A stretch of DNA of 64,000 bases from Arbacia lixula (Eukaryota > Echinodermata > Echinoidea > Arbacioida > Arbaciidae), in NCBI GenBank assembly GCA_963669155.1, contig OZ022589.1:11389465-11453464 (forward strand). Reading direction: 5' to 3'. The notes under the pieces were generated by a model. That model did not search any database, had not been told where the DNA came from, and saw only the letters and a program-made list of their open reading frames with translations. This document shows positions 1 through 64,000 of the stretch, in pieces. How positions within the stretch are numbered: position 1 is the first letter of the stretch; every line of letters starts with the position of its first letter. The position numbers were made by a program, and so were the translations under genes.

Positions 1-217
1 AAGAAATTGGCAAATGGAAAGGGAAAGGGAAGAAAGGGAAGGAGCCGCAGTTTTAAACCGCAGTATATTTTGTCCAGTTCAGCATGAAACACGAGTGCTT
101 TAGCCTAAAAAGCATCATGTTTCATGATGAACTGGACAAAATATACTTTAAAACTGCGGCTCCTTCCCTTTCTTCCCTTTCCCTTTCCCTATGCCAATTC
201 CTTTGAGCTGGAGTGTA
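1..217. mobile_element. Palindromic MITE, family A (TA target), copy 1, left end cut
   Basis: Two arms of about 100 bp fold on each other around position 110. The arms carry a purine-rich AAGGGAAAGGGAAG stretch, then GCCGCAGTTTTAAA, and a centre reading AGCATCATGTTTCATG. The right end is CCTTTGAGCTGGAGTG followed by TA. The left terminal repeat is incomplete because the window begins inside it. No protein is encoded; the short open frames across it are by-products of the palindrome. Three more copies lie at 2755, 7881 and 8810. The TA dinucleotide outside the ends points to a Tc1/mariner-type origin, which is an inference. Confidence 0.8.
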
Positions 218-440
218 CATGTAAGGAACATGTAAACATACTGTACTTGTACGTATTGAGTGAGCTTTGCCCTGTAACTGAATACGTAGACCCTTAATTG
301 TCCTTGTGCACAATGCATAAGGATGTTCTGCGGTCTTGTTGTCCTTGATGCACAATACCCAAAGTAGACAAGGTCGTCACAAGCACATCATCATGCTTAA
401 TCGATTGGGTAATGTTGGATTTTAAGGGTTTGCTCAATAC

Positions 441-688
441 AATACTGCCCTAATCTGACAAAAGGAAGCAACTAACAAAAGAGACTTTTCTTGTCATGTG
501 TCTGATATCCCTTGCATTGGCATCAGTACAGTATCACAACCTGTTAGATTGAATATCTCGCAGCGAGATGAATTTTCTTGTCCAGATTTTGCCTGTATGT
601 AGAGAATGCTGGGTACAATCTAAGAGTACCAATAACCCAGATTTGTGTGATTTGTCACTTGCTTCCTTTTGTCAGAGTAGGGCAGGAT
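441..688. mobile_element. MITE with ~28-bp terminal inverted repeats
   Basis: CTGCCCTAATCTGACAAAAG near 445 is mirrored by a reverse complement reading CTGCCCTACTCTGACAAAAG ending near 684. The repeats continue inward as GAAGCAA. The middle is not palindromic and has no coding potential. I could not fix a target duplication. Superfamily is unknown. Confidence 0.65.
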
Positions 689-799
689 AGTCATTAACCC
701 TTTCTGTACCAGATAAAATATTGCATGATTGGGTTTGTATGTAAAAGTTGAGAAAAAAAAAACGTGTCATACAAAGAGTTCAGACTTAAGAAGTCTTAT

Positions 800-943
800 C
801 AACAATTTTCTGCTCCGATAAAAAGAAACGAAACTGTTGAGTTTCAAACTGCACCAAATGGACCTATTGTACAACAATTTTCTGCTCCGATAAAAAGAAA
901 CGAAACTGTTGAGTTTCAAACTGCACCAAATGGACCTATTGTA
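800..943 (+). repeat. Exact tandem duplication of a 72-bp unit
   Basis: Positions 800-871 and 872-943 appear identical. Because 72 is a multiple of three, the frame stays open and yields two copies of a 24-residue peptide (QQFSAPIKRNETVEFQTAPN and onward). The open stretch is short (64 codons), has no recognisable domain and sits among repeats, so I treat it as a recent DNA duplication rather than a gene. Confidence 0.85.
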
Positions 944-958
944 CTGTACATATTGTAA

Positions 959-1266
959 TAATTCAATGAGCTTCTCCTGGCTTGGTACTGAGGGAGTTAA
1001 ATGAAGATGTTCAAATGACTTGGCATGTTAGAAGCGGAAGGCTCTTCACAAGCCAGCCAAGAGCTAGTCTAGACAGACCTTTATTGAATGAAAGAGCTTG
1101 TGCGGAGGGAGGAGGGGGGGGGGGGGGGGGAGGGTGGCGGTGTTTGTAAAGTAATACATACATGTTTGTACATGTAGCTGACATAGTGTATACCCGAATG
1201 CACAGACCCACAACCCCCATGAATACTGCATGTGAAAGACCTCTGCCCCCCCCCCAAAAAAAAAAA

Positions 1267-1308
<42 letters not shown>

Positions 1309-1640
1309 GATGAAGAAAAAGAACAAGAATTAAAAAAAAGAAGAACAATGAATGACCCCCTGTTTCCCCACCATAAAACAACAACAATAGTAGATTCATT
1401 TATTGAAACACACACATATGCACATGGAAGACAACACCTCCCCCCCCCCCTCCTCAAATAAAAAATCAATACACCGCACACACCCTACTTCCACTGGCTT
1501 TTAGTTCCAATCTCCATATTCATACCAATGCTCATTACTCTATCAAACAGCATGTGTTCTAATAGCATGACTCACGAGAAGACCAAGGAGGGGGGGGGGG
1601 GGGGGGGCAGATTTACAATACACAATGAACTGCACGGTGC
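959..1640. repeat. Low-complexity block: poly-G, poly-C/A and (GA)n tracts
   Basis: The block contains a poly-G run near 1112-1130, a C9-A12 run then (GA)n near 1240-1302, a poly-C run near 1440 and a second poly-G run at 1590-1607. The overlapping open frames on both strands are low-complexity artefacts. No gene is visible. Confidence 0.85.
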
Positions 1641-2637
1641 ACAATACATAATACAACATGGTGTTCCCTGAACCTCATTGTATATCTCACCATGCAAGAA
1701 ACCTTCCTTCAAGGAACATGACATGGGTCTATGGCTCTAGGCCTCGGAATCTTAAAGGGCCATACAACTTAGCTTTTGTGGCGCAATATCGTTTAAAGAG
1801 GGCACTGCAATCGACGGCGTTCGGCGGTCTTATCATCCCCACCCCAGTGCCGGCACTGCCCCACCCTCACGATCTGCAAATCTGCAGCGATCTCGTGTGT
1901 GTGTACTACTAGCAATTAACAGCCTTTGACACGCTATGGTGCATGTACACAAAATGAGCACATAATGAATGTAAGTCATTTCTTTGTAACACAGGGAAAT
2001 GAGGGAAATGAGACCACTGTCTGTACAGACCACGTACCTGTTCATAAAGACTATTCAACTTGAATCACTTTCCATGTAGCACAAATTGAATGTAGCTGGA
2101 TAAGTCTGTCTGTAAAGACCATTTCCTCTATAAAGATAACTTGTTCTGTTCCCCTTGAGGTGGTCATCATCCCTCATAAATAGAATGTCCCCCCCCCCTG
2201 AAAAAAAAAAAATGATGGGTCCCCCCTCCCCCTCAGACATACATTTTATGTATGTAGTTGTTAATTATGCACACATGTCATTGAACAGAATTGCTGCTGC
2301 ACTGTTCTCCTGCAGTCACTAATTCTAGTGTACATGTACGAGCAGTAATACGAGCCGGAAGTCATCAGAAATCTCTTTGCGTTCACTGCTGCAAGAAATT
2401 GGATTACGGAAGGGTCTGGGTTCTTGCACGATAATGTGTCTGGCTGTTTGTTTGATATGGTTGAAATGATCTCTCATCTTACTGTGCATGTAAGCTCTCT
2501 CTGTATTGAGTTATGACTAGGCTAACTGGAGACTTGGACCACTGCTAAGGCCCTACACTGCCACAGAGTGAACATAATGTACATGAGATTAGTCCCTAGA
2601 GGCTGGTTGGTGGCTGTGAGCTCCTGTGTTCAACAGT
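1641..2637. other. Non-coding stretch, nothing recognised
   Basis: Mixed-composition sequence with short poly-C and poly-A runs near 2190-2230. No open frame resembles a protein and there is no clear inverted repeat. Probably intergenic or intronic. Confidence 0.5.
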
Positions 2638-3090
2638 ACCCCTTATATCACCAGGTCTGGGAGACCCCACTGGTTTCATGTTAATTGTAATGAGAGAGTT
2701 AACTCCTTATATTACCAGGCCTGGGATACCCCATTGCTTTACTGCATACATGTACACTACAGCTCAAAGGAATTGGCATAGGGAAAGGGAAAGGGAAGAA
2801 AGGGAAGGGGCCGCAGTTTTGAACCACGGTATATTTTGTCCAGTTCAGCATGAAACACGATGCTTTAGCCTAAAAAAACATCATGTTTCATGCTGAACTG
2901 GACAAAATATACCACGGTTTAAAACTGCAGCTCCTTCCCTTTCTTCCCTTTCCATATGCCAATTCCTTTGAGCTGGAGTGTATCTTCCTGTTTATGGTAA
3001 TGAGAGAGTTAACGCCTACATTACCTGGCTTGGGAGACCCCATTGGTTTACTTCACATCTTCATGTTAGTGGTTATGAGACAGAGAAGCT
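2638..3090 (+). repeat. Degenerate minisatellite split by a MITE
   Basis: A unit of about 50-60 bp with core GTAATGAGAGAGTTAAC, then TTATATTACCAGGCCTGGG, then ACCCCATTGGTTT recurs near 2640, 2690 and 2996, with a weaker copy near 3066. The family A MITE at 2755-2980 sits inside the array, so the array is older than that insertion. Confidence 0.65.
2755..2980. mobile_element. Palindromic MITE, family A, copy 2 (complete)
   Basis: The element begins CACTACAGCTCAAAGGAATT and ends with the near reverse complement AATTCCTTTGAGCTGGAGTG, both flanked by TA. The whole ~226 bp is a near-perfect palindrome centred near 2878, so a transcript would form a long hairpin. This is the best-preserved copy of the family here and defines its ends. 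It encodes no protein. Tc1/mariner affiliation is inferred only from the TA target and CA-initial termini. Confidence 0.85.
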
Positions 3091-3177
3091 CCAACAACCC
3101 TTTTTAAACTGGGTTTACTTGCTGCTGTATAGTGGATGTGAGCTGTGACTGAAGATTTGAAGGTACACAGGTCAAGC

Positions 3178-3345
3178 CAACCCATGGCACTTGTGTCCTA
3201 CAGCAAGACACTTAATCCACACTGCTGCTCTGTACCCATGTGTGTAAATGGGTATCCGGGAGATATGAAATGATTGACTGTGCCTTACTGGCTGCCATGA
3301 TGCTAAACTAATCCCTTGGGCTTGGACAGGTGTCCCAAGACTTAC
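3178..3345 (+). repeat. SINE-like dispersed repeat fragment
   Basis: Contains AGCAAGACACTTAATCC followed by CACTGCTGCTCTGTACCCA and GTGTAAATGGGTATCCGGG. I recognise this string as a widely dispersed repeat of marine deuterostome genomes. Exact family and ends are unknown, and no tRNA-like head is obvious here. Confidence 0.45.
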
Positions 3346-3437
3346 ACACATCAGATGACCTGGGTAATAATAAGGTACATTTACAGCATTTAAGGGCTTA
3401 GAGATGACACTTTCATATCAGACACCTTATACAGACC

Positions 3438-3618
3438 GGGTGGTGTTTCACCAAGCTGTTCGTAAGTTACGAACGACTTACGAACGACTGGTGATCCCCT
3501 CTTGTGCTAAGTCAGATTCTCAGTGAACAGAGTGTGGTATTGCATTTTGCAAAAGAAGGGATCACCAGTCGCTCGTAAAGTCGTTCGTAACTTACGAACA
3601 GCTTGGTGAAACACCCTC
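3438..3618. mobile_element. MITE with long terminal inverted repeats (GGTGTTTCACC family)
   Basis: The left arm reads GGTGTTTCACCAAGCTGTTC then GTAAGTTACGAACGACTT; the right arm is its near-exact reverse complement ending GGTGAAACACCCTCC. Arms are about 45 bp around an unrelated ~85-bp middle. Positions 48331-48350 begin with a similar terminus (GGGTGGTATTTCATAAAG), which suggests a relative there. Confidence 0.8.
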
Positions 3619-3767
3619 CTGATATCATAAGTTTTAATCCTAGACTATTTTTTGAAGATTTTTACACTGGCTTTCTTAACCTCATTCTATTTACCTAAAT
3701 CCAGCTAAGGAAATCCATGATACACATACCCTAGACTTCCTTGATAGATAGATTATGATTTATTTTC

Positions 3768-4172
3768 TGTCTCTTGTTTTTAACAAACAAAAGAAAAATT
3801 TAATTTTTTTGAAAGTGCTGTGAAGATTACTTCATGATTAATTCACAAATGATATCAACTTTGGTCAAACATCATATTTCACACAACCTTCCAAAAATAT
3901 TTGTTGTCATTTCTTTTTTGTTAAATTCTTCAAATCAATATCCATTACCACAATCCACAATATTGTGGGTACTAGTATTGAATGAGTTAATGCAATTTTT
4001 ATAACTGGGTGGGCTTTTTATGCCCTGTTGCGACATGAACCGGAGACAGTCTCTTGTTTTAACAAGCAAAAGCAAAATGTAATATTTTGAAAGTGTTGTT
4101 ATGAAGATTACTTTGTGATTATTTCACAGATGATATAAACTTTTGTCAAACATCATACTTCACACAACCTTG
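3768..4172 (+). repeat. Pair of ~122-bp direct repeats
   Basis: Positions ~3768-3892 and ~4050-4172 share CTCTTGTTTT, GAAGATTACTT, GATGATAT, CAAACATCATA and TTTCACACAACCTT in the same order, at roughly 85-90 percent identity by eye. About 160 bp of unrelated sequence separates them. No coding capacity. Confidence 0.65.
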
Positions 4173-5809
4173 AAAATAATACATGGAGTTCAGGCAGATT
4201 GACCAGCAATGCAAAATCACAACCCAGTTGTAGACAATAACTGTACCCTTGTGAAAATCTGTGTGATCATATCTCAATATCAAACTTAAAAAGTATCCCC
4301 CATAACTTTTACATTTTTACGCCCCCCCCCCCCCACACCTCCCTTCCATTCCCATCATCCTTGTTGGGAGTCTGGGGGGAATTGCTAGCCCCCTCCCCCT
4401 ACAATCTCACCTGCCTAATGTATTTGCAGTTATCAGCAACAAGTCCTATAGCCTGGTGTGTGGCTACGGTAAGCCACAGCGTTTAATGCCAATTTCCCTC
4501 AGCATGCTATTTTTGACTGGGAGCATAATTAAAGCTAATATTGGTAATCCACTAGGAAAAAACATCTACTCGTCTCTACTCTCAGCATTAATGTACGTAA
4601 GTACATGTATGCTCTGGCTTGACATGTTTGCATGGCCCAATTCAATGGTGATATATACCGGTCATCGTTTTAAAATATAAATATTTACCCATTTCATGGA
4701 GTTTCATGGTTCTGTATATCTTTGTGCAGATTGAATTCATACAAGATGAATTTTTACCCTGTGTACTTTGTATTAAGTCACTATAAGCCTCATTACTGGA
4801 TTAATCTTCACTGAACTAGTTAATTAATTATCATTTATGCAATCACTGGTGTAATCCACTCAGGACCTCTAGCATATTAGTCAATGTCCCTTTTAAGTCG
4901 CAATGACTTCCATCACTTCCTACAGTCTCCTATTGGATTTTCCCTTCTGTGCCATGTACATGTACGTGTTATACGACTAGTTGCTTGAGTTTTGCCACTT
5001 CATCATTGGTTACCCTGTAACTCCCTTCATTTATCTTCTTTATTCCCATTCTTGTTTCTTCTCCTCTTTCTTGCTTGAAGAAATAAACTACACTCAAAGA
5101 AAAATGAATGCCCAGGCAGGCCACCAATGTCCCACATTATACACATTCCAACACTTTCACACACAAGATTATTGTATGTAGTTTTTTTGGAGAATGAGTA
5201 AACCAGTAACACATTCATGTGCTGAGCTATGAGTAATGCACTGTGTATGCAGCTATACATGTACATATACTGTAGGTCACACCAAGTTCTTTTTTATGTT
5301 CAGTGTGTCTTATCTTAGGACTGTTGTCATACATACATGTAGAGTATATTTCCCAGTTGTATAGCAGAATTCCTTACATAAGTCTGTGCAAAGAGGAAAG
5401 TCACTGACCCAAAGGATGAGAAACCATGAATCATGTTAACAAAAGGGCTGTAAAAATGAAGACACAAGATAAAAGCATTCCATTTATAAAGAGCATACGA
5501 ACTGATACACGTACGTTTCAACTTTCATCACTGTGCTCCTTAAAATTTGGTAATTTCTCTTTTAACTTGGTATAGATCTATATAGGCCATAGGTTTTCAA
5601 TTTGGTAAACTTCCATGGCAACAGCCAATAAGCTCTTAGCATTGCACCTGTTGCCATAGCTAGTAGTTATCACCAATGGAACGGTACGTTACAATAATTG
5701 AAAACCTACAACCTGTATGTATGCAACATGGCCCTGCATATGACTGAATTCACTATTCCAATCTCACGTAACAAAACAATGCAAACGGGGAAAGTGATAT
5801 TCGGCTCTC
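4173..5809. other. Non-coding stretch, nothing recognised
   Basis: AT-rich sequence with a poly-C run near 4322. The open frames here are short and show no domain or codon pattern I recognise. A weak inverted similarity (TTCCATGGCAAC near 5611 and GTTGCCATAG near 5651) may be an old MITE. Confidence 0.5.
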
Positions 5810-6150
5810 CACATGCATGCTGGGAGATCGCTCAGGTGATCTTGATGGGTACTTCCTCTGCCGTCTTGCCCCTCGCGTAACCTCCTCCCCTCGCCTCTCT
5901 GATGAGGCAAATTGTGGGTTCGCTTCCCCCTCCCACCCCCAAACCCTCCCCCTGCCTACCCCTCCCGGCTCCCGCTCACTCTCCACTGAGTCACTTCCAC
6001 TTTCAGCGACTTTCGGGTCACGCAAGTTCTTTTCACGGGCACGGCTTGGAGTGTACGACGAACGAACCAAAAAACTCTTTCGGCAATATATGCAGCAACC
6101 GTCACTTGTAAACAAGGCTGTCTCAGTGTGTCATGAATGCACACCACAAA
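5810..6150. promoter_or_regulatory. GC-richer island, candidate regulatory region
   Basis: This ~340-bp patch is richer in C, G and CpG than its surroundings and non-repetitive. It contains a TGAGTCA AP-1-type site near 5985 and a GTAAACAA forkhead-type string near 6108. Open frames exist on both strands but none resembles a protein. It could be a promoter, an enhancer or an unrecognised 5' exon. Role is inferred from composition only. Confidence 0.25.
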
Positions 6151-7240
6151 CTTTAGGATTACTCATTAGAAGAGAGACAAGTGCCTGTTTTAAGAGCTAA
6201 GTATAGACACTGTACAAGTTCCTTTGTGAAGCACAAAATTGATTTTCCCTGAAGGATACATCCCACTGTACATGAAGATGCACATACTTGTACAGTGTAA
6301 AATATTGGACCAACACCAATCAATGTGTACATACTACATGTGCATGTAGATGTTTACTGACATTGACAGGTCATATATATCAAAAGTACACACATTTAGA
6401 ATGTATTTTCTTGTATGATCTTCTCTTTCAACTCTAACATGTTCAAACGGCTGATCTCATTCACCTCCACATACTGTACAGTACATGTACTACATGTTTA
6501 TGTACTGTATGCATCTGCTTGATGTTGCAATTGGTTTTTTTTTTGTGTGTGTGTGTTTCTCTATCATTCAACTTATGTGTCCATGTTTCAAACTAGAATT
6601 CTGCAGTTTATTTGCTACTTTCAATCAATATTACATGTAGATACACTTGCATTAAAGTCAAAAGTTTCAAGACACCCATTAGTACTTCTTTCTTGTGATC
6701 CAAATATGGTAACACAATTGACGAATAAATGTACTTTTCCACCCAAATCACCCGTGCTTGTTTTGTGAGGCCCCTCAATAATATAAGTCTCAACGGGACT
6801 GATCGGGAAATCACATTCACGTCTAAGCTGCTATGCTTCCATTAGGCGGCCTAAATTCATCCCAATTTGTCATTTACACCGCCTAATCAATCACAGCTAG
6901 TCTGGGGGCCGTTATCGCAGTCTCTCGTCCTTTTAAAACTCCGCCAGTTCCTATTTGAGGAGGAGTGCGGCGGAGATGTGGGGGAAATTAAGGAAGCTAA
7001 GGAGATAAGTGAGATCATCTCCCCTCCTTCATGACAGAGTTGGAGGTCAAGGACAATCACCCTCCCTCCTCCTCCTCCTCCTCCTCCTCCTCTTCCTCAC
7101 TCAATCAGGAAATCTTCATGAATTAGCTCATTGAACGTGTGCCATCCGTTATTACAGGGCTTGAACCACTCATCATTACCATCAATTATACTGACAACTT
7201 ATTATTACTGATGTAGCTACATGTACATACACATATTTAG
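6151..7240. other. Non-coding stretch with possible conserved element near 6830-7160
   Basis: No gene seen. The part from about 6830 to 7160 is complex, non-repetitive sequence with a CCTAATCAATCACAG string that resembles a PBX/HOX site. It ends in a (CCT)n run at 7063-7098. It could be a conserved non-coding element, which only cross-species alignment could show. Confidence 0.3.
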
Positions 7241-7265
7241 CCCCCCCCCCCCCCCCCCCCCCCCC
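7241..7265 (+). repeat. Poly-C run of 25
   Basis: An uninterrupted run of C follows ACATATTTAG. It is one of about ten homopolymer G/C tracts in the window and is prone to length error in sequencing. Confidence 0.95.
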
Positions 7266-7880
7266 ACCTCCCTGTTCAGGCTCATAAGCCATCAGCTGTT
7301 ACTATTACATAATGCACTTCAGTTCCCACTACATACTACAGTGTTGGGGGGGAGTGAACTTACACACTCTGCAATGCTCTGGCTAGATTTAGACTGATGT
7401 AAACGGGTCTCTCTATTTTGCAACTCATCTAATGTAAGATTTCCTAACCTCTTTGGCCAGATCGCGCTGATGAAGCTGCTCATTTGTGAAGTTCATTAGG
7501 AAGCTCATGTGTGATCAGGCTACGTAGCTAACCTGATCACAAAATACATATTACTTGCTTTTTTGCCACTCAGACCTGTTGACGGCACAGCCATCTATAG
7601 CGCTCTAAATCTTTGATTAACCCCTGAATGAGCACTTCTACTCTGTACAGTTTGTGGATAATAGTTAACTCTGTAGATTCATTTACACATAACAGAAGCT
7701 GATAATCTTCTAGGATTATCTTCTAGGACACACTTTGAAGGATTATTGTAAATGAACAATGTAGTGTGAGAGACTGTAAGTCATGCATACCTTGGATTAA
7801 AGCATCATTATCAAGTCTTGGAGTTTACCGGTATGTGGTTCTTGAATGGTCAAACTGTCCATGTACTTCCTTTAGATCTC
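7266..7880. other. Non-coding stretch, nothing recognised
   Basis: No gene-like open frame. A small direct repeat (ATCTTCTAGGATT type) lies near 7705-7728. Confidence 0.45.
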
Positions 7881-7993
7881 CTAAAGCATCATGTTGCATG
7901 CTGAACTTGACAAAATATATCAAGTTTAAAACTGCAGCTCCTTCCCTTTCTTCCCTTTTCCTTTCCTTATGCCAATTCCTTTGAGCTGTAGTG
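7881..7993. mobile_element. Palindromic MITE, family A, copy 3 (right half only)
   Basis: Only one arm is present. It starts near the palindrome centre (AAAGCATCATG), runs through the pyrimidine-rich TTCCCTTTCTTCCC stretch and ends CCTTTGAGCTGTAGTG next to TA. The left arm is missing, so this is a truncated copy. Confidence 0.75.
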
Positions 7994-8700
7994 TATATTA
8001 ACGTGTTGGTACTTGAATAAATCTTTGTGATGATCATTCGGCCAATAAACTAATAAAATAACTGACGAACAGTCGCAAGAGTCTCGGCAGTCAAACATCG
8101 TAGTTTCTTCAGACAGGTGTAAAGGGTGGGAGGAAAAATCTTGACTTTTCAAAAGTTATTTTATTCTAAGTAACTTTTTTAGTGTTAATGGGCCTACAGT
8201 GTAAATTGAAAACAATACTCTTTTCATAATCCTGTTGATTTGCTATGAATCAATGGAGCCCTCAATCATCACACCACAAAATGCAAACAAGCTTACATTT
8301 TTAACCATTTCTTCTTTCTTTACACGCGCATGTGTGAATTGATTAAATGAGCAGGGTCGACTAAACATCAATCAGATGCTATTTTTTCTTATCTGAAATT
8401 GTGACTGATTCAGCCGCCGAGCCTGAAAGCGTTTCAGACACTATCCTGAATCACACTCTCACACACCAGACACATACATTTAGCCTTGATTCAAGGCTGT
8501 AGAATGTGGCCTTTCATCCTTTTTCCTACATTGCTGCAATCAAAATCTAGACATTAACTGTCAACTAAGCAACAATTTCCCCTTAGAACTACACTCTTTC
8601 CTTACTGTGTGGGAATAGGCCATTTTTATGCATTGTTTTGTTTTGTTGTTACTCTCTGTTGTAGTAATTTATTGGTCAATCTGCTAACAATAATAAGCCC
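7994..8700. other. Non-coding stretch, nothing recognised
   Basis: No protein-like frame and no inverted repeat that I could support. The 8330-8470 part is complex sequence and could be conserved non-coding DNA, without direct evidence. Confidence 0.4.
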
Positions 8701-8702
8701 AA

Positions 8703-8775
8703 AATGAGCAGATCTTGCAGGACTTGAACCTGCATCCACTGTGTGCTGGGCAGCGATACTATACCCCAGGCTCCC
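8703..8775 (-). pseudogene. tRNA-like sequence (Ala-AGC-like) or SINE head
   Basis: Read on the minus strand it has an A-box-like GGTATAGTATC and a good B box, GGTTCAAGTCC, inside a GCAGGTTCAAGTCCTGC arm. An anticodon arm can be drawn (CGCTG with CAGTG) with AGC in the loop, but the loop comes out at nine bases and the acceptor ends pair poorly (GAGC with GCTC only). Pol III promoter elements are therefore present in a decayed tRNA or a tRNA-derived SINE. A functional tRNA is unlikely. Confidence 0.45.
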
Positions 8776-8809
8776 GCTTGTCTCAATAATGACAAGATAC
8801 TTAAACATA

Positions 8810-9005
8810 CACTACAGCTCAAAGGAATTGGCATAAGGAAAGGGAAAGGGAAGAAAGGGAAGGAGCCGCAGTTTTAAACCACAGTATATTTTGTCCAGTT
8901 CGATGCTTTAGCCTAAAAAGCATCATGTTTCATGCTGAACTCGACAAAACATACTGTGGTTTAAAACTGCAGCTCCTAACCTTTCTTCCCTTTCCCTTTC
9001 CCTAT
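8810..9005. mobile_element. Palindromic MITE, family A, copy 4 (right terminus lost)
   Basis: The left end CACTACAGCTCAAAGGAATT follows TA. The arm, centre (AAAAAGCATCATG) and most of the second arm match copy 2. The last ~25 bp of the right arm are missing; after TTTCCCTAT the sequence runs directly to the target duplication of the next element at 9011. Confidence 0.8.
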
Positions 9006-9018
9006 AAGCAGATCATAC

Positions 9019-9266
9019 GGTGATTTGCCATTTGGTCCAATCCCAGTTGGTCCACTCACCATTTCGTCTACCATCACATGCTAATATGTATGGGTTAGGG
9101 TTAAGGTAGGGGGTCTGAATTAGGGTTAATGGTTGCAGTTATTGTGTAGATTAGAGTTGTTGATAAGTTAACCCAATATTTTAATCAAAACCGGTATTTT
9201 TAAGGGGTTTCTTGTAGACGAAATGACAGGTGGACCAACTGGGATTGGACCAAATGGCAATAAACC
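9019..9266. mobile_element. MITE with 8-bp target duplication GATCATAC
   Basis: GATCATAC occurs directly at 9011-9018 and 9267-9274. The element between begins GGTGATTTGCCATTTGGTCC and ends with a near reverse complement (GGACCAAATGGCAATAAACC). The inverted repeats continue through AATCCCAGTTGGTCCAC and CATTTCGTCTA, about 55 bp with small gaps. The 248-bp element has no coding capacity. An 8-bp duplication fits hAT-like or P-like superfamilies; the terminus does not decide between them. Confidence 0.85.
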
Positions 9267-9274
9267 GATCATAC

Positions 9275-10715
9275 TGTATAACACCAGAAACAAAGAGTCT
9301 GCACCCTGAAACTTAGACTACACAAGACAAGTCTCAAGACAGTTCCCCGTCTCACACTTGAGGATCAGTTGCTAATTTTAACTCTGTGCCGACATATTGC
9401 TGCCCCTTCCCTTCCTTGCTTCAATATCCATCAGAAAGGGTTTACTAAATGATCCACAAACCTTAAATAAATGCAGTCTCAATCACTCATTCTGAATAAG
9501 CATGAACCAAATTTGAAAACTCCTGAAACTATGTTGGGTTCAAAGTAAAACATATTGTTCAAGTCTCTACTTCTCAGTCTTGATACAAACTTTTTACAGC
9601 CTTTCATGTAGCTTCAAACTTTAACAAAACAAAATACTTAATCATTCTTTTGAAATGAGACATTATTGTACTACATGTCAATGCTTACACGTTGTTGTGT
9701 GTATTATGTTTCTGTTTGATCTCAGGGGATTCCCTGTTTAATGGTTAATTCCCTTATACAGAAAGACAGACAGACTTACAGACTCTGTACATACAGAAAT
9801 AAATACAGATAGGCATACACAACATACTGCACATACACACACGTAATGTGTGTACACTGGTGTCATCTGTTCACTTTGCATAAACAGCACACCTCTTGAG
9901 ACAGAATTTAGCAAAGTGATCATTATCGCAACGTAAATGTCACTGCCTGGTTGCCCCCTGGGCATGAACACAAAACACTGTACATGTACTGTACATAGTA
10001 CATGTATGTACGTGTTTGTCGTCCCCTGCATAAGGCACTACACGGCTGCACTGCTTGTGATGTGCAGTCATTGTATGCCTGTTTTTCGAGCCGGGGTACT
10101 CCATCCGCACAAGCATAAGTTTGTATCCATGGATGTTAATGTCTAAGATAACAGCTACTGTACATTGTACATGACTCCATGTAAATGTAAATTATACCCA
10201 TGCAGACACAACTCACATGCACAAATGAAATGAACTTTCCTTCTTTATTCAATTACCAGTACTCACAGTATTTAATGATGTATTTCTGCTCGGGTAATAT
10301 ACACAAATCTCATAGAATAGTAGATTTTCTAGCATACAGATGGTTAACATACATACATGTACAGTAACTTTCCTGGGAAGCATTTCAGTTCTCACAAATG
10401 TCAGGATTTTTCAGCTGAGATACTATAGACAGGGTGGCCCATTTGCAAAAGTCATGGACCTCCACAGGAATCAGCTCAGCATACCCTAACGATAACCTGT
10501 ATGAAATCTCACAGTCATACATGAAGTGTACAGGTGACAAAATATCCTTGTTTACGTTAGAAACATACAGTATCGTTGCAAACAAAGTCTAAATTCATAG
10601 TTTCGAGTTCATTTTTGGGAGAGAAGTTCTTTTACTGTAATTTCTTCCCTTTTCTGTGGGTTTTCCACAATTCTGTTTTCTAGACCTGCAAAAGGACTAC
10701 CCTGTCTTCAACTGA
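9275..10715. other. Non-coding stretch, nothing recognised
   Basis: AT-rich with several TACATGTA palindromes near 9980-10010. None of the short open frames is protein-like. No mobile element boundary could be supported. Confidence 0.5.
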
Positions 10716-11186
10716 AAGCCATACAGTGACTGCTCTGGTTATGTCCACTTTAATCTTAACTTTAATCTTAAAGGGCATATACTGTACTGGGAAGGCAAAA
10801 AAGCCTTCAAAATGTAATTGTTAGCAATCTTCTTGCCAATGGTCTTAAATTCATGTATTGTCTATTTTAGAAGCTTGCTGAAATTTATTTGCCCTCAAAT
10901 GATCCACATATAGAGTAATTAATGATTAATGATTAAATCCTCAAAATGTTCGGGCCATAATTTTGAAGATTTGTGACTTAATCACTTATTACTCCAAATG
11001 TACATTGTATATAATTTGAGGGCAAATAACTTTCAGCAAGCTTCTAAAATAGACAATACATGAATTTAAGACCATTGGCAAGAAGATTGCTAACAATTAC
11101 ATTTTGAAGGCTTTTTTGCCTTCCCAGTACAGTATATGCCCATTTAAGCCATACAGTGACTGCTCTGGTTATATGTCCACTTTAAT
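10716..11186 (+). repeat. ~40-bp direct repeats flanking a TTAA MITE
   Basis: AAGCCATACAGTGACTGCTC followed by TGGTTATGTCCACTTTAAT occurs at 10716-10754 and again at 11146-11186, where two extra bases (AT) are inserted. The repeats bracket the MITE at 10772-11143, but are ten times longer than its TTAA target site. They must reflect a separate local duplication. Confidence 0.8.
10772..11143. mobile_element. Foldback MITE, family B (TTAA target), copy 1
   Basis: The ends are AGGGCATATACTGTACTGGG and its reverse complement CCCAGTACAGTATATGCCC plus AT, immediately inside TTAA at 10768-10771 and 11144-11147. Each arm is about 170 bp (GGAAGGCAAAAAAGCC, TTAGCAATCTTCTTGCCAAT, AGCAAGCTTCTAAAAT are shared in inverted order) and the centre is short. 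No protein. TTAA targeting is typical of piggyBac and Kolobok superfamilies. A near-identical copy lies at 28320 and a half copy at 51015. Confidence 0.88.
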
Positions 11187-11881
11187 GGCTATAAACCTTC
11201 CATCAAAACAGACGCTCTGGTGATTGAAACGGCTCTCCTTGAAATTAGTTTACCCAAGTTTAAAAATACACACCACATCAGTCAGTCCTGCAAAAGGTCT
11301 CAAGGTAGAGCTGATTTCAACAGCCTCGGCTGCTGCTGCTGCTGCGGTGGCAGGAAAAGGCTGGGTCTGCTTAGATGGGCAAGGCATGACGATCCTTGAC
11401 ACAAATTTGGGGGCTGAAGACTCACAATTTGTGTTTACCCCCATGGAGCCTCAGGCACTCTTTCAGGATAGGGGGCTCACCATTTCTCAGAGTTTTTATC
11501 ACACAGTGTTTAGCACCAGGGTTGGAACACTTCTGGTTTGGTACTGTGTCGCCATTTGCTAGTGTTCAATTGTTAAACTCTCTCATTACCATTGGTATGG
11601 AGATGTGAAGTAACCCAATGGGTTGAACCGTGTATCCACACCATAAAGTCAAGTATTTTAGAACCTGTATTTCTTTACCCCATCCCCTCTTTAACCCTCT
11701 AATTACCAAGGCATGCAAATAACACTGACTAATAACACAATAATACTAGTAATGCGAAGGTTAACAAGGCCCTGCAATGTAATAACTGTACATTATAACT
11801 TTATAACTCACTTGGCAGAAGACATTCAATTACAGCTCATCTGCATATGAGGAGGAGAAGACTTCACTTAAGACTCCTTAC
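11187..11881. other. Non-coding stretch downstream (3') of the FERM exon
   Basis: Contains a short (GCT)n run near 11327-11346 that creates open frames with poly-Ala on both strands. I do not trust these as genes because no splice sites or domain support them. Read on the minus strand this would be intron following the exon at 11882-12186. Confidence 0.4.
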
Positions 11882-12186
11882 CTCGACTTCGAAGATCTCC
11901 TCCGAGTCGTCCAGGAATGCTACCAGGCATCGGATCCGTCTCTCCTGCTTCTCCCGCGCCAGCTCCCCGCTCCGTGCATTGTACGTTCCGCTGCTCGCCC
12001 CGGACGACTGGACCGACGACCCCGAGCCAGGGCCTGGGCCGGAACCGAGGCGGGGCGCGGTGTTGCAGGAGCCGGGTCCCGCGCCAGTAGTCGCGCTGGC
12101 CCTGGCGCCGGCCCGGCCGTTCTTCCCCAGCCTCCCCTCCACCGTCAGGATCTGTGGGCGCAGAATCTTGATGGTTGGGCCAGGAC
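11882..12186 (-). CDS. Internal exon of a FERM-domain protein (FARP/FRMD-like)
   Basis: On the minus strand a good acceptor (CTTTTTCTTTGCAG) precedes 12186 and a good donor (GAG then GTAAGG) follows 11882. The 305-nt exon begins with two bases of a split codon and ends in phase 0. It encodes about 101 residues: a basic lead (TIKILRPQILTVEGRLGKN), a Gly/Ala/Pro/Ser-rich linker of ~55 residues, then ELAREKQERRIRCLVAFLDD followed by SEEIFEVE. That last part matches the first strands of the FERM F1 (ubiquitin-like) lobe as in FARP and FRMD cytoskeletal adaptors, where a hxhxhLDDsxxxFxV pattern is usual. GC content is far above its neighbours, as expected of coding DNA. The other exons were not found. 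The family call rests on a short motif; the exon call is stronger. Confidence 0.6.
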
Positions 12187-13619
12187 CTGCAAAGAAAAAG
12201 GATTCATTAAAATCAGACCTACACTAACATTTAAAAAGGAATAAAATCCTGATAATACATAAAAAATATGTATGGTGAAGAAGCAGATCCATAACACATC
12301 AATTGGTAAGTTTCAGAGAAATTTTGGGCTCAAAAAAATTGCTTAGCAAAATGGCTCTTTTGCCAGAGAGTCTTCATTAGACCACAATCACTTCTTAAGA
12401 AGACTTTCCCCAAGTTCACAACTTGGCCATACAGCATAGCAGATACCTCACTACATCATGTAACAGCAAGAGCTGGAGGATCATAAGGTCCAATATGGAT
12501 CTATACAGGCAAAATATGTGCCGACACTCTCTATTCCCTTGAATTTCTATTTCCTAAGGCAGACCCTATAGTATACATGTACGAATTCGGTCTTAGTCCC
12601 CTGATCAGAAAATAGGGCGCTAATATGTCAGCTTCGGTCTACTGCCAACCCACCAAATGATGCGCGCCACAGATGGACACATCCATCATAATGAACAAAG
12701 TCTTCCCTCTCCTGATCAGACTTGCAGGAACAAGTGCCCATTTACGCAAACTGAGTTGTCAACTCACATACAATTACCCGGAATGGATGGAATTCATGGA
12801 AGGAATTTGCATGGTTTTTCCAGACGGACACCCCAACAAAATCTGAATGCCGTCCATCATGAAAAGCTTAGACTACAGATCTACATACACATCAAGAAAA
12901 AAAGTAAAAATGTGTTTCTCTTGTCTTTTATAGACCCTTTTATGAATAACATTTTTGGAAATAAAAATGAGAAATTACAGGGAGTAGAAAATGGAGGAGG
13001 AGAGTTAGAGGTGAAGAAAGAAGAAGAAAAAAGAAAAGGACATACCAAAAAAGGAAACAAACTGGAGACATAGAGCATGAGAAAGGTTAAATAGTGGACA
13101 AATTAATTACACAGTATTGCAGAATACTGCTGGATGTATTGAAGAAATACACTGTACTTTAGAACCTTTACACTTAAAGGTGGTTAAGATTATGGGAGAA
13201 GTAGAGTTGGGCCCATTCCTGTTAGATTTCAGACACACAAGATAGAATCATCTCAAAATAATAATTTGTTGGCATCAAAAGAGCTTCAATTACATGATTG
13301 TGGCTTCTGCAATGTTTATGGGTCACATTATCTTGACTACCCCTTACCTTTAGGATTTAGGTTATAATAAACATTTAGGTTAGGTTCATTTTAGGGCATT
13401 AGGTCAATTTAGAGCATAATGGTTCATCATAGTGATTATGACATTTTACTTGATCTTTGACTGTTTGATCTTGCATCACTGAACAGCATCATTATATGGT
13501 GCTACATGCACATACAGTATGTACGTGTATGTGGATTTTGCCAGCATGGCATAAAAGTACGACTGAGATAGGAGATATTGAAAATAAGTGCTTTTTCTCT
13601 AAAACACACAATGCATTAG
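12187..13619. other. Probable intron upstream of the FERM exon; nothing recognised
   Basis: AT-rich sequence without repeats I could delimit. The plus-strand open frame near 12657-13073 has a lysine/glutamate-rich tail from GA-rich DNA and no domain. Confidence 0.45.
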
Positions 13620-14305
13620 GAAGAGGAAGATGGAGAGCCATGGTGAGAGAGAAATAGAGGGAGAGGGGGAGGGGGAGGAAAGAGAAAAGAGGGACAGAGG
13701 AGAGGAACAGAGAAAGAGAGAGGGCACGAGAGAGGAAGAGGGAGAGGAAGAAGAAGAGGGAGAGAGAGGGAGAGGCAGAGAGAGGGAGAGAGAGGTAGAG
13801 TGAGAGGAAGAGGGACAGATAGAAAGAAAGAGGAAGAAGAAGAGGGAGAGGGAGAGGGAGAGGAAGAGGGAGGGGAGGAGAGGAAGAGGAAATGGGAGAG
13901 GAAGAGGAAGAGTGAGAAAGAGAGGAAGAGGAAATGGGAGAGGAAGAGGAAGAGGGAGAAGGACAGGAAGAGGAAATGGGAGAGGAAGGGGAAGGGGGAG
14001 AGGGATAAGAAGGAGAGAGGGACAGAGAGAGAGGGAGGGAGAGAGAGAGGGAGAGAAAGAGGGAGAGGGAGAGGGAAAGAGAGGGGGAGAGGAAGAGGGG
14101 GAGGAAGAGATGGAGAGGAAGATGAAGAAGAAGAGGAAACGGGGATGGAGGGGGAGGAAGAGGGAGATAGAGGGAGAGAGAAAGGGACAGAGGAAGAGGA
14201 AGAGAGAGGGAAGGACAGAGGAAGAGGATGAGAGAGGGACAGGGACAGATACAGATAGAGAGGGAGAGTGAGAGGAAAAGTAAGGGAGAGAGAGAGAGAG
14301 GGGTA
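13620..14305 (+). repeat. ~690-bp GA-rich purine tract
   Basis: Almost pure purine sequence built of irregular GAGAGGGA, GAGGAAGAG and GGAAATGGGAGAGGAAGAG units. The last unit is a ~40-bp higher-order repeat visible near 13880-13990. All large open frames here (Ser/Leu/Pro on minus, Arg/Glu/Lys on plus) are artefacts of this composition. Such tracts can form triplex (H-DNA) structures. Confidence 0.92.
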
Positions 14306-14740
14306 GAAGGTGTAACAAGCTCCGCTGCAGACAATTTAATTTTATTTGTACAACTGTCGGAGTGGAGATCCTTTAGTACACATCAGAGGGTGGACTGCTT
14401 GGCAGCTGTATGCGGCGCGCGTGAGCAGGCACACGAGAGTCTAATGTCTCCAATTTCTACTCGTCTTCTCCTGTCTCCTCCCTCTCATCTTTCACTCATA
14501 CACTTCACTCCCAGGAGTGTGACGAATGAATATTTACCGGCGTGTCACGGCCGACCCTTTCTCCCATCCCCGGCCATTTCTTTTTTGTCTGATGGGAGGG
14601 GAGCTCGCTTCTTGAAGAATTCCATTCTCAACTCCATCAATACAGCACTGGATCGTGTTCCCGTAAATTTCCAGGTCCGATTTCCGCATGCTTCATGCCT
14701 CTCAAAGGCAGAAGAAAAGCCATGATGTTTTCCATCTACT
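14306..14740. promoter_or_regulatory. Complex single-copy block, candidate conserved non-coding element
   Basis: After the purine tract, about 430 bp of non-repetitive, CpG-containing sequence appears (CGGCGCGCGTGAGC near 14413, TTTACCGGCGTGTCACGGCC near 14531). No open frame with a recognisable protein or flanking splice signals. Either an enhancer or promoter or an unrecognised exon is possible. Confidence 0.22.
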
Positions 14741-15471
14741 ACACTATACTTCAGTTAAAATCATCTTGCTTTTTCTACCCTTTCAAAAGCATGGATGGCT
14801 TTGCCATCTTATTCTTCAAGACAAATGCTTGACTATATGGGAGAATGTTAGATGAACTGAAAGAACACGAAAGAGGCTACAAATTTGTAGCAGATTCTAC
14901 AGTGCCTTTGGAGGATAAACAGATGTGTGGCTTCCAAAATAATAGTTGTAAGTGCATTCATACTTTTGTCACAATTACACACAGTACAAGTACATTGCCA
15001 ATACAAGTATATTACCTAATGGCAACTCATTCATAGTTTCCACATGCTTTCTTCTATCTATTTCCCCCAAAGATACAGAATGTACTACTTCTAGAGATGG
15101 ATTGTAAAAAGGTATCATGTATTGTTTCAAGAGGAGGGGACTATATGTACAGTATATATCTCACTAGACTGTATGTAGACTGTATTGAGTGGGATGAACA
15201 TACATGTACATTGTACAAGAAGGTACATGAAGCCCTTGGTATACATATTATGCACACAAAATATGTAATGTGTACCATCTCCACTACCTACATGTACAGT
15301 AAATGTAAGACATGTTATTTTTCCATTGAAGATTTCCAGTCATGGATCAAGCTCATTCACAAAAAAGTGCAACTACCTTTGCAGGTGCCCATTTATTAAA
15401 TAAGTAAACGGCAGCACCATGGATCCATCTACATTATCCTGCTTATAAAGATCTAATGTAAAGGTCAAGAA
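14741..15471. other. Non-coding stretch, nothing recognised
   Basis: AT-rich, many TACATGTA-type palindromes. Short open frames only. Confidence 0.5.
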
Positions 15472-15540
15472 CGTGAGGTTTGAACCTGCAACCTCATGGT
15501 TCTCAGTTACAGTGCACTACACACCTCCCATAAGTATACA
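15472..15540 (-). pseudogene. tRNA-derived sequence with Pol III boxes
   Basis: On the minus strand, GGTGTGTAGTGCACTG resembles an A box. GAGGTTGCAGGTTCAAACCTCA contains a strong B box (GGTTCAAACC) in a stable arm. Spacing fits a tRNA or tRNA-derived SINE head, but a full cloverleaf is not evident. Confidence 0.4.
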
Positions 15541-15581
15541 GCAGTACGGTCCCTTCAGGTTTCAATGTGCATGCTGTCTCT

Positions 15582-15940
15582 GGGTGTGTTTATCAACTCT
15601 TTTTTTTGGTAGAATTAAGGTTTCCAAACGCATTTAATTTTTTTTAAAACGTGTTTCAGGGACTTGATAAACGCAAAGGTGTTTTGATTATGGGGTTCGG
15701 AAAGCTGTTTTGAAACACGCAAATTTGCACGATCCTAAACGCGTTTCAGCCAGAAACGCGTTTAAAGAAGCGAGATAAACGCAAAGCTGTTTTGAAACGG
15801 CTTTAAACACATGTTTTCGGTGACAAGGCCGGTTTTCGACTTGGGCGATCGAGTTGATAAATGCACCGTCTTTTTAAACGCGTTTGGAAAGGCCTTTGGA
15901 AACGCGTTAAAATTTCTGAAAAGTTGATAAACACGGCCTA
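15582..15940. mobile_element. MITE, family C (GGCCGTGTTTATCAAC termini), copy 1
   Basis: Starts GGGTGTGTTTATCAACT and ends AGTTGATAAACACGGCCTA. Internally it repeats AAACGCGTTT and GTTGATAAACGC motifs in both orientations. It is CpG-richer than the flanks. A second copy in the opposite orientation lies at 30005. No coding capacity. Confidence 0.75.
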
Positions 15941-16288
15941 TATGTACATGTATAACATGTAGCATGTGTACAGTATGTCTTCAGGTATAGATGTACTGTG
16001 CATTGTGTAACCTCGGTTATTAGCAGACTGCTATGCAGACAAGCCCCTCCCTCTCTCCTCCCCTCTCTTGGGCAATAAACCATCCCACTTCCTGACCAAG
16101 TGTAAACTATTTGCAGGATGTTTACCTGAAAATGGGCTTGAGTTTATCAGCATGGCAGAGATAAGACACAAAATACCTCTAGTGTTGGGTTGCTTTGCTA
16201 GACACCCCAACCCCATCTTAAATACCATGGGAATGAGACATGAATTTGGCCTACAGTAGACAATACATGTACAGGACTTACTGCGACC

Positions 16289-16313
16289 AGCCCGCTCACG
16301 CAGTGAGCGGGCT
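16289..16313. other. Perfect 11-bp GC hairpin
   Basis: AGCCCGCTCAC, loop GCA, GTGAGCGGGCT. Very stable and GC-rich in an AT-rich context. Function is unknown; it may be the centre of an old foldback element. Confidence 0.7.
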
Positions 16314-16573
16314 GCGTTGCACCGAGCATTGGTGCAAGGTAGTCGAGATAAGCAAAGATAAGTTGGTTAAATATCATCAATTATATTGCGCAGAACTTAA
16401 AGCTATTGGACACACTTACGGAGAATACTTACATGAATACTTCCGTAGTTGCTTTGAAGATGAATTTAGTCCATGATGGGTTTTTTTTCTTGAAAACATC
16501 CCATCGTACGGCGGTCAGAATTAATGCAGCTGGGAAACATGTATCTGAAGATTGCCGACTTTTTGAAGTTTAC

Positions 16574-16583
16574 GCGCATGCGC
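16574..16583. promoter_or_regulatory. NRF-1-type palindrome GCGCATGCGC
   Basis: An exact match to the nuclear respiratory factor 1 core. The same 10-mer occurs at 48488-48497. NRF-1 sites mark promoters in many animals. No transcript start can be assigned here. Confidence 0.35.
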
Positions 16584-17382
16584 CAGTTCTCTATACGATT
16601 CGTGTGTGTTACGTTTTCAACAACAATCCATTACCGTAGCACTCTTTTCACATCGTTGTTTTTTCTTTTTTCATTATTATTGGAACAGATTTTATATTCC
16701 AATTTTTATTTCATTATATTTAAAATTTTATTTTGGAGCATTTATTATACTTTGCTTATTTATGTTTGTCCGTAATTTTTTGTTTTGTTTTGTTTTTAAG
16801 AGCCACTTTTTTCAACCCAATAACGCCATCCCGCTAAGCTAGATTTCAGTGATGGTGCAGTGGTGCACGGTATTAGGAAAGTTGGAAGATTCGGAACTAT
16901 TTCTCTTACAAAATCCTTGATCCGCCACTGAAGTTTATAACATAGAAATTAATCATATTTTGGTCACTTTAAATGACACAATTAATGAAAATCAGGTTGA
17001 TAATTTGCACAATCAAAACAAAAAAAAATCACTTTTCTCATGCATATTCATCAATAGCGCTAAATACGGTCATCAGACCGAAAGCGTCATCATCATGAAT
17101 ATTACTTTGCGCATGCCTACGAAGTTATTAAACAGCCAAGATGGCAGTCTGGAAGGGACTTCGTTTTGTTAGACCATGATTAGACAGACACATGAAGGGG
17201 AAATTGGTAACGTTACTCAGTATTTTCCATCATTTTCTTACTTCAGACATATGGAAGTTACATTCAACCATTCATATACTGTGATAAATATACTTGAAAT
17301 GAGAAATTCATCCATGTGCACGGGTCGATTATTCATTAATCTCACCCGACATGCCGGGAAATCGGGGGCGAGCCCTCAGGAC

Positions 17383-17401
17383 GCTCCCGCTGCGCGGGAG
17401 C
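17383..17401. other. 8-bp GC hairpin just outside the Harbinger element
   Basis: GCTCCCGC, loop TGC, GCGGGAGC, within a GC-rich patch at 17343-17412. It ends 25 bp before the transposon's left end and lies outside it. Confidence 0.6.
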
Positions 17402-17426
17402 AGTCCCGGGGCTAGTACAGGACCTG

Positions 17427-17581
17427 GGGCCCATTGCATATAACTTTTGCCAGACTTATTTTTGCCATAGAAATACTATGGCGAAAGCCATACTTTTTTG
17501 CCAGAGTTTCAAAATCAGTCCAAAATTCATGGCAAAAAAACTCTGGCAATTTTTTTAAATAGTTGCCAGAGTTTTTAATTT
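17427..17581 (+). repeat. Left terminal inverted repeat and subterminal motif array
   Basis: After the 25-bp terminal repeat the motif TTGCCAGAGTTTTT or its complement recurs about four times (near 17447, 17492, 17532 and 17562), mixed with TTTTTGCC. Such repeated subterminal motifs are typical transposase or Myb-protein binding sites. Here the motif has CCAG where the right end keeps CCGG, consistent with CpG decay. Confidence 0.7.
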
Positions 17582-17656
17582 TGTATAACCTTGGACGAGG
17601 ATGCGCGCCGATATCGGCTGCTATCGCGATCGGTATCGCCGTCTGCTGAAGAAAAG

Positions 17657-18549
17657 ATGGAGACTCCATACAGTGTAAGTATGATACTTGTTTTCGTGAT
17701 ATGTTTTGATATTTGTCATTTTGACCATTCCAAGTTGATACATTGTGTGCCAAAATAACTATGTTTTGTTTTGAATCAGTCCTCGCACCGTGAAAGTGAG
17801 ATTAACTTTTTTTTTAAACGTTTGATTTTGTGTCGCGAGCACGACCAAGCGCCTGCGGTGGTTAGCGTCTCGGCCACGTCTATTGCCGCCGGAGCTTCGG
17901 CATGGTGATGTGACCGCGCTGCTCGAACCTGCTACGCAACCAGCACCAGCTGGGGCTTGTTAGTTGTTGCATAAAACTTTTGCATCGACACTTTTGGAAA
18001 GTTAATTTATCGAATTATTGTATTTCTCATGCTATGATCACATATTCTACATTATGATTAGTATCAGAACATTAAAGTTTCAGGTTGTTTAAACAAAGTT
18101 TCCATGTTAAAATGGAATCAGGCAAACGTAGACTAGAGTAGAATTTTTGAAATCTAGTACTATAGTAGGTGTGTTCTTTAAAGTTAAAAACATAGACCGT
18201 TTTCTGTAACCTTTCTCGAACTTTTTGTACGGGTAGCTAGCTCACTGGTGTACAGAAGCGTACTGCCATGACTGCTCACTGCACACTGGATGCTGGCCGA
18301 TGTTCTATTTAAATCATGGAATACATCGTAGTCTCTTTTATTTTACATCCCTTTGTCAGTTTGTTAGACTTTCTGACAAAGAGCAAACATGTACTAACGT
18401 TAAGATTAAGCTGGTTTTATTATTGGCTACTTGCACAATCTTCGCGTAGGACTTTGCGTGAGAAACTTGGGCATGTCTGTACATTGTATTTGTATGTGAT
18501 TTCGTTCCTGACAAATTTTATGTCTGTCATGTTAGAAATCTAATTAAGT

Positions 18550-18581
<32 letters not shown>

Positions 18582-21400
18582 TTACTACTAATTCGAGGGC
18601 ATGCATAGGCTTCAGCCTATGCCATCTCAGGTTCCATGAACACAGTAGCATCTCCAGATCTGTCTATCCAGCATGTTAACTTGTTAAGTGACGTTAAGTT
18701 ACGGCATACAGCACACAGGTCAATCAAGACTGGCTAGATCAGTACCACTCTCTAAACCTGTAGACCTTTTGCTGAATTGTTTTCCTGCGTTGCATACATA
18801 GTTTGCGTACAATTTGTCGGGAACAACACGCTGGAATGGGCGGCCTATTATGTGCTGTAATTTACCACTGAGGCAGTGTGGCTGTTGCATTGTGATCTTT
18901 TCATTTGTGTTGTATCATTTTGGAGGCCTGTGGGTCTGGTATAGGTTGGGCCAGAAAATTAAGTGCTCACAGAATGGTTGGTTTTGTAGGAAATCACAGT
19001 ACATGTGTATTAAATTTATAGCAAGAAAATAAACATTTTCAATGATTCGTTTTCTATCTTTAGAGTTTCATGATGACCAAAAGATGCCCAAACTTGACCA
19101 CGTAACCAGATGGGTTTGTTAAAAAAAACCCACAAAGCTGTCCTGTTTGGGAAGGCAGGGAATTGCTCAAAGAAGGTAAGTCTGACCTGCTATTACATCA
19201 CTTCTCTCTGTACTCTTCCTCTTTCATTTCCATTTTGCATATTTTGTATGACTTACTTGATTGCTATTAACCAAATTCTGATGAAGATGTGCAACAAATT
19301 GTTTTAACTCAATTCGAATCAGCCACGCTTATACCACCATTCAACATTTATTCAGATTGATGAAGACAAATAATGGGCCTGACGTAAGACAATAATTTCA
19401 ATAATTTGTTATGAAATGCACCTTTTAATATTCAATTATGAAAGAAAATGGTGCTTCAGATCAGCATCTGTCATTAGATGCACACATGTATGTGGGTAGA
19501 CATAATTCATATAAAGCATTATTTCTTTATAAAATGATTAAATTCGTTCATTTGCCAATGCATGAATTTCCGCTCCAATCATAAAAAGAAATTTGCTTCT
19601 TTTGAAAGATTACTCTACCTACACAAGTAAAACTTGTTCATGTGAGCCATACGTTTAAAATGATTTCCACAGTATTTAAGACATTAACAACAATGACATA
19701 CATATGTGATTAATTATTTTGTGTACAGATCAAGGAGAGGAAGGAGGCGGCATGGGCCTTGTGCCTGCAATCGCTGGAAGCAGCAGGGGCGCCGCCAGGC
19801 AGAAGCATTAAAGATTTGCATCTCACGTGGAACGAGAAGGCCAGGAAATACAGAGATGCTAAGACGAAAACAGGTGAAATGTGATTGTAGAATACAACTT
19901 TGACATCTCAATATTTAAGCTTCACAAACCTCTTCAGGAGAAGTGAAAAGTTATCCTTGTTTACATTTATTTAATTTGGAAGAAGCAGTAAATAATATAA
20001 TGTACATTATTTACAGTTTATCAAACTAACAACTGATAAACCTAAATAAACTAAATTAATAATGCAACTGAACAAAATTAAGGTAAGATGTCTTCAAAGT
20101 ACTTATATGTAGTAGAGATGAGTAGATAAGAGTACAATTTAATGATTTTTTTGAGTACTGAATCATTCATAAATACAGAAAACTGAATAAAGTACAAGGA
20201 AATAATCTGTACTACAATAATCTCATACAAGTTCAAATCAATAATCTTGAAGTACGTACATCATAATCAAAGTTAGTGTGTATAAATCTAATGCCTCTAC
20301 TCCATCAGTTTGATAAGGCCAAAATCAATGCCTTCAATGTTTTTCCTTCACTTTGTATAAAACACATGTATACAAGAACACTGTGTAATGTACATTGTGC
20401 AATATATTTCCTGTTTCTCCATCAATATGATAGGCGATGGACCTCTTCCACAACCAAACGAGAAGTTGGAGGCAGTGCTGGGGGCCCTCAGCAAAGAGGC
20501 CCTAGAGGGCATCACTGGGATGGAGGAGGAAGCTCGCCTCCCCACTAGTTCACAGGTATAGTTCAAAAATAGGTACCAATAGATGATGAAAAGGGATGTC
20601 AACTTTTCAATTAGGGTGTTTATTTATACAGCAAAATCTGCCTTTGTCATTTCTCTACAGGAAAAAAGACTATATTGATACAATCTTTGTTTTACTAGAA
20701 CTCTACTTCTAATACACTTGGTATTATTAATCCATTAGAAGAGAAGCAGAAGAAAAGCAGAAGAAAATATATATTAGTGCATACTTTGTAGACATTCTAA
20801 CACTAATGTGATTTTGGTGGAAGAGAATATCTTAAGACATAGAATATGTCATGATATTTCTGCTTTTATCTTTAATAAATGATTTATTGGCCAGAGTTTG
20901 CATTTTTCATACTGCAAATAAAGTCTGATTTCAGATCCAGAATAATTTGAAGAGACGCTAGGAGAGGTGTCACTGACTTATGAGAACGAAGATTATTTTG
21001 ATTATTTACCTAAATTCTGTCTGAGATTTATTAGACATGACAAGAAGAAATTTTTCATCAGATCTTGAAGAAATTAACTTTCTTTGCAAAGATAATTTAT
21101 AATGAATATAATTCTTTGTTTTGCTTCTATCCAAGGTCTGTGAGCTGCTCATGCAAATGGGGCAGGGGGAGGAGCCGCTGGGGCAGCAAAAGGAGCCAGA
21201 GGCAGAGGTGTATGAAGTGGTAGGGCAGGGGTCGCCAGACCCAGGCCAATGCAGCCTACCATAGTAGTGCATGGTGCAGAATACGAGGATCGCCGCCTCA
21301 CAATTGAGGAGAAGAAACTACAAATCGTAAAAAAATGAAGCTCGAGGCATTGCTTCGAAGTGACAAATTGATCTCCGATTATGTTCAGTCCTCTCATTGA
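17657..21400 (+). pseudogene. Harbinger Myb-like DNA-binding protein, broken, five exons
   Basis: Exons I can read: 17657-17674 (ATG, then donor GTAAGT), 19064-19175, 19729-19873, 20434-20555 and 21136-21400, each with AG and GT borders and compatible phases. The product carries a Myb/SANT-like (NAIF1-type) domain: KAVLFGKAGNCSKK, KERKEAAWALCLQSLEAAG and RSIKDLHLTWNEKARKYRDA. A Gly/Pro linker follows (TGDGPLPQPNEKLEAVLG, EALEGITGMEEEA), then a helical tail (LTIEEKKLQI, KMKLEALLRS). Exon 2 has an in-frame TAA and needs a one-base shift near 19105. Exon 5 needs two more shifts, near 21255 and 21340. In Harbinger elements this partner protein binds element ends and carries the transposase. This copy cannot make an intact protein. 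Confidence 0.78.
18549..18589 (+). repeat. (CTA)n microsatellite
   Basis: About 13 CTA units with one ATT interruption, inside intron 1 of the Myb-like gene. Confidence 0.9.
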
Positions 21401-21627
21401 AAAATTACCAATCATCTTTCACAAGATGAGTGTCTTGTACTATTTAAATTTTTTCTTTTTTCTTCATTGTTTTTTGACACTGAAATCAAAATAAATGTGT
21501 GCTGCAAATGAGTTTTCTACAAAAACCCAATTTAACCAAATGACAAAGTCAATGATTGTCTATTTTAAGTTATTTGTAAATTTCCAGTTTCTTCTCCTTG
21601 ACATGTTGTTCAGCATTTCTCATATGG

Positions 21628-21765
21628 AGGGTTCCCACAAGCAGCCATATTGGAGAACAAAATAATAAAAACTTGTGCATTAGACCATGAAAACAATAAC
21701 TTTTCATGGTCTGATGCACAGGTTGCAATTGTTTGTCCTCCAATATGGCTGTTTGTGGGAACCCT
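21628..21765. mobile_element. MITE nested inside the Harbinger element
   Basis: The left end AGGGTTCCCACAAGCAGCCA and right end TGGCTGTTTGTGGGAACCCT are inverted repeats of ~35 bp, continuing as TATTGGAGAACAAA. The inner part, around CATGAAAACAATAACTTTTCATG, is also palindromic. Target duplication not clear. Confidence 0.78.
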
Positions 21766-22369
21766 ATATTCTGCACCATGCATACAGTATGCACATTGAT
21801 ATCAGATCAAGGAAATTCCATGTTTCATTTAACATTTTAGGGGAGGGCAATGCCATTTATTTTTGAACACATTCAGAATGTCAAATTCATATGCTGGGCT
21901 ACAGAGAGTTCATATGTCTATTTACACCTTCTGTTAGCCTTCAAATCTCTTCTATTTGTGAGACAAACTCTAATACATGTATAAACATGCAGTGTTTGGG
22001 TTTTTGCAGTGGAAACCAAACATATTTTTCTTTTTTGAAAAATGTATGTTATATGAATTGTCATGACACCAGCAATGCTATAAATGACAAACTATGTTTC
22101 AGACGCACCTGAAGACACTGCAGGGGCAAAGACTGAGGCTTGTCCGTGTCCTTTTTGTGTGATATAACCAATAGGTCAAGATGTTGAGTTGTGACTTTAT
22201 TTTGATATTGCAATGTAGGTTTGATCCACAATGATGGGAATGAAACAATAATATCAATTTTTCTTCCTACAGCACCCAAATGTGTTGGAAAAGGTACCAT
22301 AAAGTGTAATGTAACTAATTATGGAATTACCCAGAAATATATTTCCCTGGTTTCATGTCCATGCAATCA

Positions 22370-25063
22370 TTATTTTACTAATAATGAATGTATACTGAAG
22401 CTAGTGGAAGTAGGCATTGTGGGCCACGGGTGGATCAGGCTGTTGAACTGGCTCTGGCTAACAATCTCAACCTCGGGCTGCCTGTAGTGTTTACTCAAGT
22501 TGTGGAGCACTGCACAAGCTGTAATGATCTTACAGGCCCTCTCTGGTCTCAACTGCATTCCCTGCAAGACACCTAAACTTGTGTTTTAATTGTCCATTCA
22601 CTTGCTCGATGATGACCCTTGTAGATGCATATGCGCCGTGAAGAGAGAAAATGGTAAAAGAAAAAGCATTAACTGTCAGTCGACAGATTTTTTTTTTTTT
22701 ATAGAACTTAGTCATTAATCTGACATATCCAAGCCAGTCTTTCAATGCAAGATTCTGTTGTAAAAAAATGTACAATTTTCTCCAATTATTTCCCTTGGTA
22801 TAGGTTATCAAGTGATGCTGAATATACAGTGCAAGTACTACAACAAGTTCTTAAATGACGTTGTTTCATCGATAAAGAATAACCTATATTTAAGAAGATG
22901 TACAATGTTTTCAAACTGTTAGCCTTGTCATAGGCTATTGCAAGGGGGGAAATCGCTCCCTGAAGGTGGAGGGGGCATGTTTTTCCTCAAGATGTAGCTG
23001 AGCAGGGGGGCAGTGATGGTTTTTTGGGGGTGTTTTTTTCCATAATTCTTTTATCCTGCCCAGTCTCTGAAAGTGCTCTCAGTGGGGGCGGGGGTGACAT
23101 TTTTGGGGGCGTGTTTTTTTCCATATTTTTTTTATCCTGCCGAAAATAGTGGGGGGGGGGGGGGCACCAGAGGTAGGAAGGAGGGGAACTATAAGGAGAA
23201 AAAGGACAACCAATGCATACATTGTGGAGTCAGTGATCTATCAACAAGGTTCTAAATGCTTTTTGAAATAACTCATAATATGAGTGTATTTAATTTATGA
23301 AAATGTATATATATTTATTCAATGTATTGTTTGCATTATCAAATAAATGTTAAAGATTTGTACATTTTTATTGAATAGTTTACTGTGTATATCATTGCCC
23401 AATACATGTACATCCCACGCTTCAAGGAACTGTGATGACACAATTGCGCATGTGAGGATGTGTTCTTGGGGAGGGGGTGGGGTTGGGGGGTTGAGCTGTT
23501 AATGTGAAGTGAATGTGAGATGTGTGCAGTGTATGCATTTGATTAAGAAGAAGAAAAAAAAGTGATGGGTCACAGCATTAAGAGAGAATGTTGGACATGA
23601 GTTATTAAAAAGAGAAAGATCCCTCTAATTAGAAAAGTGGCTTTAATAGAATGATTCAAAATGTGCACTTTCAGAAAAAAATAATACATATGAGAAAGTT
23701 TTAGTGGTTTGTTAATTTTTTTTTTTATTCATTGCCTTTTAACTGATGCATTCACAATGTTTGAGCATTCCTCCAATCTTTTTTTTTTAAATCTGAAATC
23801 CCCTTTAAAAGCTTACAATGAAAACAATCTATTCACATTAACACTGAGAATGTTTAATCACCATTCACAATATAACGTGTGTTTGTGTGTGTGGGTGGGT
23901 GGGGGTGGGGTGGGTGTATGAGCTGCATTTTCAATTTTTGGCACTATCCCAACCGCTCCCTCCACCCCGAGTATTTAGGGGGGGGGGGGGCGCTTTCTAG
24001 CCTCAAATATAATTGTTTTCTTCTGCCAGACTTTACTTTTTCTTTGCCTCCATAAATTATTCAGGACACCATACTGCATTTGGTGTATTCATCTAACTTT
24101 AGACCATGTTTGTAAACAATCAAAATCACGAAAACTAAACTAAAACCAACTCGGGCCAAAGCGCCAAGGAGACAGCACCGATTGTTCGTGAGTTTATATA
24201 TTGATAAGTGGAAACATTATAAAACTGAATTTTGATTAGATAAGTACAGTCACCAAATTCTGTCAAATGATCTGTCAAATCAAACGCAAAACCCCAGCAC
24301 GTCTTTGCATACAATGAAATAGCTTGCTGTAGACTAGTAGAAGTAGGCTGTTGATGACAGTGCAGTACTGGGGGCCTGGCGGCGCGGCTATCCGGTGGCC
24401 GCTGTACAGTACTGCGTATTCGATATTCCTAGATGCAACACATCGCCATCGGCCTTAACTCGTGCCATTTCAAACAGTTTACAAAGTGTGTGTTAATAAA
24501 TTTGATGGATTTTGAAGTACATTTCAGTCCGAATAAATGTCAAAATTAACGTGATGTAGCTTTGACAGGCAGTAGTACATGGTAGCTGTGGAATGAGTGC
24601 TATTATACTGGTACTGTGCTCATGACTAGTCAAATTGGTTCAATTCCAGTTCAAGTTAGCAACTAATGAGTCTTAATCTTACCTCATTCCGTTGATTGAC
24701 AAGGATCTGTGTAACTCTCTGAATTACACAGGACGCGGTGGATCTAGTAATCCCATGTATGGTTGATGTGGAATCGAGCACTACCCCTGTCGCATTCAAA
24801 ATTTCAATGCGATGAACATGATGAAGAGTTGAAGGACAGTGCTCGATTCCGGTGTGTGCATGGCATGATTCAAGAAGGGAGATGTCCTGTCAATGAGCTG
24901 CATGCAGCCATCCCTAGTAAATCTACACTTCCGAAACAACTCCTCATCGGTGAAGGCATCAAGAGGTCTTGTTCTATCTCTGAAAATTCTTGGCCTCTGT
25001 TGATTGACTTCCCTTTCTCTCCTCCGGCGCAGTGCTAACACTTAGTAACAGGATGGCTGCCAT
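22370..25063 (-). pseudogene. Harbinger (DDE_Tnp_4-type) transposase, broken, core missing
   Basis: N-terminal exon 24683-25063: likely start at 25061-25063 (MAAILLL), then after a one-base shift LALRRRREREVNQQRPRIFR, DRTRPLDAFTDEELFRKCRF and SSTVLQLFIMFIALKF. After another shift comes a helix-turn-helix-like segment (STIHGITRSTASCVIQRVTQ) up to donor GTAAGA. C-terminal part 22370-22660: STRVIIEQVNGQLKHKFRCL, a one-base shift, then LRPERACKIITACAVLHNLS. These are the conserved borders of Harbinger transposases. Between 22.8 and 24.68 kb I find no coding trace of the region with the first two catalytic Asp residues. The last acidic residue would be the Glu of the VIIEQ motif. The element cannot mobilise itself. 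Confidence 0.78.
23025..23162 (+). repeat. Direct repeats of ~40 bp and poly-G run
   Basis: TTTTTTCCATAATTCTTTTATCCTGCC recurs with small changes at ~23030 and ~23110, each preceded by a TTTTGGGGGTGTTTTT-type string. The second ends in a G15 run near 23147. This lies in the decayed centre of the Harbinger element. Confidence 0.6.
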
Positions 25064-25119
25064 TGTTACATGTATTGCCGCTGATCTGCTAACGCAAATG
25101 ATTAATTGATTGGTAGTGA

Positions 25120-25330
25120 TTACTGTTTCGCCGGAGTTTTTAGGAATTTGCCCTTGGTACAGGAGCTCCGGCAAAAACCCACTTGATTTGCCGGAGTTTT
25201 TTGTAAGTTTTGCCGTAAAAAACTCTGGCAAAGTTTTATGCAATGGAAAACTCCGGCAATTTTTTTTTTGCCATAGTTTCATGATTTTTTGCCGTAAAAA
25301 ACTCCGGCAAAAGTTATATGCAACGGGCCC
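25120..25330 (-). repeat. Right subterminal motif array and terminal inverted repeat
   Basis: TTGCCGGAGTTTTT and its reverse complement AAAAAACTCCGGCAA occur about six times between 25126 and 25312, ending in the terminal repeat. This mirrors the left end and supports the element boundaries. Confidence 0.75.
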
Positions 25331-25460
25331 CTGAGCTGTATGTACAGCTCATTCACTTCAGGATGTTGAACTCACTATACTGAACATGAACATACACATG
25401 AACTGTCCTGTACAGGTCTAGCATGTACACCTTTACAATGTACAGTACAGTAATGTACAG

Positions 25461-25634
25461 GGATCTGTTACATAAAATTTACCATTGATGGCAAATTTGC
25501 TTCCAATGGCAACTTCTATGGAAACCCTAAATTTGATTGGCTGTCGACGGAGCAGTGTTAACATGGCATGGTAGTTCCAGTACTATTGATTGACGAGTTA
25601 CCATTACTGGTTTTAAGCTTTATGCAATGGGTCC
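25461..25634. mobile_element. Harbinger-related MITE with CAG target duplication
   Basis: Begins GGATCTGTTACATAAAATTT; the reverse complement of its end reads GGACCCATTGCATAAAGCTT. CAG stands at 25458-25460 and again at 25635-25637. The termini resemble those of the large element just upstream (GGGCCCATTGCATATAACTT), and both insert at a CWG trinucleotide, so it is probably a non-autonomous relative. Confidence 0.65.
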
Positions 25635-25637
25635 CAG

Positions 25638-26358
25638 GTCTCAATATAGTTTGCATGCACAAACCTTCATGAGTCAGAAATGAATGAAACTACAGAGACT
25701 ATATTTAGGCGAATCAAGTACATTTGTAGTCTTATATTACAAACACAATTTGTCAGATATTGTCACAATTGAGTGTGTATACAAATAGATCTGCAGACGG
25801 GTGTCTTCAGACAGGAAACGTGGGGTGAAATTCCTCAAAACTGTTTTAGCCCTGTGGGAATGACACTACAATACATAATGTACTGTACAATGTTACGAAA
25901 GCCATTAAAGCTTGCTGACATACATGTATGTCACATGTGCATGTACATGTACACGCAACATTGTACACATGTGCACCTTGTGCAAAATGAACAGCAGTGC
26001 CTGCCTACAGTCCATGTGTATGGTTTTATGGAGAGAATGTCTTATGGGGGACAGGTACAGTTCTGTTCGAAATGTAACGGATGAAACATCAGCTGAGAAG
26101 ATAAGTTCCATAGGGTCTTTTGCACTGGCAGAAAAATAAGAAGATTGTTCTAACATCGCCGGCGAAAAAATGAAAGCTGCTGGGCAACTACCTCCAAATA
26201 GAAAGAGAAGAGAGAAAAAAAGAGGGGGACAGTGACACAGGAACAGAGAGAGACGGGAAGGGATACTGGTTGAGAAAGAGGAAGAGAGGGGGAAAGAGAA
26301 TATCAGAGAATTGGATGCTAGCCTACGTATAGGGTATAGGTACTAGGCTGTGAGGTGC
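25638..26358. other. Non-coding stretch, nothing recognised
   Basis: Several TACATGTA-type strings near 25920-25960. Open frames on both strands are short and mirror each other. No domain. Confidence 0.5.
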
Positions 26359-26520
26359 ATGGACACAACCCAGTCTGTTAACAACTATGTCTGGTAAAAC
26401 AGACTACGTCCTAATTGTATGTCACGGCTCCTCTGACTCCTCTAGAGGAGGAGCACGGATGGGATGAGGTCATAGTCTGTGTTACCAGACATAGTTGTTA
26501 ATAGACTGGGTTGTGTTCAT
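26359..26520. mobile_element. MITE with ~50-bp inverted repeats
   Basis: Left arm ATGGACACAACCCAGTCTGT, then TAACAACTATGTCTGG. The right arm is the near-perfect reverse complement ending GGGTTGTGTTCAT. The centre TCCTCTAGAGGAGGAG is itself palindromic. No target duplication could be fixed. Confidence 0.8.
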
Positions 26521-26539
26521 ACAGCACACGTACTGTACA

Positions 26540-26875
26540 GTAGGCTAAGAATGGGAGAGAGCAGGAGGGAGAGGGTGGAGAGAGACAGGGAGGGAGAGTG
26601 AGGGGGGAGGGGGATAGGAAAGGGAGAGGGTGGGGGAGGGAAAGGAAGAGGGGGGTGGCGGGGTAGGAGAGGTGGAGGAAATAGAGAAAAGGGGGGAGAG
26701 AGGGAGAAAAACACTTGACAAAGTAGAAGAGAATAGGAGAGAGGGGAGGGAGAGAGTGGGGGGGGGGGAAGAAACAGAAATAGGGAGGGAGATGGACAGA
26801 GAAAAGTGGAAGGGGATGGAGGGGTGGGAGATGAAGAGAGGATGGAGGGAAAGGGCGAGAGGGGGAGAAATCTAT
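26540..26875 (+). repeat. GA-rich purine tract
   Basis: Irregular GGGAGAGGG units across ~330 bp. The open frames here are composition artefacts. It abuts the MITE at 26876. Confidence 0.9.
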
Positions 26876-27456
26876 TATGCTTTTCACACTGGCAAAAATT
26901 AGCCCCGTACTATCCTTAGCCCCGTACTATCCCTAGCCCCGTACTATTTTTTGAAGCTTTTCACACTGGCATTTCTTAGCCCCGTACTATTTCTTAAACC
27001 CGACTAGCTTTTCACACTGTTCTCATTCGAAATTGTTAGCCCCGGACTTTCTCGACAGCTTATGAATATTTATGAGTGTACGTCTTGCACATCGGCTCTT
27101 TACCACTCCGCATCAAGGTCACTCACCCGTCGGGCCTTATCTGATTGGTCTCGGCGTTTCGGCCTCGAGAGCTGACATCGCATTTCCTTAGCCCCGTACT
27201 ATTTTTCGTTTCTGTTCACACTGGCGCTCTGAACCCCGGACTATTCGGCTTGGCCCTGCAATTGCGGTGTTAGCCCTGCTTTTTTGCAGGGCCAAATAAT
27301 CCCGGATTATTGGTGGGGCTAGCCTACTTTGGTAAAAACCAATGTGAACAGAAAGTGGTCTAAGCTTAGCCCCGTACTATAGGTGGGGCTAAGGCCCCCC
27401 CTTGGCCCCACCTATAGTACGGGACTAAGGAAATTTTTGCCAGTGTGAAAAGCATA
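26876..27456. mobile_element. MITE with internal AGCCCCGTACTAT repeats
   Basis: Ends TATGCTTTTCACACTGGCAA and TTGCCAGTGTGAAAAGCATA are exact inverted repeats; TAT lies on both outer sides and may be the target duplication. Inside, TTAGCCCCGTACTAT occurs about six times directly and once inverted (ATAGTACGGGACTAA). TTTTCACACTGGC is repeated internally near 26956. The 581-bp element is non-coding. The repeated internal motif looks like an array of binding sites or serial terminal duplications. Confidence 0.82.
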
Positions 27457-28319
27457 TATAGGGAAAGAGAGGCCCAAACATCCAAAGATAGACCCTTACA
27501 ACAATATACAAGTACATACATATACATGTATACATAGAAATGGGAAAATCCCCAGGCCAGACATACACTGTACTGTTTAGCCTCTGTGCCTGTTATCTCA
27601 TTGGATGAGTGTGTTGGTGAGTAGATCCATTAATTCAACCACTCAGCGCATGCCTGAATGCTAATGACAATCAGATCGACAATACCACAGAAGACATATC
27701 ATACATGTTGCCTTTCATGGACTAGACAGCACAGGTTTTAACCATTTACTACATAGTGTACTACGAGGTGTTAACAAAAACTTTTGACACTTTTGACAAA
27801 TAATACACCAGTAAGCAAAAGTTACAATTTGAATCAACCTGAAATAATATAATTTACATACTGCATCACAAAGTGGAAGAATATAATTTTAAAAAGATTT
27901 TAATTTTTGGATGCATTTGGACCTTGTACGTATGTGTGTGTATCAGATTTAATTCACAACACACTAATGCCCATTGTGCATTACACCTGTCAATCCACTC
28001 GCAACATCTACTACAGTGTTATAAATGATGATTCTGGCAGAAAAGACCTTGTGGGTTGGCATGTGTGATGCATAGTGGGCATAGGTCAGGTGTATTCTGA
28101 ATTACTCTAATCATCTGACAGTTTCCCTTCAAATTCAAGCCAGCAACATTGTAGATTTTGTTAATATTTAGCAGGGAAATGGAACAGACTTCCATCACCC
28201 TGGAACCAGGAGAATGGTGCACAGTGAGCAGCTTCCTTAACATGCAATACACATGCAATACACATGTGTACTGTACACGCAATACGTTCAATATAGAACT
28301 AACACTAGACCGCATTTAA
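27457..28319. other. Non-coding stretch, nothing recognised
   Basis: No protein-like frame and no delimitable repeat. AT-rich. Confidence 0.5.
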
Positions 28320-28683
28320 AGGGCATATACTGTACTGGGAAGGCAAAAAAGCCTTCAAAATGTATTTGTTAGCAATCTTCTTGCCAATGGTCTTAAATTC
28401 ATATATTGACCATTTTAGAAGCTTGCTGAAAGTTATTTGCCCTCAAATGATCTACATTTGGAGTAATGAGTGATTAAGTCACAAATCCTCAAATGTTTGG
28501 CCCGAACATTTTGAGGATTTAATCATTAATCATTAATTATTCCATATGTGGATCATTTGATGGCAAATAACTTTCAGCAAGCTTCTAAAATGGTCAATAC
28601 ATGAATGTAAGACCATTGGCAAGAAGATTGCTCACGATCACCTTTTGAATGCTTTTTTGCCTTCCCAGTACAGTATATGCCCT
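28320..28683. mobile_element. Foldback MITE, family B, copy 2
   Basis: AGGGCATATACTGTACTGGG through CCCAGTACAGTATATGCCCT, with TTAA at 28316-28319 and 28684-28687. It matches copy 1 (10772-11143) along its whole length, with scattered changes. Arms of ~170 bp. Confidence 0.88.
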
Positions 28684-28687
28684 TTAA

Positions 28688-30004
28688 CCTACAATGTCCA
28701 TGTGCAGTAGCAGCCATGGAAATCTGTAAGCCACTCATACTCCCCCTCTTTCTCTTCTTTTCTACTTTATTGTTCCCTCTCTCCCTCTCTCTCCATCTGT
28801 TTCTCTTTCTATATCCCCATTCATATAACATACATTTAAGTCATGATAATAACATTATCTTACAGATGCACATCGGCAAGAAAGTTTCCAGAAAGCCTCT
28901 CAATACACAATTCATACATCAAAAATATTATTTGAATGATTCTAGTTACACATGTATAGTTTCTCACTCTTCCCCCTTTCCCTAGATATATGTAGCTCTA
29001 TCTCTCCCTCCCCTCTCTCCCCCATTCCATCTCTCTATCTCTCTCTCCAGCTTATTCACAGCACACATCTGCTTCTGTTGAAGCACCTGACCTTATAAAA
29101 CCAACTCACCTTGGGTTTCAGAATGGAGAGCCTCCGGATATGAGGCTGGCCAATATTTAAGGGTCACAAGGATTTCTTCAGGCTATCAAAAATTGATTTT
29201 CTTCTCCAGTGAGCTCTCACGTGCATACACCGACTCGGCAACCTTTGTAGTATATTATGCATTTTCAACATACTGTACACTTTCATGGTTTTACCGTTGA
29301 CATTTTCTCATCTGCAGGCACAGACGTCAATGTAACTGTCCAACATTCACCTTGTCTCTATAGTAAGATCAGAGAAGATTGCAAGATGGTACAAGTATGT
29401 AGGTGTGTGGTATGTCCCTGACTACCTTCATACAGTACACTACATGTGTTTGTATACTGTACAATAGTGAATGTTTCATTTCATCCATACATTAAACTGT
29501 TTTTAAACACTCCACATTGCACAATACTCTTGTACAGTATGACAGAACTATTCTACCATATTATCACAAGTTTTGTTTGATTTTCATGTTTTCATGTGGT
29601 TCAGTATGTGCAAGTCCTGCTATACAAAAAGACACATTTATTAACTCTTTTGCTGTGATAATATACTGTACATATGTGTATAGTATATAGATCACATCAT
29701 TTTCATCAGTGCTAATTTTTCATTTTAATTTCGAACAATACTGTTGCGCCATTTCTGTACATTTCTGGTAGGCACTAAGGATATTGGACTGACAGATTTG
29801 AGATTTTGCCAATTGCAGCTTTGTGACATACATGTACAATGTACACGTAACTCCCTTACTCTGTACACTTTAATGTACTTTACATTTATTTGAGAATCAC
29901 TGTGCAGATTGCAGAATTTAATTTTGAAGCACTATACACTGTATAAAGTATGCATGTACACAGTTCACATACATACATACATACAGCCTATCGTACAGTA
30001 AACA
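28688..30004. other. Non-coding stretch with CT-rich patches
   Basis: Pyrimidine-rich patches lie near 28740-28815 and 28970-29050. Otherwise AT-rich with TACATGTA strings. No gene supported. Confidence 0.5.
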
Positions 30005-30332
30005 TAGGCCGTGTTTATCATCTTTTCAGAATTTGAAACGCGTTTCCAAAGGCCTTTACGAATGCGTTTCCAAACTCGTTTCCAAACGCGTTAAAAAAAA
30101 CGGTGCGTTTATCAACTCAATCGCCCAAGTCGAAAACCGGCCTTGTCACTGCGCAGCTCTACTGGGCCATTACACGTGCACTGTAGTACAATAGTGTACG
30201 ATCGATGTGTTTTCTTGGCGTGGCGCGCGTTTTCAGAAATCGGAACCACATGGTTTAAAGTTCAAAATCTGCGTGTTTCAAAACAGCTTTCCGAACCCCA
30301 TAATCAACTCAAACTCAGACAGGACTTGAGTT
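30005..30332. mobile_element. MITE, family C, copy 2 (inverted relative to copy 1)
   Basis: Begins TAGGCCGTGTTTATCATCTT and shares GAAACGCGTTTCCAAAGGCC, TCGCCCAAGTCGAAAACCGG and CAAAACAGCTTTCCGAACCC with the reverse complement of 15582-15940. Its far end is degraded and a ~90-bp middle part differs. Confidence 0.72.
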
Positions 30333-32094
30333 AAATAATATACATTGTATACTGTGTACACATGATAGGAAGAATCTGTCCTCATTCCCCCTTGCATTTA
30401 ATGGTCATACAGTATCTGGGGAAGTTCAGGTCATCTACACTCCCCAAGGTAAAATCCAAACCACAATCAAAGCATCCTCTGTTCTCTGCTGCCTTTACCC
30501 TCGAAGTGAAATAGAGGAAAGGCCATTCTTTATGACCTCAAAAAAGCAAGGACCACCTACACTACGTACTTGAATACTTGTACTTTAAAAATAGTTCAAA
30601 GTTGCACATGTACAGTATGTCACACATATGCACATTTATACATGTATGCAGAACTACATGTATAAAGTAACATGCCAGTACATTTTTTCTATGTAATGCC
30701 ACACCCCCCCCCCTCCTACACACACACACACATCTTTTCGAACACAAACACAAATATTTTCATCCATCCACAGCATCCTAATTCTCAGAATGAAAACTTA
30801 AAGTTTGTCTAGACTCAGACCTTTAAAGTACTTGATTTATACGAATAAGAATCATGAATCAACAACAAGTGTTACGCAAAAAAGATGAACAAAAAGGCGT
30901 ACTGTATTTCATGCAACTCTGCATTTTTGTAAAATGACAACCTGGGTTCAACACAGACTATTTCCTAAATGTTTACTGCCAAAATAACAGAGGTTTACAA
31001 CCCAATAGCAGCTAGAATTCTATATTCTTTGTCACACTGCATTAAAAATTGGGGAACTTAGAAACGGACACATATATATTTGAGTGTGTGCATGCATACT
31101 GAAAAGCCATTGAACCCCGTGTTGTAACTGAGAGTTGTGGTGCGCTACAAAAATGGTTAGGTTATGTGATTTCAAAATGAATCAAAATGAGGACAATCGC
31201 TGTATGATAAAGTACATGAATAAAATACCTTCATGTACAATGTATACATTTCATACTTCTGTCAGTGTCACATTTGTGAGATGATTGATATTATAATTTA
31301 CGACTTTCTTTAGTATCGCACTGTAGTTTACATCTCCTTTTCAGTAGAACTAAACATAGGTCTAAAATTAGATCGCTGCAACTGTGATTCTGTGAAGTGC
31401 ATAGATAACAATCTGTCTCGTGTACTGCTGTATGTGAACTACATAGATAGACAACTACATCTAACAGTTACATCTACACGTCAATGCTATTGGCTTTGCA
31501 TCAATCTGTTGCATGACTTGTTGATCACCACCGCATGTTCATGACATCTACATACCCCATGCTAGTACAATCACATATTTACCTTGACTAGAACTGGAAG
31601 TAGAACAGCTTAATGCCCTTATGGTCTAACAATATGACTTGACAACCCAACCAAGCAATGCACCGCCACTAGAGTCAAGTAAAAGTACTACAACTAGTAA
31701 AGTCTACATCACATGTAGATCTAGACTCTAGTCTATTGCAAGTTACATAGTTTGAATTTGATTGAGGTTACATTTTAGATTAGATTGACAAGTTGTGATA
31801 GTCTGGCAACAATATTCAGCAGATTAACATACAGTTATGTACACATGTACATATTTAAGTAACATTAATTAACGATAAACAGATTATGTTACATTATCTA
31901 CGATATAGAGATTTATTTGTTTGCATGTCCAAATCAAATGGCCACAGACAGAAAATAGACAAGACTCTTCCATCCATGTCTACTGCATGGAATTAAAAAT
32001 AAAAAATAATTTCTATCTATTCTAGCTAGACCTCTTAGTCTTAGATAGGCCTACATGTATAAACATGATAAAATAAGAAATGACTCTTCAACCT
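30333..32094. other. Non-coding stretch, nothing recognised
   Basis: AT-rich, with a poly-C and (CA)n patch near 30704-30732. No coding signature. Confidence 0.5.
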
Positions 32095-32830
32095 GGTCCT
32101 GGCACTGTCTCTGAACTGTTCGTTTACCTTTACAAAAATGATGTATTCCCAGATGAGATGACTTGATTATTCACGTAAATGACTGATCGTCTGTCGAGCA
32201 AGATCTATCTCGAGACGCTCGACTCTGCAATACAGCCTCCCCCAGCTCAGCGGCCCACTTCGATCAACTCTGACTGCAGCTAGCTGCACAGTACAGGCAC
32301 ACGTACGACATACAGCGGCCACGCAATGGAAGGTTAACCCCAACCAGCCCACTGGCACTCCACTGGTAAAGCGCTAGGCTGCCGCATAAAATCAACAAGC
32401 ACTCCGATAAATATCCAAGGCCAAAAATGAGTCCTAAAAATATAATTCCAAATTCACGCACGAATCAGCAATGTTTCCACGGTATTCAATGATGTTTCCA
32501 TGACTCTCATCCACACAATTATGAATTTGTTTAAAGAGAAACCAGTTCAAAATTTTCGAAAATGTTAGGTCGTCCTGCTGTACTCAACGGTGAGCAACTT
32601 GCCCTGCATTATCGCGATCGCACTTCCGCACCTCTCCAAAATGGCCGAAGCAATGTAAACTTTATTAGTCACGTGACACCGAGGGAATCCACAACCTCGG
32701 TGACTCATCGAGCTTGGCTTGGCTAGCCTAGCTAGACTCACAGCACAGATCAAATCTACAGAGTAGGTACAATATCTCAGAGTCTCACGAATTTCTAGGA
32801 GTAGGCCTAGTTGTATTATCATGTCTCTAT
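32095..32830 (-). promoter_or_regulatory. CpG-containing block, candidate minus-strand promoter
   Basis: Denser in CpG than the flanks and free of repeats. On the minus strand it has a GTCACGTGAC E-box palindrome near 32672, then GCTTCGGCCATTTTGGAGAG (YY1-like) near 32640, GCGATCGCG near 32615, and a short open frame starting ATGCAGGGCAAG. The order E-box, YY1-like string, ATG is promoter-like. It could be the start of a minus-strand gene such as the FERM gene 20 kb away, but no splice link can be shown. Confidence 0.25.
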
Positions 32831-33076
32831 TCCGTTATGATATTTTCTTTTCGCTGTGCTCTTATCCATTGAATGATCAACACATCTTGTACGTTAATTT
32901 GTTATAGACTCATTCGCAACCAGCAATCTTGCTTCTCGAGTATGGCTTCCAAATCATAATTAGAACTGGGCCAGGTATATAGATCTATGAGGTAGATCTA
33001 ATTGATTTTAACCCCAACAAAATGGCCAGGAACCATGGCAACGGATTTATTCATATTTTGTTAAAATCATTTTTAA
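32831..33076. other. Non-coding spacer
   Basis: Nothing recognised. Confidence 0.4.
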
Positions 33077-35276
33077 AGGTCCCCTGACATAAAAATGTAT
33101 GTTGAATTAATTTGATGCAACTTAATATGTAGGCATATATAACAAAATCACTAACTATTCAATGGAATTATGTGTCCTATATTTCAAAATGATTTTTATT
33201 TATTTTTTCTCAGCACTGATAAGCCCGTCAGTCGATATATTTTTATTTCACTTTAAGACAGATTTTAGTTCTTGTTATTTTGAGTATTAAATATTCTCAA
33301 ACGTTTCTTTTTATTTCATGATTTGTGATGGAAGTATTTACCCTTGTGAACTGTATAGCATCAGCTATCGGGCCTATAGTATTCTCGTTTGCTGTCATTC
33401 CTTAGTGTTTTCCATATCAATCTCGTTTCCTTTTTTCATGTCGATAAGCTTTTGTGACAAGTTTTCCCAAAGCACAATATAACACACATTGGTACAAAGA
33501 TTTGTATAGGCTCTATCATATTCAACTCTCCTTTTTGTCAGCAATATCTCACCCGTCGGTTCTTTTCTTCTTCTGATTCTTCTTCTTAGTTACTCCCGAG
33601 TTTCAAAACACACCTGTCATCCTTTATATAAATCGTTTATTGCTCCTCCTCTCCTTCTTTGAAGTTGACTTCATTTCCTCTTTAATATTTTTCATCCTCT
33701 TCCTCCTCCTCCTCCTCCTTATCACTCGTTCTACTCTTTTCTTCTTTCACCCTTCTCCTCCTCCTGCTTCGTTTTTCGATCCTTCTTTCTTTCTTCCTCT
33801 TTATTGTCTTCCCCTCTTCCAAAACTATCGACCGTCTGTCCAGAATGGGGCCAACGTTGAAAAAAAAAAGAGCAGCGCCATCTCTGGTCTAATACCACAC
33901 ACTTACATGAGACTAGTTTCTCTACTTCGTTTGCCACGGGCTAACAAGCCCTTTCAGGTATTATAGAATGGGTTTATGAGTCTTCTCAGAATTCTCCAAT
34001 TTCAATAGATTTTACCTTAATACATTATTTTTTTTTTAAGTATAGCGAGCTTATGGATCTGATCTGCCTATTTTTTCATTTAGATACAATGGCAACAATA
34101 AAAATCTATCAATCCATTTCCTTGCTAAAGGTATAGAAATTCCTTGCCGTCGGTTGAATCTCCCATGCTTCGATAAATTTTACCATGCGGCGGTAAATTC
34201 TGTCTGGTAACTTTTTTCATGGTAATCTTATAAAAAAAAGTCTTGTTGCTTACTTTTATTAAACAAATGATGTACTTTTTCGCGGTTCGGTGGAATTATA
34301 TGCACGCGGTAACTTTGGCAAGGTCAAAAACACAATAAATGCATCCCGATCCACTCAAACCTCGACCGACTTCTTTCGATCGAGTTAACCTTTGAAAGTT
34401 AAGATGCTAGTGCTCAAGAAAGCACTTTTCGCATTTGCTTCAATTTTTCCGATTGTTGTTAGATTGTCAGGAATGTGCTTGTACGAGCTCTTTCTGGTAG
34501 GACAATGTCAGCACATGTTTTTCACAAAATAATAAACAACTTTTCAAAAGGGAATAATCGTTGATACATGTATGTCATAAATATCCCAGCTGTGCCAAGG
34601 AAGAAAGAATTTGCGCTCAGTGTCTATTGTACATTAGTTTTGATTACTGTATAGTGTAAGAAACAAACCGTTTTCGAACTATTTTCACAACTTTCTCCCT
34701 ATCCGCGTGGAAACATGCAATGATATTCAGTAGTGTCATTCTCATTGGGCTTAAAAAATCGCGAAGCCTTTAGAAAAATCTCGAAGTTAGGGTGAATGTT
34801 GCCTAGCAACCGTACCAAAAGCCGAACGGTCCTATTGTCCCGGTCCCCTAACTCCGAGATTTTTCTAACTTCTCGATTTTTTAAAGCCCAATGAGAATGA
34901 CACTAGTGATTCATTTTCAATGGGTGGAATGTTCACCTAAAATATATTGCTGCCTGTCGGACAAACCTCAATTGTTAAGACAATGTTTATAAAAAAAAAA
35001 TTGATACATAACAAAAATAATCTATTGCAGGTAGTCCCTGTAATGGATAATTATGCGCATGAATGTCACTCCGATCTTTGAGAATGTCACAAAATAAATC
35101 TTGATCTAGAGGATTTTTTGGAGGCGGGGCTCAAGTGCTCAGAAAAAAGAAAAAGAAAACTATAACCTGAAAATTGAATACACAAGTTTACATTGATTAA
35201 TTAATTAGTTTGTGATGTGCATATTAATATGCATTAGCAGAATTTAGCATGCCTTTCACATGATGTCAGGGGCCCT
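33077..35276. mobile_element. Long TTAA element (family D ends) with 1.9-kb unrelated centre
   Basis: TTAA at 33073-33076 and 35277-35280 brackets ends AGGTCCCCTGACAT and ATGTCAGGGGCCCT. The first ~150 bp and last ~170 bp match the arms of the compact palindromic element at 45607-46244, including CAAAATCACTAACTATTCAA and CTCAGCACTGATAAGCCC. The ~1.88-kb centre between those arms is absent from the compact copy, has CT-rich patches near 33630-33830 and no recognisable protein. It also contains a nested MITE. Either a longer source element or an insertion into a MITE. Confidence 0.7.
34731..34905. mobile_element. Palindromic MITE nested in the long TTAA element
   Basis: TAGTGTCATTCTCATTGGGC and its reverse complement GCCCAATGAGAATGACACTA bound ~175 bp. 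The arms continue TTAAAAAATCGCGAAG and TCTCGAAGTTAGGG. If TA is the target the element starts GTGTCATT, which would fit Tc1/mariner-type insertion. Confidence 0.8.
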
Positions 35277-35366
35277 TTAACTCTTTGCAAGCCACATGTA
35301 CGTTTATCAACAAGTAATACACGCATAACGCATAGAGCGGAATGCTGTCTGGAGCACAAATGTTAA

Positions 35367-35864
35367 AGGGATAGACTACCTTGAAGTTAAGTTGGTTTCA
35401 ATAAAAGCAGAAACATAAAGAAACACACTAGTGAAGGTTTAACAAAAATTGGTCGAAGGATCAGAAAGTTATGATCTTTTGAAATTTCAATTTTGTGACG
35501 TCACGTGCGAAGTGCTCTCCCATTTATTGTGTGCTGTATGATTCCATAATAATTGTTTTCCTGTTTTTGACAACGGAACTATTTTTCCATGGTAAAAACG
35601 TGTGTCTAAATGATATATCAAATGCACAGGTAAAAAGATGCACATCTTTCTGAGAAAATGGACATATACACAAAATTGTAGACATCATAATTATGGGAGA
35701 GCGCCTTGAACGTGACGTCACAGAATCGAAACTTAGAATCGAAACTTTAATTTTTTAAAACTTTTTTATCCTTTGAACGATTTTCATCAAACCTTTACTT
35801 ATTTGTTTCTTTCATGTTTCTGCTTTTTATTGAAACCGACTTAAGCTCAGGATGAACTACCCCT
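35367..35864. mobile_element. MITE, family E (TTAA target) carrying CRE-like palindromes, copy 1
   Basis: TTAA at 35363-35366 and 35865-35868 brackets AGGGATAGACTACCTTGAAG and GGATGAACTACCCCT. The inverted arms contain GAAAGTTATGATCTTTTGAA-like strings and, symmetrically, GTGACGTCACGTGCG near 35496 and AACGTGACGTCACAG near 35708. TGACGTCA is the CREB/ATF palindrome, so each insertion seeds two such sites. Partial copies lie at 57725 and 60995. Confidence 0.82.
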
Positions 35865-35868
35865 TTAA

Positions 35869-36579
35869 ACATGTCCACAGTCAAGGCCAGCCGCATACAT
35901 TGTGCCATCTAATCGTATACAGTCTAGACGGTTACAGACTGGGACCCGAGGGCCCTGTGGTTACAGCATGACATAGTGAGCTCAGTGAGGAGAGGTTACG
36001 TCTCCCTCTTGTGTTATTATTTAGACAGTCGTTTGTCGAAATATATGGTCCCGTTTTCGTTCTGAAACGGATTACGTAGTCCAAGTTTGCGTTTAAGGAG
36101 CAAAAAGCAAAGATTAAACAAAATTAGGTTGCGAAATAACAACCAAAATAATTAATAAGAAAGTTGTGAAAGATTTCACTATACGTGAAGTTTATAAGAC
36201 AACAGGCACATGTGGCTGTGATAATTTTCAAAGCCTTACATTTTTTTTTAATACACGATATACACTACATTTGTTATGATTTGAGATCCTTAATTCCCCC
36301 AAGAAAACTTTTCCGTACGTCTGCTCCCCCCCCCCCTCTCTCTCCCTTTCTCTCTCTCTCTCCCTCTTTGTCTTTTTCTCTCTCCCCTCCCTCTACCCTT
36401 CGCTTTCTCCCCCCTTCTGCACAAATCTCTCTCCCCCCCCCCCCCCCCCCTTGTTCTCCCTCATCCCTTTACGGTCCTTGTTTGCATGTGGTTCTGGCAT
36501 TTACTTAACATGTTTGTCTACGTGGAGTGTGTTTGTCGATACCCGGGGGAGTAGAATTAGAACACAACAGTTTCTATAG
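35869..36579. other. Non-coding stretch with CT-rich and poly-C tracts
   Basis: CTCTCTCC-type sequence and C runs at ~36325-36455 generate a meaningless Ser/Pro/Leu frame. The rest has no recognisable feature. Confidence 0.55.
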
Positions 36580-36847
36580 TTAACGTCCGAGCCCTCATAC
36601 CGTTGGTAGGGTCATAAATAATGCACATGCGCGTTAGGCAATGCGTATGAGCGAAAGGTGTAGTAAATTATCTTTCATTGTATACAATTCTAGATGGTTG
36701 CGAGAGTCCAATGTTGGTACGGTTATGAATGACCTTGGGAAAGCACTTTCCAGCTCTGCAATTTTTGGCAATTTTGGATATGTTATAAAATATACTTTTC
36801 TGCATATCATGGCTATTTCACAGTTTCTGTCGCAATATTAGTGGGAG
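36580..36847 (+). repeat. Upstream flank of the duplicated sulfotransferase unit
   Basis: TTAACGTCCGAGCCCTCATA through GAGAGTCCAATGTTGG recurs at 39314-39461, and the following ~120 bp (ATGACCTTGGGAAAGCACTT) recurs at 39826-39940. It includes GCACATGCGCGTTAGGCAAT, a CpG-containing patch. Because it repeats both before and after the gene copy, it marks the unit of a tandem duplication. Confidence 0.8.
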
Positions 36848-37529
36848 CAGGGAGGTGTTACGAAGGAGTAGAAACTCGAGCATAATACATTCAAACATCT
36901 GTATGGGTTCTAAAGCGTGCTCATGAATGCCAAAAGCATTCCATCATCATGACAATGCTTTGATGTTCCATGTGACGGGCCGACATCTAGCTGTTGTCAA
37001 CTTGAAAAGAAATTTCTTTAATTTCCCATTTGTCTGTAGACGTTTTGTTTTTGACAAATTTGTTCGCAAACTATAAGGAAGTTAACGGCAGATAATGACA
37101 GATCCCTTACTCTGCTTTTGTTTCGAAAAGTATTGAGGAATCATTAAAAAACGGACATATAAGCTATTTGTAACACTTACAAAATTGAGAATTTTTCACT
37201 TTCCGACATATTGTGCATTTGGGGGATTCAACCACTCTCAAAAAGGGGTTTGTGTGCAGCAGAGATATTTTACTTGAAAAACTTGTTTATTTGTGTTTGC
37301 TGATACCTGTTATACTCATGGAAGTATTAATGTCATTAACAGAACGGGACAAGTGAAATGAGACTGAACATTTCTTTTGTTCTCTCTGAGAAGCCGTTGC
37401 CACACAATCATGTTTATAATTATTCAAACACCTGAACAGCACATGTTGAGAACACATAACTTTTCAGCGTGTGGCACATGGGTTCAAAGAAAGAAAGTTG
37501 CTTCATATCCTTCCATAACACATCCCTGG
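36848..37529 (+). mobile_element. ~680-bp element, family F (CAGGG termini), complete copy
   Basis: Begins CAGGGAGGTGTTACGAAGGA and ends TCCTTCCATAACACATCCCTG. GTGGGAG stands directly on both sides (36841-36847 and 37530-37536), a 7-bp target duplication. Internal landmarks are CAAACATCTGTATGGGTTCT, GTTCGCAAACTATAAGGAAG and CACCTGAACAGCACATGTTG. No protein. CAGGG is the usual start of hAT elements, but hAT duplications are normally 8 bp, so the superfamily is uncertain. Confidence 0.8.
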
Positions 37530-37958
37530 TGGGAGGTTGAACCCTTTTTACACTAGATTGACACGGCATTACAATAATTAATAATTAATCATTTACGATC
37601 TAGCCTTGCTATCAGACTGTTGGGCGTTTATAAACTAAACTATTCATTGAAAGGTCTGGCTGTAGTAGACTAATCATTCTCGATTTCTTCTCTAGCTCCG
37701 CCAACATTTGGGACAGACTCAAAACAGAGGATAATGATACAGTAACTAGTCTTAGAAATTTAGACATTTTTCCCAGTTTGGATCAGAAATATCCGACAGC
37801 CTTGCTCGAAGCCATGTTACACATAATCTTGCTCTTGTGGCTTGTGTGTATTTCGTACCGGTGGGACAAAGTGCGTGGCTTGCCTTTATTTGCACTGTAC
37901 TCCAGCTCCCGCAACTTTCCTCACAAGAAGCCAGTTCGTAATCGCAACAAGAAACATC
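37530..37958 (+). repeat. Duplicated 5' block of sulfotransferase copy 1
   Basis: Homologous to 46565-46887 and 48806-49111. It contains a TTTCTTCTCTAG acceptor-like string and then the block starting CTCCGCCAAC. In the other copies ATGTGGGACAGACTC follows and opens a 68-78-codon frame. Here the ATG is ATT and one T is missing near 37770, so that frame is lost. Probably 5' untranslated exon sequence. Confidence 0.65.
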
Positions 37959-38978
37959 ATGGATGTCACATCTAGGCGGGCTTGGTTCGTTGCTTTATTT
38001 GCCGTCATCGTTTTGATAACGAGTCTTGCCATGTTCATGGAACGCGTTCAGCACGAATACGACCTACGGCCATCATACAAGGTTGAGCAGAATGCCAGTC
38101 TCCTGGGCCTCAGCAACCAGGCCGCTAGGGCCGGGAGAAATGGCCCTAGTCAAGTCGCCTACGGTAAGGCGGTCTACCACGAGAACATGACGGTGATGTT
38201 CCTCTGCATGCCGAAATGCGGGACGCGCACGCTCAGAACAATTTTCAGCCGACTGTGGAAAATTAATCATTTTGGTGCTCCAACGAGAATCGAGGTCATG
38301 CTCGACAACCGATCCGTCGCCGACGCCCGGCGAGAAATAGACGGGAAGCTAACCAATGCTCCAGATGGGACCGTTCTCCACGGGCATTACCGCTATCTTG
38401 ATGTGGGCGTGGCACCGAGGAAACCCATTCTCATGAGTATCATCAGAGACCCGGTAAGCCGATTCGAATCTCACTTCTATTTCATGCGTTTTAGCGATAT
38501 TTCTGGCAAAGATCGTGGCTTGAATCACGGCAACTTGGCAAAGAACGAGACTGTGGATGATTGCGTTGAAAAGAAATTAAAGGAGTGCAGTTCAGAGTAC
38601 TTCCGTTTCATGTACGTGCATTCCTTCTGTGGGTATGACGTCGAATGCAACTCTCCGGAATATGCCCTCCAGCAGGCCAAACAGAATGTGGACAAGTTCC
38701 TCGTCATCGGGATCACCGAAGAATACGACCTCTCTCTCAGGGTCTTCGAAAAGCTTCTTCCCGCCACGTTCAGCAATTCACTTAACGTGTACGCGCAAAT
38801 CAAAGAGACATCGATAACAAAGTATAAGACGAGCTTCAAGAAACCGGCATCTCCGAAGACATCGTCCCATTTGAGAAACTGGATGGAAAAGGAGTACGAA
38901 TTCTATGACTACGTGAAGGAAAAGTTCTACCGCCTGGTAAAAAGGCTAGGCGTGGGAGACCAGACTGAATCGCTTTGA
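37959..38978 (+). CDS. Uronyl/heparan 2-O-sulfotransferase-like enzyme, copy 1
   Basis: An intronless 339-residue type II membrane protein. It has a short basic cytoplasmic tail, one membrane anchor (residues 8-26, AWFVALFAVIVLITSLAMF) and a lumenal catalytic domain, so it should act in the Golgi. It would transfer sulfate from PAPS to the 2-OH of a uronic acid in glycosaminoglycan chains. Visible motifs are the 5'-phosphosulfate loop MPKCGTRTL (84-92), a catalytic HGH (141-143) followed by YRYLD, and the 3'-phosphate motif RDPVSRFESHFYF (163-175). Near the C terminus are FCGYDVEC, ALQQAKQNVDKFLVIGITEE and EYEFYDYVKEKF. The last resembles vertebrate UST more than HS2ST. Asn-X-Ser/Thr sites occur at 45, 76 and 117. 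I chose the ATG at 37959 because the upstream in-frame stretch lacks an ATG and the anchor follows directly. A near-identical copy lies 11 kb away. Confidence 0.88.
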   Translation: MDVTSRRAWFVALFAVIVLITSLAMFMERVQHEYDLRPSYKVEQNASLLGLSNQAARAGRNGPSQVAYGKAVYHENMTVMFLCMPKCGTRTLRTIFSRLWKINHFGAPTRIEVMLDNRSVADARREIDGKLTNAPDGTVLHGHYRYLDVGVAPRKPILMSIIRDPVSRFESHFYFMRFSDISGKDRGLNHGNLAKNETVDDCVEKKLKECSSEYFRFMYVHSFCGYDVECNSPEYALQQAKQNVDKFLVIGITEEYDLSLRVFEKLLPATFSNSLNVYAQIKETSITKYKTSFKKPASPKTSSHLRNWMEKEYEFYDYVKEKFYRLVKRLGVGDQTESL

Positions 38979-39278
38979 GTCGCTTTGGATGTCAGTTGAA
39001 AACTATGTTTATGCATGGACCTATCATGGATGGACTGCGCTCGGATAGACTTCCTTTGATCTCTGATGACCGCCGCCTCCTAAAAATTCAAGACATTCAG
39101 GTGTCTCAAACAATACGCTATATTTCTAATTATTATTCAGTGTCTTCCTCTGAAAAACAAAAGAAAATTTGGTTTGAGAAGTATGTCAACCGTTCAGCCT
39201 TCGCTAGGAGTTCATAGCTGATCTTATTACACACGCTGGAAATTAGATTGGGGGTGTGCGAAGGGAAATTTTGATAAA
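38979..39278 (+). repeat. 3' flank of copy 1, shared with copy 2
   Basis: Matches 50135-50435 almost base for base (TGCATGGACCTATCATGGAT, GTTCAGCCTTCGCTAGGAG, GAAATTAGATTGGGGGTGTG), so the duplication extends ~300 bp past the stop. Likely 3' untranslated sequence. Similarity stops at GGGAAATTTTGATAAAAT. Confidence 0.75.
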
Positions 39279-39313
39279 ATAATTGTTTTCCTGTTTTTGA
39301 CAACGGAACTATA
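39279..39313 (+). repeat. 35-bp scrap of a family E MITE at the duplication junction
   Basis: AATAATTGTTTTCCTGTTTT then TGACAACGGAACTAT also occurs inside the MITE at 35367-35864 (near 35550-35584). Here it lies exactly between the end of the sulfotransferase unit and the repeated upstream flank. This looks like filler DNA copied or retained at a breakpoint. Confidence 0.7.
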
Positions 39314-40312
39314 TTAACGTCCGAGCCCTCATACCGTTGGTAGGGTCAGAAACAATGCACATGCGCGTTAGACAATGCGTATGAGCGAAATGTGTAGTAA
39401 ATTATCTTTGATTGTATACAATTCAAGATGGTTGCGAGAGTCCAATGTTGGGTACGGTTAATGGAATCAAGTGTGACATTCACTGATGAGATTGGATCTT
39501 CCCTCTATAGGGTCCGAAGCATGAGGAGACCATTGCATGATTCGTAACACAGTGAATGTCAATGTCAATATGTCACTGTCAATGTCAGATAAAAGCTTTC
39601 CACCACTTCCCCCCCCCCCTGTAATTTTTGGTAATTTTCGGCACACGCCTTCCAACAGACCAAACGGAACGTGGACAAGCTCCGATTCGACCCCCTCTGG
39701 TTTAAAAAGGGTTTCATCTGTCTTTTCTGTCAATTATGAAGCTAACTTTAACTTGATACCTACCCTCAAAACATAGTCGATATCAAAATCACCAAAACAG
39801 TGCTTTTGGGTCCCTTTATGAATGACCTTAGGAAAGTACTTTCCAGCCCTGCAATTTTTGGCAATTATGGATATGTTATAAAGTATACTTTTCTGCATAT
39901 CATGGCTATTTCACAGTTTCTGTCGCAATATTAGTGGGAGCAGGGAGGTTCAAACATCTGTATGGGTTCTAAAGCGTGCTCATGAATGCCAAAAACATTC
40001 CATAATCATGACAATGCTTTGATGTTCCATGTGCCGGGCCTACATCTAGCTGTTGTCAACTTGAAAAGAAATTTCTTTAATTTCCCATTTGTCTGTAGAC
40101 GATTTGTTTTTGACAAATTTGTTCGCAAACTATAAGGAAGTTAACGGCAGATAATGACAGATCCCTTACTCTGCTTTTGTTTCTAAAAGTATTGAGGAAT
40201 CATTAAAAATCGGACATATAAGCTATTTGTATTACTTACATTGAGAATTTTTCACTTTCCGACATCTTGTGCATTTGGGGGATTCAACCACTCTCAAAAT
40301 GATATATTGTAT
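39314..40312 (+). repeat. Second copy of the upstream flank plus partial family F element
   Basis: 39314-39461 repeats 36580-36725, 39826-39940 repeats 36726-36847, and 39941-40312 repeats the first half of the family F element with a ~36-bp gap near 39948. A ~365-bp insert at 39462-39825 is absent from the first copy. Similarity ends at CAACCACTCTCAAAATGATA. Confidence 0.75.
39645..39695 (+). pseudogene. Short decayed sulfotransferase fragment
   Basis: CTTCCAACAGACCAAACGGA then ACGTGGACAAGCTCCG aligns with the part of the sulfotransferase gene coding ALQQAKQNVDKF (CTCCAGCAGGCCAAACAGAA then TGTGGACAAGTTCC). About 40 bases align at ~80 percent. It lies in the 365-bp insert and suggests an older, now lost, third paralogue. 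Confidence 0.5.
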
Positions 40313-41969
40313 CGAAATAGCCCTCATTTAAGAGGCTAGGTCCGTTATTTTATGTGTAATTGGCTAAAAACTTTTTTTTGTTTCAACATGTATTTTATTT
40401 ATCAATGAACACCAATTTTACAGAACATTAAACAATTATTCATGAATGATTTAAATGACAATTACTGTAACAAATTAAAAAATATTTCCAGAAACACATT
40501 CGTCATAATCATTGATCATAACAAATTTATACAAACTGTCAGATTTTTCAAGAATTACATCAAATTACAACAATAAAGAAAAACAACCATTAATCGCTGT
40601 TCAAAAGGAAAAACATATCATTCGCTCATTGTGTTCATTGATGAATTAGATAAGAAAAAAGGACACCAAAAAGGCCCTTCCCTCCATTACCCCTACCCCA
40701 CCCCTCCACCATATCCCGCCCTCTCCTTTCCCTCCACCCCCCCCCCCCCCCGGGCTTCTTATACATGCACTTATTTCTTGTGGAACAGGAGCATACGTAT
40801 TACCATCTCTAGAACGAGTTGCAGGGCATATCTTGGTGGATACTAAAAATACTTCTGAATTGTCGTCCCACTCCTTCAATGTTAATAAATATACGTTTTA
40901 TTTAAGTTTGTTTTATTTTATTTTCAAATACATAAAACTCACAAGGCAGGGGAGCCCTACCATATCCAATTTTCCCACTTTTTCAAGTGCACTGATAATG
41001 TATTATGCAAAACTGCTATCCTTTTTTCTTCTAACCTATCTTGTTCAATCTGGCTTTTAACCGATTGTTCAGTTATTTGTGTGTTCTTTCCTCTTCCTAA
41101 GAAAACGATTATTGGAATCGATTATCGAAAATAGTTGAATCGATCGGCCAATTATTATGATTGATAGTGAAAAATGTGATAATTTTTGGGAAATTAATGA
41201 TTATAATTTCAAGAAATAAAAGAAAACTGGACTAAGGTTATTCTATTATAATAGAAAATTAAATTATCTATCAAATGACGCCTCATTCATGGCCCACTGT
41301 AAAATATTGGTGGAGAAAATGTCTGTAAAGTGGGGTAAACCGAGCAGAACAATTAATGACCACAATTAATTTATAAAATTAATGACCACAATTAATTTAT
41401 AAAATTAATGTTTAATAAATGAGCACGCTCTGTGTATAATAATGTTAGGTTCAAAGCCTGTAAATTGCACATCTGTGGATTGTAGATACTTGACTCTCAG
41501 GTCACTATACTTCTGATTCTTTGCTCTCGTAGATATCAGAAAATCTCACTTTTCGTTGTTCATGATTTTTTGTCTCACGTAATATTTTTGAAAATTATAT
41601 GTTGTCAAAAATATAGCAATAGGAATGCCATTTGTTGCCCATTGTAACTATTACATATGTGCTGAAAAAACATTTTTTGGGTAGTAGAATTTGAGCTAAA
41701 GTATACTGGACACATCCGGGCTTGTACAGCATAGCTGTATGTATAAACCATTGGCAGTACACACAGCACTGTACTATGTGTGTGCACTGGTACAGTGCTG
41801 TGTGATCAGCCTCGTTCACGTGTATCGGCAGTTGATCTGCAATAATGTATGTAAACAATGCAGCTGACAGTCTGCAGCATGTGGATACAATGGAAGCCCT
41901 GTTAACTTCAGTCTTCTGATTCATTTGATTTTGAACCTGTAAAGTGTTGTATTCAAGGAACTAAAGAGG
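40313..41969. other. AT-rich non-coding stretch
   Basis: Holds poly-C at 40738-40751 and a 28-bp unit (ATTAATGACCACAATTAATTT type) repeated twice at ~41351-41409. No gene seen. Confidence 0.5.
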
Positions 41970-42197
41970 ATGGAAACTGGAAAGGTAACTCCATTCCAGG
42001 AGAAAAGCTGGAGAAAATGTGTTACTTGCTGCCTACGCTGGGTGAACGTAGAAGATTGTCAAGAGAGAACTATTGCAAAGAAATGTGTTGAGCAGTTCAA
42101 TCTCCTCACTGACGATGGTGCATCACAGACTCAGACTAATGCCGGCTACCACCGTAGATGTTACCAACAGTTTTGCCATGTTGGAAAACTTGTTTGA
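41970..42197 (+). CDS. Small Cys/His-rich ORF, transposon-type domain fragment
   Basis: A 75-codon frame METGKVTPFQEKSWRKCVTC, CLRWVNVEDCQERTIAKKCV then NAGYHRRCYQQFCHV. The CxxC and YHRRCYQQF spacing resembles a Cys/His module that precedes many invertebrate transposon-like proteins, in which YHRxCYxxF is followed by a charged linker. The frame stops soon after. A possible donor (AAAG then GTAACT) lies 16 bases after the ATG. Probably a remnant of a mobile element gene or a lone exon. I do not recognise a named family. Confidence 0.35.
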   Translation: METGKVTPFQEKSWRKCVTCCLRWVNVEDCQERTIAKKCVEQFNLLTDDGASQTQTNAGYHRRCYQQFCHVGKLV

Positions 42198-42884
42198 GCA
42201 GAGTCCAGGAAGAATGATGATATTGATTGTGATATGGATTAGATAAAGCATCCCACTGAAAATTATGAGGCCATCTCAATAATATCTATTTTTGATTCCA
42301 ATGCAATTAAAATGAAAATAATACATGTACGCAACAGCATACTTTCTACAAACAAGCTGTAATTGTATAGAAATATTTGTTAAACGTCAAATCCCTCCCT
42401 CCCCCCCCCCCGAAATGTTGATTTGAATCAATAGAGCAAAAAAAAAAAACAAAAAAACCATAATAACGTAAATTTCATCAAAATCGTTTGTAAAATAAGA
42501 AATTTATGCCAGTCTTCAGGCCTTTTAGGCTTTATATTGTAAAGTACATATGGGTCATGGACATATTCTGGTTTCTTTCAGGTCCAGTTAGTAAAACTAA
42601 CTGGCATCCCTTTATTTTAAAGTTTTGATTATTTCTTAACAAAACAGTTATATGCACAACTAAGTGATATGCAAGTGAGAGACTAGATGGTATCACTCGC
42701 TATTTCTTTTGTTTTCTTTTGGATTATAATATGAACCAAAGACTTAAAAATACCTAATGTACAAATATCCCTTTGGATGCTTTATTGATGTGAGTAAAAT
42801 ACTACATGTACATTACTTATAAAACATGTTTAAACTCTGATTTTTTTTATCAAACAAGTGTGCTAAATTAAAGTTACTTAAAAT
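42198..42884. other. Non-coding stretch, nothing recognised
   Basis: AT-rich with a poly-C run near 42402 and poly-A near 42441. Confidence 0.45.
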
Positions 42885-43345
42885 AAGATGATTGTGATGA
42901 GATGGTTGGTGTGATGAAGGTGATGTTGATATTGATAAGATGATGGTTATCTAACACTCTTTTCAACATCATCATCATCATTCTATCAAGCATTTCATCA
43001 CTATCATTATCAGGCCATCATAACCATCATGTTATCAGTATCAGTATCTGTTGATAATGATTATGATGATGATCTGATGGTGATGAAATGACTGTTGGGA
43101 TGATGTAGAATATGGTGATGACAAAAGATAATGATGATGATGAAATGATTGTTAGAATGATGATGATCTGATGGAGATGGTGTGAAATGAGTGTTGGGAT
43201 GATAAAGAAGATGTTGATTAAAGATGATGGTGATGAATTGATTGCTACAATGCTGATGATGATGATGATCTGATGGTGATGGTGATTAAATGATTGTTGG
43301 GATGATGATGATAATTAAATTATTTGTTATGATGCTGATGGTGAC
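42885..43345. repeat. Degenerate (GAT)n/(ATC)n microsatellite with strand switch
   Basis: GATGATGATG arrays interleave with GGTGATGAAATGATTGTTGG-like higher-order units. Between 42960 and 43040 the phase flips to CATCATCATC, so the block can form hairpins. Confidence 0.8.
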
Positions 43346-43875
43346 CAGATGATGCGTCATTTTGCATAAATTTGCATTATCAGAAAAATATTTAATATAT
43401 CAAAAACAATAACAATCACAAAAAATGTTTTTTTTTTTCATGTACGTACATGTATTTGGTAAAAACAAACCTCATATGGAATGTAAGTACATGGTTCAAT
43501 CAAAACAAGTTAAATGTGAATCGATTACAGTTAGATGAAGGCTTAAACCTATATTTCTCCCGGGTGTGGGGAGGGGGGGGGGGGGGGGGGGGTCCATAAC
43601 ACTAAGCCTATCGGGTCCCTCGACAACTCAAAGTTGCTAAAATGTACAAAATGTGTTTTCAGGTAATATTCGTAAATGAGTGCTTATTTCAGCTTTTATT
43701 GACACAGTCGTTTAATTTGATGCTATTTATTACTGTAATAATGTCACTGAAGAATTTTGCACAAAAACGAAACAAAAGTGAAAAAACAACAGAGTGGTTC
43801 GCGAACCACGAGTCTCGCCTGATTTCCCTATCGATAAACAGTGCTATTTTTTTTGTCAAATATTTTTTCAAACCT
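43346..43875. other. Non-coding stretch with poly-G run
   Basis: Contains a run of ~20 G near 43573-43592. No gene. Confidence 0.45.
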
Positions 43876-44213
43876 TTTGACCCCTAGATGACATGTGACC
43901 CCATCAGCCTCATGAAGAGACACATGTGGTATTACCCAAGGAGCATTTGTACCAAGTGTGATCACAATTAATGAGGAAATAAAGAAATGAGAGCAAGTCA
44001 AACGAAAACTTTTTTCAAACAGACCAACAGAAAAATGATGCACATCATTTGACCTTTTAACCCCTAGATGAGCTTTGACCCCATCATCCTCATGACGACA
44101 CATGTGGTATTACTCAAGGATCATTGGTACCAAGTTTGATCACAATTGCTACCGAAATAAAGAAATGAGAGCAAGTTAAACAAGAAATTTAACATTTTTG
44201 TAACAGACCAACA
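43876..44213 (+). repeat. Two ~150-bp direct repeats
   Basis: TTTTGACCCCTAGATGACAT onward at ~43877 and TTTTAACCCCTAGATGAGCT onward at ~44055 share CATGTGGTATTAC, CAAGTGTGATCACAATT-like strings and AAATAAAGAAATGAGAGCAA, ending in AACAGACCAACAGA. This arrangement is a dispersed repeat type I recognise from marine invertebrates. Non-coding. Confidence 0.65.
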
Positions 44214-45606
44214 GACTAACAGGAAAAGTGATCACTAGGTCTCTGCCGAACTTTGCTCAGGCGAGACAAAAACAAAGAAATACAAAAAAAAACATAAGAA
44301 ACCGACTTTGTTAACAGATTTTTTTCAAGTTCAATGGTTGGGAATGCTATAAAGAATATGTGCGTAAAAATTTGCAATCTTGGAGCTTTATTTTGCAAAT
44401 TAGAACAAAAAGCATGATTTCATGAATAAATTAGCATAATTAATTCATATAAAATGAAATGTATACATGAAGATTTAGTGAAATTCTAATGTTGGGTGAC
44501 CAGATTCCATATTTTCTTCATCTTAACTAAGTTTCTCTTCAAAAGATATACATGTACTTGAATATACAACATACATTTTTTTAAAGACGGTATTTTGCAT
44601 GAATTTGCACAAATTAACCAAAATTGGCATTTATCGTATCAATGCACTAACAGTATGTATCAAGTAATAGGAGAGTACATGAATTTTAAATTATTGTTTG
44701 ACTGGGAAGTTGCTATCAACTCTTTGTTCAGTAGATTACAGTTAATCATTTTTGCATAAATTTACATAATTAAGACTCAATATCTTGAAAATTTGTAGGT
44801 TAGCTGCTTGGCAACAATCATACTTGGATTCAGCACAAAAAGTTACCCAAGATCACAAAAATTTAGGTGGGGCGAAAAGTTGGACAACGAAAATAAAAAA
44901 CTAGGCCTCTTTTGCCATGTCATCCCATGCTCTAACGGCTTGATGACGGCTTAAAGGGCTGAAAGTACACCGTGCTTGGTAGCCCGGCATTTGCTTTGTT
45001 CTTAGTTAAAGCTAAGGCCACTAAGTGGCATTCCGACGCTTTGTGCAAGTAGGTGTTTGCTGTCGTCGCTGAGGTTGATGAGGTATGATTACTACCATGT
45101 GTAGTTTACATTAAAAGATGAACATAAGCCACACAAACCAATGTGTGTTGAATCATGTTATGGAATTAATGTGTTAATTGAACGAGTGGAATGCACGTTG
45201 ACTGCATGTTGATGAGTTGGAATGTTTAATGAGGTGTGATAACCTGACTGTCGAGCCGCGTTGCAGACGGCTGATGTGAGCTGGGCCAGCGTGGGACCTG
45301 AGCCAGTGTGGGACCTGTGTCAGCGTGGGACAATTGAGCCTGTGACACCGTGGGACAATACGGGGAATGCTGAAATAAGTAGAGGTTAGAACTGCAGTGG
45401 TGCTGAAGGTGTCGTAAATTGCGACGAAACGAGACCACGTCAACGAGCTCGGAGGATCTTGGCCGGAACCGGTGGCGTGTTGTACGGTCGGTGATTTCGG
45501 CATCCTGACAAGTTCCGGGGTAACCGATCGTACGACTTCCCACCGTCTGCCCCTTCTATTCTTGCATAAAGATTAAATAAAAAGGGGTGTTCCGCTACAA
45601 TATTAA
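44214..45606. other. Non-coding stretch with short tandem motif near 45280
   Basis: AT-rich to 44.9 kb, then more GC-rich. At 45284-45355 a ~20-bp motif (GCCAGCGTGGGACCTGAG type) repeats about four times with drift. At 45568 GATTAAATAAAAAGG is a polyadenylation-like signal, and TGTTCCGCTACA follows. This could be the end of a retroelement or a gene's 3' end; neither can be shown. Confidence 0.35.
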
Positions 45607-46244
45607 AGGGCCCCTGTCATCAAAATATATGTTGACTTCTGTGATGCAACATAACATGTACATAACAAAATCACTAACTGTTCAATGGAAATATGTGTCC
45701 TATATGTTAAAATATTTTTTCTTTATTTTTTCTCAGCACTGATAAGCCCCGCCTCCAAAATATCCTCCAACTCAAGATTCCCCCCTGTGACATCATCAAA
45801 GGTAGAAATTAGCAGGATAATAAGTAAAATTTATGCACAAATCAAACATTGCAATGACTACCTCCACCTGCCCACAAGAGCATCACATGTCTTCACACAA
45901 TACCATCTAACAACCTTTCATGTGGGAATAATTGTTTCCTTATGTCAGAAATGTGCTAGCTATGTGATGCTATTATATAAGCACTTGCAGGTGGTCATTG
46001 CAATGCTTAGGTTGTGCATACATTATGTCTATTATCCTGCTAATTTCTACCTTTGATGATGTCACAGGGGGAATCTTGAGTTGAAGGATATTTTGGAGGC
46101 GGGGCTTATCAGTGCTGAGAAAAAATATAGAAAAATTATTTTAAAATATAGGACACATATTTCCATTGAACAGTTAGTGATTTTGTTATGTACATATTAA
46201 GATGCATAACAGAAGTCAACATATATTTTGATGACAGGGGCCCT
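45607..46244. mobile_element. Palindromic MITE, family D (TTAA target), compact copy
   Basis: AGGGCCCCTGTCATCAAAAT to ATTTTGATGACAGGGGCCCT, with TTAA at 45603-45606 and 46245-46248. The arms are about 200 bp each and include CTCAGCACTGATAAGCCCCG and TTTCTACCTTTGATGATGTC. The right flank continues inside a family F element (GCTGTGTATTATCATTAC), so this copy landed in, or recombined with, that element. No coding capacity. Confidence 0.85.
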
Positions 46245-46248
46245 TTAA

Positions 46249-46564
46249 GCTGTGTATTATCATTACATGTAACGGCGTTTGTGTGCAGCAGATATATTTT
46301 ACTTGAAAAACTTGTTTATTTGTGTTTGCTGATACCTGTTATACTCATGGAAGTATTAATGCCATTAACAGAACGGGACAAGCGAAATGAGACTGAACAT
46401 TTCTTTTGTTCTCTCTGAGAAGCCGTTGCCACACAATCATGTTCATAATAATATTGTTCAAACACCTGAACAGCACATGTTAAGAACACATAACTTTTCA
46501 GCGGTGTGGCACATGGGTTCAAAGAAAGAAAGTTGCTTCATATCCTTCCATAACACATCCCTGG
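46249..46564 (+). mobile_element. Family F element, right half only
   Basis: Matches the second half of 36848-37529 (CACCTGAACAGCACATGTTA, CTTCCATAACACATCCCTG) and the flank beyond it. Its left half is replaced by the family D MITE. Confidence 0.75.
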
Positions 46565-46887
46565 TGAGAGGTTGAACCCTTTTTACGCTAGATTGACGGC
46601 ATTACAATAATTAATAATGAATAATTTACGATCTAGCCTTGCTATCAGACTGTTGGGCGTTTATAAACTAAACTATTCATTGAAAGGTCTGGCTGTAGTG
46701 GACTAATCATTCTCGATTTCTTCTCCAGCTCCGCCAACATGTGGGACAGACTCAAAACAGAGGATAATGATACAGTAACTAGTCTTAGAAATTTAGACAT
46801 TTTTTCCCAGTTTGGATCAGAAATATCCGACAGCCTTGCTAGAAGCCATGTTACATATAATCCTGCTCTTGTGGCTTGTGTGTATTT
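46565..46887 (+). pseudogene. Truncated third copy of the sulfotransferase 5' block
   Basis: Matches 37530-37853 closely, including TTTCTTCTCCAG then CTCCGCCAACATGTGGGACA, and keeps the frame MWDRLKTEDNDTVTSLRNLD. It stops at GTGTGTATTTC, exactly where a family F element begins. In the two other copies the sequence continues to the enzyme's ATG ~105 bases on. The catalytic part is missing here. Confidence 0.7.
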
Positions 46888-48329
46888 CCAGGGATGTGTT
46901 AGGAAGGAGAAGCATAATATATTCAAACATCTGTATGGATACTAAAGCATGCTAATGAATGTCAAAAGCATTCCACAATCACTACAATGCTTTGATGTTC
47001 CATGCGCGACACCGACATTTAGCTGCTGTCAACTTGGAAAGCAATATCTTTAATTCACTGTTTTGTCTCTGGAAGCTATGTTTCTTATCACATTTTTGTG
47101 CAATTTTCAAGAAAGCTACGGGCAACACCACTATAAAGATCCTGTACTCAGTTTTCTTCTAAATAATTGTTGAATGATGCACAAACGGAGATTTAAGATA
47201 ATATTCTTACTTACACAATTCACAAATTTCTTCAATTTCCGCAGATTTCCGCAAACATGGGATTCAATCATTATCAAAATTATATCTTAAGCTGTTTATT
47301 TTCATTAACAGAGTTTGCGTGCATTTGCGTGCAACTGATATATTTTAGTAAAAAAAAAACACGTTTATTTTTGTTCGCTGATATCTCTTTTCCTCACAGG
47401 GTATTGGTGCAATCCAACAGAACTGGACAAGCGAAATAAGGCTCTTCATTTCTTTTGTTCTATCTTAGAAACCGTGGCTACGCAATCATGTTCGTTATTA
47501 TGAAAACACCTGAAAAGCACATGCTGAGAACACATAACTTTTCAGCGGTGTGGCACATGGGTTCAAACAGGGATGTGTTATGGAAGGATATGAAGCAACT
47601 TTCTTCCTTTGAACCCATGTGCCAAGCCGCTGAAAAGTTATGTGTTCTCAACAGGTGCTGTTCAGGTGTTTGAACAATTATGAATATTATTGTGTGGCAA
47701 CGGTTTCTCGGAGAGGACAAAAGAAATGTACAGTCTCATTTCGCTTGTCCCGTTCTGTTAATACTTCCATGAGCATAACAGGTATCAGCAAACACAAATA
47801 AACAAGTTTTTCAAGTGAAATATCTCTGTTTCACGCAAACACACACAAACGCCGGTAATGATAATACACAGCTTAATATATCATTTTGAGAGTGGTTGAA
47901 TCCCCCAGATGCACAAATTGTCGGAAAGTGAAGAAATTGGCCAATTTTGTAAGTAATAAAAATAGCTTATATGTCCGATTTTTAATGATTCCTCAATACT
48001 TTTCGAAACAAAAGTAGAGTAAAGGATCTGTCATTATCTGCCGTTAACTTCCTTAAAGTTTGCAAACAAATTTGTCAAAAACAAAACGTCTACAGACAAG
48101 TGGGAAATTAAAGAAATTTCTTTTCAAGTTGACATCAGCTAAATGTCGGCACGGCACATGGAACATCAAAGCATTGTCATGATTATGGAATGCTTTTGGC
48201 ATTCATGAGCACGCTTTAGAACCCATACAGATGTTTGAATATATTATGCTCGAGTTTCTGCTCCTTCGTAACACCTCCCTGGTTCAAAGAAAGAAAGTTG
48301 CTTCATATCCTTCCATAACACATCCCTGG
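46888..48329. mobile_element. Two nested family F elements
   Basis: The outer, more diverged copy starts CAGGGATGTGTTAGGAAGGA at 46889 and runs to GGGTTCAAA at 47567. It resumes at 48283 (TTCAAAGAAAGAAAGTTGC) and ends CATCCCTG at 48328. The inner copy, inverted, fills 47568-48281 (CAGGGATGTGTTATGGAAGG to CACCTCCCTG) and is flanked by GTTCAAA on both sides, a 7-bp target duplication. The nesting explains the long inverted repeat around 47570. Confidence 0.8.
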
Positions 48330-48805
48330 GTGGTATTTCATAAAGAAGTGGTTTGCAATAATTGGAAATCTCGAAACTATGGCAAAGTCACTTTGCCATA
48401 ATTGGAAATTGTCATAAAAAATTGGCCAAATCGATTTCATAACTCCAATGACAACTTGATCACGAATTGCGGATGGATTACGTACGGGCGCATGCGCACA
48501 ATGCTCATTTTTGGCCGTCTGCTCGCCGAAATGGTGGAAAGTCTAACTGCAACATTTTGTTGCTTGCGTAATAACGTGTGTTTTCAATGGGTTTTGGTTT
48601 TGCGATGCGGTGCGTGTATTATCAATGGACGGTTTTGGAAGACGGCAACTTACACTGGTCGGTTGCGTAATGAATTTTCAATGGGTTTAGGCTTTGTGAT
48701 GTGGAGCGTGTATTAACGATGCACAGTTGTGTACCGTAATACAGTACGTACATGCATGCAATTTTATACTGATGCTCACGACCTCCGAGACTCGAGAGCA
48801 CTCGA
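48330..48805 (+). other. Spacer with NRF-1-like site and ~55-bp direct repeats
   Basis: Starts with a MITE-like terminus GGGTGGTATTTCATAAAG. It contains GGGCGCATGCGCACAATG near 48487 followed by GCCGAAATGGTGGAAAG. TTTTCAATGGGTTTTGGTTT plus GCGTGTATTATCAATG (48573) is repeated with changes at 48676. The NRF-1/YY1-type pair 350-620 bp upstream of sulfotransferase copy 2 could be its promoter. Confidence 0.35.
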
Positions 48806-49111
48806 GAGTCTGGCTGTAGTAGACTAATCATTCTCGATTTCTTCTCTAGCTCCGCTAATATGTGGGACAGACTCAAAACAGAGGATAATGATACAGTAAC
48901 TGGTCTTAGAAATTTAGACATTTTTTCCAAGTTTGGATCAGAAATATCCGACAGTCTTGCTAGAAGCCATGTTACACATAATCCTGCACTTGTGGCTTGT
49001 GTGTATTTCTTACCGGTGGGACAAAGTGCGTGGCTTGCCTTTATTTGCACTGTACTCCAGCTCCCGCAACTTTCCTCACAAGAAGCCAGTTCGTAATCGC
49101 AATGAAACATC
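48806..49111 (+). promoter_or_regulatory. 5' block of sulfotransferase copy 2 with a 78-codon upstream frame
   Basis: Homologous to 37530-37958. TTTCTTCTCTAG then CTCCGCTAATATGTGGGACA; the ATG at 48860 opens a frame MWDRLKTEDNDTVTGLRNLD and onward. It ends with TAA at 49094-49096, 15 bases before the enzyme's ATG. If transcribed as one exon this is an upstream open frame that could limit translation of the enzyme. The encoded peptide resembles no family I know. Confidence 0.4.
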
Positions 49112-50134
49112 ATGGATGTCACATCTAGGCGGGCTTGGTTCGTTGCTTTATTTGCCGTCATCGTTTTGATAACGAGTCTTGCCATGTTCATGGAACGCGT
49201 TCAGCACGAATACGACCTACGGCCATCATATAAGGTTGAGCAGAATGCCAGTCTCCTAGGCCTCAGCAACCAGGCCGCTAGGGCCGGGAGAAATGGCTCT
49301 AGTCAAGTCGCCTACGGTAAGGCGGTCTACAACGAGAACATGACGGTGATGTTCCTCTGCATGCCGAAATGCGGGACGCGCTCGCTCAGAGAAATTTTCA
49401 ACCGACTGTGGAAAATTAATCATTTTGGTGCTCCAACGAGAATCGGGGCCATGCTCGACAACCGATCCGCCGCCGACGCCCGGCGAGAAATAGACGGGAA
49501 GCTAACCAATGCTCCAGATGGGACCGTTCTCCACGGGCATTACCGCTATCTTGATGTGGGCGTGGCACCGAGGAAACCCATTCTCATGAGTATCATCAGA
49601 GACCCGGTAAGCCGATTCGAATCTCACTTCTATTTCGTGCGTTTTAGCGATATTTCTGGCAAAAATCGTGGCTTGAATCACCACGGCAACAAGGCAAAGA
49701 ACGAGACTGTGGATGATTGCGTTGAAAAGAAATTATATGAGTGCCGTTCAGAACACTTCCGTTTCATGTACGTGCATTCCTTCTGTGGGTATGACGTCGA
49801 ATGTAACTCTCCGGAATATGCCCTTCAGCAGGCCAAACAGAATGTGGACAAGTTCCTCGTCATCGGGATCACCGAAGAATACGACCTCTCTCTCAGGGTC
49901 TTCGAAAAGCTTCTTCCCGCCACGTTCAGCAATTCACTTAACGTGTACGCGCAAATCAAAGAGACATCGATAACAAAGTATAAGACGAGCTTCAAGAAAC
50001 CGGCATCTCCGAAGACATTGTCCCATTTGGGAAACTGGATGGAAAAGGAGTACGAATTCTATGACTACGTGAAGGAAAAGTTCTACCGCCTGGTAAAAAG
50101 GCTAGGCGTGGGAGACCAGACTGAATCGCTTTGA
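49112..50134 (+). CDS. Uronyl/heparan 2-O-sulfotransferase-like enzyme, copy 2
   Basis: An intronless 340-residue paralogue of 37959-38978 with the same anchor, PAPS loops (MPKCGTRSL, RDPVSRFES), HGH catalytic motif and C-terminal EYEFYDYVKEKF. It differs by 16 substitutions and one extra His (LNHHGNKAKN against LNHGNLAKN). Changes cluster at residues 63-120 and in the loop after the 3'-phosphate motif (about 176-214), while residues ~215-325 are identical. Changes next to the PAPS loop (TRTLRTIFSR to TRSLREIFNR) might alter activity or substrate choice. The stop is shared. Both copies are intact, so both may be expressed in the Golgi. Confidence 0.88.
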   Translation: MDVTSRRAWFVALFAVIVLITSLAMFMERVQHEYDLRPSYKVEQNASLLGLSNQAARAGRNGSSQVAYGKAVYNENMTVMFLCMPKCGTRSLREIFNRLWKINHFGAPTRIGAMLDNRSAADARREIDGKLTNAPDGTVLHGHYRYLDVGVAPRKPILMSIIRDPVSRFESHFYFVRFSDISGKNRGLNHHGNKAKNETVDDCVEKKLYECRSEHFRFMYVHSFCGYDVECNSPEYALQQAKQNVDKFLVIGITEEYDLSLRVFEKLLPATFSNSLNVYAQIKETSITKYKTSFKKPASPKTLSHLGNWMEKEYEFYDYVKEKFYRLVKRLGVGDQTESL

Positions 50135-50435
50135 GTCGCTTTGGATGTCAGTTGAAAACTATGTTTATGCATGGACCTATCATGGATGGACTGCGCTCGG
50201 ATAGACTTCCTTTGATCTATGATGACCGCCGCCTCCTAAAAATTCAAGACATTCAGGTGTTTCAAACAATACGCTATATTTCTAATTATTCAGTGTCTTC
50301 CCCTGAAAAACAAAAGAAAATTTGGTTTGAGAAGTATGTCAACCGTTCAGCCTTCGCTAGGAGTTCATAGCTGATCTTATTACACACGCTGGAAATTAGA
50401 TTGGGGGTGTGCGAAGGGAAATTTTGATAAAATTG
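50135..50435 (+). repeat. 3' flank of sulfotransferase copy 2
   Basis: Near-identical to 38979-39278. Similarity ends at TTTTGATAAAAT, the same point as in copy 1, after which the two loci diverge completely. Confidence 0.75.
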
Positions 50436-51014
50436 TTGAAAGTCCGTAACTTTTTCAGACATCTCCGCACATGAAATCGAGGTTTTTTCTACGGAAGGTA
50501 AACCACACAATAAACGATATACGAGATATTTGTAAATATGATTGCCCAATGTGCGATTTGGAGGCATTTCTCTGACATGTTTTCTGCAGTATTCTCCTTT
50601 TATCACAAAAACGAAGCAACAATATAATCTGAAATTCACAGAATCGTATCATTATACGATGTTCTACAGCTGGACATGCACTTCAGTACACGAAATGGTT
50701 CTGAAATCTTTTGCGCATACATAATATGTATTCCTCTTAATGCATCGAAGATTTGTCTTGCATATTTGGCGGCGGACCTCCCTCGATCAAAGAACCAAAC
50801 GCGTCAAATATTCTATTGTGCTATCAATGAACGCAATTGGTGTAGGAATAAATTACTCTTCGTGCCGACTCCGGTTTTAACACCTTCCTGGTTGATGTGT
50901 GTTGAGGGGTGGAGTGGGGTGGGATGGGGTGGGGTTGTTTGTCGATGTTCGATGGTTGAGGAGTATCATTCTTTGGATGGGTATAAGATGGATTGAGGGG
51001 GTGATTATATCAAA
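50436..51014. other. Non-coding stretch, nothing recognised
   Basis: Includes a GGGGTGGGATGGGGTGGGG patch near 50917-50935. No gene. Confidence 0.45.
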
Positions 51015-51220
51015 AATCCAAAAATGTCCGGCGGGAACATTTTGATGATTTTTTTCTTATTGAATCATTAATTACTCCAAATATGGATCATTTGAGGGCA
51101 AATAACCTTCAGCAAGTTTCCAAATTAGACAATACATGACTTTAAGACAATTGGTAAGAAGATTACTCACGAACACCTTTTTGAAGGCATTTTGTCTTCC
51201 CAGTACAATATATTCTCTTT
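51015..51220. mobile_element. Foldback MITE, family B, copy 3 (one arm)
   Basis: Shares GATCATTTGAGGGCAAATAA, TTCAGCAAG, AAGAAGATTACTCACGA-like strings and CTTCCCAGTACAATATAT with the right arm of the copies at 10772 and 28320. The left arm is absent. Confidence 0.75.
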
Positions 51221-51286
51221 GACTCGGCCTTTTTAGAGCAAAACTGATCACTATTTGGCTTTTAAATTGGCAACACTACTTTTTTG

Positions 51287-51451
51287 GGGGAAGCAATCGT
51301 TATTCCGAAGGTTCGTTATTCCGAACGTTACGCGACAAAATTAATGCTCGGATTAACGAACCCTTTTTCGTTTTCGGACTAACGAGCATCGAAGTATAGG
51401 CAATTTACGTGTTTCGGAATAACAAACCTTCGGAATATCGAACTGTAACCC
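51287..51451. mobile_element. MITE with TTATTCCGAAGGTTCGTTAT termini
   Basis: TTATTCCGAAGGTTCGTTAT near 51301 is mirrored by TGTTATTCCGAAACACG read in reverse near 51407-51440, with further symmetry out to GGGG and CCCC. It is CpG-rich, ~165 bp and non-coding. Confidence 0.72.
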
Positions 51452-53542
51452 TTTTTTAAAATTAAATGTTTATGAAGAAACGTAATGTAAATTCCATTAT
51501 AAATTAATAAAATGTCAAAATCGTTCAAGTTAGAGCAAGAAGCATCCCAATTTGTAAAGCAGAGGGGTTTCAGCGAGTTGCCAATTAAGATTTAGTGCCC
51601 GCTTGACCTTTATTCTACATTGAAAAATCGTTACGAACGTAATGTGCCCCAAATAGATTCATTTGTACAGAAATTTATGCTCTTTCCCGTGATGCACCTT
51701 CTATTATTTTTACAGCTGATATCAATAGTTACAGCCCCAAACCATAATTGTGGTACAATGTACTTGGTCCCGAATGGGTTAAAGGACTGCCCAGCCAAAA
51801 TACATGTTACTTCATTACATCCAAGTGATCTATATACAGTGTAGCGATAAATCTTCTCTTTTTCTAAAGTACGTAGACCTATTTGATTGAAATAAATTCA
51901 CGAGCTTCCTTATCACTACGCATTATCCTTACAGAAATATTTTGAAAGGAATAAGTAATTATGACTTCCAGTGTGGGTCTCAAGCAGTACAACAATATTT
52001 CAAGCTTTATCTTCACACAGTTGCTTTAAAATATGTGGGAAACATTAAACGAAGCCAGCTTACCCAATACGGCCACCAAAACAGACTTTTACGTATACAT
52101 TTTTGCTCGCCCAAAGTGCAAATCCGGGCCAATGTGGGTGTCGAACCCTGCAATGTGTATAACAATTTATACAATTTTACTCTTTATTTTCACCATCCAC
52201 ATATTGCAAAACCTTTATATTTGGCCATGATGTGCAGCTCAGCCAGCTTAGCTTCATCTATAAAGACTAAGAAATATTTCTTCATTCTGATGTGTACATA
52301 AAGTTTCGTTTTTACAGTTTTTTTTTTTTTGCTTTTTAGGGTTTTTATTCGTCCTGTTGGGACCTTTTTGGACTAAACGTTTTTATTTCATCTTGAAGTT
52401 TTATACTGTAAAGATGATAATGTTGGTAAACTCATTTGTTGCAAGATCTGCCACTTGAAATCAAAGGTTTTAGTATTTAGTAAGACAATCTGACTTCCCA
52501 TAGACTTTAAACACTACAGTCCCGGTGTTATGGTACTATGTTGTATACTGTAGTTCATAGTTGTAATGATAATATAGTTTTTTTTATGCACATTACACAT
52601 TACTATTTTTGCCACATTTTTTTTTTTTTTTACTGAGACAACCTATTTATCCATATACTTTGTACATGACCTTCAGATGTCCAGGTGTTACGGTCTCGGT
52701 GTTACGGTACCATCTTTTGTATTCTAGTTCATAATTATCTTCATGATATATATTTTTTTCCAGATAGCACCTAACTTTTATTATTGAGTCTTTTCTAAAT
52801 CAAATCAATTTAGCAAAGTTTCAAAATGCTTATTCACAGAGTTTTGATTGTATGTAAAGTGTTAAAAAACGAGTTTTTGATTATGCGTAACTCATTGATT
52901 ATAATTTTGTATTTTTATCCTTTTTAAGTTGTTTGTGATAACAGTCAAAGGTGTACAATAAAACTTTGTTCTCATTCTCTACACTTAATTTGTTGTTTAC
53001 ATTTGAAAAGTTCTGAAGTGTTCCGGTGTTTCCGTGGTGTTAGTGCCAATCAAGCTGAAATCTCTTGTTCTAACTGAAAGAGGGGCGAACTTAACTTTAT
53101 AGATTTCTATTGGACAATAAGTGATAAGAATCGTGTGGTCGATGTATACGGGATCCGGAGAAGACGCATGATTTTTCAACCTTCTTCTTCGAAGACTTCC
53201 TTCGAACTTCTTTTGAATACTTCATTCTGATGTTCTTCGTTCGATTTGATGGTTATTTTGGGAAGCAATGCACAGGCTGCTGTTCGAGGTGAATAAACAG
53301 ATAAAAGGTCACTGAACTGTCAAACTTTGTTGGTGAATTTTGTGCATGGTTACGGTCGAGCGAACGAACAGAAGATGTGGATGGGACTGAGGGTAAAAGG
53401 AGCGTAGAAGCGTGATGTGAAAATGTACGGAGCAATAAAGGCCGGATCAGGGACTACACGTGGAATTGCCCACAAAACATACTGTTTCAGTGCAAGAGAA
53501 TGCGTTATTCTATCGTATAAATCAAGGACAGTTTAATCGGTT
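51452..53542. other. Non-coding stretch with one direct repeat
   Basis: CGGTGTTATGGTACTATGTT (52521) and CGGTGTTACGGTACCATCTT (52697) start ~56-bp direct repeats. Otherwise AT-rich. The open frame near 51942-52301 has no recognisable domain. Confidence 0.45.
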
Positions 53543-56500
53543 CAATGGCATAGCTGAATAAATGTTCACTTTTGTCTAAAAGCACCAAATTTGGCACACA
53601 TAGAGAATTAAATTCTCTACGCAAATTTGATTATTGAGCTCTCTTGAATTTTGCCCAGGGAGGCAGCGGTGGCCATTTTGAATAACAGCTGCCATTCAAA
53701 AATCGAAAAGAATATTTATTTTCATCATATAGGGTATCAGTTTAAAGCTGATTAAGTTCTCTACAAGATGATACCAAACTCATATGGCGTTAGTGTAATT
53801 TTCATAAAATTTAGGGGCGAAAATGTCATTTTCAAACAAAATTTACAAGATTTTAAATTTTCTTCAATTACGTATTGGTTCATATTATCTTTCTCACTAA
53901 TAGACTGAAACGTTTTAAAGAATTAATCAATGGTCATGTTTTATATTGTGTTTAAAATAAATTTCATTCCATTTTCTGATATATAGTTATACTATTCCAA
54001 AGTTGAACCTTTGCTGTTTACTAAAGCAGCATTTTGCGCATATCGGTCTTCCGCCATATGTTTAACAACCATCATGACCATGTGTATCGGACCTAAACGT
54101 CTCTATACACTTGCCAAAAATGCATAAACTTGAAAAATTTGGTACCATTGTTATCGAAGACTGTAGTTCATACATACATTATTAATAATGAAAATTCAAC
54201 TCCTACCCTCGTTTCTCTGAGGAAAAAAGGGATTTAGTTGACCCCCTACTACGCACATGACCAACATATTCATGTCCCAATAGTTATGCTTAAATCAATG
54301 GGCGGAATACGAACTAAGCCAGAGAGAGGGGTTCGAAGGGGAGTGAGAGAAAAGGGAGATGAGTAAGCAAGGGAGGGGGAGAAGGGCGAGTGTCAGGCGG
54401 AGGGGTAAAACAGGGGGAAAGTTTCCCATTTCAGGAATGTGCAGAAAGTAGACGTAACTAATACTACTGTACTCTACCCACTTCTATACGAAGTGGATGC
54501 TCTAAATATAAGGTATCATTAAAGCTAATCAAATTGTCGACAAGATGGTACAAAACGCATTTCGCTTTGCGTAATATATATGAAATTTTGGGGCAAAAAT
54601 GTGATTTTTAAACAAAATTTCCAAGATTTAAAATTTTCCTCAATTACGTATTGTTTCATATTGCAATTTGTTTTCACACTAATGAACCGAAACGTTATGA
54701 AAATTTGCCCGTGTATATGCTTTATATTGTATGTAAAAATGAATTACATTCCATTTCATGATAGTCATAGTATAACAGCATTCCAAAGTTGAAACTTTAA
54801 TGTTTGCTAAAGCAGCATTTTGCGCATATTTGTCTTCCGCTATAATTATGTTTAACACGCAACGATCATGTGTGTCGAATCTAAGCGTTCCTTTATACTT
54901 ACCAAATGTACTTTAACTTGGAAAATGTGGTACCACTGTCATCAGAGAATACTGCATACAGACATTATTAATTAAAATTCGAATCATACCCCCTTTCTCT
55001 GAAATTAGTGAACATGAACTGAACATGAACTTATAACATTCATTGTCGCTGAGGAAGCAAAGACAATTACATTTATTTGCCATATAAGCTACGGGTGAAG
55101 GGCTTTATGGGGCATCATGAACCTCTCAGTGCAACCATCATTTCATAAGTATTATATGCCCTTACAATATTGTACACAGTCGTAACAATGCTGGTGTGAA
55201 TGACATGGATTATCTGCTCATTCGGCTCCATTCAGGACAGTGGCCAAAATGTGCAGAATCGTTCATGTACTGACCGTATTTTGTAGTTGTGGTGAGATTA
55301 GATCACCATGCAGGGACCATATCTCTATTCTTTATGGTAAATTCTGTTAAATGTTAAAAGTTTTTTCGAGCCATATCAGCTATTACCTGTCCTCATGATT
55401 GCAGCATCCATGATTGAATGGTTCTATGTTCACTTGTACACCCCTGCAATCAAGAAAAAATCACCAGTGATGATTCTCCGAGAACTAATGATAATTCTAT
55501 ATTCGCAGCCCATGCCGCATATACTCTATAATACTACGAAATACCTACAACTAGCCCATCAAAGCTTCGCTTCATGAACCTGGCGGCGTATACTTTTTTT
55601 CTGTTTAACCCCTGAATGCGCTCACACGTAATGCACACAATTCCCATACAGTACCAGCTTACGTGGTACCCATTTGAAGGATAAGTATCACGCCAAATAT
55701 CTCTTGATGGACCCGTGCAAGCAGGGATACAAGCAGACCTGTTAACCTTAATAACACACTCCTCCAGTCATGGTGCCAGTAACATCTATATTTTGGAATT
55801 CGTTTTGGCTTGGTAGATTGGCTCCTCCATCCATTGCTTGATTCTGTTAATCGTTGTCATCGTCTGCCCTTCCTTCTCTTGCCCGGTAAGGTGGTCAGCA
55901 TGAAGATAAACGAATAAAATATCTCCATTATTTGTTTTAGTTCTCATTTTTAACACAAAACCCTATGGGGAAATAATGCTAGTGAAAACCACAATGACAT
56001 TGTATCAAGGATCTTCTCGAGTAGGTAGGGCCCACTACCCCAAATATGTCATCAACTGCTGATTCCCAATAGTATGATCTAGCAAAGCTAGATGAGCATG
56101 CATGGACCTGCTCTTACTAACGCCCTTGAATTCTCAACAAATGAAACAACATCCAAAACTATTCCTTCTGCTGTCCTTGCAAACATTATCATGATTATAG
56201 TGTTTTCTGGATGATCAACATGCAGTTCCTCCGCGATATTCTCATTCAAGGTGGCATTTATCAATGAAGAGGATTGATTATGTTATACGGATGTGTCAAA
56301 GGCTGCAGCAGGGTGCTACTGCCAATTAATACTTATCATAGTGATGAAATAAAACATCGAAATAACACGAATTAAGAAGCAAGGATGAAACAAGGATGTT
56401 GCTTACGTCAAAGAAAAGAGGTTAATATGTTTGCGGGGGTAGCTTTTTGTGATGTCATAATGTAGGCCATTACAGCACATAGTGTATATCATTTCAAGAG

Positions 56501-57359
56501 CTATGATAAAAACATGTTTCGTAGGCATGAGCGTGTACTTATGTATGTATATTGTACATATCCTGTACATTTAGGCACTACATTACATGCGCACTTTGCG
56601 CTTTTGATCTGTGTCTGGCTTGTATCCATATCAATATACTTTCACTACTATTAGGCTGACCCATCTCGGTAGCAAACATTGATATGTTAATGGAGGCCAA
56701 AAGTAACTTGCGTTTTGCGAGAAAAATTGGATACAAAGGTCATACGAGACATAAAAGCAATGCAGGCCCAATAAGCACCGTTGTGCGTAAAACATATGAC
56801 GGGGACAAAATGTGTACAAAATGCTGCTTTAGCTAACATCAAAGTATGAACTTTGGAGAGCTATAACTATGTATCCGGTTAAGTAATGAATCCATTTTTT
56901 CAGACATTATCAAACATATTTTCTGGCAGGTTTTCAAGAAGTTTCTTTGCATAAAGTGAGATGAAGTTTTGAAATACATGTATAAAGAAATGTGTAATGT
57001 ATGGAATTCAAATTATGGGGGAAATTGTTAAAAATCATATTTAATGCCCAAATTTCTCATAAAAATCACACACAATCCTGCTAAATTTGATACTACCTTG
57101 TAGTAAATTTAATTCTCTTTAATATGACATCTTATATGATATGTGAAAATAAACCATTCAAATGTTATCAATAAAATTGTTCAATACTACTTTTCTATAG
57201 CGGCCATTTTAAAATATGGCCGCTATGGCTCTCGTGGGCAAAAATCGAGAGGGCTCAATATCCATATTTGCGTGTAATACATCATTCTACGTGAGTGCCA
57301 ATGTTGTTGCTTTTAGACAAAAGTGAACAATTACGTTAAAAATTCGAGCTATGCCGCTG
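53543..57359. mobile_element. 3.8-kb foldback element
   Basis: Left end CAATGGCATAGCTGAATAAA, then TGTTCACTTTTGTCTAAAAG. The reverse complement of the right end reads CCAGCGGCATAGCTCGAATT and shares the same TGTTCACTTTTGTCTAAAAG string. Inverted similarity extends inward for ~500 bp (CTAAAGCAGCATTTTGCGCA on the left, mirrored near 56820). The left arm is also duplicated in direct orientation. The centre (55.0-56.5 kb) has no clear protein, though minus-strand stretches near 55.85-55.98 and 56.07-56.28 kb look faintly coding. Superfamily unknown. Confidence 0.68.
53700..55015 (+). repeat. Direct duplication of ~500 bp inside the foldback element
   Basis: 53750-54230 and 54490-55015 share CTACAAGATG, AATTTTCTTCAATTACGTATT-like strings, CTAAAGCAGCATTTTGCGCA and CATGTGTRTCGRA in the same order. 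Identity is perhaps 80 percent by eye. Confidence 0.65.
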
Positions 57360-57724
57360 GACTATAATAAAAGTAACGGTCGATAATTATTACATACAGA
57401 GAGATCACCTTTTTTTGATATGCTGGCAGTGCCTTTGCCATTCTGAAAGCATTTGGATAACAACCACTTGATAATGGATCTGTGATATGAAGGATCATTT
57501 GCTTAATAAAGTATGAATCTATACCATCATGGCCATAATGGCTTACTCACTTTCAGTGACTTAACAACATTTATATTTTAGTCGGATGAACGGGTTTAAA
57601 TAACAGAGAGTGTGCGCAATGCACAGACATATAAAGTCTATAAATAAATTGTTTTGAACTTCATCTATAATTTCTATCTGACTCGGTCCAACTTTAGCAA
57701 AGTATTTGTTTATTCACATTTCTG
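57360..57724. other. Non-coding spacer, nothing recognised
   Basis: AT-rich, no open frame of note. Confidence 0.4.
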
Positions 57725-57877
57725 CGCATCTCGTACGTGACGTAACAAAATCAAAACCTTAAAAGTTGTAATTTTCTTATCCTTGGACGGATTTTCTTGA
57801 AACCTTCACTCATATGTTTCTTCCATATTTCTGTTTTGTATAAAAAGTAACTTAACTCCAGGATAGACTTTCCCTTT
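57725..57877. mobile_element. MITE, family E, copy 2 (one arm)
   Basis: CATCTCGTACGTGACGTAAC, then CTTGGACGGATTTTCTTGAA and AACTCCAGGATAGACTTTCC follow the right arm of 35367-35864. The TTAA boundary is lost, and the CRE-like palindrome has decayed to TGACGTAA. Confidence 0.65.
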
Positions 57878-58139
57878 GATCAAACTGTTATACAATCATA
57901 AACACAAAATCGCACTTATCCATTACACCTTGGAAATACAAAACTCTGTAGACATGATACAATAGTCTAGATTATCAGTATTATACTTCAGCATCAACGT
58001 TATTATTTTATCCGTGCATTGGCACAAAGCTTCTGCTACCATTCTAAATTGCCATTTCTATTCCTGTTCCTCTGTATTTAACTATTTTGCCTCTATCTTT
58101 CTCCTTTTCTTTCTTTCTTTTTTTCTTTCTTTCTTTCTC
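57878..58139. other. Non-coding spacer with (TTTC)n
   Basis: A short TTTCTTTCTTTC run lies near 58105-58138. Nothing else. Confidence 0.45.
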
Positions 58140-58445
58140 AATAGGATGCTCAATATTTCAAAACCTAACCCATGACGCGGAATCTTTTACATTCCGCGTC
58201 GTGAATAATCTTGCTTAAGATTTTGTTCATGTTGCGACGCGACGCAACTTGGCAGAGCAATTAAAGTAAAATAGCGCCATCATTTGCCGCGCCGCGAATT
58301 GCGAGAAGAAATTGCCTGAGAAAACCGTTGTAAAATGATCTTGTGTTAGGCGACGCAGGAATGGCTACCTCGCGCGTGCGCATTCAGGCTGATTTCCCCA
58401 ATTCAGAAGATTCAACGTCTGGATAAGAAATCTGAAGATCCATAT
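58140..58445. promoter_or_regulatory. CpG-rich patch with a perfect hairpin
   Basis: GACGCGGAAT, loop CTTTTAC, ATTCCGCGTC forms a 10-bp perfect hairpin at 58174-58200. GTTGCGACGCGACGCAAC near 58231 is another palindrome. CTCGCGCGTGCGCATTC near 58369 resembles an NRF-1 site. The patch is GC-rich against AT-rich flanks. It may be a CpG-rich MITE or a promoter; the evidence does not separate these. Confidence 0.3.
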
Positions 58446-58449
58446 TAGA

Positions 58450-58905
58450 TCCCTTTTTCTTGCTCATTGTCTCTCTCTGTCTCTCTCCATGTCTCTTTCC
58501 TCCTTTCTCTCTTTCTTTCTCTTTCTGTCTTGTTATTATTTTGTTCCTTCCCAATGGATATCACTCTTTGTTTCTCTGCCTCTCTCTTTTCACCTCTACC
58601 TCTCTCTCTCTCTCTCTCTAGATCTCTGTTTAGACCATGAGAATCTCTCTCTTTTTTTTCTATCTCTCTCTGTCTCTCTCTTTGTCATACTCTCTCTCTC
58701 TCGCCCTCTCTTTCTGAGTGTCTATCTATGTCTGTATGTCTTGCTCACTATTTCTATTGCTGTCTGTCTGCCCCTCTCTGTCCCAATCTCTCTCTATATA
58801 TATTATGTATGTCTTTTTTCTTTTGTACTGTCTATCTTTCTGTCTCTATCTCTCTGTCTCCCTCTGTCTTCCGTTCTCACTCTTCCTCTTCCTTTCTCAT
58901 TGGTG
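58450..58905 (+). repeat. CT-rich pyrimidine tract
   Basis: TCTCTCTCTG-type sequence over ~450 bp with degenerate TCTGTCTCTCTC units. The Leu/Ser-rich frames are artefacts. Confidence 0.9.
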
Positions 58906-59582
58906 ATATAAATATATTTTATTCCGCCACTTAACATGCTTAACATACAAGACTAGCAGCTGCTCTCAACAGTATGAGGTCATACACGTTCATATACATG
59001 CATGTATTTCAGCTTTCGCTTCTGAACTTTTATTTTTTTCACCAAGTGCTTGTTATGTAGTTAATAAGGACAAGCGAATGCAAAATGTAATACTTTTTTG
59101 AGATGAAAATACTAGCTTGGGCGCAGCTGGCGGGTTTTTCAGGTTACTTGTCCGAAAGCAAAGTATCTGAGAGAAACGTTTCATGATTTTTTAATGGAAT
59201 ATGATGTGGAACATTGTGAAATTGATACTTAAGTAATGCAACTTGATATCACGTTTAGAGCCCTATTACCATATTGTAACAATATTCCTCGATTGAATCT
59301 TTATAGATGCATCGTAGGTATTACATGTCACAACTGCGCAAGTTGTGGGGTGAGGATATATCCCCAAATTCTTCTGCACATCCGACTTTGTTTATACGTC
59401 AGCCCGAGGTTGTTTAAGTTACATGACTTCGTGAAAAAATAAAGAGTTCATCAGCGAAAGGTGAATGTATGCATGCTCAGGAATATGCATGATCTATAAT
59501 TTGTAAAATTTAGGTGGACATGACGCAATCGCGTATTCATCAGTTTGTTAAGGGCAGCTGTCAGTCATGAATATTGAGTGGC
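58906..59582. other. Non-coding stretch, nothing recognised
   Basis: AT-rich, no delimitable feature. Confidence 0.45.
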
Positions 59583-59820
59583 GAATAGACCAGTTTACTA
59601 ATGTAGTCAAATTTATGGATGTTTCTTCCCTCGGGGCCTAGTAATGAGTTATACCATTAACCTGTACTTAACAATCGTATTTCAGTACTTGTAATTCACT
59701 TTGCATACATTAGTTGTTGCTATGTCGGGCAAACCTCGGGCAAGTTTTCCGGTTGTCAGGGGCAACCGTTGTTAAACTGGTATGCATACAACTTGAATAT
59801 GTTAGTAAACCGGTCTATTC
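59583..59820. mobile_element. MITE with GAATAGACCGGTTTACTAA termini
   Basis: Left end GAATAGACCAGTTTACTAAT; the reverse complement of the right end reads GAATAGACCGGTTTACTAAC. About 24 bp of inverted repeat around a non-coding ~190-bp centre. Confidence 0.75.
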
Positions 59821-60338
59821 AAACCTTTTGAAAGGGATGGATATCCATTCCTTTAAACATCCTTGGTTGTTTAAGGACATATCGGAGTAAGCTTCAAATG
59901 GTTTACATCTTTAAAGATGTCTCCTCCTAATCTCCTCCTTTGGCAAGGTTTTAAACTTAGCATTTTCAAAGCAGAAATTAGCTAGCATGATAACTTCTTC
60001 AGTCGCAGTGACTTTTTATCATATAGTGCGATGTTTAAATACCAGCTCAAGAATATAATAATGAATACTTATACGCTAAATTAGTAACATTTCAAGTCCG
60101 CATATAATTGTAGATATCAAACCAAGATACATCTAGCAGGTTGAAATATGGATAGAAACTGCGTACAACATACTCATATAACCCGATATCATGTACATTG
60201 CATTGATAGACATTGATAGAAGTACATACAAGGACAGTGACGAAAGAATATAATTACTAACAATAATTAAATGACATTGCCATGAATGATAACAGTTCAT
60301 TTATTTTGGTCCAAACGGACAGTATGGTGGTACTCTGG
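59821..60338. other. Non-coding spacer, nothing recognised
   Basis: AT-rich, no gene. Confidence 0.4.
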
Positions 60339-60731
60339 AAGCCATCTATAGACAGAGTTTGGCCAACTTGGTTTCATTAATCCCCGCTATGATAACCAAT
60401 GCTCACAATAGAGTACCGAAGGGGTGTCGTCAAATCTATTTTTAAACAGGTTTCTGCTTCTAAACGACATCACTCAAGTGAGACTTTTACTGGTCCGACA
60501 TTGTCTAGCGAGCTACAGTCGGGCTCTTACAATGAGAATCCCCGCTATGATCACCAATGCTCGCTCTACCCTCATAGTTTAGGACCAGTTGTATTGACAA
60601 CATGCTTATATGACGTCGCACTTCGGAACAATGTATGATGCGTGTTGTTTTGTTGGGCAAGGAAATAACAAAAGAATATGCGCCACGTTGCTACCTATTG
60701 AATTTCGCCAAACTCTGTGTATAGATGGCTT
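60339..60731. mobile_element. MITE with AAGCCATCTATAGACAGAGT termini and internal direct repeats
   Basis: AAGCCATCTATAGACAGAGT at 60339 is mirrored by ACTCTGTGTATAGATGGCTT ending at 60731. Inside, AATCCCCGCTATGATAACCA (60379) and AATCCCCGCTATGATCACCA (60537) are direct repeats, each followed by ATGCTC. A 79-codon frame across it has no domain. Confidence 0.75.
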
Positions 60732-60994
60732 TGGTAAGTATGGCAATGGCGCCACCAAAGGTGCCAATCTCATTTAATTTCGGGGATTTCATAATTGTGA
60801 AAGAATTCCTTTTTGGTTACCTGAATTCAAACAAGAATTGGACTTGTAGTCACGACACAACAGTTCTCCCATTAATAAATTAATTAAACCCGTAATATAA
60901 AAGGAAAGTGCTCCCTGGACGTTAAATTGTTTTTGATTATAGCAAAACAAACGAACGAAACATTGTTCGTGAACGTTTGACGAAAAATCCGTCA
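60732..60994. other. Non-coding spacer
   Basis: Nothing recognised. Confidence 0.4.
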
Positions 60995-61375
60995 AAAGAT
61001 ATGTTATGATTTGTGTCTTGATTTTGTGACGTCACGTGTGAGCTGCTCTCCCAAATGTTGTGCGATGTCTGATTCTATAAAGGGTCCCTCTTCTGGTTCC
61101 TAATGAAAGAAGTAATCGGTTTCCTAAAGGTGTACGTGTAAAAACATGTGCCTAATGATATATCAAATACGCAAATCAAATGATATGTATCCTCTCGAGA
61201 AATTGGAAATTTAAAACAAAGACGCAATGGACTACTCAAAATTAAGAAATTGTGAATTTAAAACCTTGTTATCCTTTGACGGATTTTTTTTTGGTCAAAA
61301 CTTTACTTATTTGTTGCTTTCATGCTTTTGCTTTAATCGAGACCAACTTAACTGCAGGGTAGACTTGCCATTCAA
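60995..61375. mobile_element. MITE, family E, copy 3 (left end eroded)
   Basis: GATTTTGTGACGTCACGTGT, then GCTGCTCTCCCAAA and later TTTACTTATTTGTTGCTTTC and GCAGGGTAGACTTGCCATTC follow the order of 35367-35864. It keeps one intact TGACGTCA palindrome near 61028. The terminal TTAA is not preserved. Confidence 0.7.
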
Positions 61376-62301
61376 CTGCTACATGTACCCCCTTCCTGAA
61401 CACACACTACTCTAAATAACGTGTGTATGCGGCACTAGTATTTCTCTTGTAATCATAATCTTGTGTAATCATGAGCGAATGGCACTGTATATGGTCATCC
61501 AATGAGTTTCTTTGTTATCTTTAATCATGTTTCGGCTACTTTCTCCTTGCAGAAGAGATCACAATAGCGTAGCTGACGTCACGGCTTTAGAATGGCAATC
61601 CTTCTTGATCTCAAATGACTTAACGAACCATTGGGTATCAAATTATTGAAGGGAAGACGCTAGGCAAGAATTATTCGACAAAGCAAACTGTTTTAAAATT
61701 AACACCAAGCAGTAATTTTGTTCTAATAACTTATACACTTATAGAACATGTAAAACTTAACATTCGGTGCTGAGAGTGTTAAGAGCGTAGGTTCAAACAT
61801 CAAGGGAATGAAATTTGATGTAGAGAAAGTATTTGCTCAATACCAAGAAAGGGTGTTAAATAGATGTTGCTTCCGACACTGTGTGGGACTCAACATACTT
61901 GGTCTCAATGTCACGCCTAAGATACTGTAATACAATCATACAATACATGTACTTGAATTAATATCTATAAACAGTAACACGACTAGTGTTTCATGCATAA
62001 GTGGTGTGTGCGTAACTAGTATCCTCGCTTAATTAAAGTAAACATAAAAGTGGTCAATATGTCTATTGTAAAAAAAAACACCCCAGATGACACGACTTTG
62101 CCACGACTCTGCAGTCGTAATGGCCTACGACCCACTTACTCAAAATCCTATTATGACCGGGTCCTGCGATTCAGCCAGTCACAGAGTCGTACGACTGATC
62201 AGATCGTGTCGTCGGCGGTGGCCTTTAGATTCAGGTAGATTGTTGTTCAGCACTTGTTTATTATGACTCCTTTTAGAATTCAGCGAACGGTTTCAGATTT
62301 A
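61376..62301. other. Non-coding stretch; possible small palindromic element at 62085-62215
   Basis: CACGACTTTGCCACGACTCTG (from about 62090) and the stretch near 62182-62211 (CAGAGTCGTACGACTG, then GATCGTGTCG) look like weakly matched inverted repeats of an old MITE. The rest is AT-rich and featureless. Confidence 0.4.
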
Positions 62302-62484
62302 AAGCCCGGTCACACCGCCAGAACTTTGCTGGAATGTTCCTGGAACGGTGAAAAAAAATCGTCACCGTTCATTACCGTTCACCACCGTTTAACAGAAGTT
62401 GGCCCGAAAGTGTCGAATTTCGGCCCCCTCTCCCTTCCGTTCAAGGAACGCTTCAACAAAGTTCGGGCGGTGTGACCGGGCCTT
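62302..62484. mobile_element. MITE with AAGCCCGGTCACACCGCC termini
   Basis: AAGCCCGGTCACACCGCCAG then AACTTTG at the left is mirrored by CAAAGTTCGGGCGGTGTGAC then CGGGCCTT at the right. The centre repeats ACCGTTCA/TGAACGG-type strings. ~183 bp, CpG-rich, non-coding. Confidence 0.8.
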
Positions 62485-63179
62485 GACACACTTGCACGGG
62501 TGGTTATTTTCCGATTCCTTTCAACATTTTGTTGAGCTCTTAAAGCGACGTTGAGGCATATTTGCACAGGTAATAAACACCATTCCCATAATGCAGTATT
62601 CGGTCTGGCAGAGAAGATATTAAAGAGACAATACAGCGATAGCACTCTTAGTGGTACTTGGATTTGTCAATGATTAAAAGCAATGTAGCTGTACATGTAT
62701 GTGTAATCGTGAGATAGTCATGAACGTGTAGTGTCACTGTCTTGTAAGCCACACTGTGGCTAAAGAGGAGTAAGATAGTCACTGATGCATTCCGGGTAGT
62801 AGTCTGGGTACAGCATTTCAATGCTAAACTAGATTAAAAAGTACACAGTGATATCGCAGCTGCTTCGGTCGTGTACTGTAATATATATGATGACGAGCAA
62901 GGCATACTGCGTATCATTCAATACACATATAGGCTGAACATTGTCTCCCGCGATTACATGCTTACTGTATGTCGTCTGTAGGTATATACAAGTTCTCACA
63001 CGAGCGATTTGCTAACTTATCCTCCAATAAAATGAAGGGTAGCATTGGTTGTTACACATCAGTAATCTCTTATATGAGTTTGCAGTAAGTTTCATGCCTT
63101 GCAGCGGCGAGTTAACGCTATAAACTATGGATGGCGAGTGGTGGAGGCATAACATATCAGAGTTTTACGACGTCCGGAT
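62485..63179. other. Non-coding stretch, 3' side of the GPCR gene
   Basis: Presumably the 3' untranslated and intergenic region of the minus-strand receptor. No clear polyadenylation signal for that strand was identified. No other gene. Confidence 0.45.
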
Positions 63180-64000
63180 CTATTTCTTTCCAAGCAGCTT
63201 CTCCAGCCAAGCCGACTTTTTGGGAATGGTGGAGTAATCGCAGCGGAGGATGCGGGGGATGACGTCGGCGAACGTCGGATGTTTGAGGGCGTAGATGACC
63301 GGGTTGACGCACGTGTTAAACTGCACCAGCAGCATGACCCAAGGGATTCCCGGCTCGCTGTTTGGCAGCAGGATAGCCACCCCATACGGCGTGAGGCACA
63401 CTAGAAAAGCGCACACCACGTAGAAGAGGTTACGCGTGATGTCCGCCTGTCTGCGGTTCACCGTCTCCGAGAGTTCCTCAGAGACGGATTTGGTGCGCGG
63501 TCCCAGCCCGCCCTCTACGCTGACACCATTGACCGATGGGGTTCTCGGTGAAGGCAATGTTGGTGATGCTGTTGCAGCAGCAGTGTTTGCAGCACTAGCG
63601 GGGAGTTGGGGTACGGCGTCGGGCTGGCTGTCACGGGGGGAATCCCCCGCAGCTCCGGTAGGCACTTCCGAGAAATTGAAGTGAACCTGGGTAGGGCTGT
63701 GAGGCGTGTTGGGGCCGGCCTCGACGAATGAGTCCCGACCGGCGTAATTTCGGTCGCCGTCGCCTACGATGAAGAGTCGGAGGAGATGTCGGTGGTGCTT
63801 CCGGACGTAGAGGAAGACCATGATGTAGCAGAAGATCATGACGACGAGGCTCGGCAAGAAGACCATAATTCCAGCGAATAGACTCAGATACTCAGAGTTC
63901 GGGTGCGTAGAATCTTGCAGGCAGGCCTTGTATTTATACGAATACCCCAGGCTCCCCAGCCCTACATTGGTGGCCAGGAGTGTCAAGAACGTTGGGTAGC
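63180..64000 (-). CDS. Rhodopsin-family (class A) GPCR, 3' part, orphan type
   Basis: The frame is open from the window edge (64000) to a TAG at 63180-63182, so the N-terminal half, with TM1-3, lies outside. It begins in TM4 (YPTFLTLLATNVGLG), followed by an extracellular loop with the conserved Cys (YKACLQDS). TM5 (LFAGIMVFLPSLVVMIFCYI) precedes a third intracellular loop of ~110 residues rich in Ser, Pro and Ala. TM6 is LFYVVCAFLVCLTPYG (CLTP where CWxP is usual). TM7 ends FNTCVNPVIYALKHPTF, a standard NPxxY. A short tail has one Cys suitable for palmitoylation (RILRCDYS). The retinal-lysine position in TM7 is Gln, so it is not an opsin. It would signal through G proteins at the plasma membrane. 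Ligand unknown; amine, peptide and melatonin-like groups all remain possible. Confidence 0.85.
   Translation of the reverse strand, partial: YPTFLTLLATNVGLGSLGYSYKYKACLQDSTHPNSEYLSLFAGIMVFLPSLVVMIFCYIMVFLYVRKHHRHLLRLFIVGDGDRNYAGRDSFVEAGPNTPHSPTQVHFNFSEVPTGAAGDSPRDSQPDAVPQLPASAANTAAATASPTLPSPRTPSVNGVSVEGGLGPRTKSVSEELSETVNRRQADITRNLFYVVCAFLVCLTPYGVAILLPNSEPGIPWVMLLVQFNTCVNPVIYALKHPTFADVIPRILRCDYSTIPKKSAWLEKLLGKK

Follow-up and report, generated by a model that had tools for sequence, protein, structure and literature searches.

A young pair of HS2ST-like sulfotransferase genes in Arbacia lixula with replacement and silent changes at nearly equal rates

Two nearly identical sulfotransferase genes, spaced by about 11 kb, were found in the window, i.e., the whole stretch of 64,000 nucleotides of Arbacia lixula DNA that was analysed. 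Each of them lies in a duplicated block, and the 5′ non-coding part of this block is present a third time. The features considered here are collected in Table 1.

Table 1. Sulfotransferase genes, duplicated DNA, repeats and clusters of replacements in the window
Feature	Position	Strand	Remarks
Copy 1, intact single-exon sulfotransferase CDS	37959..38978	+	ORF, 339 aa; Pfam PF06990 above cut-off
Copy 2, intact single-exon sulfotransferase CDS	49112..50134	+	ORF, 340 aa; Pfam PF03567 above cut-off; PDB 4ndz HS2ST match
Duplicated block around copy 1	37654..39280	+	97.1% identical to 48808-50433
Duplicated block around copy 2	48808..50433	+	counterpart of 37654-39280
5′ block extension at copy 1	37242..37653	+	matched by 46271-46686: 12 substitutions/410 aligned bases, 3 indels
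Third, partial copy, only 5′ non-coding part of block	46271..46888	+	last 202 bp (46687-46888) repeat 48808-49009
Inverted-repeat (foldback-type) element, CAGGGATGTGTTA-like ends	46889..48329	.	self-inverse match 46888-48282, 74.5%
Repeat left of copy 1	36574..37243	+	similar pieces 39309-40299, direct, right of copy 1
Repeat-derived DNA from copy 1 block end	39278..40308	+	39278-39315 matches 35548-35585, 97%/38 bp
45-bp remnant, seemingly of more divergent sulfotransferase gene	39639..39683	+	80% identical to copy 1
Replacement cluster after PAPS loop	38229..38248	+	residues 91 (T/S), 94 (T/E), 97 (S/N)
Second cluster, after 3′-phosphate motif	38484..38598	+	columns 176, 185, 190 (His, copy 2), 194, 209, 212, 215

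Repeats directly adjoin the duplicated block. A part of the repeat to the left of copy 1 (36848-37243) is also matched in inverted orientation at 47884-48281, and positions 39309-40308 match 36574-37243 in pieces. The inverted-repeat element separates the 5′ fragment from copy 2. Since positions 37248-37528 of the 5′ extension are themselves related to this element (90% to 47568-47840), the clearly non-repeat DNA of the extension is limited to 37530-37653. The up- and downstream open reading frames of the block, considered as hidden exons, matched no Pfam family even with E values of up to 1 allowed (proteins 1-4 of 10).

A divergence of 2.4% is within the range of heterozygosity of some marine invertebrates, and this counts for taking the two copies as alleles of one locus assembled side by side, or one of them as an assembly error. 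The initial annotation had raised the case of separately assembled alleles; within the window it is very improbable, because homology is confined to the block among repeats. Downstream it does not resume (39281-48800 against 50434-64000, no match at E 1e-3), and the 150-bp stretches aligned outside the block are unrelated, with 61-63% mismatches. Upstream, the 7 matches between 28000-37240 and 39281-46270 are only pieces of repeats that are inverted or stand in a different order; the same is true of the 4 matches between 28000-37653 and 46271-48807, apart from the known 5′ fragment. The location of the third, partial copy between the two full ones also argues against alleles.

Judging from its sequence, the encoded protein is a relative of heparan sulfate 2-O-sulfotransferase (HS2ST). 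HS2ST1 (PDB 4ndz/3f5f) is the closest solved structure, the match covering residues 139-325 of copy 2 (E 2.2e-23), and residues were mapped by four sequence alignments to 4ndz. The aligned equivalents of HS2ST P82-K83, H140/H142, R164 and S172 are kept in both copies. R164 and S172, of the 3′-phosphate motif, correspond to R163 and S171. In HS2ST, according to two papers, H142 of the HGH motif is the catalytic base (PMC6094399; PMC6081452) and P82-K83-T84 is the PAPS 5′-phosphosulfate loop (PMC6081452). The former is matched by H141-G142-H143 in both copies; in the latter, P85-K86 is kept and T84 is changed to C87 in both copies (4/4 alignments). Because the catalytic His and the Lys, Arg and Ser that bind PAPS (by alignment H143, K86, R163 and S171) are kept in copy 1 and copy 2, both could still be enzymes. 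A hydrophobic segment at residues 8-28 resembles the N-terminus of type II Golgi enzymes and suggests a similar location.

As compared with HS2ST1, the gene here is a single-exon one encoding 339-340 aa, and a number of substrate-binding residues differ. In the N-sulfate pocket, R80 is replaced by Cys and R288 aligns with Thr or Tyr, K350 being outside the compared part. None of the four alignments shows R184 or R189 conserved, and the position of the iduronate-binding R189 is occupied by His in some of them and by Leu in others. Since R80, R288 and R189 are not matched, the gene is better called HS2ST-like than HS2ST. Pfam profiles named the near-identical copies differently: copy 1 passes the cut-off of PF06990 (30.1 against 27), the family of uronyl 2-sulfotransferase (UST) and galactose-3-O-sulfotransferases, where copy 2 misses it (23.1), and copy 2 passes PF03567 (Sulfotransfer_2; 25.6 bits against 22), where copy 1 was not listed at E 0.001. 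The scores are weak, and they do not name the acceptor. A search with a single-protein query, which finds close relatives only, gave 4 pattern stretches in viral contigs and 20 stretches in prokaryote genome contigs, none of them confirmed as relatives.

Alignment of the coding regions bore out the counts of the initial annotation: 24 base differences, 19 replacement and 5 silent, result in 16 changed residues, and a His codon inserted in frame in copy 2 (column 190) is the only indel. Its description of residues ~215-325 as identical was wrong, as columns 215 (Y/H), 303 (S/L) and 307 (R/G) are replaced and codons 231 and 238 carry silent changes; the other silent codons are 40, 49 and 214. 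Two changes each were found in codons 94, 194 and 209, three such codons against 0.54 expected (P 0.014). CpG hypermutation was rejected as an explanation, only 3/24 changes touching CpG in the context of copy 1.

The prevalence of replacement over silent changes had been regarded as a departure from what purifying selection would give. In fact, the CDS contains 797 replacement and 220 silent sites, and as ~78% of sites are replacement sites, this excess is what chance predicts. In a neutral simulation (4000 runs), 24 random base changes gave 17.2 ± 2.2 changed residues, 16 being observed, and 48% of the runs had no premature stop. By simple counts, all the rates are 2.3-2.4% (replacement 19/797, silent 5/220, flanking 14/602). 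Substitutions are equally frequent in the CDS (24/1020) and the flanks (Fisher p 1.0), and with the upstream piece added to the non-coding DNA (26/1012) the comparison gives p 0.78. The pairwise dN/dS was 1.05 by the NG86 method and 1.37-1.50 by maximum likelihood (ML; custom script, three codon-frequency models); as a whole-gene average for one pair of sequences, copy 1 against copy 2, it does not depart significantly from 1 (p 0.41-0.53). The ratio of replacement to silent changes is thus no evidence of positive selection, and the raw excess, being the neutral expectation, should be taken as a warning rather than as a sign of adaptation.

Ordinary constrained duplicates, one constrained and one free, should give a true pairwise dN/dS of about 0.5-0.65, the estimate being high from small numbers. 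With only 24 changes in all, 5 of them silent, values of 0.55-0.65 under one codon-frequency model are weakly disfavoured but stay short of rejection (p 0.06-0.12). A value of 0.5 is disfavoured (p 0.02-0.035) and 0.3 is rejected (p about 0.001 or less) by ML, and the replacement rate equals that of the flanks; we consider this explanation improbable. Some selection to keep the reading frames is suggested by both ORFs being unbroken and by rarer indels in the CDS: 1, in frame, in 1020 positions against 6 in 1012 non-coding ones (Poisson P 0.017, Fisher P 0.07), or against 3 in 602 in the two flanks alone (Fisher P 0.15). A three-way comparison of 202 bp of the 5′ flank shows no clear difference in rate between the copies, with 4 unique differences in copy 1 (one a gap), 6 in copy 2 and 3 in the third fragment.

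The initial annotation had also placed clusters of changes beside the PAPS loop and after the 3′-phosphate motif. Changes are indeed located there, but clustering of replaced columns at the codon level is not significant (densest 40-codon stretch P 0.19; longest gap between replaced columns P 0.13; unevenness of gaps P 0.055). At the base level, the CDS shows modest clustering, with 3 pairs of adjacent changes (P 0.013) and a 20-bp stretch holding 5 changes (P 0.011), and inside the more diverged 5′ part alone it is weaker (P 0.081 and 0.060, respectively). A divergent paralogue was also considered as the source of the clusters. Such a donor, if constrained, would have contributed silent changes above all, whereas columns 63-120 contain 8 replaced codons and 0 silent ones, and import was therefore discarded as the principal cause.

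The 3′ part of the block is less diverged. Beyond column 215, the boundary of the initial annotation, 2/16 replaced columns lie in 125/340 codons (one-sided P 0.033), and substitutions number 31/948 before this boundary and 7/671 after it (Fisher P 0.004). A searched change point falls at 38670, with 33/1016 before and 5/611 after (permutation P 0.02), so that the last 611 bp are about four-fold less diverged, coding and non-coding DNA alike. Such a pattern is consistent with gene conversion, for which the evidence is this 5′/3′ contrast, as the longest run without changes has an ordinary length (P 0.28); plain variation of rates is a possible source of the contrast as well.

Another explanation is adaptive divergence, in which the acceptor-sugar preference changed in one or both copies, on the helix that follows the PAPS loop (91, 94, 97) and at the loop holding the uronic acid in HS2ST (185, 190, 194), under purifying selection elsewhere, with an average dN/dS of ~1. 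In 4/4 alignments, HS2ST S88, N91 and Y94 are the counterparts of the variable residues 91, 94 and 97, which stand three apart; N91 and Y94 are described as docking contacts of suramin in the active site (PMC6094399). Column 185 of the His-insert loop aligns with R184 in 2/4 alignments and column 190 with R189 in 1/4, and R189 forms a salt bridge with the iduronate carboxylate according to PMC6081452. The three doubly changed codons and the somewhat depleted CDS indels also agree with adaptation. On the other hand, dN/dS does not significantly exceed 1, one multi-base mutation can produce two adjacent changes, the variable sites 63, 74, 303 and 307 align with no functional position, and placement on one helix face is transferred from HS2ST by analogy. 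For six substrate positions (R80, N91, Y94, N112, R184, R189), picked after the data had been seen, the chance of overlap is 0.048 (2/6, two alignments), 0.0037 (3/6, one) or 0.00015 (4/6, one); with twelve functional positions, the catalytic and PAPS ones included, it is 0.032 for 3 matches and 0.0039 for 4. Adaptive divergence of substrate choice, one of the two explanations offered initially, is not indicated by the ratio but gains some plausibility from the placement; we find it rather doubtful. That the pair is splitting acceptor specificity, by selection on the helix face and the uronate loop within ~2% silent divergence with conversion keeping the 3′ part uniform, seems unlikely. If adaptation did occur, the small number of differences between these two sulfotransferases of glycosaminoglycan type would make them a natural experiment and bring the residues that set the acceptor choice within reach of a direct test.

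In our opinion, a young duplicate pair under relaxed constraint, with its 3′ end partly homogenised, is the best reading, although we favour it only by a little over an even chance. A block of at least 1.6 kb with a complete intronless gene of an HS2ST-related, probably Golgi-type membrane sulfotransferase would have been duplicated recently within a repeat-rich stretch, silent divergence being about 2%. Afterwards, replacement and silent changes would have accumulated at nearly the rate of the surrounding non-coding DNA, sequence constraint being relaxed, in both copies more probably than in one, with both frames staying open. The final 0.6 kb, which takes in the end of the CDS and the 3′ flank, may have been homogenised, most simply by later ectopic gene conversion. 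The other initial explanation, relaxed constraint in one copy with conversion of the 3′ part, accounts best for the equal rates and low 3′ divergence; its restriction to one copy is strained, as one free and one constrained copy should give the weakly disfavoured dN/dS of 0.55-0.65. The occurrence of 91, 94 and 97 at S88, N91 and Y94 is a placement that drift does not predict, and it counts against relaxed constraint.

Except for the placement of some replacements, the pair fits the class of young duplicates whose selection is relaxed or whose pseudogenisation is unfinished. For Drosophila paralogues, PMC3906896 reports that duplicated genes evolve at higher rates and that their constraint is relaxed. 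Signals of gene conversion are given for 26/184 human duplications in PMC4546093 and for 22.2% of pea aphid duplications in PMC7475028, where neofunctionalisation by positive selection is favoured for strict duplicates. Among the literature matches listed, none concerned duplicated HS2ST-type genes in invertebrates, which is no proof of absence.

The 45-bp remnant to the right of copy 1 may be a trace of a further, more divergent gene of this kind. Its match has E of only 3.8 as protein and 4.8e-5 as DNA, and it reads HAFQQTKRNVDKL where copy 1 has YALQQAKQNVDKF.

The two sulfotransferase genes, copy 1 and copy 2, are real, young and intact duplicates, ordinary in kind, whose protein divergence fits drift. 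A recount of the differences between their reading frames found 16 codons carrying 19 replacement bases, 5 silent base changes and one His codon inserted in copy 2, which is exactly the tally of the initial annotation. Its statement that residues 215-325 are identical has to be corrected: the proteins differ at 303 (S/L) and 307 (R/G), as well as at the edge, at 215 (Y/H).

Features of the duplicated locus
Feature	Position	Strand	Details
Copy 1, intact ORF	37959-38978	+	339 aa
Copy 2, intact ORF	49112-50134	+	340 aa
Duplicated block, 1.63 kb	37654-39280 vs 48808-50433	+	97.1% of bases identical
Left repeat	36574-37243		relatives at 39309-40299 (right) and partly at 47884-48281 (inverted)
5' block extension	37242-37653		match near copy 2 at 46271-46686
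Inverted-repeat element	46889-48329		CAGGGATGTGTTA-like ends; shorter relative ending at ~37529

The suggestion that the copies are alleles assembled separately is argued against by their surroundings, since within the window no homology resumes downstream of the block, and upstream only repeat pieces and a partial 5' non-coding fragment of a third copy (46271-46888) match. This fragment ends at the inverted-repeat element, and its last 202 bp recur where the copy 2 block begins. In the 5' extension, 37248-37528 belongs to a repeat family and 37530-37653 lies outside it; a 38-bp match to 35548-35585 starts at 39278, where the block ends. In the repeat-derived DNA 3' of copy 1, a 45-bp stretch (39639-39683, +; 80% identical to the CDS, DNA E 4.8e-5) looks like the remnant of a more divergent family member. 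The fragment, the repeats and this remnant together mark the locus as a small gene-family cluster that repeats have reshuffled. Copies of another inverted-repeat family are found across the window at 10767-11148, 28316-28693 and 51001-51220.

About 797 of the 1017 CDS sites are replacement sites and about 220 are silent, and the NG86 method gives dN = 0.0242 and dS = 0.0231 (ratio 1.05). Maximum likelihood estimates of dN/dS, obtained with a purpose-written GY94 codon-model script, are 1.37-1.50, compatible with 1 (p 0.41-0.53); ratios of 0.5 (p ~0.02-0.035) and 5 (p 0.027-0.037) fit poorly. In 4000 simulation runs, 24 random base mutations changed 17.2 +/- 2.2 residues, and 48% of the runs were free of premature stops. 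Substitutions are as frequent in the CDS (24/1020) as in the flanks (14/602, p 1.0), or in all non-coding DNA including the upstream piece, itself partly repeat DNA (26/1012, p 0.78). The expectation that silent changes should dominate is valid only under purifying selection, and little such selection is visible in this pair at the residue level. A single indel, in frame, occurs in the CDS; the non-coding DNA has six over 1012 bases (Poisson P 0.017; Fisher P 0.07), or three over 602 bases when only the flanks are counted (Fisher P 0.15). The scarcity in the CDS may mean that selection still guards both reading frames. Relaxed constraint with unfinished pseudogenisation was described in Drosophila paralogues and, according to that paper, is hardly separable from neofunctionalisation by sequence alone (PMC3906896).

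Relaxation confined to one copy is possible but strained: an unconstrained copy paired with one kept at 0.1-0.3 should give a pairwise ratio of ~0.55-0.65, and the tests give p 0.057 at 0.55, 0.087 at 0.6 and 0.124 at 0.65. There is no sign of faster mutation at one locus in the 202-bp 5' flank compared across three copies, since unique differences number four in copy 1 (one a gap), six in copy 2 and three in the fragment.

The pair could also have diverged adaptively, and this reading has one specific structural lead. Columns 91, 94 and 97 of the protein alignment correspond to S88, N91 and Y94 of heparan sulfate 2-O-sulfotransferase (HS2ST) in four of four alignments, column 185 to R184 in two, and the inserted His to R189 in one. 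N91 and Y94 were docking contacts of suramin (PMC6094399); the iduronate carboxylate is bound by R189, and the charge-removal mutations were made at R80, R184 and R189 (PMC6081452). With six substrate positions (R80, N91, Y94, N112, R184, R189) and 15 variable columns in the first 237 codons, the chance of at least two hits is P 0.048 (two alignments), of three P 0.0037 and of four P 0.00015 (one alignment each), for positions picked post hoc. Because of this choice and the unsure loop alignment, the overlap counts as a lead rather than a test. At the codon level, replacement columns show no significant clustering (P 0.055-0.19). Among individual bases, clustering is modest, as is the signal from codons hit twice (P 0.01-0.02 across the CDS, 0.02-0.08 when the 5' part is taken by itself), and multi-base mutations could account for both.

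A comparison with solved structures matched copy 2 to HS2ST (E 2.2e-23). Both copies retain the catalytic His and the Lys, Arg and Ser positions that bind PAPS; R80, R184, R189 and R288 of HS2ST are not conserved. The family name is soft, because copy 2 passes Pfam Sulfotransfer_2 and copy 1 Gal-3-O sulfotransferase instead. This family, together with the GPCR gene near the window end, suggests an animal genome. Residues 8-28 form a strongly hydrophobic segment. Copy 1 has four glycosylation sequons and copy 2 five; residue 63 (38145 / 49298) is P in copy 1 and S in copy 2, creating the extra predicted N-glycosylation sequon N61-G-S.

The 3' ends of the copies have probably been homogenised. 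A scan of the whole block placed the best change point at 38670, between copy 1 codons 237 and 238: the 1016 bp before it hold 33 changes and the 611 bp after it hold 5 (permutation P 0.02). The boundary of the initial annotation gives 31/948 vs 7/671 (Fisher P 0.004). The low-divergence part extends into the 3' flank (3 changes across 299 bp of non-coding sequence), an extent that constraint on the protein would not account for by itself, and gene conversion of the 3' part appears likely. At 194 bp, the longest change-free run is within chance expectation (P 0.28).

Copy 2 and the third fragment share an open frame directly 5' of the sulfotransferase (48773-49093 / 46667-46942, +), reading ...SANMWDRLKTEDNDTVT..., which is shifted in copy 1 by a 1-base difference. 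Another, of 81-82 codons, lies in the 3' flank of copy 1 and of copy 2 (38969-39214 / 50125-50367, +), its sole indel being of 3 bases. Neither has a Pfam match. At 63180-63998 (-), a partial rhodopsin-type GPCR gene (PF00001, E 1.7e-11) is open to within 2 bases of the window end.
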